Position numbers and translations under genes: made by a program
Shown here: in pieces, positions 1-47,872 of the stretch
How the letters are laid out: every line of letters begins with the position of its first letter
Position numbering within the stretch: position 1 is the stretch's first letter
The notes under the pieces: generated by a model
The model's input: the letters and a program-made list of their open reading frames with translations, nothing else
Databases searched by the model: none
Told to the model about the DNA's origin: nothing
Source of the DNA: Terriglobia bacterium
GTDB lineage: Bacteria; Acidobacteriota; Terriglobia; Terriglobales; Acidobacteriaceae
Length of the DNA: 47,872 nucleotides
NCBI GenBank assembly: GCA_020073665.1
Contig: JAIQEU010000022.1
Span: 1-47,872 of the forward strand
Direction: 5' to 3'

Positions 1-104
1 GCTGGCCTGTCAAGATGAAGTATTTTGCACACGCAGGGTAAATAAGTTCTCTTTCAACAATTTACACGTAATCCATAAGGGAAAGAACGACATAACGGAC
101 TCTC

Positions 105-857
105 ATGGCCAACCCTAAAAGCGTCCTCTTCAAGATCAAACGGCAAGCCAGTCCCGATGCCAAGCCGCATTGGGAGGAATTCGAACTGGCATGGAAGCCG
201 GGCATGAACGTCACCTCCTCGCTGATGGAGATCGCCGCCAATCCGGTGACGCGCGCGGGCAAGGCGACCACGCCTATCACCTACGATTCCAACTGCCTGG
301 AGGAAGTCTGCGGCTCGTGCGCCATGCTCATCAACGGGCGGGCGCGCATGGCCTGCTCCGCCCTGGTGGACAACCTGGACCAGCCCATCCGGTTGGAACC
401 TTTCTCCAAGTTCCCCGTCATCCGTGATCTGGCGGTGGACCGCAGCGTGTTGTTCGAGAACCTGAAACAGGTGAAGGCTTGGGTCCCGATCGATGGCACC
501 TACGATCTGGGCTCGGGCCCACGCATGACCACGGAGGACCAGGAAGAAGCCTACCCGCTGTCGCGCTGCATTTCCTGCTGTTGCTGCATGGAGGCCTGCC
601 CGCAATTCAACGAAAGCACGGGCTTCGTGGGTGCGGCCACCATCTCTCAGGTGCGTCTGTTCAATACCCATCCCACCGGCGCGGCGCTGAAGCGCGAGCG
701 CCTGGCCGCACTCATGGGCGATGGCGGCATCCAGGAATGCGGCTACGCTCAGAACTGCGTTGAAGTCTGCCCCAAGGATATTCCCCTGACGCGGTCGATC
801 GCAGAGGTCGGCGGCGATGTCATGAAACAAGCCATCGGCGATTTGTTCCGCAAGTGA
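105..857 (+). CDS. sdhB: Succinate dehydrogenase / fumarate reductase iron-sulfur subunit SdhB
   Basis: This 250-residue protein is the electron-transfer subunit of complex II, passing electrons from the flavoprotein SdhA to the membrane quinone site. The N-terminal plant-type [2Fe-2S] site is visible at C64, C69, C72 and C84 (NCLEEVCGSC). The C-terminal ferredoxin-like part has C155-C165 (RCISCCCCMEACP) and C212, C218 and C222 (CVEVCP), enough for the [4Fe-4S] and [3Fe-4S] centres. Five cysteines within seven residues (155, 158-161) are more than ligation needs. The length fits the family. The ATG at 105 gives the expected N-terminus, but no clear Shine-Dalgarno precedes it. sdhA would be expected upstream, beyond the left edge; positions 1-104 hold no recognisable gene. 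No further sdh gene follows. Confidence 0.95.
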   Translation: MANPKSVLFKIKRQASPDAKPHWEEFELAWKPGMNVTSSLMEIAANPVTRAGKATTPITYDSNCLEEVCGSCAMLINGRARMACSALVDNLDQPIRLEPFSKFPVIRDLAVDRSVLFENLKQVKAWVPIDGTYDLGSGPRMTTEDQEEAYPLSRCISCCCCMEACPQFNESTGFVGAATISQVRLFNTHPTGAALKRERLAALMGDGGIQECGYAQNCVEVCPKDIPLTRSIAEVGGDVMKQAIGDLFRK

Positions 858-1289
858 AGTTTTCCCGGTGAGGGGTTGGATCGCCCGAGCGGGAGGCACG
901 GCTTCCGCCATAGGGGAAGGCGTTCGCATAACCGTAGCTTTAGCCCAAAGGTCACGTATGCAGGCCGATGATTTGGCCTGACACAGACGGGCCTCCTGCG
1001 ATGACAACGATTGTCATGGGAAGGGAAATTCATTTCCCTGAGATTCTGTTCGCTGTGCTGTCTCTGTGCTGCAAGTGCATGGAAACGCGCTTCAGGAGCG
1101 GCCCGCCAGTTGCTCCATCCTAGGCAGGGCGCGGCACATGCCGTCCCAAGGTAACCAGCAGTAACCAGTTTTGGGGCTACTCCGTGGTAACCCCGGTGCA
1201 AGCAATTTTGACACTTGGTTGTTGCGGCTGTGCTTTACACTAATGCCCTGCTCAGGCGCCTGGGCGGGTTTCAGGAGTCACGCTACTTC
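858..1289. other. Intergenic region without a convincing gene
   Basis: These 432 bases between sdhB and the DUF5715 gene hold no open frame with protein-like composition. They contain the perfect palindrome at 1001-1017 listed separately, and three GTAACC words at 1151, 1161 and 1187. No clear terminator follows sdhB. The promoter of the next gene probably lies here but cannot be placed. Confidence 0.5.
1001..1017. promoter_or_regulatory. Operator-like palindrome ATGACAA-CGA-TTGTCAT
   Basis: A perfect 7-bp inverted repeat with a 3-bp centre. Its core ACAAC-N-ATTGT recurs in a second palindrome at 13908-13922 between the M16 peptidase and rlmN genes, which suggests sites for the same dimeric repressor. 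No -35/-10 pair is obvious beside it, and the regulator is unknown. Confidence 0.3.
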
Positions 1290-2051
1290 GTGAATACGAC
1301 GCTACAGCGAACGGTTCTGACGGTATTTCTGCTGACGGCTGTCCTGTCGGTTTCGGCTTTTGGGCTGCACGGATACGTGCCTCCGCGGCACACGCACCGC
1401 AGCACGGCCCGCCGCGCCCGCGTTCGCCGGTTGGCGTGGAACCCGCTGTTCCGGCCGTCGCGCGAATCGCTGCTGCGCCAGAACGAAGAGATTGACCGGC
1501 TTGACCTGCCGCGCATTCAGGATGATGACCAGCTCGAACAACTCAAGGCCAGCGAAGACCTGGTTCCCATTGTGCCCGGTACGACGCTGCGTTTCGACCC
1601 GCGGCTCGATCCCGACCGCCGCTACTGCCGTCCCTGGACGCGCGACTTCGTCAATGACCTGAGCGAAGATTATTACAAGGAATTCCACCAGCAGATCCAG
1701 GTGAATTCGGCGGTACGCACGGTGAAAGTGCAGAAAAAGCTTCGCCGTCACAACCGCAATGCCGCTCCCGCCGAAGGCGATCTGGCATCCTCACATCTGG
1801 CCGGCATCACGGTCGACATTCAGCGCCGGGGCATGACTCGCCAGCAGGTCAAGTGGATGGAGCAGTATCTGCTGCCGCTGAAAGACCTGGGCTTGATTGA
1901 ACCCGAGGAAGAGCGCCGGCAGTGGGTGTTCCACATTATGGTGTCCGACCGCTACACCGACTGGCGTGAATCCAAGATGCTGGCCGGGGAGCAGCCGGAA
2001 CAGACCGACCAAACGCCCGAAATCCAGGAAGTCTCCAACCAGGAACAGTAG
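1290..2051 (+). CDS. DUF5715-like exported protein with M15-peptidase-type residues
   Basis: A 253-residue protein. The frame is open from TTG 1215, but GTG 1290 with AGGAG at 1273-1277 (12 nt away) gives a clean signal peptide, so I prefer it. After the hydrophobic segment comes a basic, proline-rich stretch, and the C-terminal half carries SSHLAG (His169), a following Asp176 and FHI (His215). The spacing SxHxxG...D...H resembles the zinc ligands of M15-type D,D-carboxypeptidases, and the segment RRGMTRQQVKWMEQYLLPL is typical of DUF5715 in Acidobacteria. A cell-wall or periplasmic role is an inference. Several arginine clusters follow the signal peptide (HRSTARRARVRR), which might instead make this a cytoplasm-anchored membrane protein. 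Confidence 0.7.
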   Translation: MNTTLQRTVLTVFLLTAVLSVSAFGLHGYVPPRHTHRSTARRARVRRLAWNPLFRPSRESLLRQNEEIDRLDLPRIQDDDQLEQLKASEDLVPIVPGTTLRFDPRLDPDRRYCRPWTRDFVNDLSEDYYKEFHQQIQVNSAVRTVKVQKKLRRHNRNAAPAEGDLASSHLAGITVDIQRRGMTRQQVKWMEQYLLPLKDLGLIEPEEERRQWVFHIMVSDRYTDWRESKMLAGEQPEQTDQTPEIQEVSNQEQ

Positions 2052-2074
2052 AACTCATCTCCTAACAAGCCAAT

Positions 2075-2092
2075 GGCGATTTATCGCCAACC
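2075..2092. repeat. Short hairpin related to family A repeat ends
   Basis: The sequence TGGCGAT-TT-ATCGCCA is a 7-bp stem-loop between convergent genes. The same arrangement (TGGCGA...TACGCCA) forms the right end of family A copies at 11137-11217 and 31815-31846, so this may be a solitary end. It has no T-run, which argues against a simple intrinsic terminator. Confidence 0.4.
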
Positions 2093-2218
2093 ATCGTTTA
2101 GCGGCGAGCCTCGCTGAGGACTGGACGCATACCATTTGCATCGCGGCTTTTCGTTGTGGCGGGAACGGGCAAACCTCGAAATCGCCTAGGCCAGATTGAA
2201 GCATGCGGCCAGCCCGAC

Positions 2219-3592
2219 TCAGTGCGACCCGCCGCTCGCCTTCCAGTAGGCGGTCAGCGCGGCCCAGTCGTCGTGGCTCTGTTTCCAGGAGAGTGTTCTT
2301 GCGTCCTGCCACCAATGCGGACCTAAGGATTCTGAGTGCCGGTCCTTCTGGAGCACATGCGGTTTCAGCAATTTGACGCGGCTGTTCAGCGAATGGATTC
2401 CAGCGCCCTGATGACAGAAGACGCATTGCTTCAGAACTGGGGAGTAGTTGTCGAGGGTCAAGTACTGTCCTGGGCGCCCTCCATCGGGTCCAAAAGCGCC
2501 GAACTTTGTAAAATCCTTTTCGCCAGGCTGGAGGGCCCGTAGTCCTCCGGCCTTCCCTGCGAACAATTGCGGGCGGCTCAGCTCGATGTCGTAAAAATCC
2601 TGTCCGCTCTCCGCAATGGCCCCGTCGAGGCCGGCCGGGGGGTGGTCGCTTTTGCGGATTTCCCGATATACGCGTATCTGCAGGCTTTCGGTGATCGGCG
2701 AGTTGACCAGCCTGCCCTGGTTGTCGAACAGCGTGAGTTGGCGGACCAGCGCGACCTCGGTACCCGTTGGGAACTGCGGCACATCCGGATTCACCACCTG
2801 CGGGTGATTGGCATCGGCCGGAGACAGAACCCAAGGCCCCGGAAAGCTCCACAGAGCCTGCAGATAATCGAAAGCCGCTTTTCGTCCTCCGGGCAGCCGG
2901 AGAAATACCAGGAAACTGGATCGTGCGGAATGGTCCGAGAAGTGCTGGAAAGCGACCGGTTCCGGATTGCCGGGGTCCTCGAGTTCCACCCAGGGTCCCT
3001 GCGCCTCAAACAGGTCCGGAGGCAGAAACGCGCGCTCCCGATGCGCGGGATCGTAATTCCGCCCAAATTCGCCCGAACTGACCGCTTGCGCGTAATTGTC
3101 GGGTAGGGCCGCTAGTTCCTCCGGGCTGAGTGCGATCCGTCGCAGCACCTCCGCGAGTCGGGTCCGCAGTTCCCGCCTCTCCTCTTCGTAGGCCGGATCT
3201 CGCACATGCTCGGGATGGCGCGCGACCGCCCAGTCAAAAACCGCCCACAAGTCGCGCTGCAAAATAGCGCGCTTGAGCGGATCGCCAGTCAAGTTCTCCG
3301 CGTGCGTTTGCAGGAATTCATCGAGAATGCGCACGGCTTGTTTGTGGGAAGGATTCGATAGCAGATATTGCGTGTGGTACCACAGGGGCGGATCGAGCGC
3401 ATCGGGTAAGCGCTGTGTGTCAGGAAGGTCGTCGCGGACGAAGATCTTGGCGTGCAGCCGGTTCCAGAGGTGATCGGGATTGGGTTCGTAGATCGCTGCC
3501 GCACGCGGCGAGCGCCCCCAGACGACCGGGGCTGCACTCCAAAGGATGGCCCCGAGGACAGCCGCACACGCGAGTGCGAGCACAGTACGCAT
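2219..3592 (-). CDS. Secreted protein with a single c-type heme motif
   Basis: A 457-residue exported protein of unknown function. It starts with a signal peptide (MRTVLALACAAVLGAILWSA). The body is alpha-helical and rich in Arg, Leu and Pro, and near the C-terminus there is one CVFCH heme-binding motif (C390 to H394) followed by QGAGIHSL. It therefore probably carries one covalent heme in the periplasm. I do not recognise a named family; acidobacterial proteins with this layout are usually annotated as hypothetical. ATG 3592 gives a sensible signal sequence. It is convergent with the DUF5715 gene and stands alone. Confidence 0.7.
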   Translation of the reverse strand: MRTVLALACAAVLGAILWSAAPVVWGRSPRAAAIYEPNPDHLWNRLHAKIFVRDDLPDTQRLPDALDPPLWYHTQYLLSNPSHKQAVRILDEFLQTHAENLTGDPLKRAILQRDLWAVFDWAVARHPEHVRDPAYEEERRELRTRLAEVLRRIALSPEELAALPDNYAQAVSSGEFGRNYDPAHRERAFLPPDLFEAQGPWVELEDPGNPEPVAFQHFSDHSARSSFLVFLRLPGGRKAAFDYLQALWSFPGPWVLSPADANHPQVVNPDVPQFPTGTEVALVRQLTLFDNQGRLVNSPITESLQIRVYREIRKSDHPPAGLDGAIAESGQDFYDIELSRPQLFAGKAGGLRALQPGEKDFTKFGAFGPDGGRPGQYLTLDNYSPVLKQCVFCHQGAGIHSLNSRVKLLKPHVLQKDRHSESLGPHWWQDARTLSWKQSHDDWAALTAYWKASGGSH

Positions 3593-3717
3593 GGTAGCTC
3601 CAAAGCCCGGCCTGCCCCGACGATTGGCTAAGGTTACTTCACCCCGAAGAGACGGGCAAACCGGAAGTCATCGGCCCTCGGACAAAAACTGGTTATTTAT
3701 AGGCACCCCATGGGATA

Positions 3718-3793
3718 GTTGACGTAATCAGGCGTTTACGCTCAAACCCCCGTTCGGGAGGGGTTTTGAGTGTAATGCGATTTCTCAACAATC
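3718..3793 (+). repeat. Family A palindromic repeat, copy 1
   Basis: The left part GTTGACGTAATCAGGCG matches copy 4 exactly. The central stem has diverged to a GC-rich hairpin (CTCAAACCCCCG / CGGGAGGGGTTTTGAG). The right part GAGTGTAATGCGATTTCTCAACAATC keeps the family layout. It lies in the 388-bp gap between two minus-strand genes; the rest of that gap holds no convincing gene. Confidence 0.75.
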
Positions 3794-3980
3794 AAGGAAT
3801 GATTCAATTCAGCACAATGCGGGAAAAAGCACCCGACGTAATCACTCCTGCGGAGGTCACAGCCAGCTACCACTTTGAACCTCGTTGCGCTGCCATGATC
3901 GGCAGCAGGACCATGCCAAGGCATCGCCGTACATGCCGCCCAACCAGTGAAATCCGCCATCGTCTCGCCTGCGCGCGTGC

Positions 3981-4466
3981 TTAATCCAGGTTGGCGGGGC
4001 AGCTTGCGCCCACCCACTTGCCCGTGTATAACGCATGCCCGTTCATCGTTTGCCCGTTGCCGGTCAAAGTAACTGCGAACGATCCTGTGCCGTTTTCCGA
4101 ATCCAGGACGTGGATCTTTCCGTGAACCTCGGCCGTCATGCCAAAATCCTTACCCAGATTGCACGACGTTCCCCGTACCTCCATATCGGTGCCGGTAGAG
4201 TTCAGAACCGTCCAAACACATTTTTCTTCAGATCCGTCTGCCCATGGATTGGTATTCAAATCCTTGGCCTTCACACACGATTTATACTTTATGGTCTGCC
4301 CATTCTTCATCGCGGAAGCCAATTGCGGTGGCAGCCCAGTCCATGTGACCGTCTCGCTCATTTGCCAAAGGCCCGTCTTCACGTTCAGGGGCTGCACGTT
4401 TCCCGTGGCCGTATAAGCCAGAGAGGCCGCCAAGCAAAACACTGCCGCTGCAATTGCCTTTTTCAT
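3981..4466 (-). CDS. DUF3617-family exported protein
   Basis: A 161-residue protein that begins with a signal peptide (MKKAIAAAVFCLAASLAYT). The frame is open further upstream, but the ATG at 4466 is preceded by GGAGG with 5-nt spacing, which fixes the start. The mature part has the DUF3617 pattern: an opening 'KTGLWQMSETVTWTG', paired cysteines in KSCVKAKDL and EEKCVWTV, and a closing strand-rich segment with GHALYTGKWVGASC. Members are small periplasmic proteins of unknown function, common in Acidobacteria and Proteobacteria. It lies downstream of katG in the same direction, but the roughly 170-bp gap does not show co-transcription. Confidence 0.75.
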   Translation of the reverse strand: MKKAIAAAVFCLAASLAYTATGNVQPLNVKTGLWQMSETVTWTGLPPQLASAMKNGQTIKYKSCVKAKDLNTNPWADGSEEKCVWTVLNSTGTDMEVRGTSCNLGKDFGMTAEVHGKIHVLDSENGTGSFAVTLTGNGQTMNGHALYTGKWVGASCPANLD

Positions 4467-4636
4467 CTCGTCCTCCTTGAAGGTTCTGATCAGAACTTGC
4501 TCCAACTCCGAAACGGTGTCGCATAAATAGCGCAGATACTAGGTGCCGTCAAAGCCCCCGCGAGCCAGGAAAAGCGACGACTTCCGTTTAGCCGACCCAA
4601 GCCACAGCAACGGCACGAAGTTGAAAGCTTTCGTTT

Positions 4637-6862
<2,226 letters not shown>

Positions 6863-6956
6863 CTACGAGCGCATCCTGGCTCTGCCATTCGCGCAATCTG
6901 ATCCTTATCAAGACTTCAGCTATCGGTAGCGTCCTAATGTGTTATGCGGCGTTTGG

Positions 6957-7319
6957 TTAGTCATGGTGGAAATAAAAGAGGTTCCCGTCCAGGTCCTTTA
7001 CGGTGAATTGCCGCAATCCCCAAGGCTTTTTTTCCAGAGGATCCACGATGTTCGCACCTGACGACTCCAGTTCCCGGTACGACGCATCGACATCTTCGGC
7101 GAACACCCAGTGAACGGCAGGTTCGAACGGTGGCTTTCTCTTGCGAAAGAATATCGCCACATGACCGCGCGACACGGCCCCAATTTCTTTCCCTGGGTAA
7201 AGCCATCCAATTTCAAAGCCGAGTGCATCTTTGTAATACTGCTGTGCGCGTTCCACATCAGCGACCGGCAACTCCGGCACTGGCTGGCCAATTGAGCTCA
7301 ATTTCTCTTTTGTGTCCAC
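6957..7319 (-). CDS. VOC/glyoxalase-fold protein
   Basis: A 120-residue single-domain protein of the vicinal oxygen chelate superfamily. It shows the expected strand pattern (PVPELPVADVERAQQYY at the start, VHWVFAEDVD in the middle, FTVKDLDGNLFYFHH at the end). The frame is open from 7343, but GTG 7319 with GGAG 6 nt upstream is the better start. The final DLDGNLFYF motif usually contributes a metal or substrate ligand. The substrate is unknown; relatives include glyoxalase, bleomycin-resistance and dioxygenase-like proteins. It lies 35 bp after perR and before katG, so it may belong to the peroxide response, for example by handling reactive aldehydes, but that is inference. Confidence 0.8.
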   Translation of the reverse strand: MDTKEKLSSIGQPVPELPVADVERAQQYYKDALGFEIGWLYPGKEIGAVSRGHVAIFFRKRKPPFEPAVHWVFAEDVDASYRELESSGANIVDPLEKKPWGLRQFTVKDLDGNLFYFHHD

Positions 7320-7354
7320 AGAGCTCTCCTTTACGCAACACAACCGCCCACGCG

Positions 7355-7783
7355 TCAGTTTTTTGCCCGGCAGCGGCGACAGAGGCCAAAGACCTCGATC
7401 AACGGCTGGGTCAGATCAAAGCCGTCCGGCAGTTGCCGGGATAGCCGGTTGAAATCAATGAACTCCCCTTCGATGTCCTGCACCGATTTGCAGCGGGAGC
7501 AGACCAGGTGGTGATGAGGTTTGAGATTGCCGTCCACCCGCAACGTGGACGCATGAGGACTGACCTCTCGCAGCAACCCACACTCGATGAAAAGCCGCAG
7601 ATTGTTGTAGACCGTGGCCAGAGAAATGGATGGAATGCGACGTCGGACCGCGGCGTAAATGCTTTCTGGAGAATGGTGCCCGTGGGAAGCGATGACGGCC
7701 TCGTAGACCACCTGGCGCTGGTGGGTGACCGCCAAACCGTGCTTCGCGGCCAGCTCACGGAACTGTTCATGGCTGAGGCGCAT
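7355..7783 (-). CDS. perR: Fur-family peroxide-responsive repressor (PerR type)
   Basis: A 142-residue Fur-superfamily repressor. It has an N-terminal winged helix (residues 10-75, ATVYNNLRL recognition region) and a C-terminal dimerisation domain. Structural zinc is held by C95-x2-C98 and C135-x2-C138. The regulatory metal site shows His36 or His37, Asp84, His90, His92 and Asp103. Asp103 aligns with Asp104 of Bacillus PerR, where Fur has Glu, so peroxide sensing through iron-catalysed histidine oxidation is likely. The position upstream of katG supports this. The ATG at 7783 has no Shine-Dalgarno, and a palindromic operator abuts it, which suggests a very short leader and autoregulation. Confidence 0.88.
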   Translation of the reverse strand: MRLSHEQFRELAAKHGLAVTHQRQVVYEAVIASHGHHSPESIYAAVRRRIPSISLATVYNNLRLFIECGLLREVSPHASTLRVDGNLKPHHHLVCSRCKSVQDIEGEFIDFNRLSRQLPDGFDLTQPLIEVFGLCRRCRAKN

Positions 7784-7829
7784 GATTATTGAACGATAAT
7801 CAGTATAAAACGACCGGGAGCCGTGTCAA
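7784..7829 (-). promoter_or_regulatory. perR promoter with overlapping Per-box-like operator
   Basis: On the minus strand there is TTGACA (7829-7824), a 16-bp spacer, and TATACT (7807-7802), a near-consensus promoter. Immediately downstream the inverted repeat GATTAT-N6-ATAATC (7784-7801) runs up to the start codon. Its AT-rich arms resemble Fur/PerR boxes. Transcription would begin inside this repeat, giving a leader of roughly 10-12 nt, so repressor binding would block both initiation and clearance. Confidence 0.7.
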
Positions 7830-7932
7830 CCGAAATCTTTCCTGTGACCTCGAACAGGGCGGGCGCCCGGCAGCACTCATCAACGCAGCGGGTGATCGTG
7901 GGAGTTAACGATAGTCACACTTTGTGCAAAAT

Positions 7933-8553
7933 ATGAACCGGTTTATACTCCCGCGCATGTCCAAGGGGCGGCGCGGTGGATGTCTAGGCAGGATTTTCGG
8001 GGTCCTGTTATTTGGCGTGGCGGTGGTCTATGCGGTGGCTGCTATCACCAGCCCCTGGTCTTTTCATATCGGCGGCCGCTGGACGCCGTTCTTGACCTGG
8101 TCCGGATACGGCGAGCTGGCGACGAAAAATGGAACGTATCCCCTCTATATTTCCTTCTACCCGTCCTCGCACTTCTCCCGGCTTCACCTCGATGGCTTAC
8201 GCCCCACCGGGGGCCTGCAGGGTAACGGCTGGCTGTGTACGGCGCCGGGCACGATTGAACGCCTGTGGCTGTCCGGCACAATTTATAACGGCTGGAGCAC
8301 CACCGAAGGAAGCCTGATGGGACTTCGCCTGAATGAACGCAATGTCATCAATCTAGGCCAACAGCGTGGTTACTTCGATCTCTATGGCCGCTGGCAGGGC
8401 CTGCAACTGGTGATGGACGATCGCGGCCGATCCAGCTCGGCCTTTCGCTCCGGCCTGCGACCGGAACACGCCTCCGTGACCTTCGACTGGGGCTCTTACT
8501 CCGATTTCAAGTCCATGTGCGCCAGCGCGAAGATTGCTCCGCCGCATCCATGA
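7933..8553 (+). CDS. Membrane-anchored protein of unknown function
   Basis: A protein of about 206 residues, divergent from perR. It has one N-terminal membrane segment (IFGVLLFGVAVVYAVAAI) after a basic start (PRMSKGRRGG), so the rest is probably outside the cytoplasm. The outer part is rich in Trp, Gly and Tyr and looks beta-stranded (SFHIGGRWTPFLTWSGYGEL, GRWQGLQLVMDD). I recognise no family. Possible starts are GTG 7924, ATG 7933 and ATG 7957; none has a strong ribosome site, and 7933 is a compromise. It may share the regulatory region with perR, but no operator on this side is evident. Confidence 0.6.
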   Translation: MNRFILPRMSKGRRGGCLGRIFGVLLFGVAVVYAVAAITSPWSFHIGGRWTPFLTWSGYGELATKNGTYPLYISFYPSSHFSRLHLDGLRPTGGLQGNGWLCTAPGTIERLWLSGTIYNGWSTTEGSLMGLRLNERNVINLGQQRGYFDLYGRWQGLQLVMDDRGRSSSAFRSGLRPEHASVTFDWGSYSDFKSMCASAKIAPPHP

Positions 8554-8637
8554 CAAGCAGGAGTCACTGACTCCTCAGTCCAATCCGCCGGCTTTATCGT
8601 GTCTGTTCATGCAAAAAGCGAGTATGCCCACACCTCA

Positions 8638-8733
8638 GTTGCGGTAATCAGGCGATTACACTCATTGACCCTAGCCAGATCAGATCGGCGGATGACCGAA
8701 AGTCAATGAGTGTAATGGGGATGTTTCAACAGT
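8638..8733 (+). repeat. Family A palindromic repeat, copy 2
   Basis: The left arm is GTTGCGGTAATCAGGCG followed by ATTACACTCATTGAC. The right arm is GTCAATGAGTGTAATGGGG ending in TCAACAGT. A 42-bp loop separates arms that pair perfectly over at least 14 bp. With copy 3 it brackets a single small gene. Confidence 0.85.
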
Positions 8734-8739
8734 CTAAGT

Positions 8740-9036
8740 TCAAAAACGGTGGCGCACATAAAGGAAATGGCAAAATCCAACAATCAGAGACACCAGCAAC
8801 GCAAGTAATACAGCCAAGAACGACGACCGAAGGCCGCTGCGTTCATAGGCACGCTTGTGCAGCGTCCAGATTCCGTACTGTCCAAAGAGAGGATTGGAGT
8901 AGCGTACATCCCAGGGGTTGATTTGCTGATTCCCGAAACGAGCTTGGTGGACTTGCTGTCGCATGACATGCTGCATGAACCCAAGTGCAGCAAACAAAAT
9001 AGCCGCGACAACAAACGCGATTTCGTACAGCGGCAT
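8740..9036 (-). CDS. Small two-segment membrane protein
   Basis: A 98-residue protein with two predicted membrane segments, near residues 4-22 (YEIAFVVAAILFAALGFM) and 72-92 (SSFLAVLLALLVSLIVGFC). A loop with Gln/Asn-rich sequence and NPLFGQYGIW joins them. The frame continues to ATG 9087, inside family A copy 3, but the repeat-derived residues MLTPDYNTYE make that start doubtful; ATG 9036 begins directly before the first membrane segment. No ribosome site is clear for either. The gene is squeezed between copies 2 and 3 of the repeat, both in the same orientation. No family is recognised. Confidence 0.5.
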   Translation of the reverse strand: MPLYEIAFVVAAILFAALGFMQHVMRQQVHQARFGNQQINPWDVRYSNPLFGQYGIWTLHKRAYERSGLRSSFLAVLLALLVSLIVGFCHFLYVRHRF

Positions 9037-9065
9037 AACGGCCAATTCTAGTCTCTCTTCGTAGG

Positions 9066-9157
9066 TGTTGTAATCAGGCGTTAGCACTCATTGACGTGCC
9101 TGCCCCTTGGGGTGGCCCCAACCGGATGATGAGTGTAATCGGGATTCTTCAACAGTT
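9066..9157 (+). repeat. Family A palindromic repeat, copy 3
   Basis: The left arm TGTTGTAATCAGGCGTTAGC continues into ACTCATTGA; the right arm GATGAGTGTAATCGGG ends in TTCAACAGTT. The central loop is GC rich. The first codons of the longer reading frame of the neighbouring minus-strand gene lie inside this copy. Confidence 0.8.
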
Positions 9158-9221
9158 AGCGTTTGGTAAACCGCAAACACTGGTCTGGGCGGGCAACGGC
9201 ATGCTTGGGACTTGAGATCTC

Positions 9222-11060
9222 CTAAGGCGGGAAGTTCATGCGCCGGAGCATAGCCTGAAAACGAGGATCGGAGCGCAGGCGGTCGAACTGGGGATCTGAT
9301 TTGATCACTTCCATGCTCGGGTAGTGCTCCTCGTAGGCCTGTCGCAGGGACTCCAAAGCTCGATCCTTATCGCCCAGACCCGTATACACCCGTGCCAGGT
9401 AGAAGGTGGCATCCGGGTCACCTTGATCCCGCAGGATTTTCAGTTGGTCGACGATCTTGAGCGCTTTGCCTCTGTCGCCTAAGGCACCGTAAGCGTATCC
9501 CAGTATGCCGTCGGGATTATTTCCCGCCACGAACAGGCTGTTCCCCTTTTCGAGAGCCAAGAGGGCCTCGGGGCCCATTCCCTTCTCGAGATACGTCCGG
9601 CCTAATCCGAAATACGTACGGGGGTAGTTGCGGTCCAGTTCGAGTGTCTTCTGGAACTGCTCAGTCGCTTCACCGTATCGCCGGGCCCAATAGAGGGTGT
9701 ACCCTAGCTCGCAATTCGCGGACAGTGAAACCGGATCAAGCTGCAGGGCGCTCTTCGCTTCCCTGATGGCTTCGTCGTGGCGTGTTAGTTCCGACAACAG
9801 TTCGGCGTATTGTACGTGGGCATAAGCATCGCTTGGGTTTATGCTTATCGCTCGTTTCGACTCCTCTTCGGCGCCAGCCCAATCCCGGTCATACTCGCTC
9901 TTGATGTTTGACAGCAGCACGTGAGCTTCTGCGAGCGTGCTGTCAATGTCAATGGCTTTTTGGGCCAGACCCCGGGCGGTTTCATAGGACTCTCGAACGG
10001 ATGAATCCCACGCACCAGGAGGAAGCCTGTAGGTATTAGCCAGCCCAGCATAAGCGGGCGCGTAATGCGGGTCGTTCTCGATTGCCCGCTGAAACCACAC
10101 ACGCGCCTTCCTTATATCCTCGACGGTAAATCTATCGGTGTGATACCGGCCCTTAAGATATGCCTCGTAGGCTTCCGGTGATACCGGGCGTGCATTGGCG
10201 AGCGATTGTCGCTCCTGCGGGGTCAGCGAGACTCTGATCTCGCGGGTAATCGCCTGCGCTACCTCACGTTGGAGAGTGATGACGTCACTTAGGTTGCGCT
10301 CATAGCTCTCCGACCACAGGTGCCGTTCCGGGTTGGCTTGGATCAATTGGGTCGTGATGCGCACCTTGTCGCCTATTCGTAAAGCTGACCCCTCTACCAC
10401 CGCGCTCACGTCCAGTTCCCGCGCGATCTTTGGCACCGGCTTGTTCGTACCCTTGTACTGCATCACCGACTGGCGCGAGATCACACGCAGGGCGCTGACT
10501 TTACCTAGCTCGGTGATCAGCGCCTCGGTCATTCCATCGGCGAAGTATTCTTCTTCAGAATTGCCGGAGAGGTTCTCCAGCGGCAGCACCGCGAGCGACT
10601 CTATCTTCACGGGTCGGAAGCTCTCTAGCAGCCGTTGCCGCGAGACAACTCCAACTGCAACCGTCACCATCAGTAGCGCCGAAACCGCCCACCAGACTTT
10701 CCTCCTTCGCCCCGGTGCCGGAGACGCTCCCAGTTTCTCCACCGGAACCATCAAACGGTAACCGTGACGAGGAAGAGTCTCGATGTAGCGGGGATTCTCT
10801 GCTGAATCGCCGAGCAATTCCCGCAGGCGCTTCACCGCAGTGTTCAACCCGTGCTCGAAATCCACGAATGTGTCCGACCGCCATAGGCGCTGGCGCAACT
10901 CCTCACGGGTCACGACCTCGCCGGGATGCTCGACTAGTTCACACAGGACTTGAAAGGGTTGTTCGGGAAGCTTGGTCTTGGTGCCATTGTGCTGCAGTTC
11001 GGCGGCGCGCAAGTCCAGTCGGAAGGAGCCAAATCGGACGGTCTGGGCGGGCAAGGACAT
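9222..11060 (-). CDS. Winged-helix DNA-binding protein with TolB-like and TPR domains
   Basis: A 612-residue membrane-bound regulator. Residues about 5-100 form an OmpR/CadC-type winged helix (PEQPFQVLCELVEHPGEVV, then TAVKRLRELLGD and a wing ending RYIETLPRHGYRL). A single membrane segment follows near 125-145 (WWAVSALLMVTVAVGVV). Next is a TolB/FlgO-like domain (ESLAVLPLENLSG... FADGMTEALITEL, residues about 155-280), then roughly eight TPR units to the C-terminus. This layout is abundant in Acidobacteria and places the DNA-binding domain inside and the sensor outside, as in CadC. The signal and targets are unknown. It has no operon partner; the divergent gene beyond family A copy 4 is an aldo/keto reductase. 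Confidence 0.9.
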   Translation of the reverse strand: MSLPAQTVRFGSFRLDLRAAELQHNGTKTKLPEQPFQVLCELVEHPGEVVTREELRQRLWRSDTFVDFEHGLNTAVKRLRELLGDSAENPRYIETLPRHGYRLMVPVEKLGASPAPGRRRKVWWAVSALLMVTVAVGVVSRQRLLESFRPVKIESLAVLPLENLSGNSEEEYFADGMTEALITELGKVSALRVISRQSVMQYKGTNKPVPKIARELDVSAVVEGSALRIGDKVRITTQLIQANPERHLWSESYERNLSDVITLQREVAQAITREIRVSLTPQERQSLANARPVSPEAYEAYLKGRYHTDRFTVEDIRKARVWFQRAIENDPHYAPAYAGLANTYRLPPGAWDSSVRESYETARGLAQKAIDIDSTLAEAHVLLSNIKSEYDRDWAGAEEESKRAISINPSDAYAHVQYAELLSELTRHDEAIREAKSALQLDPVSLSANCELGYTLYWARRYGEATEQFQKTLELDRNYPRTYFGLGRTYLEKGMGPEALLALEKGNSLFVAGNNPDGILGYAYGALGDRGKALKIVDQLKILRDQGDPDATFYLARVYTGLGDKDRALESLRQAYEEHYPSMEVIKSDPQFDRLRSDPRFQAMLRRMNFPP

Positions 11061-11136
11061 GAACCCTTCTCAGAGTGCCCTCGGTAAAAACTTATAGAGA
11101 GATTTTAGCGCGGAATCGGGCGGTCGCGACCTGCTA

Positions 11137-12283
<1,147 letters not shown>

Positions 12284-12340
12284 TCAGCGCAACCTTCCGA
12301 ACGCAAGTCATGCCAGGGCCGGGGTCAATAGTGGTTCGTA

Positions 12341-12412
12341 GTTGTTGTTAACAGGCGTTTACACTCATCGACTCGTTCTGAGCGATTTGGGGGCGTCGAA
12401 GTGTTCACGGCA
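12341..12412 (+). repeat. Family A palindromic repeat, degenerate copy 5
   Basis: The left arm GTTGTTAACAGGCG continues into TTTACACTCATCGACTC. The right arm is badly decayed (GCGTCGAAGTGTTCACGG) and the terminal CAACAGTT is reduced to CAAC. The orientation matches the other copies. It directly precedes the terminator at 12415. Confidence 0.6.
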
Positions 12413-12414
12413 AC

Positions 12415-12450
12415 GGAAAAAAGGCAGCCGCCAAGCGCTGCCTTTTTCAC
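12415..12450. terminator. Bidirectional intrinsic terminator
   Basis: The stem AAGGCAGC (12421-12428) pairs with GCTGCCTT (12437-12444) across an 8-nt loop. An A-run precedes it and a T-run follows it, so it can end transcripts from both sides. It sits between the convergent aldo/keto reductase and M16 peptidase genes. Confidence 0.85.
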
Positions 12451-12577
12451 TGAACCTCTATCTTCCGCATACACACCAGCCGGACGGAAGTCGACCGAGG
12501 CAAAACCGTAGCACCGGCAACCACTCGACCTGGCCTTAAATTCTCCGCGTCCGCTGTGGTTAGATTACGGCCCCAGC

Positions 12578-13855
12578 TCAACACGCTAGCTGTTCCCGCG
12601 TTAGTTTCAGTCCATTCAAATTGCCCAGCACGGTTACCGCAATTGCTTCCGTCTTGAAGAACTCGTTCGACAGTTCCTGCACTTCTTGCCTGGTCACGCT
12701 CTCAATCTTCGCAATCAGTTCGTCCAGCCCGTAAAAATGATCGAAGTACATTTCCTGCCGCGCCAGGTTCGACATGCGCGCGGTCGACGATTCCAGCGAC
12801 AGCATGAGGCTGCCCTTCAGTTGGTCCTTGGCGCGGCGGAGTTCCTCGTCTGCAATGGCTTCCGACTTGAGTTTGCGAAACTCGGAGACGATCGATTCCA
12901 CCACCTTGGGTGCGGATTCGCGCGACGTCCCCGCATAAACCGACAGGCACCCGGTATCGCGGTAGGGACTCAAATCGCTGTAGATGGCGTAAGCCAGCCC
13001 CTGCCGCTCGCGTATGTTCTGGAACAGCCGCGAACTCATCCCGCCGCCCAGCAGGGTATTCAAAATGTACGACGCATGCCGCCGCGCGTGCGCAATCGGG
13101 TGCGACGCCACGCCCACGCAGATCTGCACCTGTTCCAGCGCCTTCTTGTTGCGCATCACGATGCGCGGCACCACTTTCGGCTGCGGGCTGTGGAAGCCAT
13201 TCTTCACCGGCTTCATGCGCTCGAAGTGCTGGGCAACCAGTTGCACGAACTGATCGTGCCGCAGATGTCCCGCCGCGCAGATGATCACGTTCCCCGGCGA
13301 AAAGCGCTGCGAATAAAAATCCACTACCGGATCGCGTTCAAACTTCTTGACCGTATCCTTGGTCCCCAGGATCGGCTTCCCCAGCGGGTGGTCTTTCCAG
13401 AAATTCTGGGTGAAAATCTCGTGGACCAGATAGTCTGGGCTGTCTTCATCCATCTTTATTTCTTCCAGGATGACGCGTCGCTCGCGCACGATGTCGTTGG
13501 CGTCGAACACCGGGTTCAGCACCAGGTCGCCCAGCACATCCATGGCGATGGGCAAGTGCTCGTCGAGCACCTTCATGTTGAAGCACACGCACTCTTTGGC
13601 GGTGAAAGCATCCATGTTGCCGCCGATCGAGTCCACCTGCCGCGCAATTTCTTCCGCCGTGCGATGCTTGGTCCCCTTGAACACCATGTGCTCAATGAAG
13701 TGTGAAATTCCGTTCTGGGCGGGGTCTTCATCGCGCGATCCGGTCTTGATCCAGATCCCGATGGATACCGAACGGATGTGCTCCATTTCTTCGGTGATGA
13801 CGGTAAGCCCGTTGGGCAGGACTTGGCGATGGATGTTCCGCACTTCTTCAACCAT
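12578..13855 (-). CDS. M16-family zinc metallopeptidase
   Basis: A 425-residue pitrilysin-type peptidase of the processing-peptidase-like subgroup. The inverted zinc motif HxxEH is His52-Glu55-His56 (SHFIEHMVFKGT), with the downstream acidic helix RERRVILEEIKMDED supplying the third ligand. The second half carries the inactive companion domain (GMSSRLFQNIRERQGLAY), as usual. There is no signal peptide, so it probably acts in the cytoplasm or is anchored by partners. Bacterial relatives are often paired with rlmN-adjacent or polynucleotide phosphorylase genes; here rlmN is divergent, 206 bp away. ATG 13855 gives the expected N-terminus. Confidence 0.93.
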   Translation of the reverse strand: MVEEVRNIHRQVLPNGLTVITEEMEHIRSVSIGIWIKTGSRDEDPAQNGISHFIEHMVFKGTKHRTAEEIARQVDSIGGNMDAFTAKECVCFNMKVLDEHLPIAMDVLGDLVLNPVFDANDIVRERRVILEEIKMDEDSPDYLVHEIFTQNFWKDHPLGKPILGTKDTVKKFERDPVVDFYSQRFSPGNVIICAAGHLRHDQFVQLVAQHFERMKPVKNGFHSPQPKVVPRIVMRNKKALEQVQICVGVASHPIAHARRHASYILNTLLGGGMSSRLFQNIRERQGLAYAIYSDLSPYRDTGCLSVYAGTSRESAPKVVESIVSEFRKLKSEAIADEELRRAKDQLKGSLMLSLESSTARMSNLARQEMYFDHFYGLDELIAKIESVTRQEVQELSNEFFKTEAIAVTVLGNLNGLKLTREQLAC

Positions 13856-13907
13856 GGCTCTTTTCCCAACCGGCTCGGCAAGCGGAGCTGTGAACGCCGT
13901 GGCCTAT

Positions 13908-13922
13908 TAACAACTATTGTTA
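13908..13922. promoter_or_regulatory. Palindrome TAACAA-CTA-TTGTTA in the M16/rlmN divergent region
   Basis: A 6-bp inverted repeat with a 3-bp centre. It shares the core ACAAC-N-ATTGT with the palindrome at 1001-1017. The position 53 bp upstream of the peptidase start is suitable for an operator. No regulator is assigned. Confidence 0.3.
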
Positions 13923-14061
13923 CACACTGAACGAGGGCGTGCGAATGCATCGTTACCCACGCCTTATCAATTATTTACAGTGATTCCGGACGGAATTCCG
14001 CCATTTCCGCCCGGAACCTGCCCAAAGAATCTTCTACAATCAAGAACCAGCCCAACTGCCC

Positions 14062-15180
14062 ATGACGCCATCCCCGGATAACTCGCTTCTAGGGCTTAGT
14101 CTTCAGGAGCTTACAGCCTTGGTGGAGGAAGCAGGCCAGCCCGCCTACCGGGGCCGGCAGCTGTTTGAGGCGATTTATGGGCAGCGGGTAGAGTCATTAG
14201 AGAAGATAACCACGCTGCCGCAGGATTTCCGCGCCAGCCTGACCCAGCGCGGCTCGGTCATAGGCCTGCCCGCAATCGAAAAAAAATTCGTCTCTGCCGA
14301 CGGCACCGTCCGTTACCTGATCGCACTGGCTGACCAGCAGACGGTGGAGACCGTCTGGATGCCGGAAGGCGACGACGGCGAAGCCGGCGACGGCAGCGAA
14401 GCGGGCAACCAGGTCGAGCGGGCAGCCGGCCGCAAGTGGGACCGCGCCACCATTTGCGTTTCCAGCCAGGTCGGCTGCGCCGTCGATTGCCAGTTCTGCC
14501 TGACCGCGTTGCTCGGCGTCAAGCGCAACCTCAGCGCCGGCGAGATCGTCGGACAAATCTGCGCAGTATTAAACGACCAGGATGTTTCTCCTCCGCAGGA
14601 CCGCGTGAACTTGGTCTTCATGGGCATGGGCGAGCCCTTCCTGAACTACGACAATTTTATGAAGGCGGTTCGTTTGTTAGTGGAGGGCGTCGGCCTCGCC
14701 GAGTCGCGCATGACGGTTTCAACCGCCGGCATCGTGCCCCGCATCTACGATTTCGGCGCCGAATCGGTCCGTCCCAAGCTGGCCATTTCGCTGAACGCGT
14801 CGAACGACGACCTGCGCACCCGCCTGATGCCGATCAATCGCAAGTGGGATCTGGACAAACTCATCGCCGCCGCCCGCGAGTTTCCCCTGCGCAGCCGCGA
14901 GCGCCTGACGTTTGAATATGTCCTGCTCGACCAGGTCAATGACGCCCCGCAAAACGCCCGCGAGGTCGTGGAGTTAATCCGCGGATTGCGCGCCAAGGTA
15001 AACCTGATCGCTCTGAACCCTGGCCCCGGCATCGCTTTCCAGACGCCTGCAGAAAAACGCGTCCTGGAGTTTCAGAACATTCTGACGTCAGCCGGCGTGC
15101 CAACATTTATTCGCCGCCCCCGCGGCCGCGATATTTTCGCCGCCTGCGGTCAGCTGAAGCGGACGCTGGAGACCGCTTAA
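14062..15180 (+). CDS. rlmN: Dual-specificity RNA methyltransferase RlmN
   Basis: A 372-residue radical-SAM enzyme that methylates C2 of A2503 in 23S rRNA and of A37 in some tRNAs. The [4Fe-4S] motif is C139-x3-C143-x2-C146 (CAVDCQFC). C132 and C362 (RDIFAACG) match the two catalytic cysteines, equivalent to Cys118 and Cys355 of the E. coli enzyme. GMGEP and the SAM-binding strands are intact. Residues about 102-127 form an acidic, Gly/Glu-rich insertion just before the radical-SAM core (PEGDDGEAGDGSEAGNQ) that is not in the usual enzyme. It is divergent from the M16 peptidase; no ribosome site is strong. Confidence 0.96.
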   Translation: MTPSPDNSLLGLSLQELTALVEEAGQPAYRGRQLFEAIYGQRVESLEKITTLPQDFRASLTQRGSVIGLPAIEKKFVSADGTVRYLIALADQQTVETVWMPEGDDGEAGDGSEAGNQVERAAGRKWDRATICVSSQVGCAVDCQFCLTALLGVKRNLSAGEIVGQICAVLNDQDVSPPQDRVNLVFMGMGEPFLNYDNFMKAVRLLVEGVGLAESRMTVSTAGIVPRIYDFGAESVRPKLAISLNASNDDLRTRLMPINRKWDLDKLIAAAREFPLRSRERLTFEYVLLDQVNDAPQNAREVVELIRGLRAKVNLIALNPGPGIAFQTPAEKRVLEFQNILTSAGVPTFIRRPRGRDIFAACGQLKRTLETA

Positions 15181-15214
15181 CCGCCTGAAAGCTCTGAAAC
15201 CTGGCGCCACCCGG

Positions 15215-15289
15215 TTAAGGAATTACTTCGAACACCGCGCCCTTGCGGTAGGCGCCACCGGCCCAGGTGGTGCCATACAGATTGGCGGG
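15215..15289 (-). pseudogene. C-terminal remnant of a repeat beta-propeller-like protein
   Basis: On the minus strand a short open stretch reads PANLYGTTWAGGAYRKG then AVFEVIP and a stop. This is the typical end of the acidobacterial 'GNLYGTT..GG...GTVFEI' repeat proteins. There is no start or upstream gene: the reading runs directly into family B repeat 1. It is a 3' gene fragment cut at the repeat boundary. Confidence 0.65.
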
Positions 15290-15360
15290 TGCCCCAGGCA
15301 ATCCCGAGGGTGCCCCATCTCATTCGCGCTTTTTGCGAATGAGTGGGTGACTCCACCACG
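15286..15360. repeat. Family B hairpin repeat, copy 1
   Basis: It contains GGGTGCCCCA twice and the hairpin CATTCGC-GCTTTTT-GCGAATG (15321-15341). The loop GCTTTTT is shared with the copies near 27.1 and 27.6 kb. It abuts the truncated gene at 15215-15289. Confidence 0.8.
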
Positions 15361-15473
15361 AATATTTCGTAATCATCTCAACCGACCTCTAACCGCCAGC
15401 CCCCCGATCTTGTCTTAGATCCCGCGCCTCTGAGGTCCGAGGCCCGACGCCCGAGGCCCGCCCCACTTTGCCC

Positions 15474-15503
15474 TTGACATCCTATCCATAGATAGTCTAT
15501 ATA
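15474..15503 (+). promoter_or_regulatory. padR promoter, probably leaderless
   Basis: TTGACA (15474-15479) and TATATA (15498-15503) are separated by 18 bp. The PadR start codon is at 15512, only 8 nt after the -10, with no Shine-Dalgarno, so the message is probably leaderless. The spacer holds the imperfect palindrome TAGATAGTCTA, a plausible autoregulatory PadR site. Confidence 0.7.
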
Positions 15504-15511
15504 TACGCCCC

Positions 15512-15847
15512 ATGGCCCGGAAACCCGAGTTGATGCCCGGCACCCTCGACATGCTGATCCTGCGGACGCTTGCCCGCGCCCCCTTGCACGGCTACGGCAT
15601 TGCGCTTTCCATCAAGCGTCTTTCCGACGACGTGCTGACGGTGGAAGAAGGCTCGCTCTATCCCGCGCTGCAGCGGCTGCTGGTGCAGGGTTGGGTCAAG
15701 GCGGAATGGAAGAAGACCGAAACCAACCGGCGCGCGCGCTATTACTCCTTGACGGTAGCCGGACGCAAGCAGCTGGGCCTGGAACTCTCGCAGTTTGAGC
15801 AGATGATCGCGGCCATCGGCCGCGTCCTGCAGGACGCAGACGCGTAG
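15512..15847 (+). CDS. PadR-family transcriptional regulator
   Basis: A 111-residue winged-helix repressor. It shows the PadR signature (GTLDMLILRTLARAPLHGYG, then EEGSLYPALQRLLVQGWV and the wing RRARYYSLT), followed by a short dimerisation helix. It starts 8 nt after a strong promoter and ends 9 bp before the permease gene, so the two form an operon. Acidobacterial permeases of this class are regularly preceded by such a regulator, which probably controls the pair. The inducer is unknown. Confidence 0.93.
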   Translation: MARKPELMPGTLDMLILRTLARAPLHGYGIALSIKRLSDDVLTVEEGSLYPALQRLLVQGWVKAEWKKTETNRRARYYSLTVAGRKQLGLELSQFEQMIAAIGRVLQDADA

Positions 15848-15856
15848 GAGACGACC

Positions 15857-18505
15857 ATGGACACCATAGCTCGCTTCTTCATCAAGCTGCGGATGCTGCT
15901 CACCCGCGACCGCTTCCACCGCGAACTCGACGAGGAGATGGCCTTCCACCGCGAACAGCAGCAGCAGGCGCTCGAAGCCCAAGGCATGACTCCGGATGAA
16001 GCCCGCTACGCCGCTACCCGCCAGTTCGGCAACGCCGCCCGCCTGAAAGAAGAAACCCTCGACTCCGTTGTATTCCGCATAGAAACTGCGGTGCAGGATT
16101 TCCGTTACGCCTTTCGCCAGTTGCGCAACAACCCCGGCTTCGCCTGCACGGCCATCGTCATCCTGGGTCTCGGCATCGGCGCCACTACTGCGATTTTCAG
16201 CGCCGTCAATCCCATCCTGTTCAAGCCGCTTCCATATCCCGACGCCAGCCGCATCCTGATGGTCTGGTATGCCGGGCGTGACGGCACTACCGTGCCGCAA
16301 AGTTTCCATACTTATCAGGAACTCGCCGAGCGCAACCGCTCTTTCGCCGTGCTCGCCGTCATGCGCCCTTGGATGCCCACGCTCAACGGCAACGACCAGC
16401 CCGAACGATTCGATGGCCAGCAGGTTACTCCCGGCTATTTCCGCGCCCTCGGCATCTCACCTCTCCTGGGACGCGACTTCCAGCCCGCCGACGATATCTT
16501 CAAAGGTCCCAAAGTAGTGGTCCTCAGCAACGGCCTTTGGCGCCGCCACTTCGGCGCTGACCCGAAGATAGTCGGCCGCCAGGTTCGCCTCGACGACAGC
16601 CTTTACACCGTCATCGGCGTCATGCCGGACACTTTCGAGAATGTTCTCTCGCCCTCGGCTGAGGCCTGGTCACCGCTGCAATACGACCCCGGCAACTTCA
16701 CTTCCACCGAGAGCAGGGAATGGGGCCATCATCTTCGTCTCGTCGGGCGCCTGCGCCCCGGTGCCAGCCTCGAGCAGGCGCGCGCCGACCTGAATCAGAT
16801 CGCCCACACACCTATCTCACAATTCCCCCGCCCCGGCTTCGTGTCCATGGAGAACGGCCTCGTCGTGAACTCGCTGCAAGGTGACGTCACCCGCGGCGTG
16901 AAGCCCGCGCTGCTCTCCGTGGTCGGCGCCGTCATTCTGGTGCTGATCATCGCCTGCGTAAACGTGACCAATCTGTTGCTCGCTCGCGGCGCCCAGCGCC
17001 GCGGCGAATTTGCCATGCGTTCTGCCCTGGGCGCGGCCCCCGCCCGCATCATTCGCCAGCTGCTCACGGAGAGTTTTCTGCTCGCTCTCCTCGGAGGCGC
17101 ATTCGGCTTGTTCGTGGCGCAGTTCGGTGTTCGCGCTCTGGTCGCGCTAAGCCCGCCGGAACTGCCCCGCATAAATGCCATCACCCTCGACCGCACGGTG
17201 TTCGCCTTCGCCTTTGCCATCAGCGCGCTGATCGGAATGGCGGTCGGACTGGTTCCCGCACTCTATGCCTCCCGCAAACAGCTGCACGTCGGAGTTCAGC
17301 AAAGCTCCGGACGCACCGCGGGCGGTCATCAACTGACTCGTCGTTCGCTCGTGGTCGCCGAAGTCGCGCTCGCGCTGGTTCTGCTGGTCAGCGCCGGTCT
17401 GCTCCTCCACAGCCTGCAGCGTCTGTTCGCTGTGCCCCCGGGTTTCAACTCCACTCAACTGCTTACCATGCAGGTGCAGACTTACGGACGCCATTACGAC
17501 GATGACCGCGTCTGCCACCAGTTCTTCGAGCAGGCGCTCGACGCCGTCCACCGCGTCCCCGGCGTCACCGCCGCTGCCTTCACCAGCCAGCTCCCGTTGA
17601 GTGGCGACGCCGACGGCTACGGCGTGCAATTCGAGGGCGACGATCCCGATGCCGCTTATCCCGCATATCGTTATTCCGTCACGCCCGACTACTTCGCCAC
17701 CATGGGCATTCCGCTCGTTCGTGGCCGCCTGCTCGACTCCCACGATGTCGCCGGTGCTCCGCTCGCCGCCTTGCTCAGCGATTCCCTGGCGCGACAGAAA
17801 TTTCCCAATCAGGATCCCATCGGCAAACGCGTCCACATCGGCGGACGCATCGGCGGACAGCTGTTCACCGTGGTGGGCGTGGTTGGTAACGTGAAGCAGA
17901 TGTCGCTCGCCCTCACCGATTCCGACGCCGTCTACACCACCACCACCCAGTGGCACTGGGCGGATGGCACGCTGTCGCTGGTCGTCCGCGGCCGCGGCGA
18001 CCCGACCACGCTCGTTCCCGCCATCAAGAAAGCCGTCTGGTCAGCCGACAAAGAAGTACCAGTCGTCCGCATCGCCACCATGGATAACTTGCTCGCCGCC
18101 TCCGCCGCCCAGCGCCGCTTTGTGCTGATCCTGTTCACCGCCTTCGGCCTCGTCGCGCTCATTCTCGCCGCCACCGGCATCTATGGTGTCTTATCCGGCA
18201 GCGTTACCGAGCGCATGCGCGAGATCGGCGTCCGCGCCGCTCTGGGCGCGACCCCAAGAAACATTCTTGGTTTGGTGGTCCGTCAAGGCATGACTCTGAC
18301 CGCCATCGGGGTTGCGATCGGCCTGACTGGCGCCGCGGCCGCGAGCCAGACTCTCATTACTCTGCTGTTCGGCGTCTCCCGCCTCGACCCCCTGACGTAC
18401 CTGGCTGTGATCGCACTCCTCGGAAGCGTCTCGGTAATTGCCTGCGGCCTCCCCGCCTGGCGCGCCGCCCAGGTCGACCCCGCCAGCACCCTGCGGGCCG
18501 AGTAG
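15857..18505 (+). CDS. MacB-like duplicated permease without ATPase (ADOP type)
   Basis: An 882-residue inner-membrane protein with two MacB/FtsX permease modules in tandem. Residues about 1-70 form a helical leader (FHRELDEEMAFHREQQQQAL) seen in acidobacterial duplicated orphan permeases. The first transmembrane helix is near 95-118, followed by a periplasmic MacB_PCD domain, three helices, a second periplasmic domain and three more helices ending in the FtsX motif RMREIGVRAALGATP. GGAG precedes ATG 15857. No ABC ATPase is nearby, so either it borrows one or it works without. The family is greatly expanded in Acidobacteria; export of peptides or small molecules is inferred. Confidence 0.93.
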   Translation: MDTIARFFIKLRMLLTRDRFHRELDEEMAFHREQQQQALEAQGMTPDEARYAATRQFGNAARLKEETLDSVVFRIETAVQDFRYAFRQLRNNPGFACTAIVILGLGIGATTAIFSAVNPILFKPLPYPDASRILMVWYAGRDGTTVPQSFHTYQELAERNRSFAVLAVMRPWMPTLNGNDQPERFDGQQVTPGYFRALGISPLLGRDFQPADDIFKGPKVVVLSNGLWRRHFGADPKIVGRQVRLDDSLYTVIGVMPDTFENVLSPSAEAWSPLQYDPGNFTSTESREWGHHLRLVGRLRPGASLEQARADLNQIAHTPISQFPRPGFVSMENGLVVNSLQGDVTRGVKPALLSVVGAVILVLIIACVNVTNLLLARGAQRRGEFAMRSALGAAPARIIRQLLTESFLLALLGGAFGLFVAQFGVRALVALSPPELPRINAITLDRTVFAFAFAISALIGMAVGLVPALYASRKQLHVGVQQSSGRTAGGHQLTRRSLVVAEVALALVLLVSAGLLLHSLQRLFAVPPGFNSTQLLTMQVQTYGRHYDDDRVCHQFFEQALDAVHRVPGVTAAAFTSQLPLSGDADGYGVQFEGDDPDAAYPAYRYSVTPDYFATMGIPLVRGRLLDSHDVAGAPLAALLSDSLARQKFPNQDPIGKRVHIGGRIGGQLFTVVGVVGNVKQMSLALTDSDAVYTTTTQWHWADGTLSLVVRGRGDPTTLVPAIKKAVWSADKEVPVVRIATMDNLLAASAAQRRFVLILFTAFGLVALILAATGIYGVLSGSVTERMREIGVRAALGATPRNILGLVVRQGMTLTAIGVAIGLTGAAAASQTLITLLFGVSRLDPLTYLAVIALLGSVSVIACGLPAWRAAQVDPASTLRAE

Positions 18506-18756
18506 TTGGACGGGTGCGGGGTGGACACTCCTGTATGCCGCCTTAGGCTACAGTAGCCGGCACCTACTCTGTCATCCTGAGCCGAACCGACCCGTTCGCC
18601 AAATGAACTGGACGCCGTCTCCTCTCCAGCCGCCACTCTTGCCGATTCTGGCCCACCCCCCCGGGCTATCGTCCTCAGCAACTTAGCGACCTACAATATC
18701 CGCACCCCCTCATTCGTCTACAACCGTAGATGAAGGACGCGGCGGCTTGGAGCGGA

Positions 18757-19320
18757 ATGGCACTCGAACAGGACCAGCGGATCTCCGAAGTGGTCAAGCG
18801 GGAGCAGTCCCGGCTGCGCAATTTCATTCGCCGGCGCGTGCCCGATCCGCGCGACGCTGAGGACATTCTGCAGGACGTCTTTTACGAACTGGTGGAAGCC
18901 AATCGCCTGCTGATGCCGATCGAGCACGTCACCGGCTGGCTGTTTCGCGTGGCGCGCAATCGCATCACCGATCTCTTCCGCAAGCAGAGGGCGGAGAGCT
19001 TCAGCGATACCGCCGTCGTGAACCAAGAAGATGACGGCGAACGGCTGCAGTTCGAAGACCTGCTGCCTTCGCCCGATGCCGGACCGGAGGCGCTTTACGC
19101 CCGCAGCGTGCTGCTCGATGAACTCGAGCTGGCCATCGACGAGTTGCCGGAGGAGCAGCGCGAGGTGTTTGTTGCCCACGAGTTGCAAGGCCGCAGCTTC
19201 AAGCAGATGGCCGCCGAGACCGGCGTGAGCCTAAATACGCTGCTCTCCCGCAAACGCTATGCGGTACTGCATCTGCGCGAACGATTGCAAAGCATTTACG
19301 ACGAATTTACGAAAGCATGA
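18757..19320 (+). CDS. ECF-family RNA polymerase sigma factor
   Basis: A 187-residue sigma-70 family factor. Region 2 is seen in RVPDPRDAEDILQDVFYEL through TGWLFRVARNRITDLFR, and region 4 in LPEEQREVFVAHEL with the helix-turn-helix FKQMAAETGVSLNTLLSRK. The frame is open from ATG 18730, but ATG 18757 has GGAG just upstream and is preferred. A small membrane protein follows 10 bp later and may act as a signalling partner in place of a classical anti-sigma factor, which is not seen. Its targets are unknown. Confidence 0.9.
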   Translation: MALEQDQRISEVVKREQSRLRNFIRRRVPDPRDAEDILQDVFYELVEANRLLMPIEHVTGWLFRVARNRITDLFRKQRAESFSDTAVVNQEDDGERLQFEDLLPSPDAGPEALYARSVLLDELELAIDELPEEQREVFVAHELQGRSFKQMAAETGVSLNTLLSRKRYAVLHLRERLQSIYDEFTKA

Positions 19321-19330
19321 GGGACTGAAC

Positions 19331-19678
19331 ATGAATAGGAAATGGAAGAAATTGATTTTCATTGCTCCGCTGGCGATTCTCGGAATCCTGGTATTTATGG
19401 CCATCGGCGGCGAAGTAGTGCTGCTGTTGTGGAACTGGTTGATGCCGCCGCTCTTTGGCTGGCACCAGATAGCCTTCTGGCAGGCGCTTGGACTTCTGGC
19501 GCTGTGCCGGATCCTCTTCGGCGGACTGGGATGCCACCGTTCCGCTCGCTCCAATGTCCGTCGTCGCATGGAAGAGCGCTGCGAGTCCATGACTCCTGAG
19601 GAACGAGAACGATTCCGCCAAAGCATGCGCGAACGTTGGGGCTTCGGTCCATCCACCGGCGAGAGCAAGGGGCAATGA
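19331..19678 (+). CDS. Small membrane protein after the ECF sigma gene
   Basis: A 115-residue protein with two membrane segments, near residues 7-30 (LIFIAPLAILGILVFMAIGG) and 45-65 (IAFWQALGLLALCRILFGG). A basic cytoplasmic tail with RRRMEERCESMTPEERERF follows. The start is ATG 19331, 10 bp after the sigma factor stop; the upstream in-frame extension overlaps the sigma gene and is not real. Similar short proteins commonly follow ECF sigma genes in this phylum. A regulatory link is inferred from position only. Confidence 0.75.
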   Translation: MNRKWKKLIFIAPLAILGILVFMAIGGEVVLLLWNWLMPPLFGWHQIAFWQALGLLALCRILFGGLGCHRSARSNVRRRMEERCESMTPEERERFRQSMRERWGFGPSTGESKGQ

Positions 19679-19708
19679 AGCCATGTCGACAGGCGGCCCG
19701 GTAACCTC

Positions 19709-19785
19709 GACGCCGGGTGCCCCACCCTTCCCCGTCCTTTGGGGAGGGTGGGACTCACAGCGGTTGTCTGGGCCACCCCGCCTCA
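19709..19785. repeat. Family B hairpin repeat, copy 2
   Basis: It carries GGGTGCCCCACCC, a long stem of CCCACCCTTCCCC (19721-19733) against GGGGAGGGTGGG (19741-19752), and the flank TTGTCTGGGCCACCC also found at 27 and 28 kb. Lying between convergent genes, it may also act as a terminator-like structure. Confidence 0.8.
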
Positions 19786-19788
19786 GTT

Positions 19789-20937
19789 TTACAGGTCCGC
19801 TAAGCGGCAAATGAATCCCCATCCGCCACCGAGTTCGCTGACCGCCAGCACCAGTTCATTGCGGCCCTTCTTCAACGGAAGGTAGACGGCATCGTTTTCC
19901 GGGTTCATGATGCCAAGGAACCCGGGGTCGCGGAAACCCTGGGCGCTTCGGCCACGGTACAGAATCTTGCCATTCAGGAACACGCTGACGTCGTCGCTAT
20001 AACCGATGTAGAGTTTTCTCACCTGGTCGCGTTCGGAATCGATGCTCGTCCGCGCATACACGACCTTCATCCCCGGCTGGGGTTCCAGGCGCTTGGAAAA
20101 GTCGCCCTGAAACGTGACCATGGGATGCGGGGCCTCGCGATAACGATAGATAACCACAAAGCCGGGCGGCTCCGCCTCCACATCCTGCCAACGTATGGCA
20201 TCGCTCTCGGACGGCGAGAGCGGACGCTCCAGACTCCTTGTCAGCGCATCATACGCAGGCGACAGGCTCCACCTGGTCAGAGTGCTCGGCGCCATCGGCG
20301 GCAGGTGTCGCTCCCAGGCCGCATCGGGCGTTGTCCGTACCTCGAAATTCGAGAAATAGGTCTCGCCTGTCAGGTCAAATAGGGCCACCTGGCCTTTCTG
20401 AACGCCGCTTTTCAGATCGTTCATCACTAGCGCGGGCTTCTCCATGTCCTTGACATACAGCTTGGCCTGCGCGCCGGTGACTTCCAGGCGCAGGTGGAAC
20501 CAGGCATCTTTTGGGATATCGACCGCGCCGGTGAAGCCCGGACCGTTGTAGATTTGCCAGTTCCGGCCGGTATTGAGAACCGGCGTATATTGCATGGCGT
20601 CGGGAAGCCCAGACTTGTGCTGGCGGAGATAGACCTCTTCGTAGTTGGCGCCGTCGTTGCCGATGCGAAAGTCAAAGCCGAAGAACCCTCGTTTTGCGGG
20701 GGTGGCGACATCCACGTCGATCACGCCGTCGCGCATTTCAAAGTCCTTCAAAACCGCCGCTCCGCCATCGAGGTAGAGGCACTTGCGGCCTTGATATTCA
20801 GCCGCTTTGGCTTGTCCTTGTAGATCCCAGCGCGGGGAGTCCGCGGGAACGGAGAGCGTCTGCGAATGGGCTGCGGACTGAAAGAGAAGAACAAGTGCAC
20901 AAACAGCGAGATGTCGAAGCCTGGCTTGCCTGCACAT
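19789..20937 (-). CDS. Secreted LamG/DUF1080-like protein
   Basis: A 382-residue exported protein. The frame is open to 21120, but the first 61 residues are translated family B repeat, so ATG 20937 with its signal peptide (ARLRHLAVCALVLLFQSAAHS) is the real start. Residues about 35-190 look like a concanavalin-type jelly roll (MRDGVIDVDVATPAKRGFFG, then DAWFHLRLEVTGAQAKLYV), as in DUF1080/LamG proteins that bind or hydrolyse sugars. The second half has a second beta module with DDVSVFLNGKILYRG, like a galactose-binding fold. No catalytic residues can be named. It stands alone. Confidence 0.75.
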   Translation of the reverse strand: MCRQARLRHLAVCALVLLFQSAAHSQTLSVPADSPRWDLQGQAKAAEYQGRKCLYLDGGAAVLKDFEMRDGVIDVDVATPAKRGFFGFDFRIGNDGANYEEVYLRQHKSGLPDAMQYTPVLNTGRNWQIYNGPGFTGAVDIPKDAWFHLRLEVTGAQAKLYVKDMEKPALVMNDLKSGVQKGQVALFDLTGETYFSNFEVRTTPDAAWERHLPPMAPSTLTRWSLSPAYDALTRSLERPLSPSESDAIRWQDVEAEPPGFVVIYRYREAPHPMVTFQGDFSKRLEPQPGMKVVYARTSIDSERDQVRKLYIGYSDDVSVFLNGKILYRGRSAQGFRDPGFLGIMNPENDAVYLPLKKGRNELVLAVSELGGGWGFICRLADL

Positions 20938-21037
20938 AGGTGAACGGTGATTCCGGAACCTCTTGCCTTGCTTGCGATTGGTCTTAAGACTCGAACATGT
21001 AGACGACTTGACCAGAGAATCGTAAGCAGGGCGCCGG

Positions 21038-21160
21038 GAAAAAGCCGGGCGCTCCACCCTTCCCCGTTTTCTAGGGGAGGGTGGAATTCCACAACTCTCC
21101 CGCGTGGGAATTTTCTCCACCCCTTTCGCGGCTTTCGGAAGGTGGGGATCCCCGTTTGCT
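21038..21160. repeat. Family B hairpin repeats, copy 3
   Basis: The first hairpin pairs TCCACCCTTCCCC (21053-21065) with GGGGAGGGTGGA (21074-21085). A second, weaker one follows at about 21116-21150 (CCACCCCTTTCG against GGAAGGTGGGG). The block lies upstream of the secreted LamG-like gene and creates its spurious N-terminal extension. Confidence 0.7.
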
Positions 21161-21256
21161 TCGTAAAGCTCCGTTTGTCAACCCCGTATCCTTTTGCCTC
21201 CCATTTTCGTCCTAGAAATAGACCGACTGCGGGCTTCGGTCGAAGGAGGTCCGGAT

Positions 21257-21544
21257 ATGACTATCGTCAAGCGCATTAGTCCAGGTTCGGCGTTCAAGGT
21301 AGCCCTGGTTTCGTACGCGATCCTGGGATTCATTGCTGGTGTCTTCTGCAGCCTGATCGCCCTGACCGGAGTCTCGTTTGCCCCCCATGCGCACCTGCCG
21401 TTCGCAGGCGCGATTGGCTTGTTCGCCGTGATCGTGTGCCCCATCGTGTACGGGTTAATCGGCGGCATCGCCGCGGTGATCGGGGCGCTGCTCTACAACC
21501 TCGCCGCCAGTTGGGTCGGCGGACTTGAAGTGGACATCAGTTAA
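21257..21544 (+). CDS. Small membrane protein, DUF3566-like
   Basis: A 95-residue protein with two or three membrane segments (VALVSYAILGFIAGVFCSLIAL, IGLFAVIVCPIVYGLIGGI, AAVIGALLYNLAASWVGG). It ends in GGLEVDI, a closing pattern seen in DUF3566-type proteins. GGAGG with good spacing precedes ATG 21257. It is followed 52 bp later by a DUF2892 protein and then an ECF sigma factor, all on one strand. The role is unknown. Confidence 0.7.
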   Translation: MTIVKRISPGSAFKVALVSYAILGFIAGVFCSLIALTGVSFAPHAHLPFAGAIGLFAVIVCPIVYGLIGGIAAVIGALLYNLAASWVGGLEVDIS

Positions 21545-21596
21545 ACGCTCGTCATGGATGCAGGTTTTGTGGCAACTGAAAGGAGCAGGTGAAGCT

Positions 21597-21938
21597 ATGT
21601 TCCGTCGCAATGTTGGAGGGGTGGACCGAGTGTTGCGAGTGACGCTGGGTACGATTCTTTTTGTCGCTGGGTTGTTCTTGCTTACCGGAAAAATCAGCCT
21701 GGGCGTGACCCTCGTCGTGGTCGGTTTGCTGGCCCTGCTGACCGGGATTATCAGGTTCTGTGCGTTGTACATTCCGTTTGGCATCTCGACCGCACGATCC
21801 GGAGAGCAACGGATGATGCAGATGTGCGACTGTGCGGCCTGGATGAAAGAAATGCAGAACAGGCCCAACGTCACCGGGCAGAATGCCGCATCCGACAAAA
21901 AAGACGCCGAGGCCGTTTCCACGGGTCGCCACGCCTGA
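21597..21938 (+). CDS. DUF2892 (YgaP-type) membrane protein
   Basis: A 113-residue protein with the DUF2892 pattern: RRNVGGVDRVLRVTLGTILF at the start, a first membrane helix, then VTLVVVGLLALLTGIIRFC and LYIPFGIST. Relatives include the membrane part of the rhodanese YgaP. A hydrophilic tail with MCDCAAWMKEMQ follows, with a CxC pair. AGGAG lies 11 nt before ATG 21597; the frame upstream overlaps the preceding gene. It sits between a DUF3566-like gene and an ECF sigma gene. Confidence 0.8.
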   Translation: MFRRNVGGVDRVLRVTLGTILFVAGLFLLTGKISLGVTLVVVGLLALLTGIIRFCALYIPFGISTARSGEQRMMQMCDCAAWMKEMQNRPNVTGQNAASDKKDAEAVSTGRHA

Positions 21939-22045
21939 AGACAGGCATGCGGGGTGCAGCGGTGCCCGCTGTCTTGCCCAGCCAGTCACACGCAACCGTG
22001 ATTGCGGTCGCGGATTTTGCTCGGCTGTCGGGAGAGAATAGCTGT

Positions 22046-22618
22046 ATGGCGCCGGTATGCGAACCCGTTGACGCGGGGGCTCTCTTCGAGACCTACCACG
22101 ATCGCATTTATTGCTACCTGCTGCACATGGTTAAGAATCCCGCCGAAGCCGAGGATCTTACCCAGGAAACTTTTCTCCGCGCCCATCGTCACGCGGATGC
22201 TCTCCGCGATTCGCAAGCGGTTCGCGGCTGGCTGTATCGCATTGCCACCCACGCCTGTCTCGATCGCTTCCGCCAGCGCCAACCGCAGGTTTCGCTCGAC
22301 AACGAAGAGGGCGGGGAGCGGGTGAACGCGGCAGTTTCGAAGGCTCCCTCGGCTCTTGAGATCGCGGAGCGGAAGGAAACCAGCGCCTGCGTGCAACGCT
22401 GCTTGGATTTCCTGCCCGATAAGTACCGCGCCGTGATCCTGCTGCACGAAGCCCATTCCCTCACCGCCCCCGAGATCGCCGAGCTTCTGGGGGTAAGAGT
22501 GACCACCGTGAAAATCCGCCTGCATCGCGCTCGCCGTGGCCTGCAACAAGTCATGGAACGCGGGTGCGCCGTCTCCAGTGACAACCAGGGCCTGCCCGTC
22601 TGCCAGCCCAAATCCTAA
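22046..22618 (+). CDS. ECF-family RNA polymerase sigma factor
   Basis: A 190-residue sigma factor. Region 2 is visible in FETYHDRIYCYLLHMVKNPA through AEDLTQETFLRAHRHAD and RGWLYRIATHACLDRFR, and region 4 in LPDKYRAVILLHEAHSLTA with PEIAELLGVRVTTVKIRLHR. GGGAGA precedes ATG 22046, and the upstream in-frame extension overlaps the DUF2892 gene. CVQRC and a Cys-rich tail (RGCAVSSDNQGLPVC) are present; whether they sense redox is unknown. No anti-sigma gene follows. Confidence 0.9.
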   Translation: MAPVCEPVDAGALFETYHDRIYCYLLHMVKNPAEAEDLTQETFLRAHRHADALRDSQAVRGWLYRIATHACLDRFRQRQPQVSLDNEEGGERVNAAVSKAPSALEIAERKETSACVQRCLDFLPDKYRAVILLHEAHSLTAPEIAELLGVRVTTVKIRLHRARRGLQQVMERGCAVSSDNQGLPVCQPKS

Positions 22619-22681
22619 GCCCGCACTTCGTCCTCCGCTGACTTGGCAAATCCCAAACCGCTGGAGTACGCTTTGCCTCTT

Positions 22682-24793
22682 ATGAAAATTCAGAACTGTT
22701 TCACGCTCCTACTGCGTGTCGCCTCGTCGTGCTTGATCGCGTTGGCCATTTGTCTTCCCACTCCAGCGTGGACAGCCGGCTTCACCCTGGAGCAAGTCAT
22801 GAGCTCTCCCTTTCCTGCGAACCTCGTGGCCGCTTCCCACAGCGGGCGGATTGCCTGGGTCTTCGACGCCAAGGGCATGAGAAACATCTGGGTGGCGGAT
22901 GCCCCCAACTTCGCGGCCCGCCAGGTTACCCACTACAGCGCTGACGACGGCGATCCCATCGCCAGCCTGCGCATCACTGCCGACGGCCGCACCCTGGTCT
23001 ATGTGCGTGGCAGCGAGACCAACGAAGCCGGACGCGTCGCCGACCCCACCAGCGGCGTGTGGGAGCGCAAGCAGCAGGTCTGGGCGACCGAAGTGGAGGG
23101 CGCGGCTCCGCGCTTGCTGGGCGAGATGGGTTGCGGCGAGGAAGGCTGCGAGGATGTGCAACTTTCTCCCGACGGCCAATTCGCCGTCTGGGCCAAGCAA
23201 AAACAGTTGTGGATCGCCCCGGTTTCGGGCGCGACTCCGGCGCATCAACTCACCGGCCTGCGAGGCACCAATGCCAGCCCGCGGTGGTCTCCCGATGGAC
23301 ACGAGATCGCCTTCGTCAGCGACCGCGATGATCACAGCCTGGTCGCTATCTACGATTTTGGCCGCGACAACGTGCGCTACCTCGCGCCCAGCGTCGATCG
23401 CGACATCATGCCGCGCTGGTCTCCCGACGGGCGGCGCATTGCGTTTGTCCGCCTGCCCGGCAAAGAAGAGAAACTCCCGCTTATTCCCGAACGCCCGACA
23501 CCCTGGGCTATTTGGATGGCGGATGCGGCCAGTGGGAGTGCCCGCGAAATCTGGCACAGCGGCAACCAGCCCAACGATTCCTTCCCCGAACTGACCGCGG
23601 ATGCTTCCTTCTTATTCGCCGGCAGCGATCGCCTGGTTTTTGCCTCCGAGCAGGACGGCTGGAACCACCTGTACTCGCTTGCAGCAACGGGCGGCGCACC
23701 CGCGCTGCTTACCCCCGGCCAATTTGAAGTGGAAGATGTTGCCCTCAGCGCCGATCAGAAGTCGGTGCTGTACTCCTCCAATCAGGACGACGTAGACCGC
23801 CGCCACCTCTGGCGCGTCGCCCTCGAGGGAGGCAAACCTCAACCCCTCACCCGGGGCGAGACCATGGAATGGACCCCGGTCGAAGTCGCCGGCCAGATTG
23901 TGTGTCTCGGTTCCACCGCCACCATCCCCGCCATGCCCTATCGCGTCACCGCCCAGGGCAGGGAAATGCTCGCCGCCGCTGCCTTGCCCGCCGACTTTCC
24001 CTCGTCACAACTGGTCGTCCCCAAGCAAGTAGTATTCAAAAGCGAAGACGGCCTCGACATCCACGGCCAACTCTTCACACCCACCGCCCGAACCGCCCCC
24101 GGCCCAGCGCTCATCTTCATGCACGGCGGCCCCATTCGCCAAATGATGCTCGGCTTCCACTACATGGACTACTACCACAACGCTTATGCCATGAATCAGT
24201 ATCTGGCTAGCCAGGGCTATGTCGTGCTGTCGGTGAACTATCGCTTGGGAATCATGTATGGGCGGGCATTCCGCGAGGCGCCGAATGCCAGTTGGCGCGG
24301 CGCTGCTGAATATAAGGATATCGTTGCCGGCGCAAAGTTTTTGCGAACCCTGCCCACGGTGGATGCCAGGAAGATCGGACTGTGGGGTGGTTCCTACGGC
24401 GGGTATTTGACCGCGCTGGGCCTGGCTCGCAACTCGGATCTGTTCGCCGCCGGAGTTGATTTTCACGGCGTGCACGATTGGTCCGTGTTCTTACCCAGCG
24501 GGCAAAATCATCCTGCGGCTCCGGATGCCAAAGAGGCGGAGAAGTTGGCCTTCGAATCTTCGCCCAATGCCGCGGTGTCGACCTGGAAGTCTCCGGTGCT
24601 GCTGATCCACGGCGACGACGACCGCAACGTCCCCTTCGAGCAAACCGTGGACCTGGTGCAACGGCTGCGGGAGAACCACGTACCTTTCGAGGAATTGATC
24701 TTCCCCGATGAAATCCACGGTTTTCTGATGTGGAAGAGCTGGGTGCGAGCCTATACGGCGACTAGCGAGTTTTTTGGCCGCACGTTGAAGTAA
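22682..24793 (+). CDS. S9-family (DPP IV / acylaminoacyl-type) serine peptidase
   Basis: A 703-residue exported peptidase. A signal peptide (LLLRVASSCLIALAICLPTP) leads into a WD40-like beta-propeller with TolB-type repeats (RWSPDGHEIAFVSDRDD, RWSPDGRRIAFVRLPGK). The C-terminal alpha/beta hydrolase carries the catalytic triad: Ser571 in GGSYGG, Asp647 in HGDDDRNVP and His679 in DEIHGF. The oxyanion tyrosine is probably in SVNYRLG. The better start is ATG 22682, not the upstream TTG 22643. It probably trims short peptides in the periplasm. The hairpins after 24870 may help end its transcript. Confidence 0.93.
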   Translation: MKIQNCFTLLLRVASSCLIALAICLPTPAWTAGFTLEQVMSSPFPANLVAASHSGRIAWVFDAKGMRNIWVADAPNFAARQVTHYSADDGDPIASLRITADGRTLVYVRGSETNEAGRVADPTSGVWERKQQVWATEVEGAAPRLLGEMGCGEEGCEDVQLSPDGQFAVWAKQKQLWIAPVSGATPAHQLTGLRGTNASPRWSPDGHEIAFVSDRDDHSLVAIYDFGRDNVRYLAPSVDRDIMPRWSPDGRRIAFVRLPGKEEKLPLIPERPTPWAIWMADAASGSAREIWHSGNQPNDSFPELTADASFLFAGSDRLVFASEQDGWNHLYSLAATGGAPALLTPGQFEVEDVALSADQKSVLYSSNQDDVDRRHLWRVALEGGKPQPLTRGETMEWTPVEVAGQIVCLGSTATIPAMPYRVTAQGREMLAAAALPADFPSSQLVVPKQVVFKSEDGLDIHGQLFTPTARTAPGPALIFMHGGPIRQMMLGFHYMDYYHNAYAMNQYLASQGYVVLSVNYRLGIMYGRAFREAPNASWRGAAEYKDIVAGAKFLRTLPTVDARKIGLWGGSYGGYLTALGLARNSDLFAAGVDFHGVHDWSVFLPSGQNHPAAPDAKEAEKLAFESSPNAAVSTWKSPVLLIHGDDDRNVPFEQTVDLVQRLRENHVPFEELIFPDEIHGFLMWKSWVRAYTATSEFFGRTLK

Positions 24794-24873
24794 GACTGCC
24801 CTTGGGAGGACGAGGCTCTGCCCCGTCCGGCCGGCTCGCCAAGTTCCACAGGGACACCCGAAAGTCCTGAACG

Positions 24874-24893
24874 GGCATCGCTTTAGCGATGCC
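24874..24893. repeat. Hairpin GGCATCGC-TTTA-GCGATGCC
   Basis: A perfect 8-bp stem with a 4-nt loop, 80 bp after the S9 peptidase stop. There is no T-run, so it is not a standard intrinsic terminator. It may stabilise the 3' end of the message or be another small dispersed repeat. Confidence 0.5.
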
Positions 24894-24918
24894 GAAACCT
24901 GGAAGCCGTTATCTACCA

Positions 24919-24970
24919 ACCGCCCACCGGTTAGGGCGGTCAATAGTGTAATGACAATTTATCAACAATT
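24919..24970 (+). repeat. Family A repeat, right half only (copy 6)
   Basis: The sequence TCAATAGTGTAATGACAATTTATCAACAATT matches the right arm with few changes. Upstream there is an unrelated hairpin (ACCGCCC...GGGCGGT) instead of the left arm. The orientation is the same as the other copies. Confidence 0.6.
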
Positions 24971-25044
24971 GAACTCGCGCAGGCCGGGCCCGGTAACCCT
25001 CACCTTCCGAAATGGACTAGGGAATCGCGACCCGATTCGGTGGC

Positions 25045-25080
25045 TTCGCCTGCCGCCGGACGGGCCGGTCGGCAGGCGAA
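25045..25080. terminator. Strong hairpin between convergent genes
   Basis: TTCGCCTGCCG (25045-25055) pairs perfectly with CGGCAGGCGAA (25070-25080) across 14 nt, 27 bp before the end of the minus-strand beta-helix gene. No T-run follows, so termination is only likely, not certain. Confidence 0.45.
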
Positions 25081-25106
25081 CAAGTTAAGCCGGGTTCCAA
25101 CGGCCT

Positions 25107-26573
25107 TCACTTCTTATAACCCGGCAGCAGGATTCTGTTGTTGGTGCCGTTGTCGACTGCGGTCCCAGACGTTCCAACAATCAGGTTGCCCGAAGAGAGG
25201 ATATCCAGAAAATAGGTTGGGGCCCACGCGGGGATACTGTGCCTCAGGTCGACGTTCATGAGCAATTTGCAATTGCTGGCGTTATTCAGAAGCACCAGGG
25301 GTGCTGCGTAGGTGCCTGCGAACCAGTTCCACCTCATCAGTGCTCCGCTCAAGCTGTTCCCCGTGATGCTGGCTTGTCCATTCCCGTATAGTCCATCCTC
25401 AAAGACCAAGTTCCAATCAATTGTTACGCCTTCCCGCGGCCCGATTACGCTCTCAGTCTGGATGGCACTTACGCTGCAATCAATGAACGTGTTTCCCACG
25501 ATCCTCGGTCCCGGCGTTGGTGCGATTGCTACAAGATCCCAAAGTCCGTAGACCAAACTGTTCTGTACCACATTCCTTTCTACGCGCGGTTGGCCGCCAT
25601 AGTTGTCAATTAACAACAGTCCTCCCGCCAGGATGACGTCCGAAAATGTGCCGTCGTGTTTCCTCCCAATATTTTGGATGTAGTTCCCTTTCATCGTCAC
25701 GGTCGCATTGGTGGCTAATGACCCCAGGCCGTAGCACTCGCCCCAATGCGTGTTGATGGACTCTGTGCCTGCGTCATCGACCACGTTGTCCTCAAGATCG
25801 ATGTTGCCTGTGATCGCCGGATACACAAAGGGTGCATAGGCAAGACCGCCTCCGACAGCGGCGACTGCAACGTGGGTCGCAGTGAACAGCCCGTTGCCAT
25901 GGACCAACCCGCCAAACTGCACACTGCGGAATACGTTGCCAATCACCGTGATGTTTTGCCCCGCGGTGGCCTTCACCCCGTAGTGCTTCGGCGAATCGAA
26001 GTAGATGTTCTTGACCGTTGCGCTCACGTTTTGAAATGGCAGCGCATACCGGATTTGCGGCCCCGCGTATCCGGGTTCCGGCCCGGTATCGCGGTAGTCG
26101 ATTAAGCCTGCCGCGTCCTGCGGAAAGTACTCCGTGCCGTAATCCACTCCGTCCGTACCGTCAGGTTGCGTCCGCGTTACGTTCCCGTCCCAGCCGATCC
26201 AAAACGGTGGCATGCCGTTCTTCACGACCGTCAGCAGATTCCCCCTCTTGTCCTTGACACCCAAAATCGTCACGTTCTCTTTATAAATAAACACTGTACT
26301 CTTACCCTTCACGTCTTGAGCGGCACCAGCTCTCCCCGGAACGATGATGTGGTTGCCCGAATCGGTTCCGAAGTCGAATGTCCCTTTCAGGAGGACCGTC
26401 CCGCCCTGATCGACGGCGTATTGAACAGCCGGGACGTCGATGAGCGGGTTTCCCGTCCCAACCACAACGGTCGTGGGAGTGCCCTGATTGTTTCGGCCTT
26501 GTGCCGGAAGCGTGCTGGATATGAGAAAAAAGGCCACCATGGCTATGATTAGCGCTGTCCATGTCTTTTTCAT
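25107..26573 (-). CDS. Secreted right-handed beta-helix protein
   Basis: A 488-residue exported protein. GGAGA precedes ATG 26573, and a signal peptide (LIIAMVAFFLISSTLPAQG) follows. The mature part begins like pectate-lyase-type folds (VPAVQYAVDQGGTVLLKGTF), with repeated short strands such as VSATVKNIYFD, ITVIGNVFRSVQFGG, VTMKGNYIQNIG and RIVGNTFIDCSVSAIQTE. Such folds bind or cleave polysaccharides at the cell surface. No lyase residues can be identified with confidence, so the activity is open. It stands alone, with about 275 bp of upstream DNA before family A copy 7 that may hold its promoter. Confidence 0.8.
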   Translation of the reverse strand: MKKTWTALIIAMVAFFLISSTLPAQGRNNQGTPTTVVVGTGNPLIDVPAVQYAVDQGGTVLLKGTFDFGTDSGNHIIVPGRAGAAQDVKGKSTVFIYKENVTILGVKDKRGNLLTVVKNGMPPFWIGWDGNVTRTQPDGTDGVDYGTEYFPQDAAGLIDYRDTGPEPGYAGPQIRYALPFQNVSATVKNIYFDSPKHYGVKATAGQNITVIGNVFRSVQFGGLVHGNGLFTATHVAVAAVGGGLAYAPFVYPAITGNIDLEDNVVDDAGTESINTHWGECYGLGSLATNATVTMKGNYIQNIGRKHDGTFSDVILAGGLLLIDNYGGQPRVERNVVQNSLVYGLWDLVAIAPTPGPRIVGNTFIDCSVSAIQTESVIGPREGVTIDWNLVFEDGLYGNGQASITGNSLSGALMRWNWFAGTYAAPLVLLNNASNCKLLMNVDLRHSIPAWAPTYFLDILSSGNLIVGTSGTAVDNGTNNRILLPGYKK

Positions 26574-26849
26574 GTGTTCTCCTTTATCTCAGCGTTTCCC
26601 AGACTGGAAATAGTAGCTTGGGGTAGTTCGTGCGGGCCTGGCCATGATCTGCAGTTGAGCGAGGAACGCCTGGCCCGCTCAATGGATTGCTGCCTCTTCC
26701 TGAATCTTCGTCGTTCTCAACTGTGGTGGTGCAAGAAAATCGTCAAAACGTAAGCTGTTAGTTCCCGAATTGGAAACATAGGGACATCTTCCCGCGTTCC
26801 AACCGAACGTCAGGGGAATCGTTGGAACCCCGGATGTGAGAATAAGATG

Positions 26850-26937
26850 GTTGATGAAATCAGGCGTTTACACCGGCTTGCGCCGTTTGTTCGCCGGAAA
26901 ACCGGTCAATGAGTGTAATGGCGATTTTTCAACAGTT
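26850..26937 (+). repeat. Family A palindromic repeat, copy 7
   Basis: The left arm GTTGATGAAATCAGGCG continues into TTTACACCGG, where the usual CTCATTGAC is replaced. The right arm is the best match to consensus: GTCAATGAGTGTAATGGCG then ATTTTTCAACAGTT. The loop holds its own hairpin (CCGGCTTGCGCC... TTCGCCGGAAAACCGG). Confidence 0.85.
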
Positions 26938-27056
26938 AGCCGAAAGTAACGTGGCGCGTTGATCTGGCGTCTGGTTATCAGGCACAGGACCGCGGGATCG
27001 GGCGGTGGAGAGGTTTGGAGACGGGAGTGGTGAGACTCGCCCACTCATTCGCAAAG

Positions 27057-27298
27057 CGCGCGAATAAATGGGGCACCCTCCGCGATTGTCTGGGCCACCC
27101 GGCGGGTGGCCCACCTTTGCGCTTTTTGCAAAGGCCGGGTGCCCCATCCTTCGCGCTTTTTGCGAAGGGTGGGATTCCACGGACCTCTCTCGCTTGGGAT
27201 TTCCCCCTTAATGCTAGGGGCCGTCGTCCCGAAGCTGCACCGGCGATCCCCAGCACCCACCCTTTTCGCAAACTACGCGAAAAGGATGGGGCACCCGG
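27057..27298. repeat. Family B hairpin repeats, copy 4 (composite)
   Basis: A cluster of hairpins: GGGCCACCC-GGC-GGGTGGCCC, CCTTTGC-GCTTTTT-GCAAAGG, CCTTCGC-GCTTTTT-GCGAAGG, and in inverted arrangement CTTTTCGC-AAACTA-CGCGAAAAG. The flanks GGGTGCCCCA, TGGGGCACCC and ATTGTCTGGGCCACCC recur. It abuts the truncated minus-strand gene fragment at 27299-27523. Overlapping open frames here are translated repeat, not genes. Confidence 0.85.
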
Positions 27299-27523
27299 CG
27301 TACGCTCCCGATCCCTGGAAACAAGCCTTGCTGCTGTTAACGCAAACCACTCTTCGCTAGAGCGCACGCTCGCAATGAGCGGCAGTTCTCCACCCAGTTC
27401 ACTTCGAAGTTGCGATACCGTGTGAACTGGCCATTCATCGATCGTCTTTGTTCGTTCTCCGCTTCCGCCTTTGTCTTGAAAGATACGGAGAAGTCGCCCG
27501 GGAGAGATCACATGCAGCCCCAA
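27299..27523 (-). pseudogene. 5' gene fragment cut by a family B repeat
   Basis: A protein-like stretch of about 75 residues (GRLLRIFQDKGGSGERTK, then HTVSQLRSELGGELPLIASV and SSEEWFALTAARLVSRD) breaks into family B repeat after RERT. The strand pattern 'ELPLIASVRSSEEWFALTAARLV' split over two lines of sense is reminiscent of bacterial PH-like domains. No intact continuation is seen. The start is uncertain (TTG 27523 or the GTG four codons later). Confidence 0.4.
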
Positions 27524-27562
27524 CGAATAGACCTAGTTAAGATGGTTTGATCACTTATTCGG

Positions 27563-27660
27563 TGTGGCCCACCTTTGCGCTTTTTGCAAAGGTGAGGCAT
27601 CGGAACGCAGGCAGTTAGGGATTCCCACCTTTCGAAACCCGCGAAAGGCGGGCCACCCGC
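27563..27660. repeat. Family B hairpin repeats, copy 5
   Basis: It contains GTGGCCCACCTTTGC-GCTTTTT-GCAAAGGT and, in the second part, CCCACCTTTCG-AAACCCG-CGAAAGGCGGG with GGGCCACCC. It ends close to the stop codon of the PEP-CTERM gene. Confidence 0.8.
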
Positions 27661-27672
27661 GAACGCCAGCGC

Positions 27673-28272
27673 TCATGTGCGAGATGCGATACGCCATAAG
27701 CTTCGGGCGCTATGCATCCTGAGTCTCTTTCGAACTGAAGCTAAGATGCCTATCAGCCCGGTCCCCACAAATCCCAGGGTGCTCGGCTCGGGAGCTTGTA
27801 CGAATTTGTCAGCGTAATAAAGCCCATTCGAAAAGGAAAATGATATATGTCCACTTGCGCCTCCACCCAAATCAACCGTTTGCCCGGTATCGAAGTTTAT
27901 TCCAGTGGCAGAGAAGCTGATCTCTACGGGAACTCTGAAATCTCTGCCATCGGTGGGCAGCGCAAAAGTGGTCATGAAGAGTGTGCCTGGCGGAAAAAAG
28001 AATTCGGTGGGGATGCCGTCGATCCACACGACGGTGCTGTAAAGGAATAGGGCGGTGTCTCCTCCAAACGTCGATCCCGGTAGGTAGCCTTCAGTACTGA
28101 AGAAGGAAGCCGTAAGTCCGCCGGATAGCACGAGCCGGTGCCCGTTAAATTGTCCAACAAATGCAAAATTGTCACCGCTGCCGTCATTTGGAACCAGGTA
28201 GATGTGGTCCGCAAATGCGGTCGCAGACATTAGGGCAACGAGGAGGAGAGTGAGGGGGAGGAACCATTTCAT
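27673..28272 (-). CDS. PEP-CTERM sorting-domain protein
   Basis: A 199-residue exported protein. A signal peptide (MKWFLPLTLLLVALMSATAF) is followed by a beta-rich body and a C-terminal PEP-CTERM tail: APEPSTLGFVGTGL, a hydrophobic helix and the basic stop RKRLR. Such proteins are processed by an exosortase/archaeosortase-type enzyme and linked to exopolysaccharide; no exosortase is in this window. ATG 28272 starts the signal peptide; the upstream frame is not needed. A further 14 residues follow the basic stop (MHSARSLWRIASRT), which is unusual and may reflect a lost stop codon next to family B repeat 5. Confidence 0.88.
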   Translation of the reverse strand: MKWFLPLTLLLVALMSATAFADHIYLVPNDGSGDNFAFVGQFNGHRLVLSGGLTASFFSTEGYLPGSTFGGDTALFLYSTVVWIDGIPTEFFFPPGTLFMTTFALPTDGRDFRVPVEISFSATGINFDTGQTVDLGGGASGHISFSFSNGLYYADKFVQAPEPSTLGFVGTGLIGILASVRKRLRMHSARSLWRIASRT

Positions 28273-28348
28273 AGGCACCGCCACAGAAACAGTGGCCCAT
28301 GCTATACCCATTCATGCGAACTTTCTACGCCAAATTAGGCATTTCGCC

Positions 28349-28395
28349 GATGAATGGGGTACCCTCCGCGATTGTCTGGGCCACCCGCCCCGTAC
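28349..28395. repeat. Family B repeat flank, copy 6
   Basis: AATGGGGTACCCTCCGCGAT then TGTCTGGGCCACCCGCC matches the left flank of copy 4 at 27068-27105 almost base for base. No hairpin follows, so this is a partial copy. Confidence 0.7.
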
Positions 28396-28484
28396 AGCCT
28401 CCAAACAGCAGCCCCACGGATGCACGAATAGTAAAGAAAAGAAGTAGCAGTAATATTGATGCGGCTGCCTTTCCCGATTCTCAG

Positions 28485-28808
28485 ATGGAGAGGGAGTTTT
28501 CCTCCATCTGGAACTATTACCTCGACGCCTTCGACAAGGACGAGCCCCTCAGTGCCCTACGGCAGAAACAGGGTCTCGACCGACTGACAGAGCTGCACGC
28601 GAACGGCGGAGGGTGGGAACCCGTAACGGCCATGGCCGCAGTGATTGACATGGCAAAGAAACTGAGCAAGACGAAGCCTTACTTCAAGGAATGGCACTGC
28701 ATTATGGGGAAGGCTGACACTTTCGCCAGTTTGCTCCAGCAATACGAGGACACCGACCGTGTGCCCGAAGCTGCCGAACTGGAAGGCGGAGCGAACGGAA
28801 ATAATTAG
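28485..28808 (+). CDS. Small helical protein of unknown function
   Basis: A 107-residue protein without signal or membrane segment. It is predicted to be helical (MEREFSSIWNYYLDAFDKDE, LRQKQGLDRLTELHA, VTAMAAVIDMAKKLSK) and ends with an acidic tail. The frame is open from 28299, but the first 40 codons are family B repeat, so the start is placed at ATG 28485 without a ribosome site. It could be a 5'-truncated gene. No family is recognised. Downstream is the HicAB module. Confidence 0.45.
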   Translation: MEREFSSIWNYYLDAFDKDEPLSALRQKQGLDRLTELHANGGGWEPVTAMAAVIDMAKKLSKTKPYFKEWHCIMGKADTFASLLQQYEDTDRVPEAAELEGGANGNN

Positions 28809-29002
28809 GGTTTGGTGCGCGGAAAGAACGGGCGCACTGTGGCAGGATGCGGGGTTTCAAACACTCCCGCCAACGCCGCAGGGTTTTGGCCTGTAGCGGC
28901 GGGTCGGTCGTCTGCTTCTAAGCTATTGATGTAATTAATGTTAGTCGAAACTCGGAGCCGGGGACTGGGGGGGGCAATAGCGGCGTTCTCGGGTGTGGAA
29001 TT

Positions 29003-29048
29003 AGTGTGTATTTTTTATGTTGACGAGTGTGTAGAAAGTGTGTACTGT
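29003..29048 (+). promoter_or_regulatory. hicAB promoter with three AGTGTGTA repeats
   Basis: TTGACG (29020-29025) and TACTGT (29043-29048) are separated by 17 bp. The word AGTGTGTA occurs at 29003, 29026 and 29037, steps of 23 and 11 bp, close to two and one helical turns. Repeats directly overlap the spacer and the -10, as expected for cooperative binding by an antitoxin. Confidence 0.6.
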
Positions 29049-29073
29049 ATCTATATAAACAACGCGAGGAAAC

Positions 29074-29262
29074 ATGCACAGCCGGGACGTGATAAAGCAC
29101 TTGCAGAAGGACGGCTGGTATGAGGTGAAGCAGGTCGGAAGCCACAAGCAATTCAAGCATCCGACGAAAAAGGGGAGGACGACGGTGCCGCATCCGAACC
29201 GTGACATACCGATAGGCACCTTGAAAAGCATCGAGAAACAGGCGGGGATCAAACTGAAGTAA
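29074..29262 (+). CDS. hicA: HicA toxin (mRNA interferase)
   Basis: A 62-residue HicA/YcfA toxin with a dsRBD-like fold. The catalytic histidine is His24 in VGSHKQFKHP, and the family ending GTLKSIEKQAG is present. HicA cleaves mRNA and is neutralised by HicB. A GAGG ribosome site precedes ATG 29074. The order toxin then antitoxin, 24 bp apart, is the classical hicAB layout. Confidence 0.93.
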   Translation: MHSRDVIKHLQKDGWYEVKQVGSHKQFKHPTKKGRTTVPHPNRDIPIGTLKSIEKQAGIKLK

Positions 29263-29286
29263 TCCCCTGAGCAAAGGGAGAAAGTC

Positions 29287-29709
29287 ATGGAATACATCGC
29301 CTATCTTCATAAAGACCGCGACTCGGATTACGGCGTGAGTTTCCCCGATTTTCCGGGGTGCATCACGGCCGGAAAAACGCTCGATGAAGCGAGCCGCCTA
29401 GCGGCGGAGGCGCTGGAGTTCCATATACAGGGAATGATCGAGGACGGAGACGCGGTGCCGGAGCCGTCGAAGCTCGATGATGTCGCGGCTGACGCGGCAA
29501 AGAGCGGCGCCGTGGCGTTCATGGTCAGCGTTGATGCTCCGGACGCGACGGTGCGCGTGAATATCACGGCGCGGGAAAGCCAGCTCGATAAAATCGACAA
29601 GCTGGCCGAAGCGGCGGGCATGACGCGGTCGGCGTACATGGTGCGCTCGGCCATGGGCGAGGAAAAGCATGTCGCTCGCGCCCGGGTGCGGGTCGCACGG
29701 GCAGGCTAA
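29287..29709 (+). CDS. hicB: HicB antitoxin with ribbon-helix-helix domain
   Basis: A 140-residue antitoxin. Residues about 1-65 form the partial RNase-H-like fold that masks HicA (YIAYLHKDRDSDYGVSFPDF, PGCITAGKTLDEA). Residues about 88-125 form a ribbon-helix-helix DNA-binding domain (RVNITARESQLDKIDKLAEA, AGMTRSAYMV), which should bind the repeats upstream of hicA. AAAGGGAG lies before ATG 29287. The last 15 residues are basic (ARARVRVAR). Confidence 0.93.
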   Translation: MEYIAYLHKDRDSDYGVSFPDFPGCITAGKTLDEASRLAAEALEFHIQGMIEDGDAVPEPSKLDDVAADAAKSGAVAFMVSVDAPDATVRVNITARESQLDKIDKLAEAAGMTRSAYMVRSAMGEEKHVARARVRVARAG

Positions 29710-29810
29710 CGGCCCTTTTCGCTTGGCGGCGCCGAGGGAAGTTCGACGTCAGTTCAAGACTTAGGACGACACAGACCCGGCTTGAGCCGAACCTGCCTCC
29801 CCGGTCTGTT

Positions 29811-30455
29811 CTATCTTGCTGCCGTTTTCGAAATTGCGGATTGCCAATGCCTTTCTGCAACTATGGCAATTGGGCATCTCCGTTGGTACTCTACTGCTTT
29901 TTGAATCTTTGTTCCGTGTGTCGTAAATTTCCAGTCGCGGCTCATCAGCGAGCCGATCACTAGATAGTTGGTTGTTAGTCGGATGCTGTCCGTGCAATGA
30001 GCGCCACGCAACTCGACGTCGCGCTTACAGGTCTTGCGAGTCCCACAGAAAAAGGCCCCTGTGAACACGAATTCTCTGTCCGCGAAAATAATGTCAGGCA
30101 GAGGTTTGGTTAAGGGCAAGTCTGTTGGGACGAATTCAAAAGTCTCATCATCCTGTTTCCCGATAATCTCATCTGCAAGGTTAGCTAGGTCAGCCCGTTC
30201 TTCCTCGTCTGCAACGCCATCTTGGTAGATGCAATTCAGCCGTTCGACAAGCACACTGACCGGCCATATGTCGGAAACCTCACGGTTTCCCATGACCCAC
30301 TTTGCAAGTTGCTCGCATTCGTCCGCGCTGATGTAGTTATCCGCTAATACCCCACGTAGAAAACCATTGATTTCATTTATTGCTCGGTTTATCCGACCTG
30401 TTCTGTTGAGGCCGAGGCTGATGGGCTGGCCATTACCGTCGAGGGGTGCGCTCAT
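29811..30455 (-). CDS. BRCT-domain protein with helical N-terminal region
   Basis: A 214-residue protein. Residues about 20-105 are helical and acidic (INGFLRGVLADNYISADE, ADEEERADLANLADEIIG), resembling TerB-like or related helical bundles. Residues about 125-205 form a BRCT domain like that of NAD-dependent DNA ligase (REFVFTGAFFCGTRKTC, TNYLVIGSLMS, GTKIQKAVEYQ, PIAIVAERHW). AGGAA lies before ATG 30455; the frame further upstream is not needed. Stand-alone BRCT proteins of this type are found in accessory regions, and a role in DNA repair or phage defence is possible but unproven. It is convergent with hicAB. Confidence 0.85.
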   Translation of the reverse strand: MSAPLDGNGQPISLGLNRTGRINRAINEINGFLRGVLADNYISADECEQLAKWVMGNREVSDIWPVSVLVERLNCIYQDGVADEEERADLANLADEIIGKQDDETFEFVPTDLPLTKPLPDIIFADREFVFTGAFFCGTRKTCKRDVELRGAHCTDSIRLTTNYLVIGSLMSRDWKFTTHGTKIQKAVEYQRRCPIAIVAERHWQSAISKTAAR

Positions 30456-30611
30456 GGCTATTTTCCTGTACCAACCCTCAGACCTTAATGCCTCGGGCCG
30501 CAATCCTGCTGTGATCGCCATCACCCAACCAAGCCCGTGAACGCTTGGCAACTTGGTTCGCGATACTCGGGCGGTTGACAGAAATCGCCGAACGACTGTA
30601 AAGCAGAAAGT

Positions 30612-30815
30612 ATGAAGCTATTTCTTGAAAGTCTGCTAATGGCGCTGGGATCAGCAATCGCATTACGGTTGTTGAAGGTGCTGGATTATGTTCTCAAACT
30701 GGCGAAGAAGCGCCGGGAGAGAAAGAAACCCGTGGTACAACCACAACGGCCGCCCGTTCAGTTTCGGCGGAGGATCATCCGCAATCGTTTTGTGAATAGC
30801 TGGCGGGACTGGTAG
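30612..30815 (+). CDS. Small basic protein
   Basis: A possible 67-residue protein with an N-terminal hydrophobic helix (FLESLLMALGSAIALRLL) and a very basic tail (KKRRERKKP, RRRIIRNRF). It is divergent from the BRCT gene. There is no strong ribosome site. The charge layout is that of a membrane-tethered small protein, but it may be chance. Confidence 0.35.
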   Translation: MKLFLESLLMALGSAIALRLLKVLDYVLKLAKKRRERKKPVVQPQRPPVQFRRRIIRNRFVNSWRDW

Positions 30816-30963
30816 ACGGCGCTTACACGGAGAGAAAGGCCGTGTGAGGGGGGCGCTCCGTGCAGCCTGTTCCCTTCCATCAAACGAGGCGCGGCCCAAA
30901 GGGGTTGCTTCTGACTTGTGATGCAGTTCACAGACAAGGATAGACGACTTGTGCAAGAGTGCG

Positions 30964-31389
30964 ATGATGGCTCACTTTCGGGATCTGCTTCCCAATCGAC
31001 TGAGCATTGCAATCGTGCTGTTCATCCTGGCCGCCGTCGCCAGCGCGTGGACGCAAGACTGTGAAATCCAGTCCTGCTTACCTGACAAGGATGATGGTGG
31101 TGTCTACCATGTCGGCGGTGGTGTCAGTGCTCCCCGCGTTGTCTACGCATCAAGTCCCGAATACTCCAAGGAGGCGCGGAAGGCAAAACTCCAAGGTACG
31201 GTCGTTCTGTGGGTGGTTGTCGGAAAAGACGGCCGAGTCCGCAACATCCGGGTGGCTCAAACGCTTGGGATGGGACTGGACGAGAAGGCCATCGAAGCCG
31301 TTAGCAAATGGAGATTCGTTCCCGGACACAAAGACGGGAAACCTGTCCCGGTGCAGATCAATGTAGAGGTAGCGTTTCGGCTTGAGTGA
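30964..31389 (+). CDS. TonB C-terminal domain protein
   Basis: A 141-residue protein. It has a hydrophobic N-terminal segment (IAIVLFILAAVASAWT) and a C-terminal TonB domain (PEYSKEARKAKLQGTVVLWV, VGKDGRVRNIRV, KAIEAVSKWRFVPG). It lacks the long Pro-rich linker of a true TonB, and the segment looks more like a signal peptide, so it is probably a periplasmic protein that borrows the TonB fold; such paralogs are common in Acidobacteria. A cysteine pair (CEIQSC) follows the signal. ATG 30964 or 30967 is the likely start. Confidence 0.82.
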   Translation: MMAHFRDLLPNRLSIAIVLFILAAVASAWTQDCEIQSCLPDKDDGGVYHVGGGVSAPRVVYASSPEYSKEARKAKLQGTVVLWVVVGKDGRVRNIRVAQTLGMGLDEKAIEAVSKWRFVPGHKDGKPVPVQINVEVAFRLE

Positions 31390-31640
31390 GAAAGGTCATT
31401 ACAATCGTTGTCCGAGGGGTGCCTCTGCCTGTTTCCTGAAATCTGGCCACTCCGGTCCCCTGCCGAAATCGGCATCGAAACCCCTTTTGACTGACTCTTG
31501 AACAGTGGTTCCGGGAACCGCGACTCACCGTAACTACAAGGTGAGGTTGGCGCAATAGCCCCATGAGAACAAAGTGAGCACAATCCGCAAGATAGCCAAA
31601 TCTCCCCGTGAATGTGTAGGAGCGCCCGGACTTGCTTCGA

Positions 31641-31668
31641 CTTGGCGGGTGGCCCACCCGCCAACGCG
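31641..31668. repeat. Family B hairpin repeat, copy 7
   Basis: GGCGGGTGG-CC-CACCCGCC is a compact stem with the GGTGGCCCACC core shared with copies 4 and 5. It runs into the 3' fragment of a methyltransferase gene. Confidence 0.65.
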
Positions 31669-31770
31669 GAGCAACGGGATCTCCTGATCCAAGCGGGTTT
31701 CACCGAGGTCGAAACGAAACACCGGCCGGGGAAAAACTGGATTCTTGCTACGGGCCGCAGACCGTCATAG
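31660..31770 (+). pseudogene. 3' remnant of a methyltransferase gene
   Basis: The frame from 31660 to the TAG at 31770 reads ANAEQRDLLIQAGFTEVE then TKHRPGKNWILATGRRPS. This matches the usual last two strands of class I SAM methyltransferases ('LLxxAGFxxVExxxxPGKNW'). There is no upstream part: the reading runs directly out of family B repeat 7. Confidence 0.6.
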
Positions 31771-31814
31771 AAGGACCTGTGCAGAGCTGGAGTAGACCGA
31801 AGTTCAGAACCCGG

Positions 31815-31846
31815 CCAATGAGTGTAATGGCGAGGTTACGCCAATT
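31815..31846 (+). repeat. Family A repeat, right half only (copy 8)
   Basis: CAATGAGTGTAATGGCGAGG then TTACGCCAATT matches copy 4's right end, including the TGGCGA...TACGCCA mini-hairpin. The left arm is absent. The remainder of the 31390-31902 gap holds only family B copy 7 and the methyltransferase remnant. Confidence 0.7.
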
Positions 31847-31902
31847 GAGATCGCCTACCGCTTGGCTCGAATAACCTCCTACGACTCGGTGAGATCGGAA
31901 TG

Positions 31903-32619
31903 TCAGTGGTCATTTGTGGGATCAGCCGTACCGTCCGACCACTTGGCGACCGGAACCAGAAATACGGTCAGTCGGTCCTGAGGGTCGTCAGCTCTCAGAA
32001 TCGGGGAGCCCGGCAGATCTGCGCCCCAGGTTAGAGCGTCCGTTTGCGGAACGAAAAACATCAGATGGGGATGCCAGTGCCCGTCATGATCGCTCAAATA
32101 CCCTTGCTTTGACATCATGTAACACATCGCGCCGGGTTCCGGCGTCGGCAATTCCTTCTTGTTGAGGCCGGCCTTTATGCTTTCGAACATTTGGGCCTTG
32201 GATCGTCCAGCTAATATCAACTCGGTCTTTTTGATAGTTAGTGGAAGATAGGATCGTGCGGCGGGTGGGTTGAAGCAGATCGGCGCCCGCAGCTTGGGGT
32301 TCCAAAAATCAGGATCGTCAATTCCGGCGGTCCACGAGCGTAGCACCATGCACACGAAACCGTTCTTGCCTTTGACTGCGGTTTCGTAACCATGCCGTCC
32401 GAGAACCAAAACCTCGGCGTCGTGTGAGATGGATTCCGGGGCCGCGCTCCGCGCCAGGGCTATCTCGGCATTCTGATCTGCTATCAGATACTGCTCAACC
32501 GGGGCCATGCTCGGATACTGTATTTTGGCGTCCTGTGCTTGCGCTTGCCATGCCGCACCCAGCAAAACAACCAGTAGGAAGCTTTTTGCTTTGATCGTCC
32601 TGAGAATCTGCCCCTTCAT
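31903..32619 (-). CDS. Secreted protein of unknown function
   Basis: A 238-residue exported protein. GGAGA precedes ATG 32619, and a signal peptide follows (AKSFLLVVLLGAAWQAQAQ). The body has paired cysteines in NGFVCMVLRSW and RAPICFNPPAA, and the notable stretch PEPGAMCYMMSKQGYLSD followed by HDGHWHPHLMFF, rich in His and Met, which could bind metal. Proteins of this type recur in Acidobacteria without known role. It stands alone. Confidence 0.75.
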   Translation of the reverse strand: MKGQILRTIKAKSFLLVVLLGAAWQAQAQDAKIQYPSMAPVEQYLIADQNAEIALARSAAPESISHDAEVLVLGRHGYETAVKGKNGFVCMVLRSWTAGIDDPDFWNPKLRAPICFNPPAARSYLPLTIKKTELILAGRSKAQMFESIKAGLNKKELPTPEPGAMCYMMSKQGYLSDHDGHWHPHLMFFVPQTDALTWGADLPGSPILRADDPQDRLTVFLVPVAKWSDGTADPTNDH

Positions 32620-32670
32620 TGATTTCTCCAAAGGTATGGAACTCTTCTTGGGGAAGATACGTTGATATCT

Positions 32671-32740
32671 AACTGTTGTAAACAGGCGATTACACTCATT
32701 GATCCCGGGTCAATGAGTGTATGGCGATTTATCAACAGTT
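32671..32740 (+). repeat. Family A palindromic repeat, copy 9 (most compact)
   Basis: This 70-bp copy shows the architecture best: outer arms AACTGTTG and CAACAGTT (8 bp, perfect), inner arms TACACTCATTGA (32691-32702) and TCAATGAGTGTA (32710-32721; 12 bp, perfect) around TCCCGGG. Between outer and inner arms lie unpaired TAAACAGGCGAT on the left and TGGCGATTTAT on the right, which share GGCGAT in direct orientation. Confidence 0.92.
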
Positions 32741-32766
32741 GGGTTGTGGTGCCTACCGTTGCTTGA

Positions 32767-32993
32767 TCAGCGAAGGATCTCCGCTGCCTTCCTCGGGTCT
32801 TTGCAGAGCACGTCGAAATATTCTGGGCAGTGCTGATTCGATCTAGCCCGAATCTCCCCACAACACCCATGTCGAGAATGGCATCGGCGTGTCCAAGGAC
32901 GAAGTCCTGGAATCCCTTATCTTTCTCGGCTTGTTGAGACAGTCGAGGCAGAGTTTGCCAGTGGTCAACCAAAATGCGGGCTACCGACTCACT
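32767..32993 (-). pseudogene. Frameshifted gene remnant, family unknown
   Basis: One frame reads VARILVDHWQTLPRLSQQ then AEKDKGFQDFVLGHADAI; a shift near 32845 leads to EIRARSNQHCPEYFDVLC then KDPRKAAEILR and a stop. Both parts look like protein and join naturally, but no start is found and a stop lies upstream. It follows family A copy 9. Confidence 0.4.
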
Positions 32994-33052
32994 ACTTTAG
33001 GTCACTCCACATCTATCAATACGCGTTCGGGGGCGCCCATTGCCGGCATGGC

Positions 33053-34393
33053 CTACCGAATCTTCTGCGCATGACACTCCACGCACGTGTCCTGATACGT
33101 ATGACAGGCAAAACAACTGCGCTTGTTGATCATGGCCAACTTGGCGTGGCCTCCGTTCTTGAACGGGGGCAATGGGACGTGGCTGCGTGGCAATTCGTTG
33201 TGGCACCGACTGCAGAAGTCGGTTACGTGGCAGGTGGAGCAGCTCTCGCGGTCGATAGCGGCGTACTTGCCGTGAATGTCATCTCTCCACCGGGCAGTGT
33301 GCGAGGCGGGGAGCATTACCTGGTGACACGAGTTGCACTGCTCGGACGCGGCCGCCTGCGGAGACACGTTGGTATGGCAAACGAAGCATTTTGCGCCCGG
33401 TGCCGACGCTTCCGCGGAGTGATGCTTGCGGAAGCTTTCGGTATGAAAGTCCGGCTTCACGTAGCGCGTATGACTTATCGGGGCAGGGCCAGATCGATTG
33501 TCGATGTGGCAGACTTGGCAGTTCGACATGCGGAATTCGACCGGCATCGCCTTCGAGGTCTCGTGACATCCCACGCAGTCGACCATCTTCGGCAGCGTCA
33601 TGCTGGTCAGGCCCTTACTGCTGGTGATCCCGTCGTGACAGGTAGTGCACTGCAGTTGGTATTGGTCTCTGATTTTGAAATGCGCGGCGTGGGAGAACTT
33701 CAAATTGACGTACTCCCCTGCAACTATGTGCGGGGCAATCATGCGCCGCTCTTTGGTGTATCCCGGATTCTCGATTTCTTCCGGAGTGTGACAGCCGCGA
33801 CAGTCGCCCGTCGTTGAATTGGGACTAAGCATGGGCTTCATCCCGGGCTTGGAATGGCAGGCAGCACACTGCGGGTGTCCCGGAAAGGTTGCGAACGCGC
33901 CTTGCGCATCAAGCTGGTGACAAAAAGAGCAATCGGCTCGCGAATGGGTTTGTGGGTCCATCCGGCCCAGTGGGTCGACGTGCAGGGCATGCGAGAACTC
34001 GATCAGCATCGCCCGCTTCTTCTTAAAGAGCGGGTACGGAATCAGGTCGCTTCCATTTTTCGGTGGGAACGTCGAATGGCACGGGGCGCACATTGAAGCC
34101 TTCGGCGTGTCGAAGTCCTCCTGGTGGCAGGACGTGCACTCGTCGTGACCAGGGCGCACTAAGACCACCGAGCCACTTTTTTCCGCAACGTGGCAGCCTT
34201 CACAGTCGAGCTTTGCTTTTTTGTGAGCGGCATGCATGAAAAATGTCGCCTGCTCTTGTGGCGCCGACGGTGCTGCGGCCATTGAGGGCTGAGCAGGCGT
34301 CTCCTGGGCCGGCTTATCCTGCGCGAGCAGGCTAGCAGGACCGCACAGGCATGCGAGAACGAAAGTCAGAAGATGCTGGCGAGGTTTCTTCAT
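33053..34393 (-). CDS. Fifteen-heme c-type cytochrome
   Basis: A 446-residue exported multiheme cytochrome. After a signal peptide (LLTFVLACLCGPASLLAQ) and a Pro/Ala linker there are 15 CxxCH motifs: CEGCH, CTSCH, CAPCH, CSFCH, CAACH, CRGCH, CTTCH, CVGCH, CQVCH, CFVCH, CNSCH, CSTCH, CSRCH, CFACH and CVECH. Many upstream histidines (FMHAAH, FSHALH, FSHAAH) are candidate distal ligands. About one heme per 27 residues fits a molecular wire. Its start overlaps the stop of the barrel gene (TAATG), so the two are translationally coupled. This is the pairing expected of a porin-cytochrome complex, with this protein inside or beside the barrel. Direction of electron flow is unknown. Confidence 0.92.
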   Translation of the reverse strand: MKKPRQHLLTFVLACLCGPASLLAQDKPAQETPAQPSMAAAPSAPQEQATFFMHAAHKKAKLDCEGCHVAEKSGSVVLVRPGHDECTSCHQEDFDTPKASMCAPCHSTFPPKNGSDLIPYPLFKKKRAMLIEFSHALHVDPLGRMDPQTHSRADCSFCHQLDAQGAFATFPGHPQCAACHSKPGMKPMLSPNSTTGDCRGCHTPEEIENPGYTKERRMIAPHIVAGEYVNLKFSHAAHFKIRDQYQLQCTTCHDGITSSKGLTSMTLPKMVDCVGCHETSKAMPVEFRMSNCQVCHIDNRSGPAPISHTRYVKPDFHTESFRKHHSAEASAPGAKCFVCHTNVSPQAAASEQCNSCHQVMLPASHTARWRDDIHGKYAAIDRESCSTCHVTDFCSRCHNELPRSHVPLPPFKNGGHAKLAMINKRSCFACHTYQDTCVECHAQKIR

Positions 34394-36009
34394 TAGTATC
34401 GCCAGGCCATTCCCACCCGGAGGGTCTGAGTGTTTTGGATATCGGGTCTGAAAACCGGGAAGTCCGTGTCCAGGTCGTACTCAACAAACATACGGGTGCG
34501 CTGGTCCAATTTCAGGGTGGCGCTTCCGAGCACTCCCTTGTCCTGAGCTTGGTTGATGACGGAAAAACTGTCCTGAAAACCTAGCCAGCGATAGAATCCC
34601 CCCGCCTTGATGCTCATTCTTCCTTCCGCGAAGCTTCGTCCGATTTCGAGGCTCACGTCTCGCACCTTGGTCTCGCCCGCAGTAGAGATGTCATCAAACG
34701 TGACTGGACTGGAAGGGGATGACCGATCAGAGTCTCTCTCGTGATAGTCGAGATCGAGCGTAAGCTTGCGTCCGGGAAACACCTGGGCAGTAGCGCGATA
34801 GTCCCGAAACGACGTATCGAAGGCGCCTTGGTCGGTCGAATCGTTCAGCCTGCGGATCCAGACGCTACCTCCAATCCGAAGCCGGCTGCTGATGACCCGG
34901 CGCGCATCGATCACCACCTGACTGTAAGGAGAAAATACCCCCAGGTTCAAGCGCTGCAAAGGATTGTGCGGATCCAGATCGCGGGCTACTTCGGTGTAGT
35001 CGTAAACGAAATCTTTGTTCGTGATCTTCTGGGCAAAGTCGAGACGCACAGTGGTCTTGCCGTCATCAGGCGTCCAGATTCCGGTGACACTGGCGTCGGT
35101 CGGAGAGCCACCGAACATCCTGAACTCGCCGCTCAACAGCCACTCATTTCCAAACTGTTGGTGATAACTGAAAGCATGACTTCCTTTTACATAGAACAGC
35201 GCATCGTATTCGAAAGTTGCGCGACCTAGCTTGAGGACGAAGTTGCCACCGCCGATGGCCTTTTGCTCCGGGTCCGAGAAATACGTGAATCGCCGTCCAC
35301 CATACAGAGTGTAGGAGAAATTCTGACGGGTCATGTTGAAGGACAGCCCGTCGAAGGCAGCGAGTTCGGCGCCGTAGACGTCCTGCCGCCCCACTCGCAG
35401 TGTGGAACCGGCAAACAGGCCATCGGTTGGCTTGCTGCCGACGTCAACGTATCCCGATAACAGTTGTAATTCCCGGTTCGCATGAAAAGTATTTAAAACG
35501 CCTAGAGCGGGCGAACCCTGGTCAACGGGTGTGAGGTCTTGCTGGTAGCGAAAAGAGAAGTCGGTGTTGATCCGATCCGAGAGCCAGCCCCGCGTCCCCC
35601 AATTCAGAAAGCTATACATCGTATTGGTGCTGGGTTGAAACGCGCCCGGGTAGGGGATGCCGTTGGGATTCGTGATCGAGCCCGGCGGAACGTCGATCAC
35701 GCCCGACAGCGTGGGGTCTCCGGTAAAAGAAGTTTGGGTTCGCCGGTATTCCGTGCAAGTCTCGAAAAAAACGTGATTAAGGAAATCATCGGCGGACCGG
35801 CTCTCGAGGGGAAACTGCGGGACTCTCAAGGCCGGGTCGACCGTGGGCGGCGCAGCCGGATCCTGCAGAACGCTGGCCCAGGCCGCCGCGATGTTTCCAC
35901 CCGGCGCTGGGGCTGCCGAATTCGAGGGTTGCTGGGCGATCGTCGCGACCGGGAACAGCAGGACGCAGGCGCTCATCAGCTGATATGAGATTCTCGAGAA
36001 CCTTCGCAC
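34393..36009 (-). CDS. Outer-membrane beta-barrel, candidate porin of a porin-cytochrome complex
   Basis: A 538-residue exported protein. It starts at GTG 36009 after AGGGGAAG, with a signal peptide (LMSACVLLFPVATIA). From residue about 130 to the end it is a run of alternating amphipathic strands (INTDFSFRYQQDL, LQLLSGYVDVGS, FSYTLYGGRRFTYFS, RIGGSVWIRRLND, KLTLDLDYHERDSD) and it closes with TQTLRVGMAWRY, the aromatic C-terminus of an outer-membrane barrel. It has no close resemblance I can name to MtrB, but its place directly before the 15-heme gene and its size fit an analogous role. A generic porin is the alternative. Confidence 0.8.
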   Translation of the reverse strand: MRRFSRISYQLMSACVLLFPVATIAQQPSNSAAPAPGGNIAAAWASVLQDPAAPPTVDPALRVPQFPLESRSADDFLNHVFFETCTEYRRTQTSFTGDPTLSGVIDVPPGSITNPNGIPYPGAFQPSTNTMYSFLNWGTRGWLSDRINTDFSFRYQQDLTPVDQGSPALGVLNTFHANRELQLLSGYVDVGSKPTDGLFAGSTLRVGRQDVYGAELAAFDGLSFNMTRQNFSYTLYGGRRFTYFSDPEQKAIGGGNFVLKLGRATFEYDALFYVKGSHAFSYHQQFGNEWLLSGEFRMFGGSPTDASVTGIWTPDDGKTTVRLDFAQKITNKDFVYDYTEVARDLDPHNPLQRLNLGVFSPYSQVVIDARRVISSRLRIGGSVWIRRLNDSTDQGAFDTSFRDYRATAQVFPGRKLTLDLDYHERDSDRSSPSSPVTFDDISTAGETKVRDVSLEIGRSFAEGRMSIKAGGFYRWLGFQDSFSVINQAQDKGVLGSATLKLDQRTRMFVEYDLDTDFPVFRPDIQNTQTLRVGMAWRY

Positions 36010-36048
36010 GCTTCCCCTGTGTTCGCCCTGTCTGGAACTTTGAAACGC

Positions 36049-36870
36049 CTAGTGGGCCCGGGCCGACAACGTCTTGATCAGAGTATTTGCCAACGTAATC
36101 CGCCAAGGATAGACATCACTGTGCCACTGCGTGGCCAGCAGATAGAGCTGCAATTCGCTCACGGCGTTGCTGGGTTGTCCTAGCGCCTGATAAATCTGGG
36201 ACAGCGCCCAGTGCACGTGCGCATTGTTGGCTTGGTCGCCGGTAAGGGAGATCGTCAGCGGCGTGACTGGCGATAGGGCCAGCTCAGCTTGATACGCCTG
36301 GATTGCGTTGGTATAAGCCTGCTGCTGCGCCGTCGGATCCGTGGTCTGCTGGGCCTCGACCACATAGGTTTCACCGATCAGGCTGTTGATGCCGAGCTTG
36401 AGCGGATCGATCTTCACGACTTCCTGAAACAACGAAATAGCCTGCGCGGGATTTGTCTGCTGCAACAGGTAGCCCAGCCGCAGTCGCAGCGTGAAGATGC
36501 ATGGCGCGGGGTTAAGCGTGCTGGGCAGGACACCATTCACCAGGCTCGCGGAGGTAACAATCTGGCAGGTGTTGTTTTGCAGGCTGTTCATCGATAACGC
36601 CGTCTGGTAATCGGCGATCGCGTTGGTCGTGTCACCCAAGTCGTCCTGGTGGTGGATGCCACGCTGCAAGTAGTCCCAGGCGTTGGAGAGCTGGGTAATC
36701 TTGAGCAAATTCCAATCAATCCTGCCCTCGAAGTAAAACGGGTTGGGAAGCAGGTAGTAGGGATTGGTAGTTTGAAACTGGCCTGGCGTGTACACGCCGC
36801 CGGTCTGCTGGGCGAAAGCCACACCCAGGAGCAGCCAAGACGAAATCAACAGTCGCAGTTTTGAGCTCAT
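36049..36870 (-). CDS. Exported TPR-like protein of the cytochrome cluster
   Basis: A 273-residue exported protein. GAGG lies before ATG 36870, and a signal peptide follows (LLISSWLLLGVAFAQ). The rest is helical with TPR-like repeats (NAIADYQTALSMN, RLGYLLQQTNPAQAISLFQE, AIQAYQAELALSPV, HWALSQIYQALGQPSNAVSE). Such proteins often scaffold complexes in the periplasm. It lies 8 bp from the pentaheme gene and 39 bp before the barrel gene, so it is probably an assembly or structural partner of the conduit; this is inference. Two cysteines in NTCQIV and APCIFT may form a disulfide. Confidence 0.78.
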   Translation of the reverse strand: MSSKLRLLISSWLLLGVAFAQQTGGVYTPGQFQTTNPYYLLPNPFYFEGRIDWNLLKITQLSNAWDYLQRGIHHQDDLGDTTNAIADYQTALSMNSLQNNTCQIVTSASLVNGVLPSTLNPAPCIFTLRLRLGYLLQQTNPAQAISLFQEVVKIDPLKLGINSLIGETYVVEAQQTTDPTAQQQAYTNAIQAYQAELALSPVTPLTISLTGDQANNAHVHWALSQIYQALGQPSNAVSELQLYLLATQWHSDVYPWRITLANTLIKTLSARAH

Positions 36871-36877
36871 AAAGTCC

Positions 36878-39055
36878 TCACGGGATCACGTTGACAGTGG
36901 TGTCGGCTGAAGTGATGCTTTGGATATTTTTCAACAGGGTATCAATGGCCTGCTCGGTCACTAGCCCGAGATCGTTTCCCGACGGACCGGCAGCCCCGGT
37001 GGTCTGTGCCAGATAGCGCAAGAACAGCGGCGGGAAATGTTCGAAATTCACTTGCGCGTGGACCTGGAGCGGCCCCTTCAAAGTGACGCCCAGTGCCGCC
37101 AGTTCAGCTGCGGTCGGCAATTGAATCTCGTAGGCGAAGGTCCGCGGCTGCAGGGGCTGCAGAGAACGGAAGTTATCCACTGAGTTCGCCAAGGCGGCGT
37201 TGAACGTTTCTTCGAAGTGTGCCGTCTGTGCCTTGATGGGGTTGCCCTGCGCGTCCAGACGCCCGACCACGTCGGTCGTGCACGGAGGATTGGTGGGAGA
37301 TGTCGGGCACGGCAGGTAGATGTGGGTCAACTCGTTCCGGAACAGCACTAGTCCCTCGGGCTTCCCAGCGAACACGCGCTGTTCGGGTCCGTCGTCCGGC
37401 CCAAGTTCAAAGACGATGTTGTTGCCGCCGTTCGTGCCCGTACCGGGGGTGTAGTTGCCGCCCGCATAGTGACCTGGATCCACCACTGCATGCAGGTGCT
37501 CGATATCTTCGTCATCCAGGTTGCCATCGGGCGCCGCTTCTCCAGTGTTCGGGTGCGGTTTGTCCACAACGTAGCCCGATTGATAGATAAGGAACCCGTT
37601 GGCGTCCGTCACTGACAACTGAACGTAAGCAGTGCGCTCCTGAGAGAAACCAGCGGGTAAGCGATGCCCAGTCAGAGAGACCGCTTCCAATCGGACCATG
37701 AAAGACTGACCTAATTGAACGGTCGAGTCGGTGCTGGCCAGGCTGACGCGCGCTGCGGCCTTCATCAGATCGGCGCGCCGTGTGGCCAGTGCCACCGGAA
37801 GACCATGTGTGTCCGTGGCATTGGCGTACGGATCCGGGTAGGTGCTTCCCAGCCGTTCTTTCAGTTCGGCGGCCGGGAGCAGCGGAACGTCAACTCCGGT
37901 AAAGAAGTGCGTGACCACCTGTCGTTTCTGCAACGGGAAATTCTGATCGGTGGAAACGCCCGGGACCGCCGCGTAATCCGTGGGGAAAACACCCGGAGTC
38001 GGGCTGGAGATGGACAGATTCCCGACCTGGTAACTCGAATTACCTGCATAGGGAAACAGGGACATGTGGCAATCCTGGCACCGCACTACTTTGCCGAAAG
38101 GATTGTTGGTGCTGTTGTACGCACCGATCTGCCACTCGGTACTCAGGTTCTCGAGACGGAACACCTTTACGTTCGAGCCTCCCGGGTTGATGTTCTGTTC
38201 CGCCGAGGTAAGGTTGTTGATGGGCAGCCGGACGTCGTGGCAGGTATTGCAGAAAGCGCCAGCGCGCAGGAACGCGATCTTGTTGGTATCGTTGCTGGCA
38301 ACGTGGAAATTGTTCTTGACTCCAACCGGAAACAGGAAGGGGCCGACCTTCTCCTTGGACTGGTTCAAGAACAAACTGGTGTTGCCGAAGCCGTCGTGCT
38401 GGAAGCTGCGATCCAGGTTGGGCCCGTTCTGGTCGTGACAGAAATCACAAGTGATGCCCGCGGCACCGAGTGAGGGCTGGGCACCCGCTGGGGGAGCGCC
38501 TCCTGGCGCAGGTGGAAGCATTTGGTTGCCACTGCTGTCGACCATCGCGTAGTCACGCAGCGGCCTGAAGATACTCGGGTCGAACATCGTTCCCAACCCA
38601 GCGAGCGCGGGAACCTCCCGGGTGTGGGGATTTTCACCCGTCATCTCTATGTTCGCGTTGTGGCAGGTGACGCAGAAGCCGGCTTGGACTTGTCGGGTCT
38701 CGGTCAGCACGGGTGAGCTGAACATGTTGGTGTTCAGATTGCTGCCGTCGGGAAGCACGACATTGCTGTCCGAATAGACTGGCCGCAGCAAGCCGCCATT
38801 GATCAAGTTTCCAGCTGCTTCGAGTCCATTGAACAGTGGACTCACGTTGCGATAACCCGCCTTTACCGCTTGGCGCAGTTCATCGAATTGGCGCTGATGG
38901 CAGGGCAGGCAATTTTCCGGCCGCTGGAATGCTTGCGGCTGGAACTGCACGGGGTTGGTTACGCCAGAGACCGGCGTTGCCCCTCCGCCACAACCCACCT
39001 CCAGAACGCAGCAACCCGCCAGGAACAAAATCGCGATGTAGGATCGAATCGTCAT
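36878..39055 (-). CDS. Pentaheme c-type cytochrome lipoprotein
   Basis: A 725-residue exported protein. The N-terminus has a lipobox (FLAGC, with a second candidate LEVGC), so it is probably lipid-anchored and perhaps at the outer surface. Five CxxCH motifs are present: CLPCH, CVTCH, CDFCH, CNTCH and CQDCH, all in the first half. The second half is beta-rich (TGHRLPAGFSQERTAYVQLS, VTDANGFLIYQSGYV), similar to extracellular cytochromes of metal reducers. It could be the terminal reductase facing outside or an oxidase-side acceptor. Low heme density and the large beta part separate it from the 15-heme wire. Confidence 0.88.
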   Translation of the reverse strand: MTIRSYIAILFLAGCCVLEVGCGGGATPVSGVTNPVQFQPQAFQRPENCLPCHQRQFDELRQAVKAGYRNVSPLFNGLEAAGNLINGGLLRPVYSDSNVVLPDGSNLNTNMFSSPVLTETRQVQAGFCVTCHNANIEMTGENPHTREVPALAGLGTMFDPSIFRPLRDYAMVDSSGNQMLPPAPGGAPPAGAQPSLGAAGITCDFCHDQNGPNLDRSFQHDGFGNTSLFLNQSKEKVGPFLFPVGVKNNFHVASNDTNKIAFLRAGAFCNTCHDVRLPINNLTSAEQNINPGGSNVKVFRLENLSTEWQIGAYNSTNNPFGKVVRCQDCHMSLFPYAGNSSYQVGNLSISSPTPGVFPTDYAAVPGVSTDQNFPLQKRQVVTHFFTGVDVPLLPAAELKERLGSTYPDPYANATDTHGLPVALATRRADLMKAAARVSLASTDSTVQLGQSFMVRLEAVSLTGHRLPAGFSQERTAYVQLSVTDANGFLIYQSGYVVDKPHPNTGEAAPDGNLDDEDIEHLHAVVDPGHYAGGNYTPGTGTNGGNNIVFELGPDDGPEQRVFAGKPEGLVLFRNELTHIYLPCPTSPTNPPCTTDVVGRLDAQGNPIKAQTAHFEETFNAALANSVDNFRSLQPLQPRTFAYEIQLPTAAELAALGVTLKGPLQVHAQVNFEHFPPLFLRYLAQTTGAAGPSGNDLGLVTEQAIDTLLKNIQSITSADTTVNVIP

Positions 39056-39225
39056 GGTGATCCGCCTTGTTCAACCGAGTAATCGGCGAGTTTCGTGCCC
39101 CACGCACGAACCGTGTTTCAGTTCTGGCCCCACAGCTTGTTAAGCACGACTTGAATGGCGACCTAACCCGGGGAGACGCCCGCGAGTCGCCAAGACCCAG
39201 ATACAAAACACTTTCCAGCCTAGCG

Positions 39226-39564
39226 TTACGGCTTCTTCAAAGTACGAACGAACTGGATCACGTTGTCCTTGTCCGCATCAGTCACGTTCTTGGGCGGCTT
39301 CATCTTGCCCGTCCCTTCAGTGATGATTTTTCTCAGCTCAGCATCGGTCTTTTTCTGGACTTCCTCCGACCAGAGCGGCTTCTGTTCGGCCTTCAGTTTC
39401 TTGGCCACATCAGGATTGCCCTCTCCGTAATCGCCGTGGCATATCCTGCACTTCTTCTCGAACACAATTTTGCCCGCCGAAACATCTCCCGCAGGGGGTT
39501 GCGCCCAGCCGACACCTATCCCCAAGCCGATCACAGCTAGCATTCCCGCGACTCGTCTTACCAT
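39226..39564 (-). CDS. Monoheme class I cytochrome c
   Basis: A 112-residue periplasmic electron carrier. GGAGA precedes ATG 39564; a signal peptide follows (VAGMLAVIGLGIGVGWAQ). The heme motif is CRICH near residue 35-40, and the axial Met is in GTGKMKPPKNVTDADK. This is the usual class I fold with a C-terminal helix (NVIQFVRTLKK). It probably shuttles electrons between the inner-membrane tetraheme protein and the outer-membrane components. Confidence 0.92.
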   Translation of the reverse strand: MVRRVAGMLAVIGLGIGVGWAQPPAGDVSAGKIVFEKKCRICHGDYGEGNPDVAKKLKAEQKPLWSEEVQKKTDAELRKIITEGTGKMKPPKNVTDADKDNVIQFVRTLKKP

Positions 39565-39615
39565 TTCTCATGGTCTCCAAATCTCTAAGAAACATTGCCG
39601 GGCATACTTCCGGGT

Positions 39616-40218
39616 TCATTTACTTATCCTCTTGCTGTCAATGATGTCGTCCTTGCGGGCTGGCATCACAATGATCATGGTGAGAAAACTTCGTTTACGA
39701 ATGACTCCCACACGGGTCTGAGTGGCAGCGCGAACGGTAGCGCTTCTGGGCCCCGACCGAATCAATGCATTCTCGCCGAAATAGTCCCCCTCTGAGAACT
39801 TGGCGATAACGCTTTCCGCTCCGTTCTCCTGGTGGATCATCTCCACTTCGCCGCTTTGGATGAAGTAAGCACAGTCTCCTAATTCCCCCTGTCGGAAAAT
39901 GATCTGGCCCGGACCGTAAAGTTCGAAAACAGAAACCCCATGGCGTTTGCGAAATTTGTAAATCGCGACTCCAATGAGGGTCAGTGCGGAAATAGCCACT
40001 AAGACGGGCGCCAAGAGGGAAAACAAGACCAGAGTTCCAGCGGTAGTCTTGACCAGGAACGCGATGCCCGCCGCGTAAGCCAACAGTGCCAGCACCTGCG
40101 CGCCCACCAGCAACCATCGCGCCGTCTGGGGTTCGGCCTTCGACGGTATGGCCACATCCTTGGCCATACCGGCCACGGACGCTTCACACGCAGACGACAT
40201 GATCAGGTTCGTGCTCAT
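39616..40218 (-). CDS. Membrane protein with cyclic-nucleotide-binding domain
   Basis: A 200-residue protein with two membrane segments (LLVGAQVLALLAYAAGIAFL and LVLFSLLAPVLVAISALTLI) and a Crp-type cyclic-nucleotide-binding domain from residue about 95 to 185 (GQIIFRQGELGDCAYFIQSG). The phosphate-binding cassette FGENALIRSGPRSATVRA keeps the conserved Glu and Arg, so nucleotide binding is plausible. There is no DNA-binding domain or channel pore. Its ATG overlaps the stop of the tetraheme gene (ATGA), showing translational coupling. It may sense cAMP or cGMP and adjust the electron-transfer complex; this is inference. Confidence 0.85.
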   Translation of the reverse strand: MSTNLIMSSACEASVAGMAKDVAIPSKAEPQTARWLLVGAQVLALLAYAAGIAFLVKTTAGTLVLFSLLAPVLVAISALTLIGVAIYKFRKRHGVSVFELYGPGQIIFRQGELGDCAYFIQSGEVEMIHQENGAESVIAKFSEGDYFGENALIRSGPRSATVRAATQTRVGVIRKRSFLTMIIVMPARKDDIIDSKRISK

Positions 40219-41021
40219 TGCTTCATCCCCACGTTGTGCGGCGGATTGTCGTCGTCATGGCATTGGCTGCAACTAACCTCATCCGCGAACATGGCATCCC
40301 TGTCATGCGTATGAGAAGCCAGGAATTTTGCCGATGCTCCGTGGCATTTCAGACAGTCATTGTTGGAATAAGGGTGGCGCATTTTCAGGGGAACGCTGAA
40401 GGTGTGGGTGTAGTACTTGAAGACGTCGACGATGCCCTCTGCCTTCGCCTGTAGCGTTCCAAACATCCCGTACGAGGTGTGGCAGGAGTAGCACTGATCG
40501 TCGGCAATATAGCGGTTGGCGTAATGTATGGCCGCAAGGCTCTGGCTCTTGGGGTCCTTCATATCGTCCACATATGGCTTCATTGCAAGGTGGCAGGAAC
40601 TGCACAACGCCACCCGCTGAGACCGCTCAAACACCAGCACTCCGCCCGCACTTGAAACGACGATCGGAAGAATGCCAGCGCCCAAGACCAAGACTCCCCA
40701 CGATACCGGCCCCGCGGTCTTGCCGCGGTAGCGGATCAGACTGTAAAGCAGCGACACCATCCCAATGACGATGAGACCAGCCAGAACGCGCGACCCATAG
40801 TGCTCCACCGGGTCGTACTTCGATACGTCGTGCTGGGCCCGAGTCACCGCCGGAAGCCAAGCGAAACCCCGCAACACCTGCATGCCGAATCTGCCAAGTT
40901 CCAAGTCCTGCCAGGTGCGGCCGAGCCGAGCTAAGGCCCCTCGGGCTTGCGGATTTTCAGAGTGGGTCTGCTTTGGAGACACGCCCGCGGATGGCGCGTT
41001 GCGGGGGGTCCTTAACAACAT
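40215..41021 (-). CDS. Inner-membrane tetraheme cytochrome (NapC/NirT-like role)
   Basis: A 268-residue protein. GAGGAG precedes ATG 41021; the frame upstream to 41075 is not needed. After about 75 soluble residues there are two membrane helices (about 77-98 and 106-130). The periplasmic part has four CxxCH motifs at residues 140 (CSSCH), 177 (CYSCH), 223 (CLKCH) and 251 (CSQCH), with nearby histidines for bis-His ligation. This fits a quinol-oxidising or quinone-reducing entry point like NapC/NirT/CymA, although the two-helix anchor and long cytoplasmic leader are unusual. It is the first gene of the cluster. Confidence 0.87.
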   Translation of the reverse strand: MLLRTPRNAPSAGVSPKQTHSENPQARGALARLGRTWQDLELGRFGMQVLRGFAWLPAVTRAQHDVSKYDPVEHYGSRVLAGLIVIGMVSLLYSLIRYRGKTAGPVSWGVLVLGAGILPIVVSSAGGVLVFERSQRVALCSSCHLAMKPYVDDMKDPKSQSLAAIHYANRYIADDQCYSCHTSYGMFGTLQAKAEGIVDVFKYYTHTFSVPLKMRHPYSNNDCLKCHGASAKFLASHTHDRDAMFADEVSCSQCHDDDNPPHNVGMKQ

Positions 41022-41784
41022 TTGCGCTGCTCCTCTATGGGGGGAGTGACCACACCAAGCTGTGCGGGTAGGCATGCACCTGTCGGGCCACCCGAGGTTG
41101 TGGATATTTACAACGTGGCGAATGCCGCTAGGTTGATTGGAAACTACAGGTTAGGACCATTCCAGGAAACAGTTTGGTTGGCTTGAAGAGAGTGGGACGC
41201 CCCGCACCCACGCACACAAATGCGACCATTGCGCAAATAATTGCTCAACCGGCACACGTATATCGCTGACAAGAAGTGAGATTCGCGAGTCATGGGAAGG
41301 TTACATTGCTGCTTCGATTTTCTGAGAAGAAAGATGAGGATCGTGCAACGATATACCGCCCCTTCATCCAGACATCTGTCGTTCTTTCCCGCAGTTGAGC
41401 GCATTTAGGGTAACCATCGTGGAGTGGAAGCAAATTCTTGAGGCTTTTATGGCGTCGGTCTGGCGCCTTACTTGTGCAGGCTCCCACAGATGAATCCCGC
41501 CGAGGCGGCAGCCTGAAAGGTCGAACCCATCGAGGCGGGGCGAGTATTCTGAAGGCAGTCCCTCGTCCGGTTTGGCAATCCGCCGAAGTGGACGAGAAGG
41601 CAAACGCTCGCATCTCGAACTATTCCTCTATATTTAAAGATGACTCGGGCGTAGGCAAGGGCGCCGGGATTCGGGTTGGCCAGCGTGCACGGTCCCTCAC
41701 ACTCGTTAAACCGCTACCACGCACAGTCCAATAAGCGATTGACTCTTATGGTTTTACACGGCACTAATACGGGACGGGTTGAGA
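41022..41784. other. Intergenic region upstream of the cytochrome cluster
   Basis: No protein-like frame is seen in these 763 bases. Near the cluster's start there is an inverted repeat GTTGT-N8-ACAAC (41097-41114), which could be an operator for the cytochrome operon, but no clear -35/-10 pair accompanies it. The right boundary is the tRNA-Arg fragment. Confidence 0.4.
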
Positions 41785-41834
41785 TGGTAGGCGCGGCAGG
41801 AATCGAACCTGCAACCCCCGGATTAGAAATCCGG
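41785..41834 (-). tRNA. tRNA-Arg(TCT), 3' half only
   Basis: Read on the minus strand, it begins with anticodon stem CCGGA, loop TTTCTAA (anticodon TCT), stem TCCGG, a variable loop, then T-arm GCAGG-TTCGATT-CCTGC, acceptor strand CGCGCCT, A and encoded CCA. No D-arm and no matching AGGCGCG acceptor strand lie to its right, so it is not a functional gene. A break at the anticodon stem is typical of the duplicated 3' end left by tyrosine-integrase insertion in a tRNA gene. Confidence 0.8.
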
Positions 41835-42077
41835 CCCAATTTTTTGCAAGTCCCACAACTCGTTGCGCTTGCAGCCGGATGCGATCTTGAGGATGTGGCA
41901 TTCGGTGCCGTCCGATGCCCTCGTGTTTCCTCCGGTTGGGCAGAGTTTGGGCAGAGAACCTGCTGCCTGTTTTCCGCCTCTTTTCAGGCTGGGCTCAAGT
42001 GCAAATCGAGGCTGGGCTCACGCCAGCATCTTCTCCAACTTCGCTATCAGTGGGCGCAAAGACTAAAATTCAAATTT

Positions 42078-42776
42078 GTGTGTGGCCGATACCGACTCTC
42101 GCGCCGTAAGGAATTTCTGGCAGAACACTTCGGTGCTGACTTTGCCGACCTGGACTGGGAGCCGCGCTACAACATAGCGCCAACGCAGCCGGTGCCGGTT
42201 GTACGGCGCGACGACCGTGGCATGACCTTCAATGTGTCCCTGATGCGCTGGGGGCTCATACCATCCTGGGCAGGCGACACCAGTGCTCCGATGATCAACG
42301 CTCGGTGCGAGACTGCGGCCAGCAAGCCTTCCTTCCGTGAGCCGCTCCAGCGGCGGCGCTGCCTGATTCCTGCGGATGGGTTCTATGAGTGGCAACGCGC
42401 TGCAAAGGTGAAGCAGCCGTTCTGCTTTGAGGTTGGGGAAGGCGCAATCTTTGCATTCGCTGGTCTGTGGGATCGATGGCGGGACCCTAATGGCCAGGTG
42501 ATCGAATCATGCACAATCCTCACTACGACGCCGAACGAGTTGCTGGCCGACGTGCATGACAGGATGCCGGTCATCCTCGCTGCCGACAGCTATGATCGCT
42601 GGCTCGATCCCACCATGCAGGATGCAGCGAGCGCTGTGGGCCTACTCAAGCCGTTCGACTCGAACCTGATGAGGCGCTACCCGGTCAGCACGCGGGTCAA
42701 TCTAACGGCGAATGATGGGCCCGAGTGCTCTGCACGGATCGACTTACCAGCAGTAAATGCAACTCTCTTCGACTGA
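42078..42776 (+). CDS. SRAP-domain protein (YedK/HMCES family)
   Basis: A 232-residue protein that forms a covalent thiazolidine link to abasic sites in single-stranded DNA and so protects them. Mature activity needs a cysteine right after the start: GTG 42078 gives V/M1-Cys2-Gly-Arg-Tyr, so this is the start. The longer frame to 41676 only translates the tRNA fragment. Other active residues are Asn32 (RYNIAPTQ), Glu103 (DGFYEW) and His159 (DVHDRMPVIL). RWGLIPSW and INARCET are intact. It is the first gene to the right of the tRNA scar, and SRAP genes are often carried on mobile elements. No Shine-Dalgarno is seen. Confidence 0.92.
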   Translation: MCGRYRLSRRKEFLAEHFGADFADLDWEPRYNIAPTQPVPVVRRDDRGMTFNVSLMRWGLIPSWAGDTSAPMINARCETAASKPSFREPLQRRRCLIPADGFYEWQRAAKVKQPFCFEVGEGAIFAFAGLWDRWRDPNGQVIESCTILTTTPNELLADVHDRMPVILAADSYDRWLDPTMQDAASAVGLLKPFDSNLMRRYPVSTRVNLTANDGPECSARIDLPAVNATLFD

Positions 42777-42786
42777 ACTCCGACGG

Positions 42787-43000
42787 TCAGCCATTGTAAT
42801 GCCGAATCGCCACCGTGGCAGCGGCACCATAGAAGTTGCCCGCTGCGTCGCGGATCAAATCTCCAAAGGGATCGTTCCCATCGTGTACTGGTGAAGCTAT
42901 ACAGCACGGTGTGCTTTTCCGTCGAGTCTAGCCTGAACACTGTTCCGGAGTTGGAGTTGCCGCCGTCAGTAGCAGTGCCGTAAAAGTTCCCGGCCGCCCA
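42787..43000 (-). pseudogene. Frameshifted remnant of a 'GTVFRLDS..TVLYSFT' repeat protein
   Basis: On the minus strand one frame reads WAAGNFYGTATDGGNSNS then GTVFRLDSTEKHTVLYSFT, and the next frame continues with GNDPFGDLIRDAAGNFYG up to a stop near 42787. These are consecutive units of the acidobacterial choice-of-anchor repeat family, joined by a frameshift after about 42890. No start exists. A second fragment of the same family is at 15215-15289. Confidence 0.75.
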
Positions 43001-43083
43001 CCGGAGAAGTGTGTTACTATGCCTTCCCCTCGGGTAATCACGGAGTTAGCTTGTAGTTCTGTAGTTAACTTTCGGAGCGTGGC

Positions 43084-44487
43084 ATGCTGTTCGACACGCC
43101 AATCTACGTCGTCTTTCTAGCCCTGACGGTCCTTTGCTATTGGTGTCTCCCTTTCCGCAGTCAGAACAAGTTCCTTCTCCTTGCCAGCTACTTTTTCTAT
43201 GGCTGGTGGGATTGGCGCTTTCTTTGTTTGATGATCGCGTCCACTGTTATCGACTATTTCATCGCCATCAAGATCGAAGACACGAAAGAGCCGAAGATTC
43301 GCCGGTCACTTCTAGTGCTGTCGCTGTTCATAAATTTCTCCATTCTTGGATTGTTTAAGTACTTCAACTTTTTTGCTGATTCCCTGGCAGCCGCTTTAAG
43401 CACTGTCGGGTTAGCCGTTTCCTTGCCTGTTCTTCGTATCATCCTGCCGCCCGGCATTTCGTTCTATACCTTTCAGGAAGTTGCTTATATAGTGGACGTC
43501 TATTCAGGCAAGGTGAGGGCTTCCCGGTCGTTCGTGGACTACGGTCTCTTCATAAGTCTGTTCCCGCACTTAATTGCGGGCCCAATCCAACGCCCCTCTC
43601 ATCTGTTACCGCAGGTTCAAAGGGCGCGGCGCTGGAGTTCTCAGAAGGCGTTCGATGGCTTGTTGCTAATCTTGGAGGGAGTGTTTCGCAAGTGCGTGAT
43701 AGCTGACAACTGCGCCCTTATCGCTAACGCTGCCTTTACTGGAGCGTTCGGGAGGCCGAGCATTCCCGTGGTTCTTCTGGGGATGTATGCGTTCGCTTGG
43801 CAGATTTATGGTGACTTCAGCGGCTATAGCAGCATCGCCCGTGGTAGTGCACAACTCCTGGGTTTTCATTTCATGGTGAATTTTCGACAGCCTTACCTCG
43901 CCGAAAGTATCCAGGACTTTTGGCGACGCTGGCACATCAGCCTGAGCACATGGCTCCGCGATTATCTCTACATTCCCCTTGGTGGTAATCGCAAAGGTGA
44001 AGGTGCTACCTATCGCAACCTGTTGCTGACGATGCTCCTGGGTGGTTTGTGGCACGGAGCCAACTGGACTTTTGTTATTTGGGGCGGGATTCACGGTGGA
44101 AGCCTAGCCGCCGAAAGGAAGGTTACCGAAGGCAAGATTCCCAAACCCGGAGCCTTTCGCAAGTGGATCAGTCGGGTCTTTATCTTCCACCTGGTGGGCG
44201 TCAGTTGGATATTTTTCCGTGCGCAGTCTCTAAGAGCAGCGTGGCAAATGCTACGAGGTTTCACTGCTTGGAGTTGGAGACCGGAGTTCCCCACTGCGTT
44301 TCTGTTTCTCGCCGTTTTTTCTATCCCTTTATTGCTGATCGACCTTCATCTGGAGTCTTCAGGAGGGGAATACTGCTTCGAGTCCACGCCGATACGGCCT
44401 CGCGTAGCCTTTGGTCTCGCCTGCGCACTAGCAATTGCTTTTTTAGGAGCGAATCAAGCGAATGCATTCATCTACTTCCAGTTCTAG
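43084..44487 (+). CDS. MBOAT-family membrane O-acyltransferase (AlgI-like)
   Basis: A 467-residue polytopic inner-membrane protein that moves acyl groups, usually acetyl, across the membrane for polysaccharide modification. The signature DFWRRWHISLSTWLRDYLYI is followed by PLGGNRKG and the catalytic His324 in GGLWHGANWTF. About ten membrane helices are predicted from hydrophobic stretches. ATG 43084 begins the normal N-terminus. The last 26 bp overlap the start of an SGNH-hydrolase-like gene, an AlgI/AlgX-like or PatA/PatB-like pairing. Confidence 0.95.
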   Translation: MLFDTPIYVVFLALTVLCYWCLPFRSQNKFLLLASYFFYGWWDWRFLCLMIASTVIDYFIAIKIEDTKEPKIRRSLLVLSLFINFSILGLFKYFNFFADSLAAALSTVGLAVSLPVLRIILPPGISFYTFQEVAYIVDVYSGKVRASRSFVDYGLFISLFPHLIAGPIQRPSHLLPQVQRARRWSSQKAFDGLLLILEGVFRKCVIADNCALIANAAFTGAFGRPSIPVVLLGMYAFAWQIYGDFSGYSSIARGSAQLLGFHFMVNFRQPYLAESIQDFWRRWHISLSTWLRDYLYIPLGGNRKGEGATYRNLLLTMLLGGLWHGANWTFVIWGGIHGGSLAAERKVTEGKIPKPGAFRKWISRVFIFHLVGVSWIFFRAQSLRAAWQMLRGFTAWSWRPEFPTAFLFLAVFSIPLLLIDLHLESSGGEYCFESTPIRPRVAFGLACALAIAFLGANQANAFIYFQF

Positions 44488-45613
44488 AGATGTCGCTGGC
44501 GGCGCACCATTTGGGTTTGTGCTCGGCGGTAGGAGCGCAAGAAGCGGAATTATCGCGCTGCTGACGGGGCTCGTGCTAATTTTCCTGACGCTGGAGGTGA
44601 CGTCCCCCCTTGTGCTAGCGCATTTCAGCCACACTGAGCAGCGGGTGGATAGGGAACTTCAGGAGGCCGCTAGTCTCCGGGCGGTCACTGCTGATGGCCG
44701 TCCCACGATACTTCTAGCCGGCAACTCCTTGCTGAAAGAAGGCGTGCTCATACCCAGTTTGCATGATGACCTTGCCACTCAATACGAGGTGAGGCGGCTT
44801 GTCATTGAGCAAACTCATTACCTCGACTGGTATTTCGGTCTTCGCCGCTTGCTCGAAGAAGGCTCAAGGCCCGGCATCGTCGTGCTCACTCTCGCCACTG
44901 CCCAGCTTGCATCTCCACTGACACTCGGCCAATCTTTTGCCCATCGCCAGATGAGCTTTAGGGATTTCCCTCGCGCTGTCCGTGAGTCTCGGCTCGACAG
45001 AACTACCGCGAGCACATATCTGTTCGCTCACTGGAGTCGCTGGCTGGGAAATGAGGGATTCATTCGCCAGTGCGTCTCCATCAGCGTCTTCCCAGGATTT
45101 CGTCAACTCGCAGGTCGGATTGCCGATCATGGGGCTCACATTCACGATCCATCAACCTTGCTGAATATGGCCCAGCAACGACTGCCGGAATTGCGCGATC
45201 TCAGCCAGCAATTCGGGGTCCCAGTCGTCCTCCTTATTCCACCAAACTTGAATCAGGACAGTTCACGGGAGATTCAGGAGCTGGGAAACCAGATAGGTGT
45301 TCCAGTGTGGATACTTTCACCTGCCGGCGAATTTCCGCGGGACTACTTCAGCGATGGTTTCCATCTGAATCGACGAGGGGCAGAAATCTATACAACACGC
45401 CTTTCTCGGCAAGTTCGCAGCATGAACATGGGGCAAGTGGCTAGACATTTTGTTCACGAACCACCGAACGGCAAGCCGGCGGATGTGCAGGCCACGCTCC
45501 AAGACGGCTCTCAACGAGAGTCGGCGGACGCAGAGCGCAAGCAACCCCATGCTCATGCGGCGCGGGGAAATCCTGGCCCTCGCTCCCGAACCTCCATAAA
45601 TACGGTTCGGTAG
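44462..45613 (+). CDS. SGNH-hydrolase-like membrane-anchored protein, partner of MBOAT
   Basis: A 383-residue protein. It has an N-terminal membrane anchor (IIALLTGLVLIFLTLEV), then a periplasmic SGNH-like domain: the nucleophile Ser in LLAGNSLLKEG and the catalytic Asp/His in SDGFHLNRRGAEIY. Such proteins take the acetyl group delivered by the MBOAT protein and put it on an exopolysaccharide. The gene overlaps the MBOAT gene by 26 bp. The C-terminal about 55 residues are low-complexity and charged, and part of that region overlaps a convergent zinc-ribbon gene, so the natural end may once have been earlier. Confidence 0.85.
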   Translation: MHSSTSSSRDVAGGAPFGFVLGGRSARSGIIALLTGLVLIFLTLEVTSPLVLAHFSHTEQRVDRELQEAASLRAVTADGRPTILLAGNSLLKEGVLIPSLHDDLATQYEVRRLVIEQTHYLDWYFGLRRLLEEGSRPGIVVLTLATAQLASPLTLGQSFAHRQMSFRDFPRAVRESRLDRTTASTYLFAHWSRWLGNEGFIRQCVSISVFPGFRQLAGRIADHGAHIHDPSTLLNMAQQRLPELRDLSQQFGVPVVLLIPPNLNQDSSREIQELGNQIGVPVWILSPAGEFPRDYFSDGFHLNRRGAEIYTTRLSRQVRSMNMGQVARHFVHEPPNGKPADVQATLQDGSQRESADAERKQPHAHAARGNPGPRSRTSINTVR

Positions 45614-45753
45614 TACCTGCAAAAACAGTCGCCACAGCGCACGGGCCTTAGAAGGAGCACCAGCAGGATATATCTCTCCAACAGGCTCCGGGGGCGCGAG
45701 CGAAACGCTACTGTACTGCCGCAGTCGTGACATTGGAACTGTCTAAACATCAT
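45553..45753 (-). CDS. Small zinc-ribbon-like protein
   Basis: A 66-residue protein with two cysteine pairs (FQCHDCGS and RCGDCF) around the stretch FRSRPRSLLERYILLVLLL. This small acidobacterial type probably binds one zinc and associates with the membrane. ATG 45753 (or 45750) follows GGAAG. Its 3' end overlaps the last 61 bp of the SGNH gene on the opposite strand. Function unknown. Confidence 0.65.
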   Translation of the reverse strand: MMFRQFQCHDCGSTVAFRSRPRSLLERYILLVLLLRPVRCGDCFCRYYRTVFMEVRERGPGFPRAA

Positions 45754-45912
45754 TTCTTCCGAAACCTCGTAAGACGAACTCCAGAACCCCAGAGATTCTA
45801 ACCCCATTTGCCTCCTGTGCGCCCGGAATCGCGCAACTGCTCCTTACCTTTTTCTCAAAGGCTGGGATTTTTCTGTGGCTCTCGAAGTGGCCTTCGTCCC
45901 GGATAAGAACCG

Positions 45913-45960
45913 ATGATTCCCGGCACCCGCCCTTCACAAAGTATGTGAATAGGGCTAGGG
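45913..45960. repeat. Family B-like hairpin, copy 8
   Basis: CCCTTCACA-AAGTA-TGTGAATAGGG with the flank CCGGCACCCG resembles the family B layout but lacks the GCTTTTT loop. It is the only copy seen right of 32 kb. Confidence 0.5.
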
Positions 45961-46002
45961 CAGCCGGACGGCAGCGCCCTTAGTTGGTGGGAAAAGAATG
46001 CC

Positions 46003-46031
46003 TTGACACCATCCCTGTCTTAGAGCAGAAT
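46003..46031 (+). promoter_or_regulatory. Candidate promoter of the methyltransferase gene
   Basis: TTGACA (46003-46008) and CAGAAT (46026-46031) are separated by 17 bp. This would give a leader of about 110 nt before ATG 46147. Confidence 0.45.
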
Positions 46032-46146
46032 GCCGACCGTCCTCAGTAAAACCTTCCCCAAGATACTGGAACCAAGTTCCGCGACGAAATCGCACGATAT
46101 GGAGCGGCGGACCTAAGAAAACAAATCTTCAAAAGTGGTAGAAGCC

Positions 46147-46917
46147 ATGACGCGCTCTCAACTATTGGACCGGGATCGAGCCGAGATTCAACGGAGTGCG
46201 TCTGAGGCCAGCAAGGTCGTTCTTAAGCCCCTTAAACGAGCCCAGATTGACCGCTACTTGAACCCTTCCGCAGATACGCCCTACGGACTTGAGTATGCCT
46301 TTTACTTATTAGGCGACGTCAAAGGCAAGACCGTACTCGACCTCGGCTGTGGCAAAGGCCAAAACATTGTGCCACTGGTAGAACGTGGGGCTCACGTAAT
46401 TGGCATCGACATCTCCCCGGACTTGATTGCCATCGCTCAGAAACGCCTGCGGGACTGTAATCTCGAAGCACAGGTCACGGTCGGTTCTGCATACGAAACC
46501 GGTCTCCCGGATGACTCTATCGACGTAGTTTTCTGCATGGCCCTGATTCACCATCTCGACATAAGCGTGGTTCGTGACGAAATGTGGAGAGTCCTTCGTA
46601 AAGGTGGTGTGGTTATCCTAAAAGAGCCCATTCGATTTTCTGAAGGGTACGCTTGGGCGCGCAGCTTGCTGCCGGCTCAGGAAGATGTTTCTGAGTTCGA
46701 GCACCCCCTGACGCGAAAAGAACTGGCCATCATGACCCAGCCTTTCAAAGTTCAGGGGACTCGGTATTTCCGCCTTCCGTTCGTACCGCTGGTCTCCTGC
46801 CTATTACCTTCAAAGAGCGATGCTGCCTGGAGAGCTAGCAACTGGATACTGCAGCGTTGGACGGCGACTGAGCGTTATGCCACAGGGATAACCACGAAGT
46901 TGGAAAAAGCAAGCTAA
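46147..46917 (+). CDS. Class I SAM-dependent methyltransferase
   Basis: A 256-residue methyltransferase. Motif I is VLDLGCGKGQNIVPL, followed by GIDISPDLIAIAQKRL (SAM-ribose acidic residue), DSIDVVFCMALIHHLD and EMWRVLRKGGVVILKEP. The C-terminal region (EDVSEFEHPLTRKELAIM) contributes substrate specificity and resembles small-molecule or lipid/polysaccharide methyltransferases. GTG 46135 is an alternative start. The acceptor is unknown. Confidence 0.88.
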   Translation: MTRSQLLDRDRAEIQRSASEASKVVLKPLKRAQIDRYLNPSADTPYGLEYAFYLLGDVKGKTVLDLGCGKGQNIVPLVERGAHVIGIDISPDLIAIAQKRLRDCNLEAQVTVGSAYETGLPDDSIDVVFCMALIHHLDISVVRDEMWRVLRKGGVVILKEPIRFSEGYAWARSLLPAQEDVSEFEHPLTRKELAIMTQPFKVQGTRYFRLPFVPLVSCLLPSKSDAAWRASNWILQRWTATERYATGITTKLEKAS

Positions 46918-46976
46918 TCACTCGTTGCGAATGGCACAGTCCGTTGCGAATATCGCCTGAACCTGACTTATGATAC

Positions 46977-47414
46977 GTGGGAGAGAGGAGAGCCGTACTG
47001 AAAGTCTGGAAACAGTTCGTATTGCTGAACATGGCTGGCTTAGGAGGTGCGGCCGGCTCTTTGTTCATGGTGTCGCCCCATACTCCGGTCTGGTTGTGGG
47101 CGGCCTGTGCGGTCATAGTTCTCGCCGTAATGAATCGTGCATTAGTAACGAGGAACCGAGCGCGTCGTGCGGGAGCGCAAGGCAGCGACAGAGACATTAA
47201 CTGGCTCGGTCTCATCATGGCCTCAATCACCGCGGCGTTCGTCGGCGTGGGGTATTACTACCACCGGAACGGATCAAACGCTGTCAGCTTTTTGTTAATA
47301 CTGATCGGCATGGTTCTCATTGCGTCTAGGCTTAAAAAGTCGAAGCAGTCATGTCGCGTACAGCCTCGTCGTCCTCCACCAGAAGAATTGTCTCCGTTCC
47401 CCGGTGAACAGTGA
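46977..47414 (+). CDS. Membrane protein of unknown function, C-terminus possibly fused to other sequence
   Basis: A 145-residue frame with three or four membrane segments ([70 protein letters not shown]). GTG 46977 is the nominal start; GAGAGGAGA just downstream would better serve a start near 46998, but no standard codon is there. The last 25 residues ([18 protein letters not shown]) come from DNA that on the other strand encodes a broken receiver domain, so the original C-terminus was probably near KKSK (about 47345). Confidence 0.6.
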
Positions 47415-47872
47415 CCTGCGTCGCAGCGGGTCTCGCAGCTATCGCTGGCTCGTCAACCTGGGGCAGGTAGACCTTAAAGGTTGTGCCTAGTCCGGGTTCG
47501 CTATAAACCCAGATGTACCCACCGCTTTGCCGACGATCCCATAAACAGCAGCAAGTCCTAGCCCGGTACCTTTGCCCTTCTCCTTGGTCGTGAAGAATGG
47601 CTCGAAGATGAGTGACAGGGTCAACGCGTCCATGCCGCAGCCCGAGTCCGTCACTGCCAGCATTACGTAACGACCCGGGGTGACAGGCTGATGCTGGCAG
47701 CAGTAAGCATCATCAAGCTCAGCATTCGCAGTTTCGATAACTAGCCTTCCTCCCTCAGGCATGGCATCGCGGGCATTCACCGCAAGATTCATGATGATCT
47801 GGTCGATCTGACCGGGATCAGCGTTCACGTTGGCCAAGGAGGCACCGGGTACGAACGTCAGCTCGATGTCCT
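47332..47872 (-). pseudogene. Broken hybrid histidine kinase, partial at the window edge
   Basis: The frame enters from the right edge with the ATPase domain: N-box ([17 protein letters not shown]), G1 (VTDSGCGMD), F-box (FEPFFTTK) and G2 ([17 protein letters not shown]). It then shifts: the expected [16 protein letters not shown] and KVYLP continue in another frame, as if one A were lost from an A-run near 47528. The restored frame goes on to the start of a receiver domain ([18 protein letters not shown]) and hits a stop after STF, with the rest of the receiver missing. It is therefore frameshifted and truncated. Confidence 0.8.

Follow-up and report, generated by a model that had tools for sequence, protein, structure and literature searches.

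Several outer-membrane electron conduits have been described in which a barrel protein is encoded together with multiheme cytochromes. In Geobacter, the conduit cluster extHIJKL includes pentaheme cytochromes of the ExtKL family (PMC6148476, PMC5877670) and is described in the text of PMC6148476 as having no outer-membrane cytochrome. Porin-cytochrome clusters are also shown in a figure of PMC13264449, which, as far as its text describes them, counts Acidobacteriota among the carriers.

We analysed a stretch of 47,872 nt from a Terriglobia bacterium (Acidobacteriota), here called the window, which encodes seven proteins that may serve a comparable purpose (Table 1). The layout given in the sequence-only reading was confirmed: the seven ORFs are all encoded on the minus strand at the coordinates given there, the translations contain 25 CXXCH motifs in total (four in the tetraheme, one in the monoheme, five in the pentaheme and 15 in the 15-heme cytochrome), and stop/start overlaps are found at both ends of the cluster (ATGA at 40218-40215, TAATG at 34395-34391). 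A gap of 170 bases (39056-39225) separates the monoheme from the pentaheme gene, so that the head-to-tail layout is no proof of a single operon. A sigma-70-type scan of positions 32600-41600 returned one promoter-like and five terminator-like sites, compared with 3.2 and 8.1 in shuffled sequences; none of them falls into this gap, and the scan is uninformative. With a probability of roughly 0.6, we propose that the pentaheme, TPR, barrel and 15-heme genes (module A) encode a trans-outer-membrane electron conduit that is Mtr-like in its working without being a member of Mtr, and that the tetraheme, cNMP and monoheme genes (module B) encode an exchangeable inner-membrane feed.

Table 1. The seven genes of the cluster; positions are those of the window, and signal peptides were assessed by eye at the N-termini.
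Gene	Module	Position	Strand	Remarks
Tetraheme cytochrome	B	40215..41021	-	predicted inner-membrane protein of NapC/NirT-like type with two hydrophobic segments; 40883 is the likely start
cNMP protein	B	39616..40218	-	predicted membrane protein, C-terminal cyclic-nucleotide-binding domain; no other domains recognised
Small monoheme cytochrome c	B	39226..39564	-	probably exported; PF13442, E 4.6e-10; alignment of 7
Pentaheme cytochrome	A	36878..39055	-	putative distant kin of cytochrome c552 and ExtKL-type MccSep
TPR protein	A	36049..36870	-	probably exported; TPR_8, E 9.3e-8
Beta-barrel	A	34393..36009	-	predicted outer-membrane; 22 predicted strands
15-heme cytochrome	A	33053..34393	-	probably exported; 15 CXXCH; PF14522, E 4.3e-16

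It is the relatives of the locus that divide the seven genes into these two modules. The order pentaheme-TPR-barrel-15-heme was the same in 14 of 14 foreign assemblies with all four genes at least partly readable, a count that takes in three loci with one gene cut in each (L026, L035 and L036). Three more deeply cut loci (L030, L031 and L042) were left out but agree in their readable part. As a side observation, L042 and L030 perhaps represent the two ends of one genome's module A cluster. The four gene trees (15 rows) have their main groups in common, namely the window with G010, G119 with G177, G220 and L036, and the g50 clade; they disagree within these groups. Pairwise distances correlate at 0.94-0.98, a value not corrected for species history. 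Gene content, conservation, order and gene-tree agreement are direct observations, and the order and the trees speak for a conduit. On the other hand, the complete seven-gene arrangement was seen in only one of the 13 genomes with a 15-heme gene, and the head-to-tail layout of all seven was found in this window only. The proposal of a conserved conduit in an acidobacterium is therefore supported for a heme-rich, barrel-linked core that is conserved in Acidobacteriota and in its gene order, but not for the seven genes as one conserved unit. The module B trio (tetraheme-cNMP-monoheme) adjoins module A in four of the 13 genomes, with a different placement each time, and three other genomes have the tetraheme-cNMP pair without an adjacent module A. 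For G105, G111 and G323, which are among the 13, module B upstream of module A would lie out of sight; the contigs of the first two end at or inside module A, and that of the third begins inside the barrel gene.

Further loci came from a contig search with the pentaheme alignment; eight of the 13 close loci from this search are, by their equal lengths, contigs already present in the genome set, and each was counted once. In the alignment A2, six of the 11 foreign rows come from a single genus (g50), so that the invariance counts overstate the number of independent observations. The 15-heme gene is rare, being found in 13 of 399 genomes of the class at E<=1e-20; among 396 genomes of the phylum, five have matches at E<=1e-15, and the close ones are those of the window and G010 only. 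Weaker matches (28-36%) were not counted; the five that we inspected adjoin other multiheme genes or sit in 23-heme proteins. This rarity and the frequent unlinking of the two modules count against a conduit, and so does the lifestyle of g50, the genus of six carriers, which we take to be sponge symbionts and for which metal respiration is not obvious.

For the barrel, an AF2 model of moderate quality (pLDDT 68, pTM 0.62; the first 52 mature residues below pLDDT 50) adds a predicted barrel fold to the observations above. No Pfam or NCBIfam model matched the protein at E<=1, which places it outside the MtrB_PioB family as so defined, its profile retrieved nothing meaningful among the sequences of solved structures, and a single-sequence search of the contigs of other genomes gave no match. 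PF11854 had no match in the window's genome, a result of undemonstrated sensitivity since 14 control genomes all stayed below the cut-off as well. By structure, outer-membrane barrels were recovered with VIA-align Z-scores of up to 18.6 and, among the matches listed, Foldseek query TM-scores of 0.23-0.50; both searches returned a wide range of unrelated barrels without pointing to any particular family, and the absence of MtrB among the matches listed excludes nothing. Such a spread is what a generic porin lying beside cytochrome genes by chance might give. We nevertheless rejected this very improbable explanation because of the conservation of the barrel beside the 15-heme gene, which it immediately precedes in 12 of 12 foreign loci; in addition, the gene trees agree, and the window's genome holds a single match to the barrel. 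The concern that the barrel might not be kept beside the cytochromes, raised in the sequence-only reading, thus did not materialise, and the association resembles that in porin-cytochrome conduits.

In the 15-heme protein, the 15 motif histidines and 15 other histidines are invariant in 12 of 12 sequences, from which the 13-row set departs only through gaps in its two cut rows. Exactly 15 invariant spare histidines for 15 hemes is as expected of a fully bis-His wire. With 14.4 bits against TIGR03508 (cut-off 192.2), the protein falls outside the decaheme MtrA/DmsE family. Its AF2 model failed (pLDDT 37) and was discarded, a point against the conduit, whose wire is only presumed to insert into the barrel. 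In the proposed conduit, the 22-stranded barrel would sheathe or dock this wire, and the TPR protein (mean column identity 61% in an alignment of 11) may act as scaffold of the complex.

The pentaheme cytochrome appears to be a remote relative of the c552/ExtKL family, sharing five heme motifs and the GH-P-G stretch in the same order; this kinship with a family known from the Geobacter conduit cluster is a point in favour of a conduit. Its profile matches 5ze8 (E 1.8e-8) and MccSep (E 7.5e-7), with a background of unrelated reaction-centre cytochromes starting at E 3e-4; in the alignment with 5ze8 all motifs are in order, although only the first stretch, with three motifs, is significant alone. 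It is not the ExtKL equivalog itself (11.6 bits, threshold 250). In the alignment A10, composed of the window and 23 of 80 kept loci, a GFSQER loop is invariant (24/24), and four spare histidines are widely conserved for five hemes: 251 (23/24), 383 (24/24), 464 (24/24) and 501 (22/24). The protein had been read as a lipoprotein, and the window copy does carry a lipobox (LAGC); the strict pattern, however, occurs in none of 12 close relatives with module A or part of it. The G010 protein (L045) has a Cys at the second of the possible positions, within a non-canonical context, and five of 11 remoter homologues have a lipobox. ExtKL, the nearest characterised kin, is called periplasmic in the text of PMC6148476, which together with the close relatives makes a surface-lipoprotein role doubtful. 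No obvious outer-surface cytochrome is then present in the cluster, which counts against the conduit. Among the four module A proteins, a hydropathy scan flagged only the pentaheme and the barrel.

These features raise the question if the outer membrane is crossed by electrons at all. The barrel could instead admit a small soluble acceptor, an oxyanion or similar, to be reduced in the periplasm by a pentaheme fed from the 15-heme protein. ExtKL as a periplasmic family and the porin of its cluster, ExtI, which the text of PMC5877670 and PMC6148476 links to selenite and tellurite reduction and describes as a proposed channel for selenite, would provide a precedent, and the missing lipoboxes of close relatives would fit. 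The four conserved histidines for five hemes have the look of an active site, as has the invariant loop, whose Phe aligns with the selenocysteine at MccSep position 325; yet this local stretch contributes only about 2 bits alone. Moreover, an all-His wire of 15 hemes exceeds the need of a periplasmic relay, and the barrel and 15-heme genes are adjacent in every locus with both readable. We regard this periplasmic reduction as possible, if rather improbable, and prefer the trans-outer-membrane conduit, in which the pentaheme would be a specific redox partner and possibly a terminal active site.

Direction of flow and substrate we infer as well, outward flow being favoured. The same conduit might work inward, from an extracellular donor to oxidases. 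Four COX1-family genes score above the cut-off in the window's genome, the one on contig C33 presumably resembling a nitric-oxide reductase, and MtoAB/PioAB demonstrate, in the text of PMC8805035, that conduits can be inward-capable. A RuBisCO large subunit, by contrast, had no match in this genome, which mildly favours outward flow, and the cluster itself carries no direction marker; electron uptake seems unlikely to us.

Of module B, the tetraheme protein can be assigned to the NapC/NirT type by its Cytochrom_NNT domain (PF03264, 31.4 bits, cut-off 24.1), which scored among several generic multiheme models and also speaks for the conduit, whereas the narrower NCBIfam napC_nirT was not reached (21.5 versus 310.6 bits). 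Its profile (4 sequences) retrieved no solved structure at E<=0.01. In an alignment of seven, the homologues start later, making the ATG at 40883 (222 aa) likelier than that at 41021. The NapC-like tetraheme would exchange electrons with the quinone pool and hand them on by way of the monoheme cytochrome. The cNMP protein combines a hydrophobic stretch at about residues 38-86 with a PF00027 domain (E 3.3e-24, 85 bits). In the phosphate-binding cassette of cyclic-nucleotide domains, a Glu and an Arg have their roles; the corresponding pocket FGE-x-AL...PR-x-ATVR, with E149 and R158, is invariant in 7/7 sequences, and the FGE...PR pattern aligns with domains of cGMP-dependent kinases. The domain is thus predicted to bind cyclic nucleotides, and this membrane subunit may tune the tetraheme entry.

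Similar domains recur at other electron entries. Besides the seven loci with a NapC-like tetraheme and membrane cNMP subunit, we found an NADH-linked set (a NuoEF-like part, an FeS protein with cNMP domains, a membrane protein and a 10-heme cytochrome), which two genomes have in divergent orientation to module A and which the window's genome has unlinked to it. In G094, module B is followed by an NDH-2-type protein that includes a cNMP domain. In Myxococcota-type records, a 4Fe-4S protein with two cNMP domains lies beside remote pentaheme relatives, and a cNMP gene is present in 32 of 66 remote loci; the strict pocket pattern occurs in 0/32 of these proteins, so that the domain may serve another purpose there. 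The recurrence near related redox proteins makes direct cyclic-nucleotide control a testable idea. In these Acidobacteriota, a second messenger that binds inner-membrane electron-entry machines directly, and not via transcription, could gate flow to the outer-membrane conduit, a suggestion that we put forward tentatively and consider improbable as it stands. In the running text of the open-licence literature searched, we found neither this gene set nor cNMP domains at such entries. If the proposals are correct, a wire of 15 hemes and a barrel for which no sequence relatives were recognised would join the known outer-membrane electron routes, in Acidobacteriota, and one outer-membrane core would be seen to serve several inner-membrane feeds. 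The recurrent domains pose a concrete, testable question, namely if ligands that bind directly to electron-entry proteins gate respiration in bacteria.

Compared with known systems, the cluster shares with Geobacter ExtHIJKL(MNOPQS), as described in the text of PMC6148476, a predicted outer-membrane barrel, further multiheme genes and a pentaheme that belongs to one remote family with ExtKL, extHIJKL likewise having no outer-membrane cytochrome. It differs in that a TPR protein and a 15-heme cytochrome take the place of the rhodanese lipoprotein and selenocysteine, neither of which was seen among the seven genes and the flanking genes scanned (Phe stands at the aligned position), and for the pentaheme the match is confined to the profile level. 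Thermochromatium tepidum cytochrome c552 (5ze8) and MccSep (9wt8) have the same order of pentaheme motifs and a GH-x-x-P-x-G type stretch, whereas the window protein has the invariant GFSQER loop, is nearly 300 residues longer and is tied to TPR and barrel genes. With MtrCAB, MtoAB and PioAB it has in common the barrel adjoining a high-density multiheme cytochrome and, in some of their clusters according to the text of PMC8805035, entry by a NapC-type tetraheme; its wire, however, has 15 hemes rather than 10, and no MtrC-like cytochrome was recognised. The MtrCAB of Bryobacterales covered in the same text is a different system. Finally, the tetraheme resembles the NapC/NirT quinol dehydrogenases CymA and ImcH as a membrane-anchored multiheme protein with a Cytochrom_NNT domain. 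ImcH is described in the text of PMC6295460 with three segments and a CX3CH motif, whereas the window protein has two hydrophobic segments, four CX2CH motifs and, directly after its gene, that of the cNMP membrane protein.

Re-reading of the window sequence confirmed all seven open reading frames of the cluster on one common strand, their stop/start overlaps and the 25 CXXCH motifs. The monoheme and pentaheme genes are separated by a 170-base gap, and 40883, where its homologues begin, is a likelier start of the tetraheme gene than 41021. The sequence-only reading had treated the seven genes as one unit. Conservation of gene order holds for the pentaheme, TPR, barrel and 15-heme genes (module A), but the tetraheme, membrane cNMP-binding (cNMP) and monoheme genes (module B) adjoin module A in only 4 of 13 genomes (see table).

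Of 399 class genomes, 13, including the window's own, encode a close homologue of the 15-heme protein (E <= 1e-20). In a phylum sample, 5 of 396 genomes gave a match (E <= 1e-15), namely the window, genome G010 and three partial ones at 32-36%. Gene neighbourhoods were compared in the 12 foreign class genomes with a close 15-heme homologue. In all 12 the 15-heme gene comes immediately after the barrel gene, so that the barrel is indeed conserved beside the cytochromes, and the order pentaheme-TPR-barrel-15-heme is found in all ten that have the four genes present (at locus L026 the pentaheme gene is cut). A profile search of genome contigs with the pentaheme alignment yielded 154 relatives, the best 80 of which were kept. 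Thirteen of these 80 loci carry the module A block, among them L042, which is cut inside the TPR gene; eight are contigs already among the class-genome loci and five are additional. Four of the latter (L035, L036, L039 and L041) have the full set of genes, with a truncated 15-heme gene in L035 and L036, which brings the four-gene order to 14 of 14 foreign assemblies (10 class genomes plus these four loci). Block-bearing records carry the titles of various Acidobacteriota, with L041, from a MAG titled Chloroflexi, as sole exception; its complete module A would reflect transfer or mis-binning. The other 67 of the best 80 loci (L046 and L049-L114), whose titles include Planctomycetota, Myxococcota, Binatia and others, lack a barrel or 15-heme relative at the locus. 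The pentaheme and TPR genes of L046 are perhaps an older pair.

Identity-based distances for the four module A genes, uncorrected for species history, correlate at 0.94-0.98 over 15 loci. In maximum-likelihood trees, the pairing of the window with G010, of G119 with G177/G220/L036, and a clade of one genus-level group (g50) are common to all four genes; the branching inside these main groups differs between the trees. The placement of L041 with g50 is well supported in two trees, has fair support in one and weak support in the 15-heme tree.

The barrel protein matched no Pfam or NCBIfam model at E <= 1. Its AF2 model (13 sequences; pLDDT 68, pTM 0.62) has 22 strands, and structure comparison matches it to outer-membrane barrels from several families (VIA Z up to 18.6, 351 aligned residues, rmsd 4.4). 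In the 15-heme protein, the histidines invariant in 12 of 12 sequences are the 15 of the heme motifs plus exactly 15 others; in a 13-row alignment, the only misses at these positions are gaps in two cut rows. Fifteen spare histidines is the number that 15 bis-His hemes would need. Structure prediction of this protein gave no usable fold. Profile matches of the pentaheme protein are cytochrome c552 (5ze8, E 1.8e-8) and the selenocysteine-bearing MccSep (E 7.5e-7), only the first stretch being significant by itself. A cable-bacteria paper places ExtKL, the pentaheme of the Geobacter extHIJKL cluster, in a pentaheme family and finds it structurally like T. tepidum cytochrome c552 (PMC11976967); a different study describes it as a periplasmic protein within this conduit cluster (PMC6148476). 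The motif GFSQER is unchanged in all 24 aligned pentaheme homologues; its Phe falls, in a weak alignment, opposite the selenocysteine at MccSep position 325. For its five hemes the protein has four widely conserved histidines to spare, so that one heme may have a Met ligand or an open site. For the TPR protein, 11 homologues were aligned.

Module B varies in its placement; in G105, G111 and G323 the side upstream of module A lies outside the contig. The monoheme gene alone is near module A in G010, G177 and G220. Tetraheme relatives are present in 39 of 200 class genomes (window's own counted). Among the 20 loci listed, six have the cNMP gene directly after the tetraheme gene (~1.5 kb flank), including all five with at least 50% identity; given 21 PF00027 stretches in the 5.4 Mb of the window's genome, adjacency in every close case would be beyond chance expectation. 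The cNMP protein matches cGMP- and cAMP-dependent kinase domains, and all 7 aligned sequences share FGE-x-AL...PR-x-ATVR unchanged. The tetraheme-cNMP pair stands without adjoining module A in G094, G081 and G100 (contig of only 4.1 kb), none of which is among the 13 class genomes with a close 15-heme match (E <= 1e-20). In G094, a 47-residue stretch similar to the beginning of the 15-heme protein (36%, E 2.5e-4) just before the tetraheme gene suggests that module A was lost (compare L135 in the table).

Placement of module B and coordinates of features in and around the compared loci
Feature	Location	Coordinates	Strand or orientation
Seven-gene cluster	window	33053-41021	-
SRAP (SOS-response-associated peptidase) gene, upstream of cluster	window	41676-42776	+
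MBOAT acyltransferase gene, upstream of cluster	window	43084-44487	+
Module B, upstream of module A	window		same strand
Module B, at 15-heme end of module A	G051		facing 15-heme gene
Module B, beside pentaheme	G119		divergent from pentaheme
Module B, downstream of 15-heme gene	G323		
15-heme-like stump before tetraheme-cNMP-monoheme; NDH-2-type protein with cNMP domain behind	L135	8406-12214	
Pentaheme + TPR without barrel or 15-heme; then peptidoglycan-binding/VanY protein	L046	9989-14676	
8-heme protein (PF02335, weakly similar to the DmsE type), downstream of module A; five g50 genomes	L022 (equivalents in L026-L029)	12068-13906	
NADH-linked set adjoining 9-heme 1252-aa and 4-heme 461-aa proteins	L145 (contig C10)	4973-11106	
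Remote pentaheme relative (~1000 aa), 4Fe-4S/two-cNMP protein, 4-heme FeS/FAD protein; Myxococcota-type, L064-L113	e.g. L066	8930-16416	
8-heme + 9-heme genes, then protein with cNMP-binding domains	L034 (another Acidobacteriota genome)	386-3502	

Domains of the cyclic-nucleotide type also occur at other redox sets. Divergent from module A, G220 (L037) has NuoEF-like proteins, a NuoG/HoxU-like FeS protein, a membrane protein and a 10-heme cytochrome; judged by gene layout, G177 (L038) has the same set, and the window's genome carries it elsewhere (34-62% identity; L145). The FeS protein of G220 shows three cNMP stretches that amount to two domains, one of them interrupted by an insertion; FGE...PR-x-ATVR is kept in the first domain, and the Arg is lost from the second in both L037 and L038. 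Module B of G094 is followed by an NDH-2-type protein whose cNMP domain keeps Glu and Arg. Of the 66 remote pentaheme loci L049-L114, 32 have a same-strand cNMP-domain gene adjoining the end of the pentaheme gene, and in 21 of the 32 the gene after it encodes four or more hemes (in L066 a 4-heme, 4Fe-4S, FAD-type protein). PF00027 was found in all five of these proteins scanned (L066, L070, L086, L101, L106), with 4Fe-4S domains in all except L106. None of the 32 matches a strict nucleotide-pocket pattern, one that L037, L038 and the NDH-2-type protein escape as well; in four aligned remote FeS proteins the conserved Glu of the second cNMP domain is Asp. The Myxococcota-type arrangement is apparently a recurrent redox set with altered nucleotide pockets.

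The window's genome has four COX1-family genes over the cut-off, one of which may be a nitric-oxide reductase; neither the RuBisCO large subunit nor MtrB/PioB had a match in it. This gene content fits an oxygen-respiring organism, which the conduit may serve as an additional electron sink, although it does not fix the direction of electron flow. Module A is a real, conserved four-gene candidate conduit with an exchangeable inner-membrane feed, module B, which is possibly cyclic-nucleotide-sensing. We put the probability that module A does act as an electron conduit across the outer membrane, fed in this way, at roughly 60%.

Other porin-cytochrome clusters are already known from Acidobacteriota, according to four papers (PMC7399161, PMC8528874, PMC8805035, PMC13264449); the module A cluster was not met in the text of the open-licence literature searched. 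By our proposal, module A would function in the manner of a porin-cytochrome conduit. It belongs neither to MtrCAB, whose barrel and wire its own do not match in sequence, nor to ExtHIJKL, with which it has a remotely related pentaheme in common.
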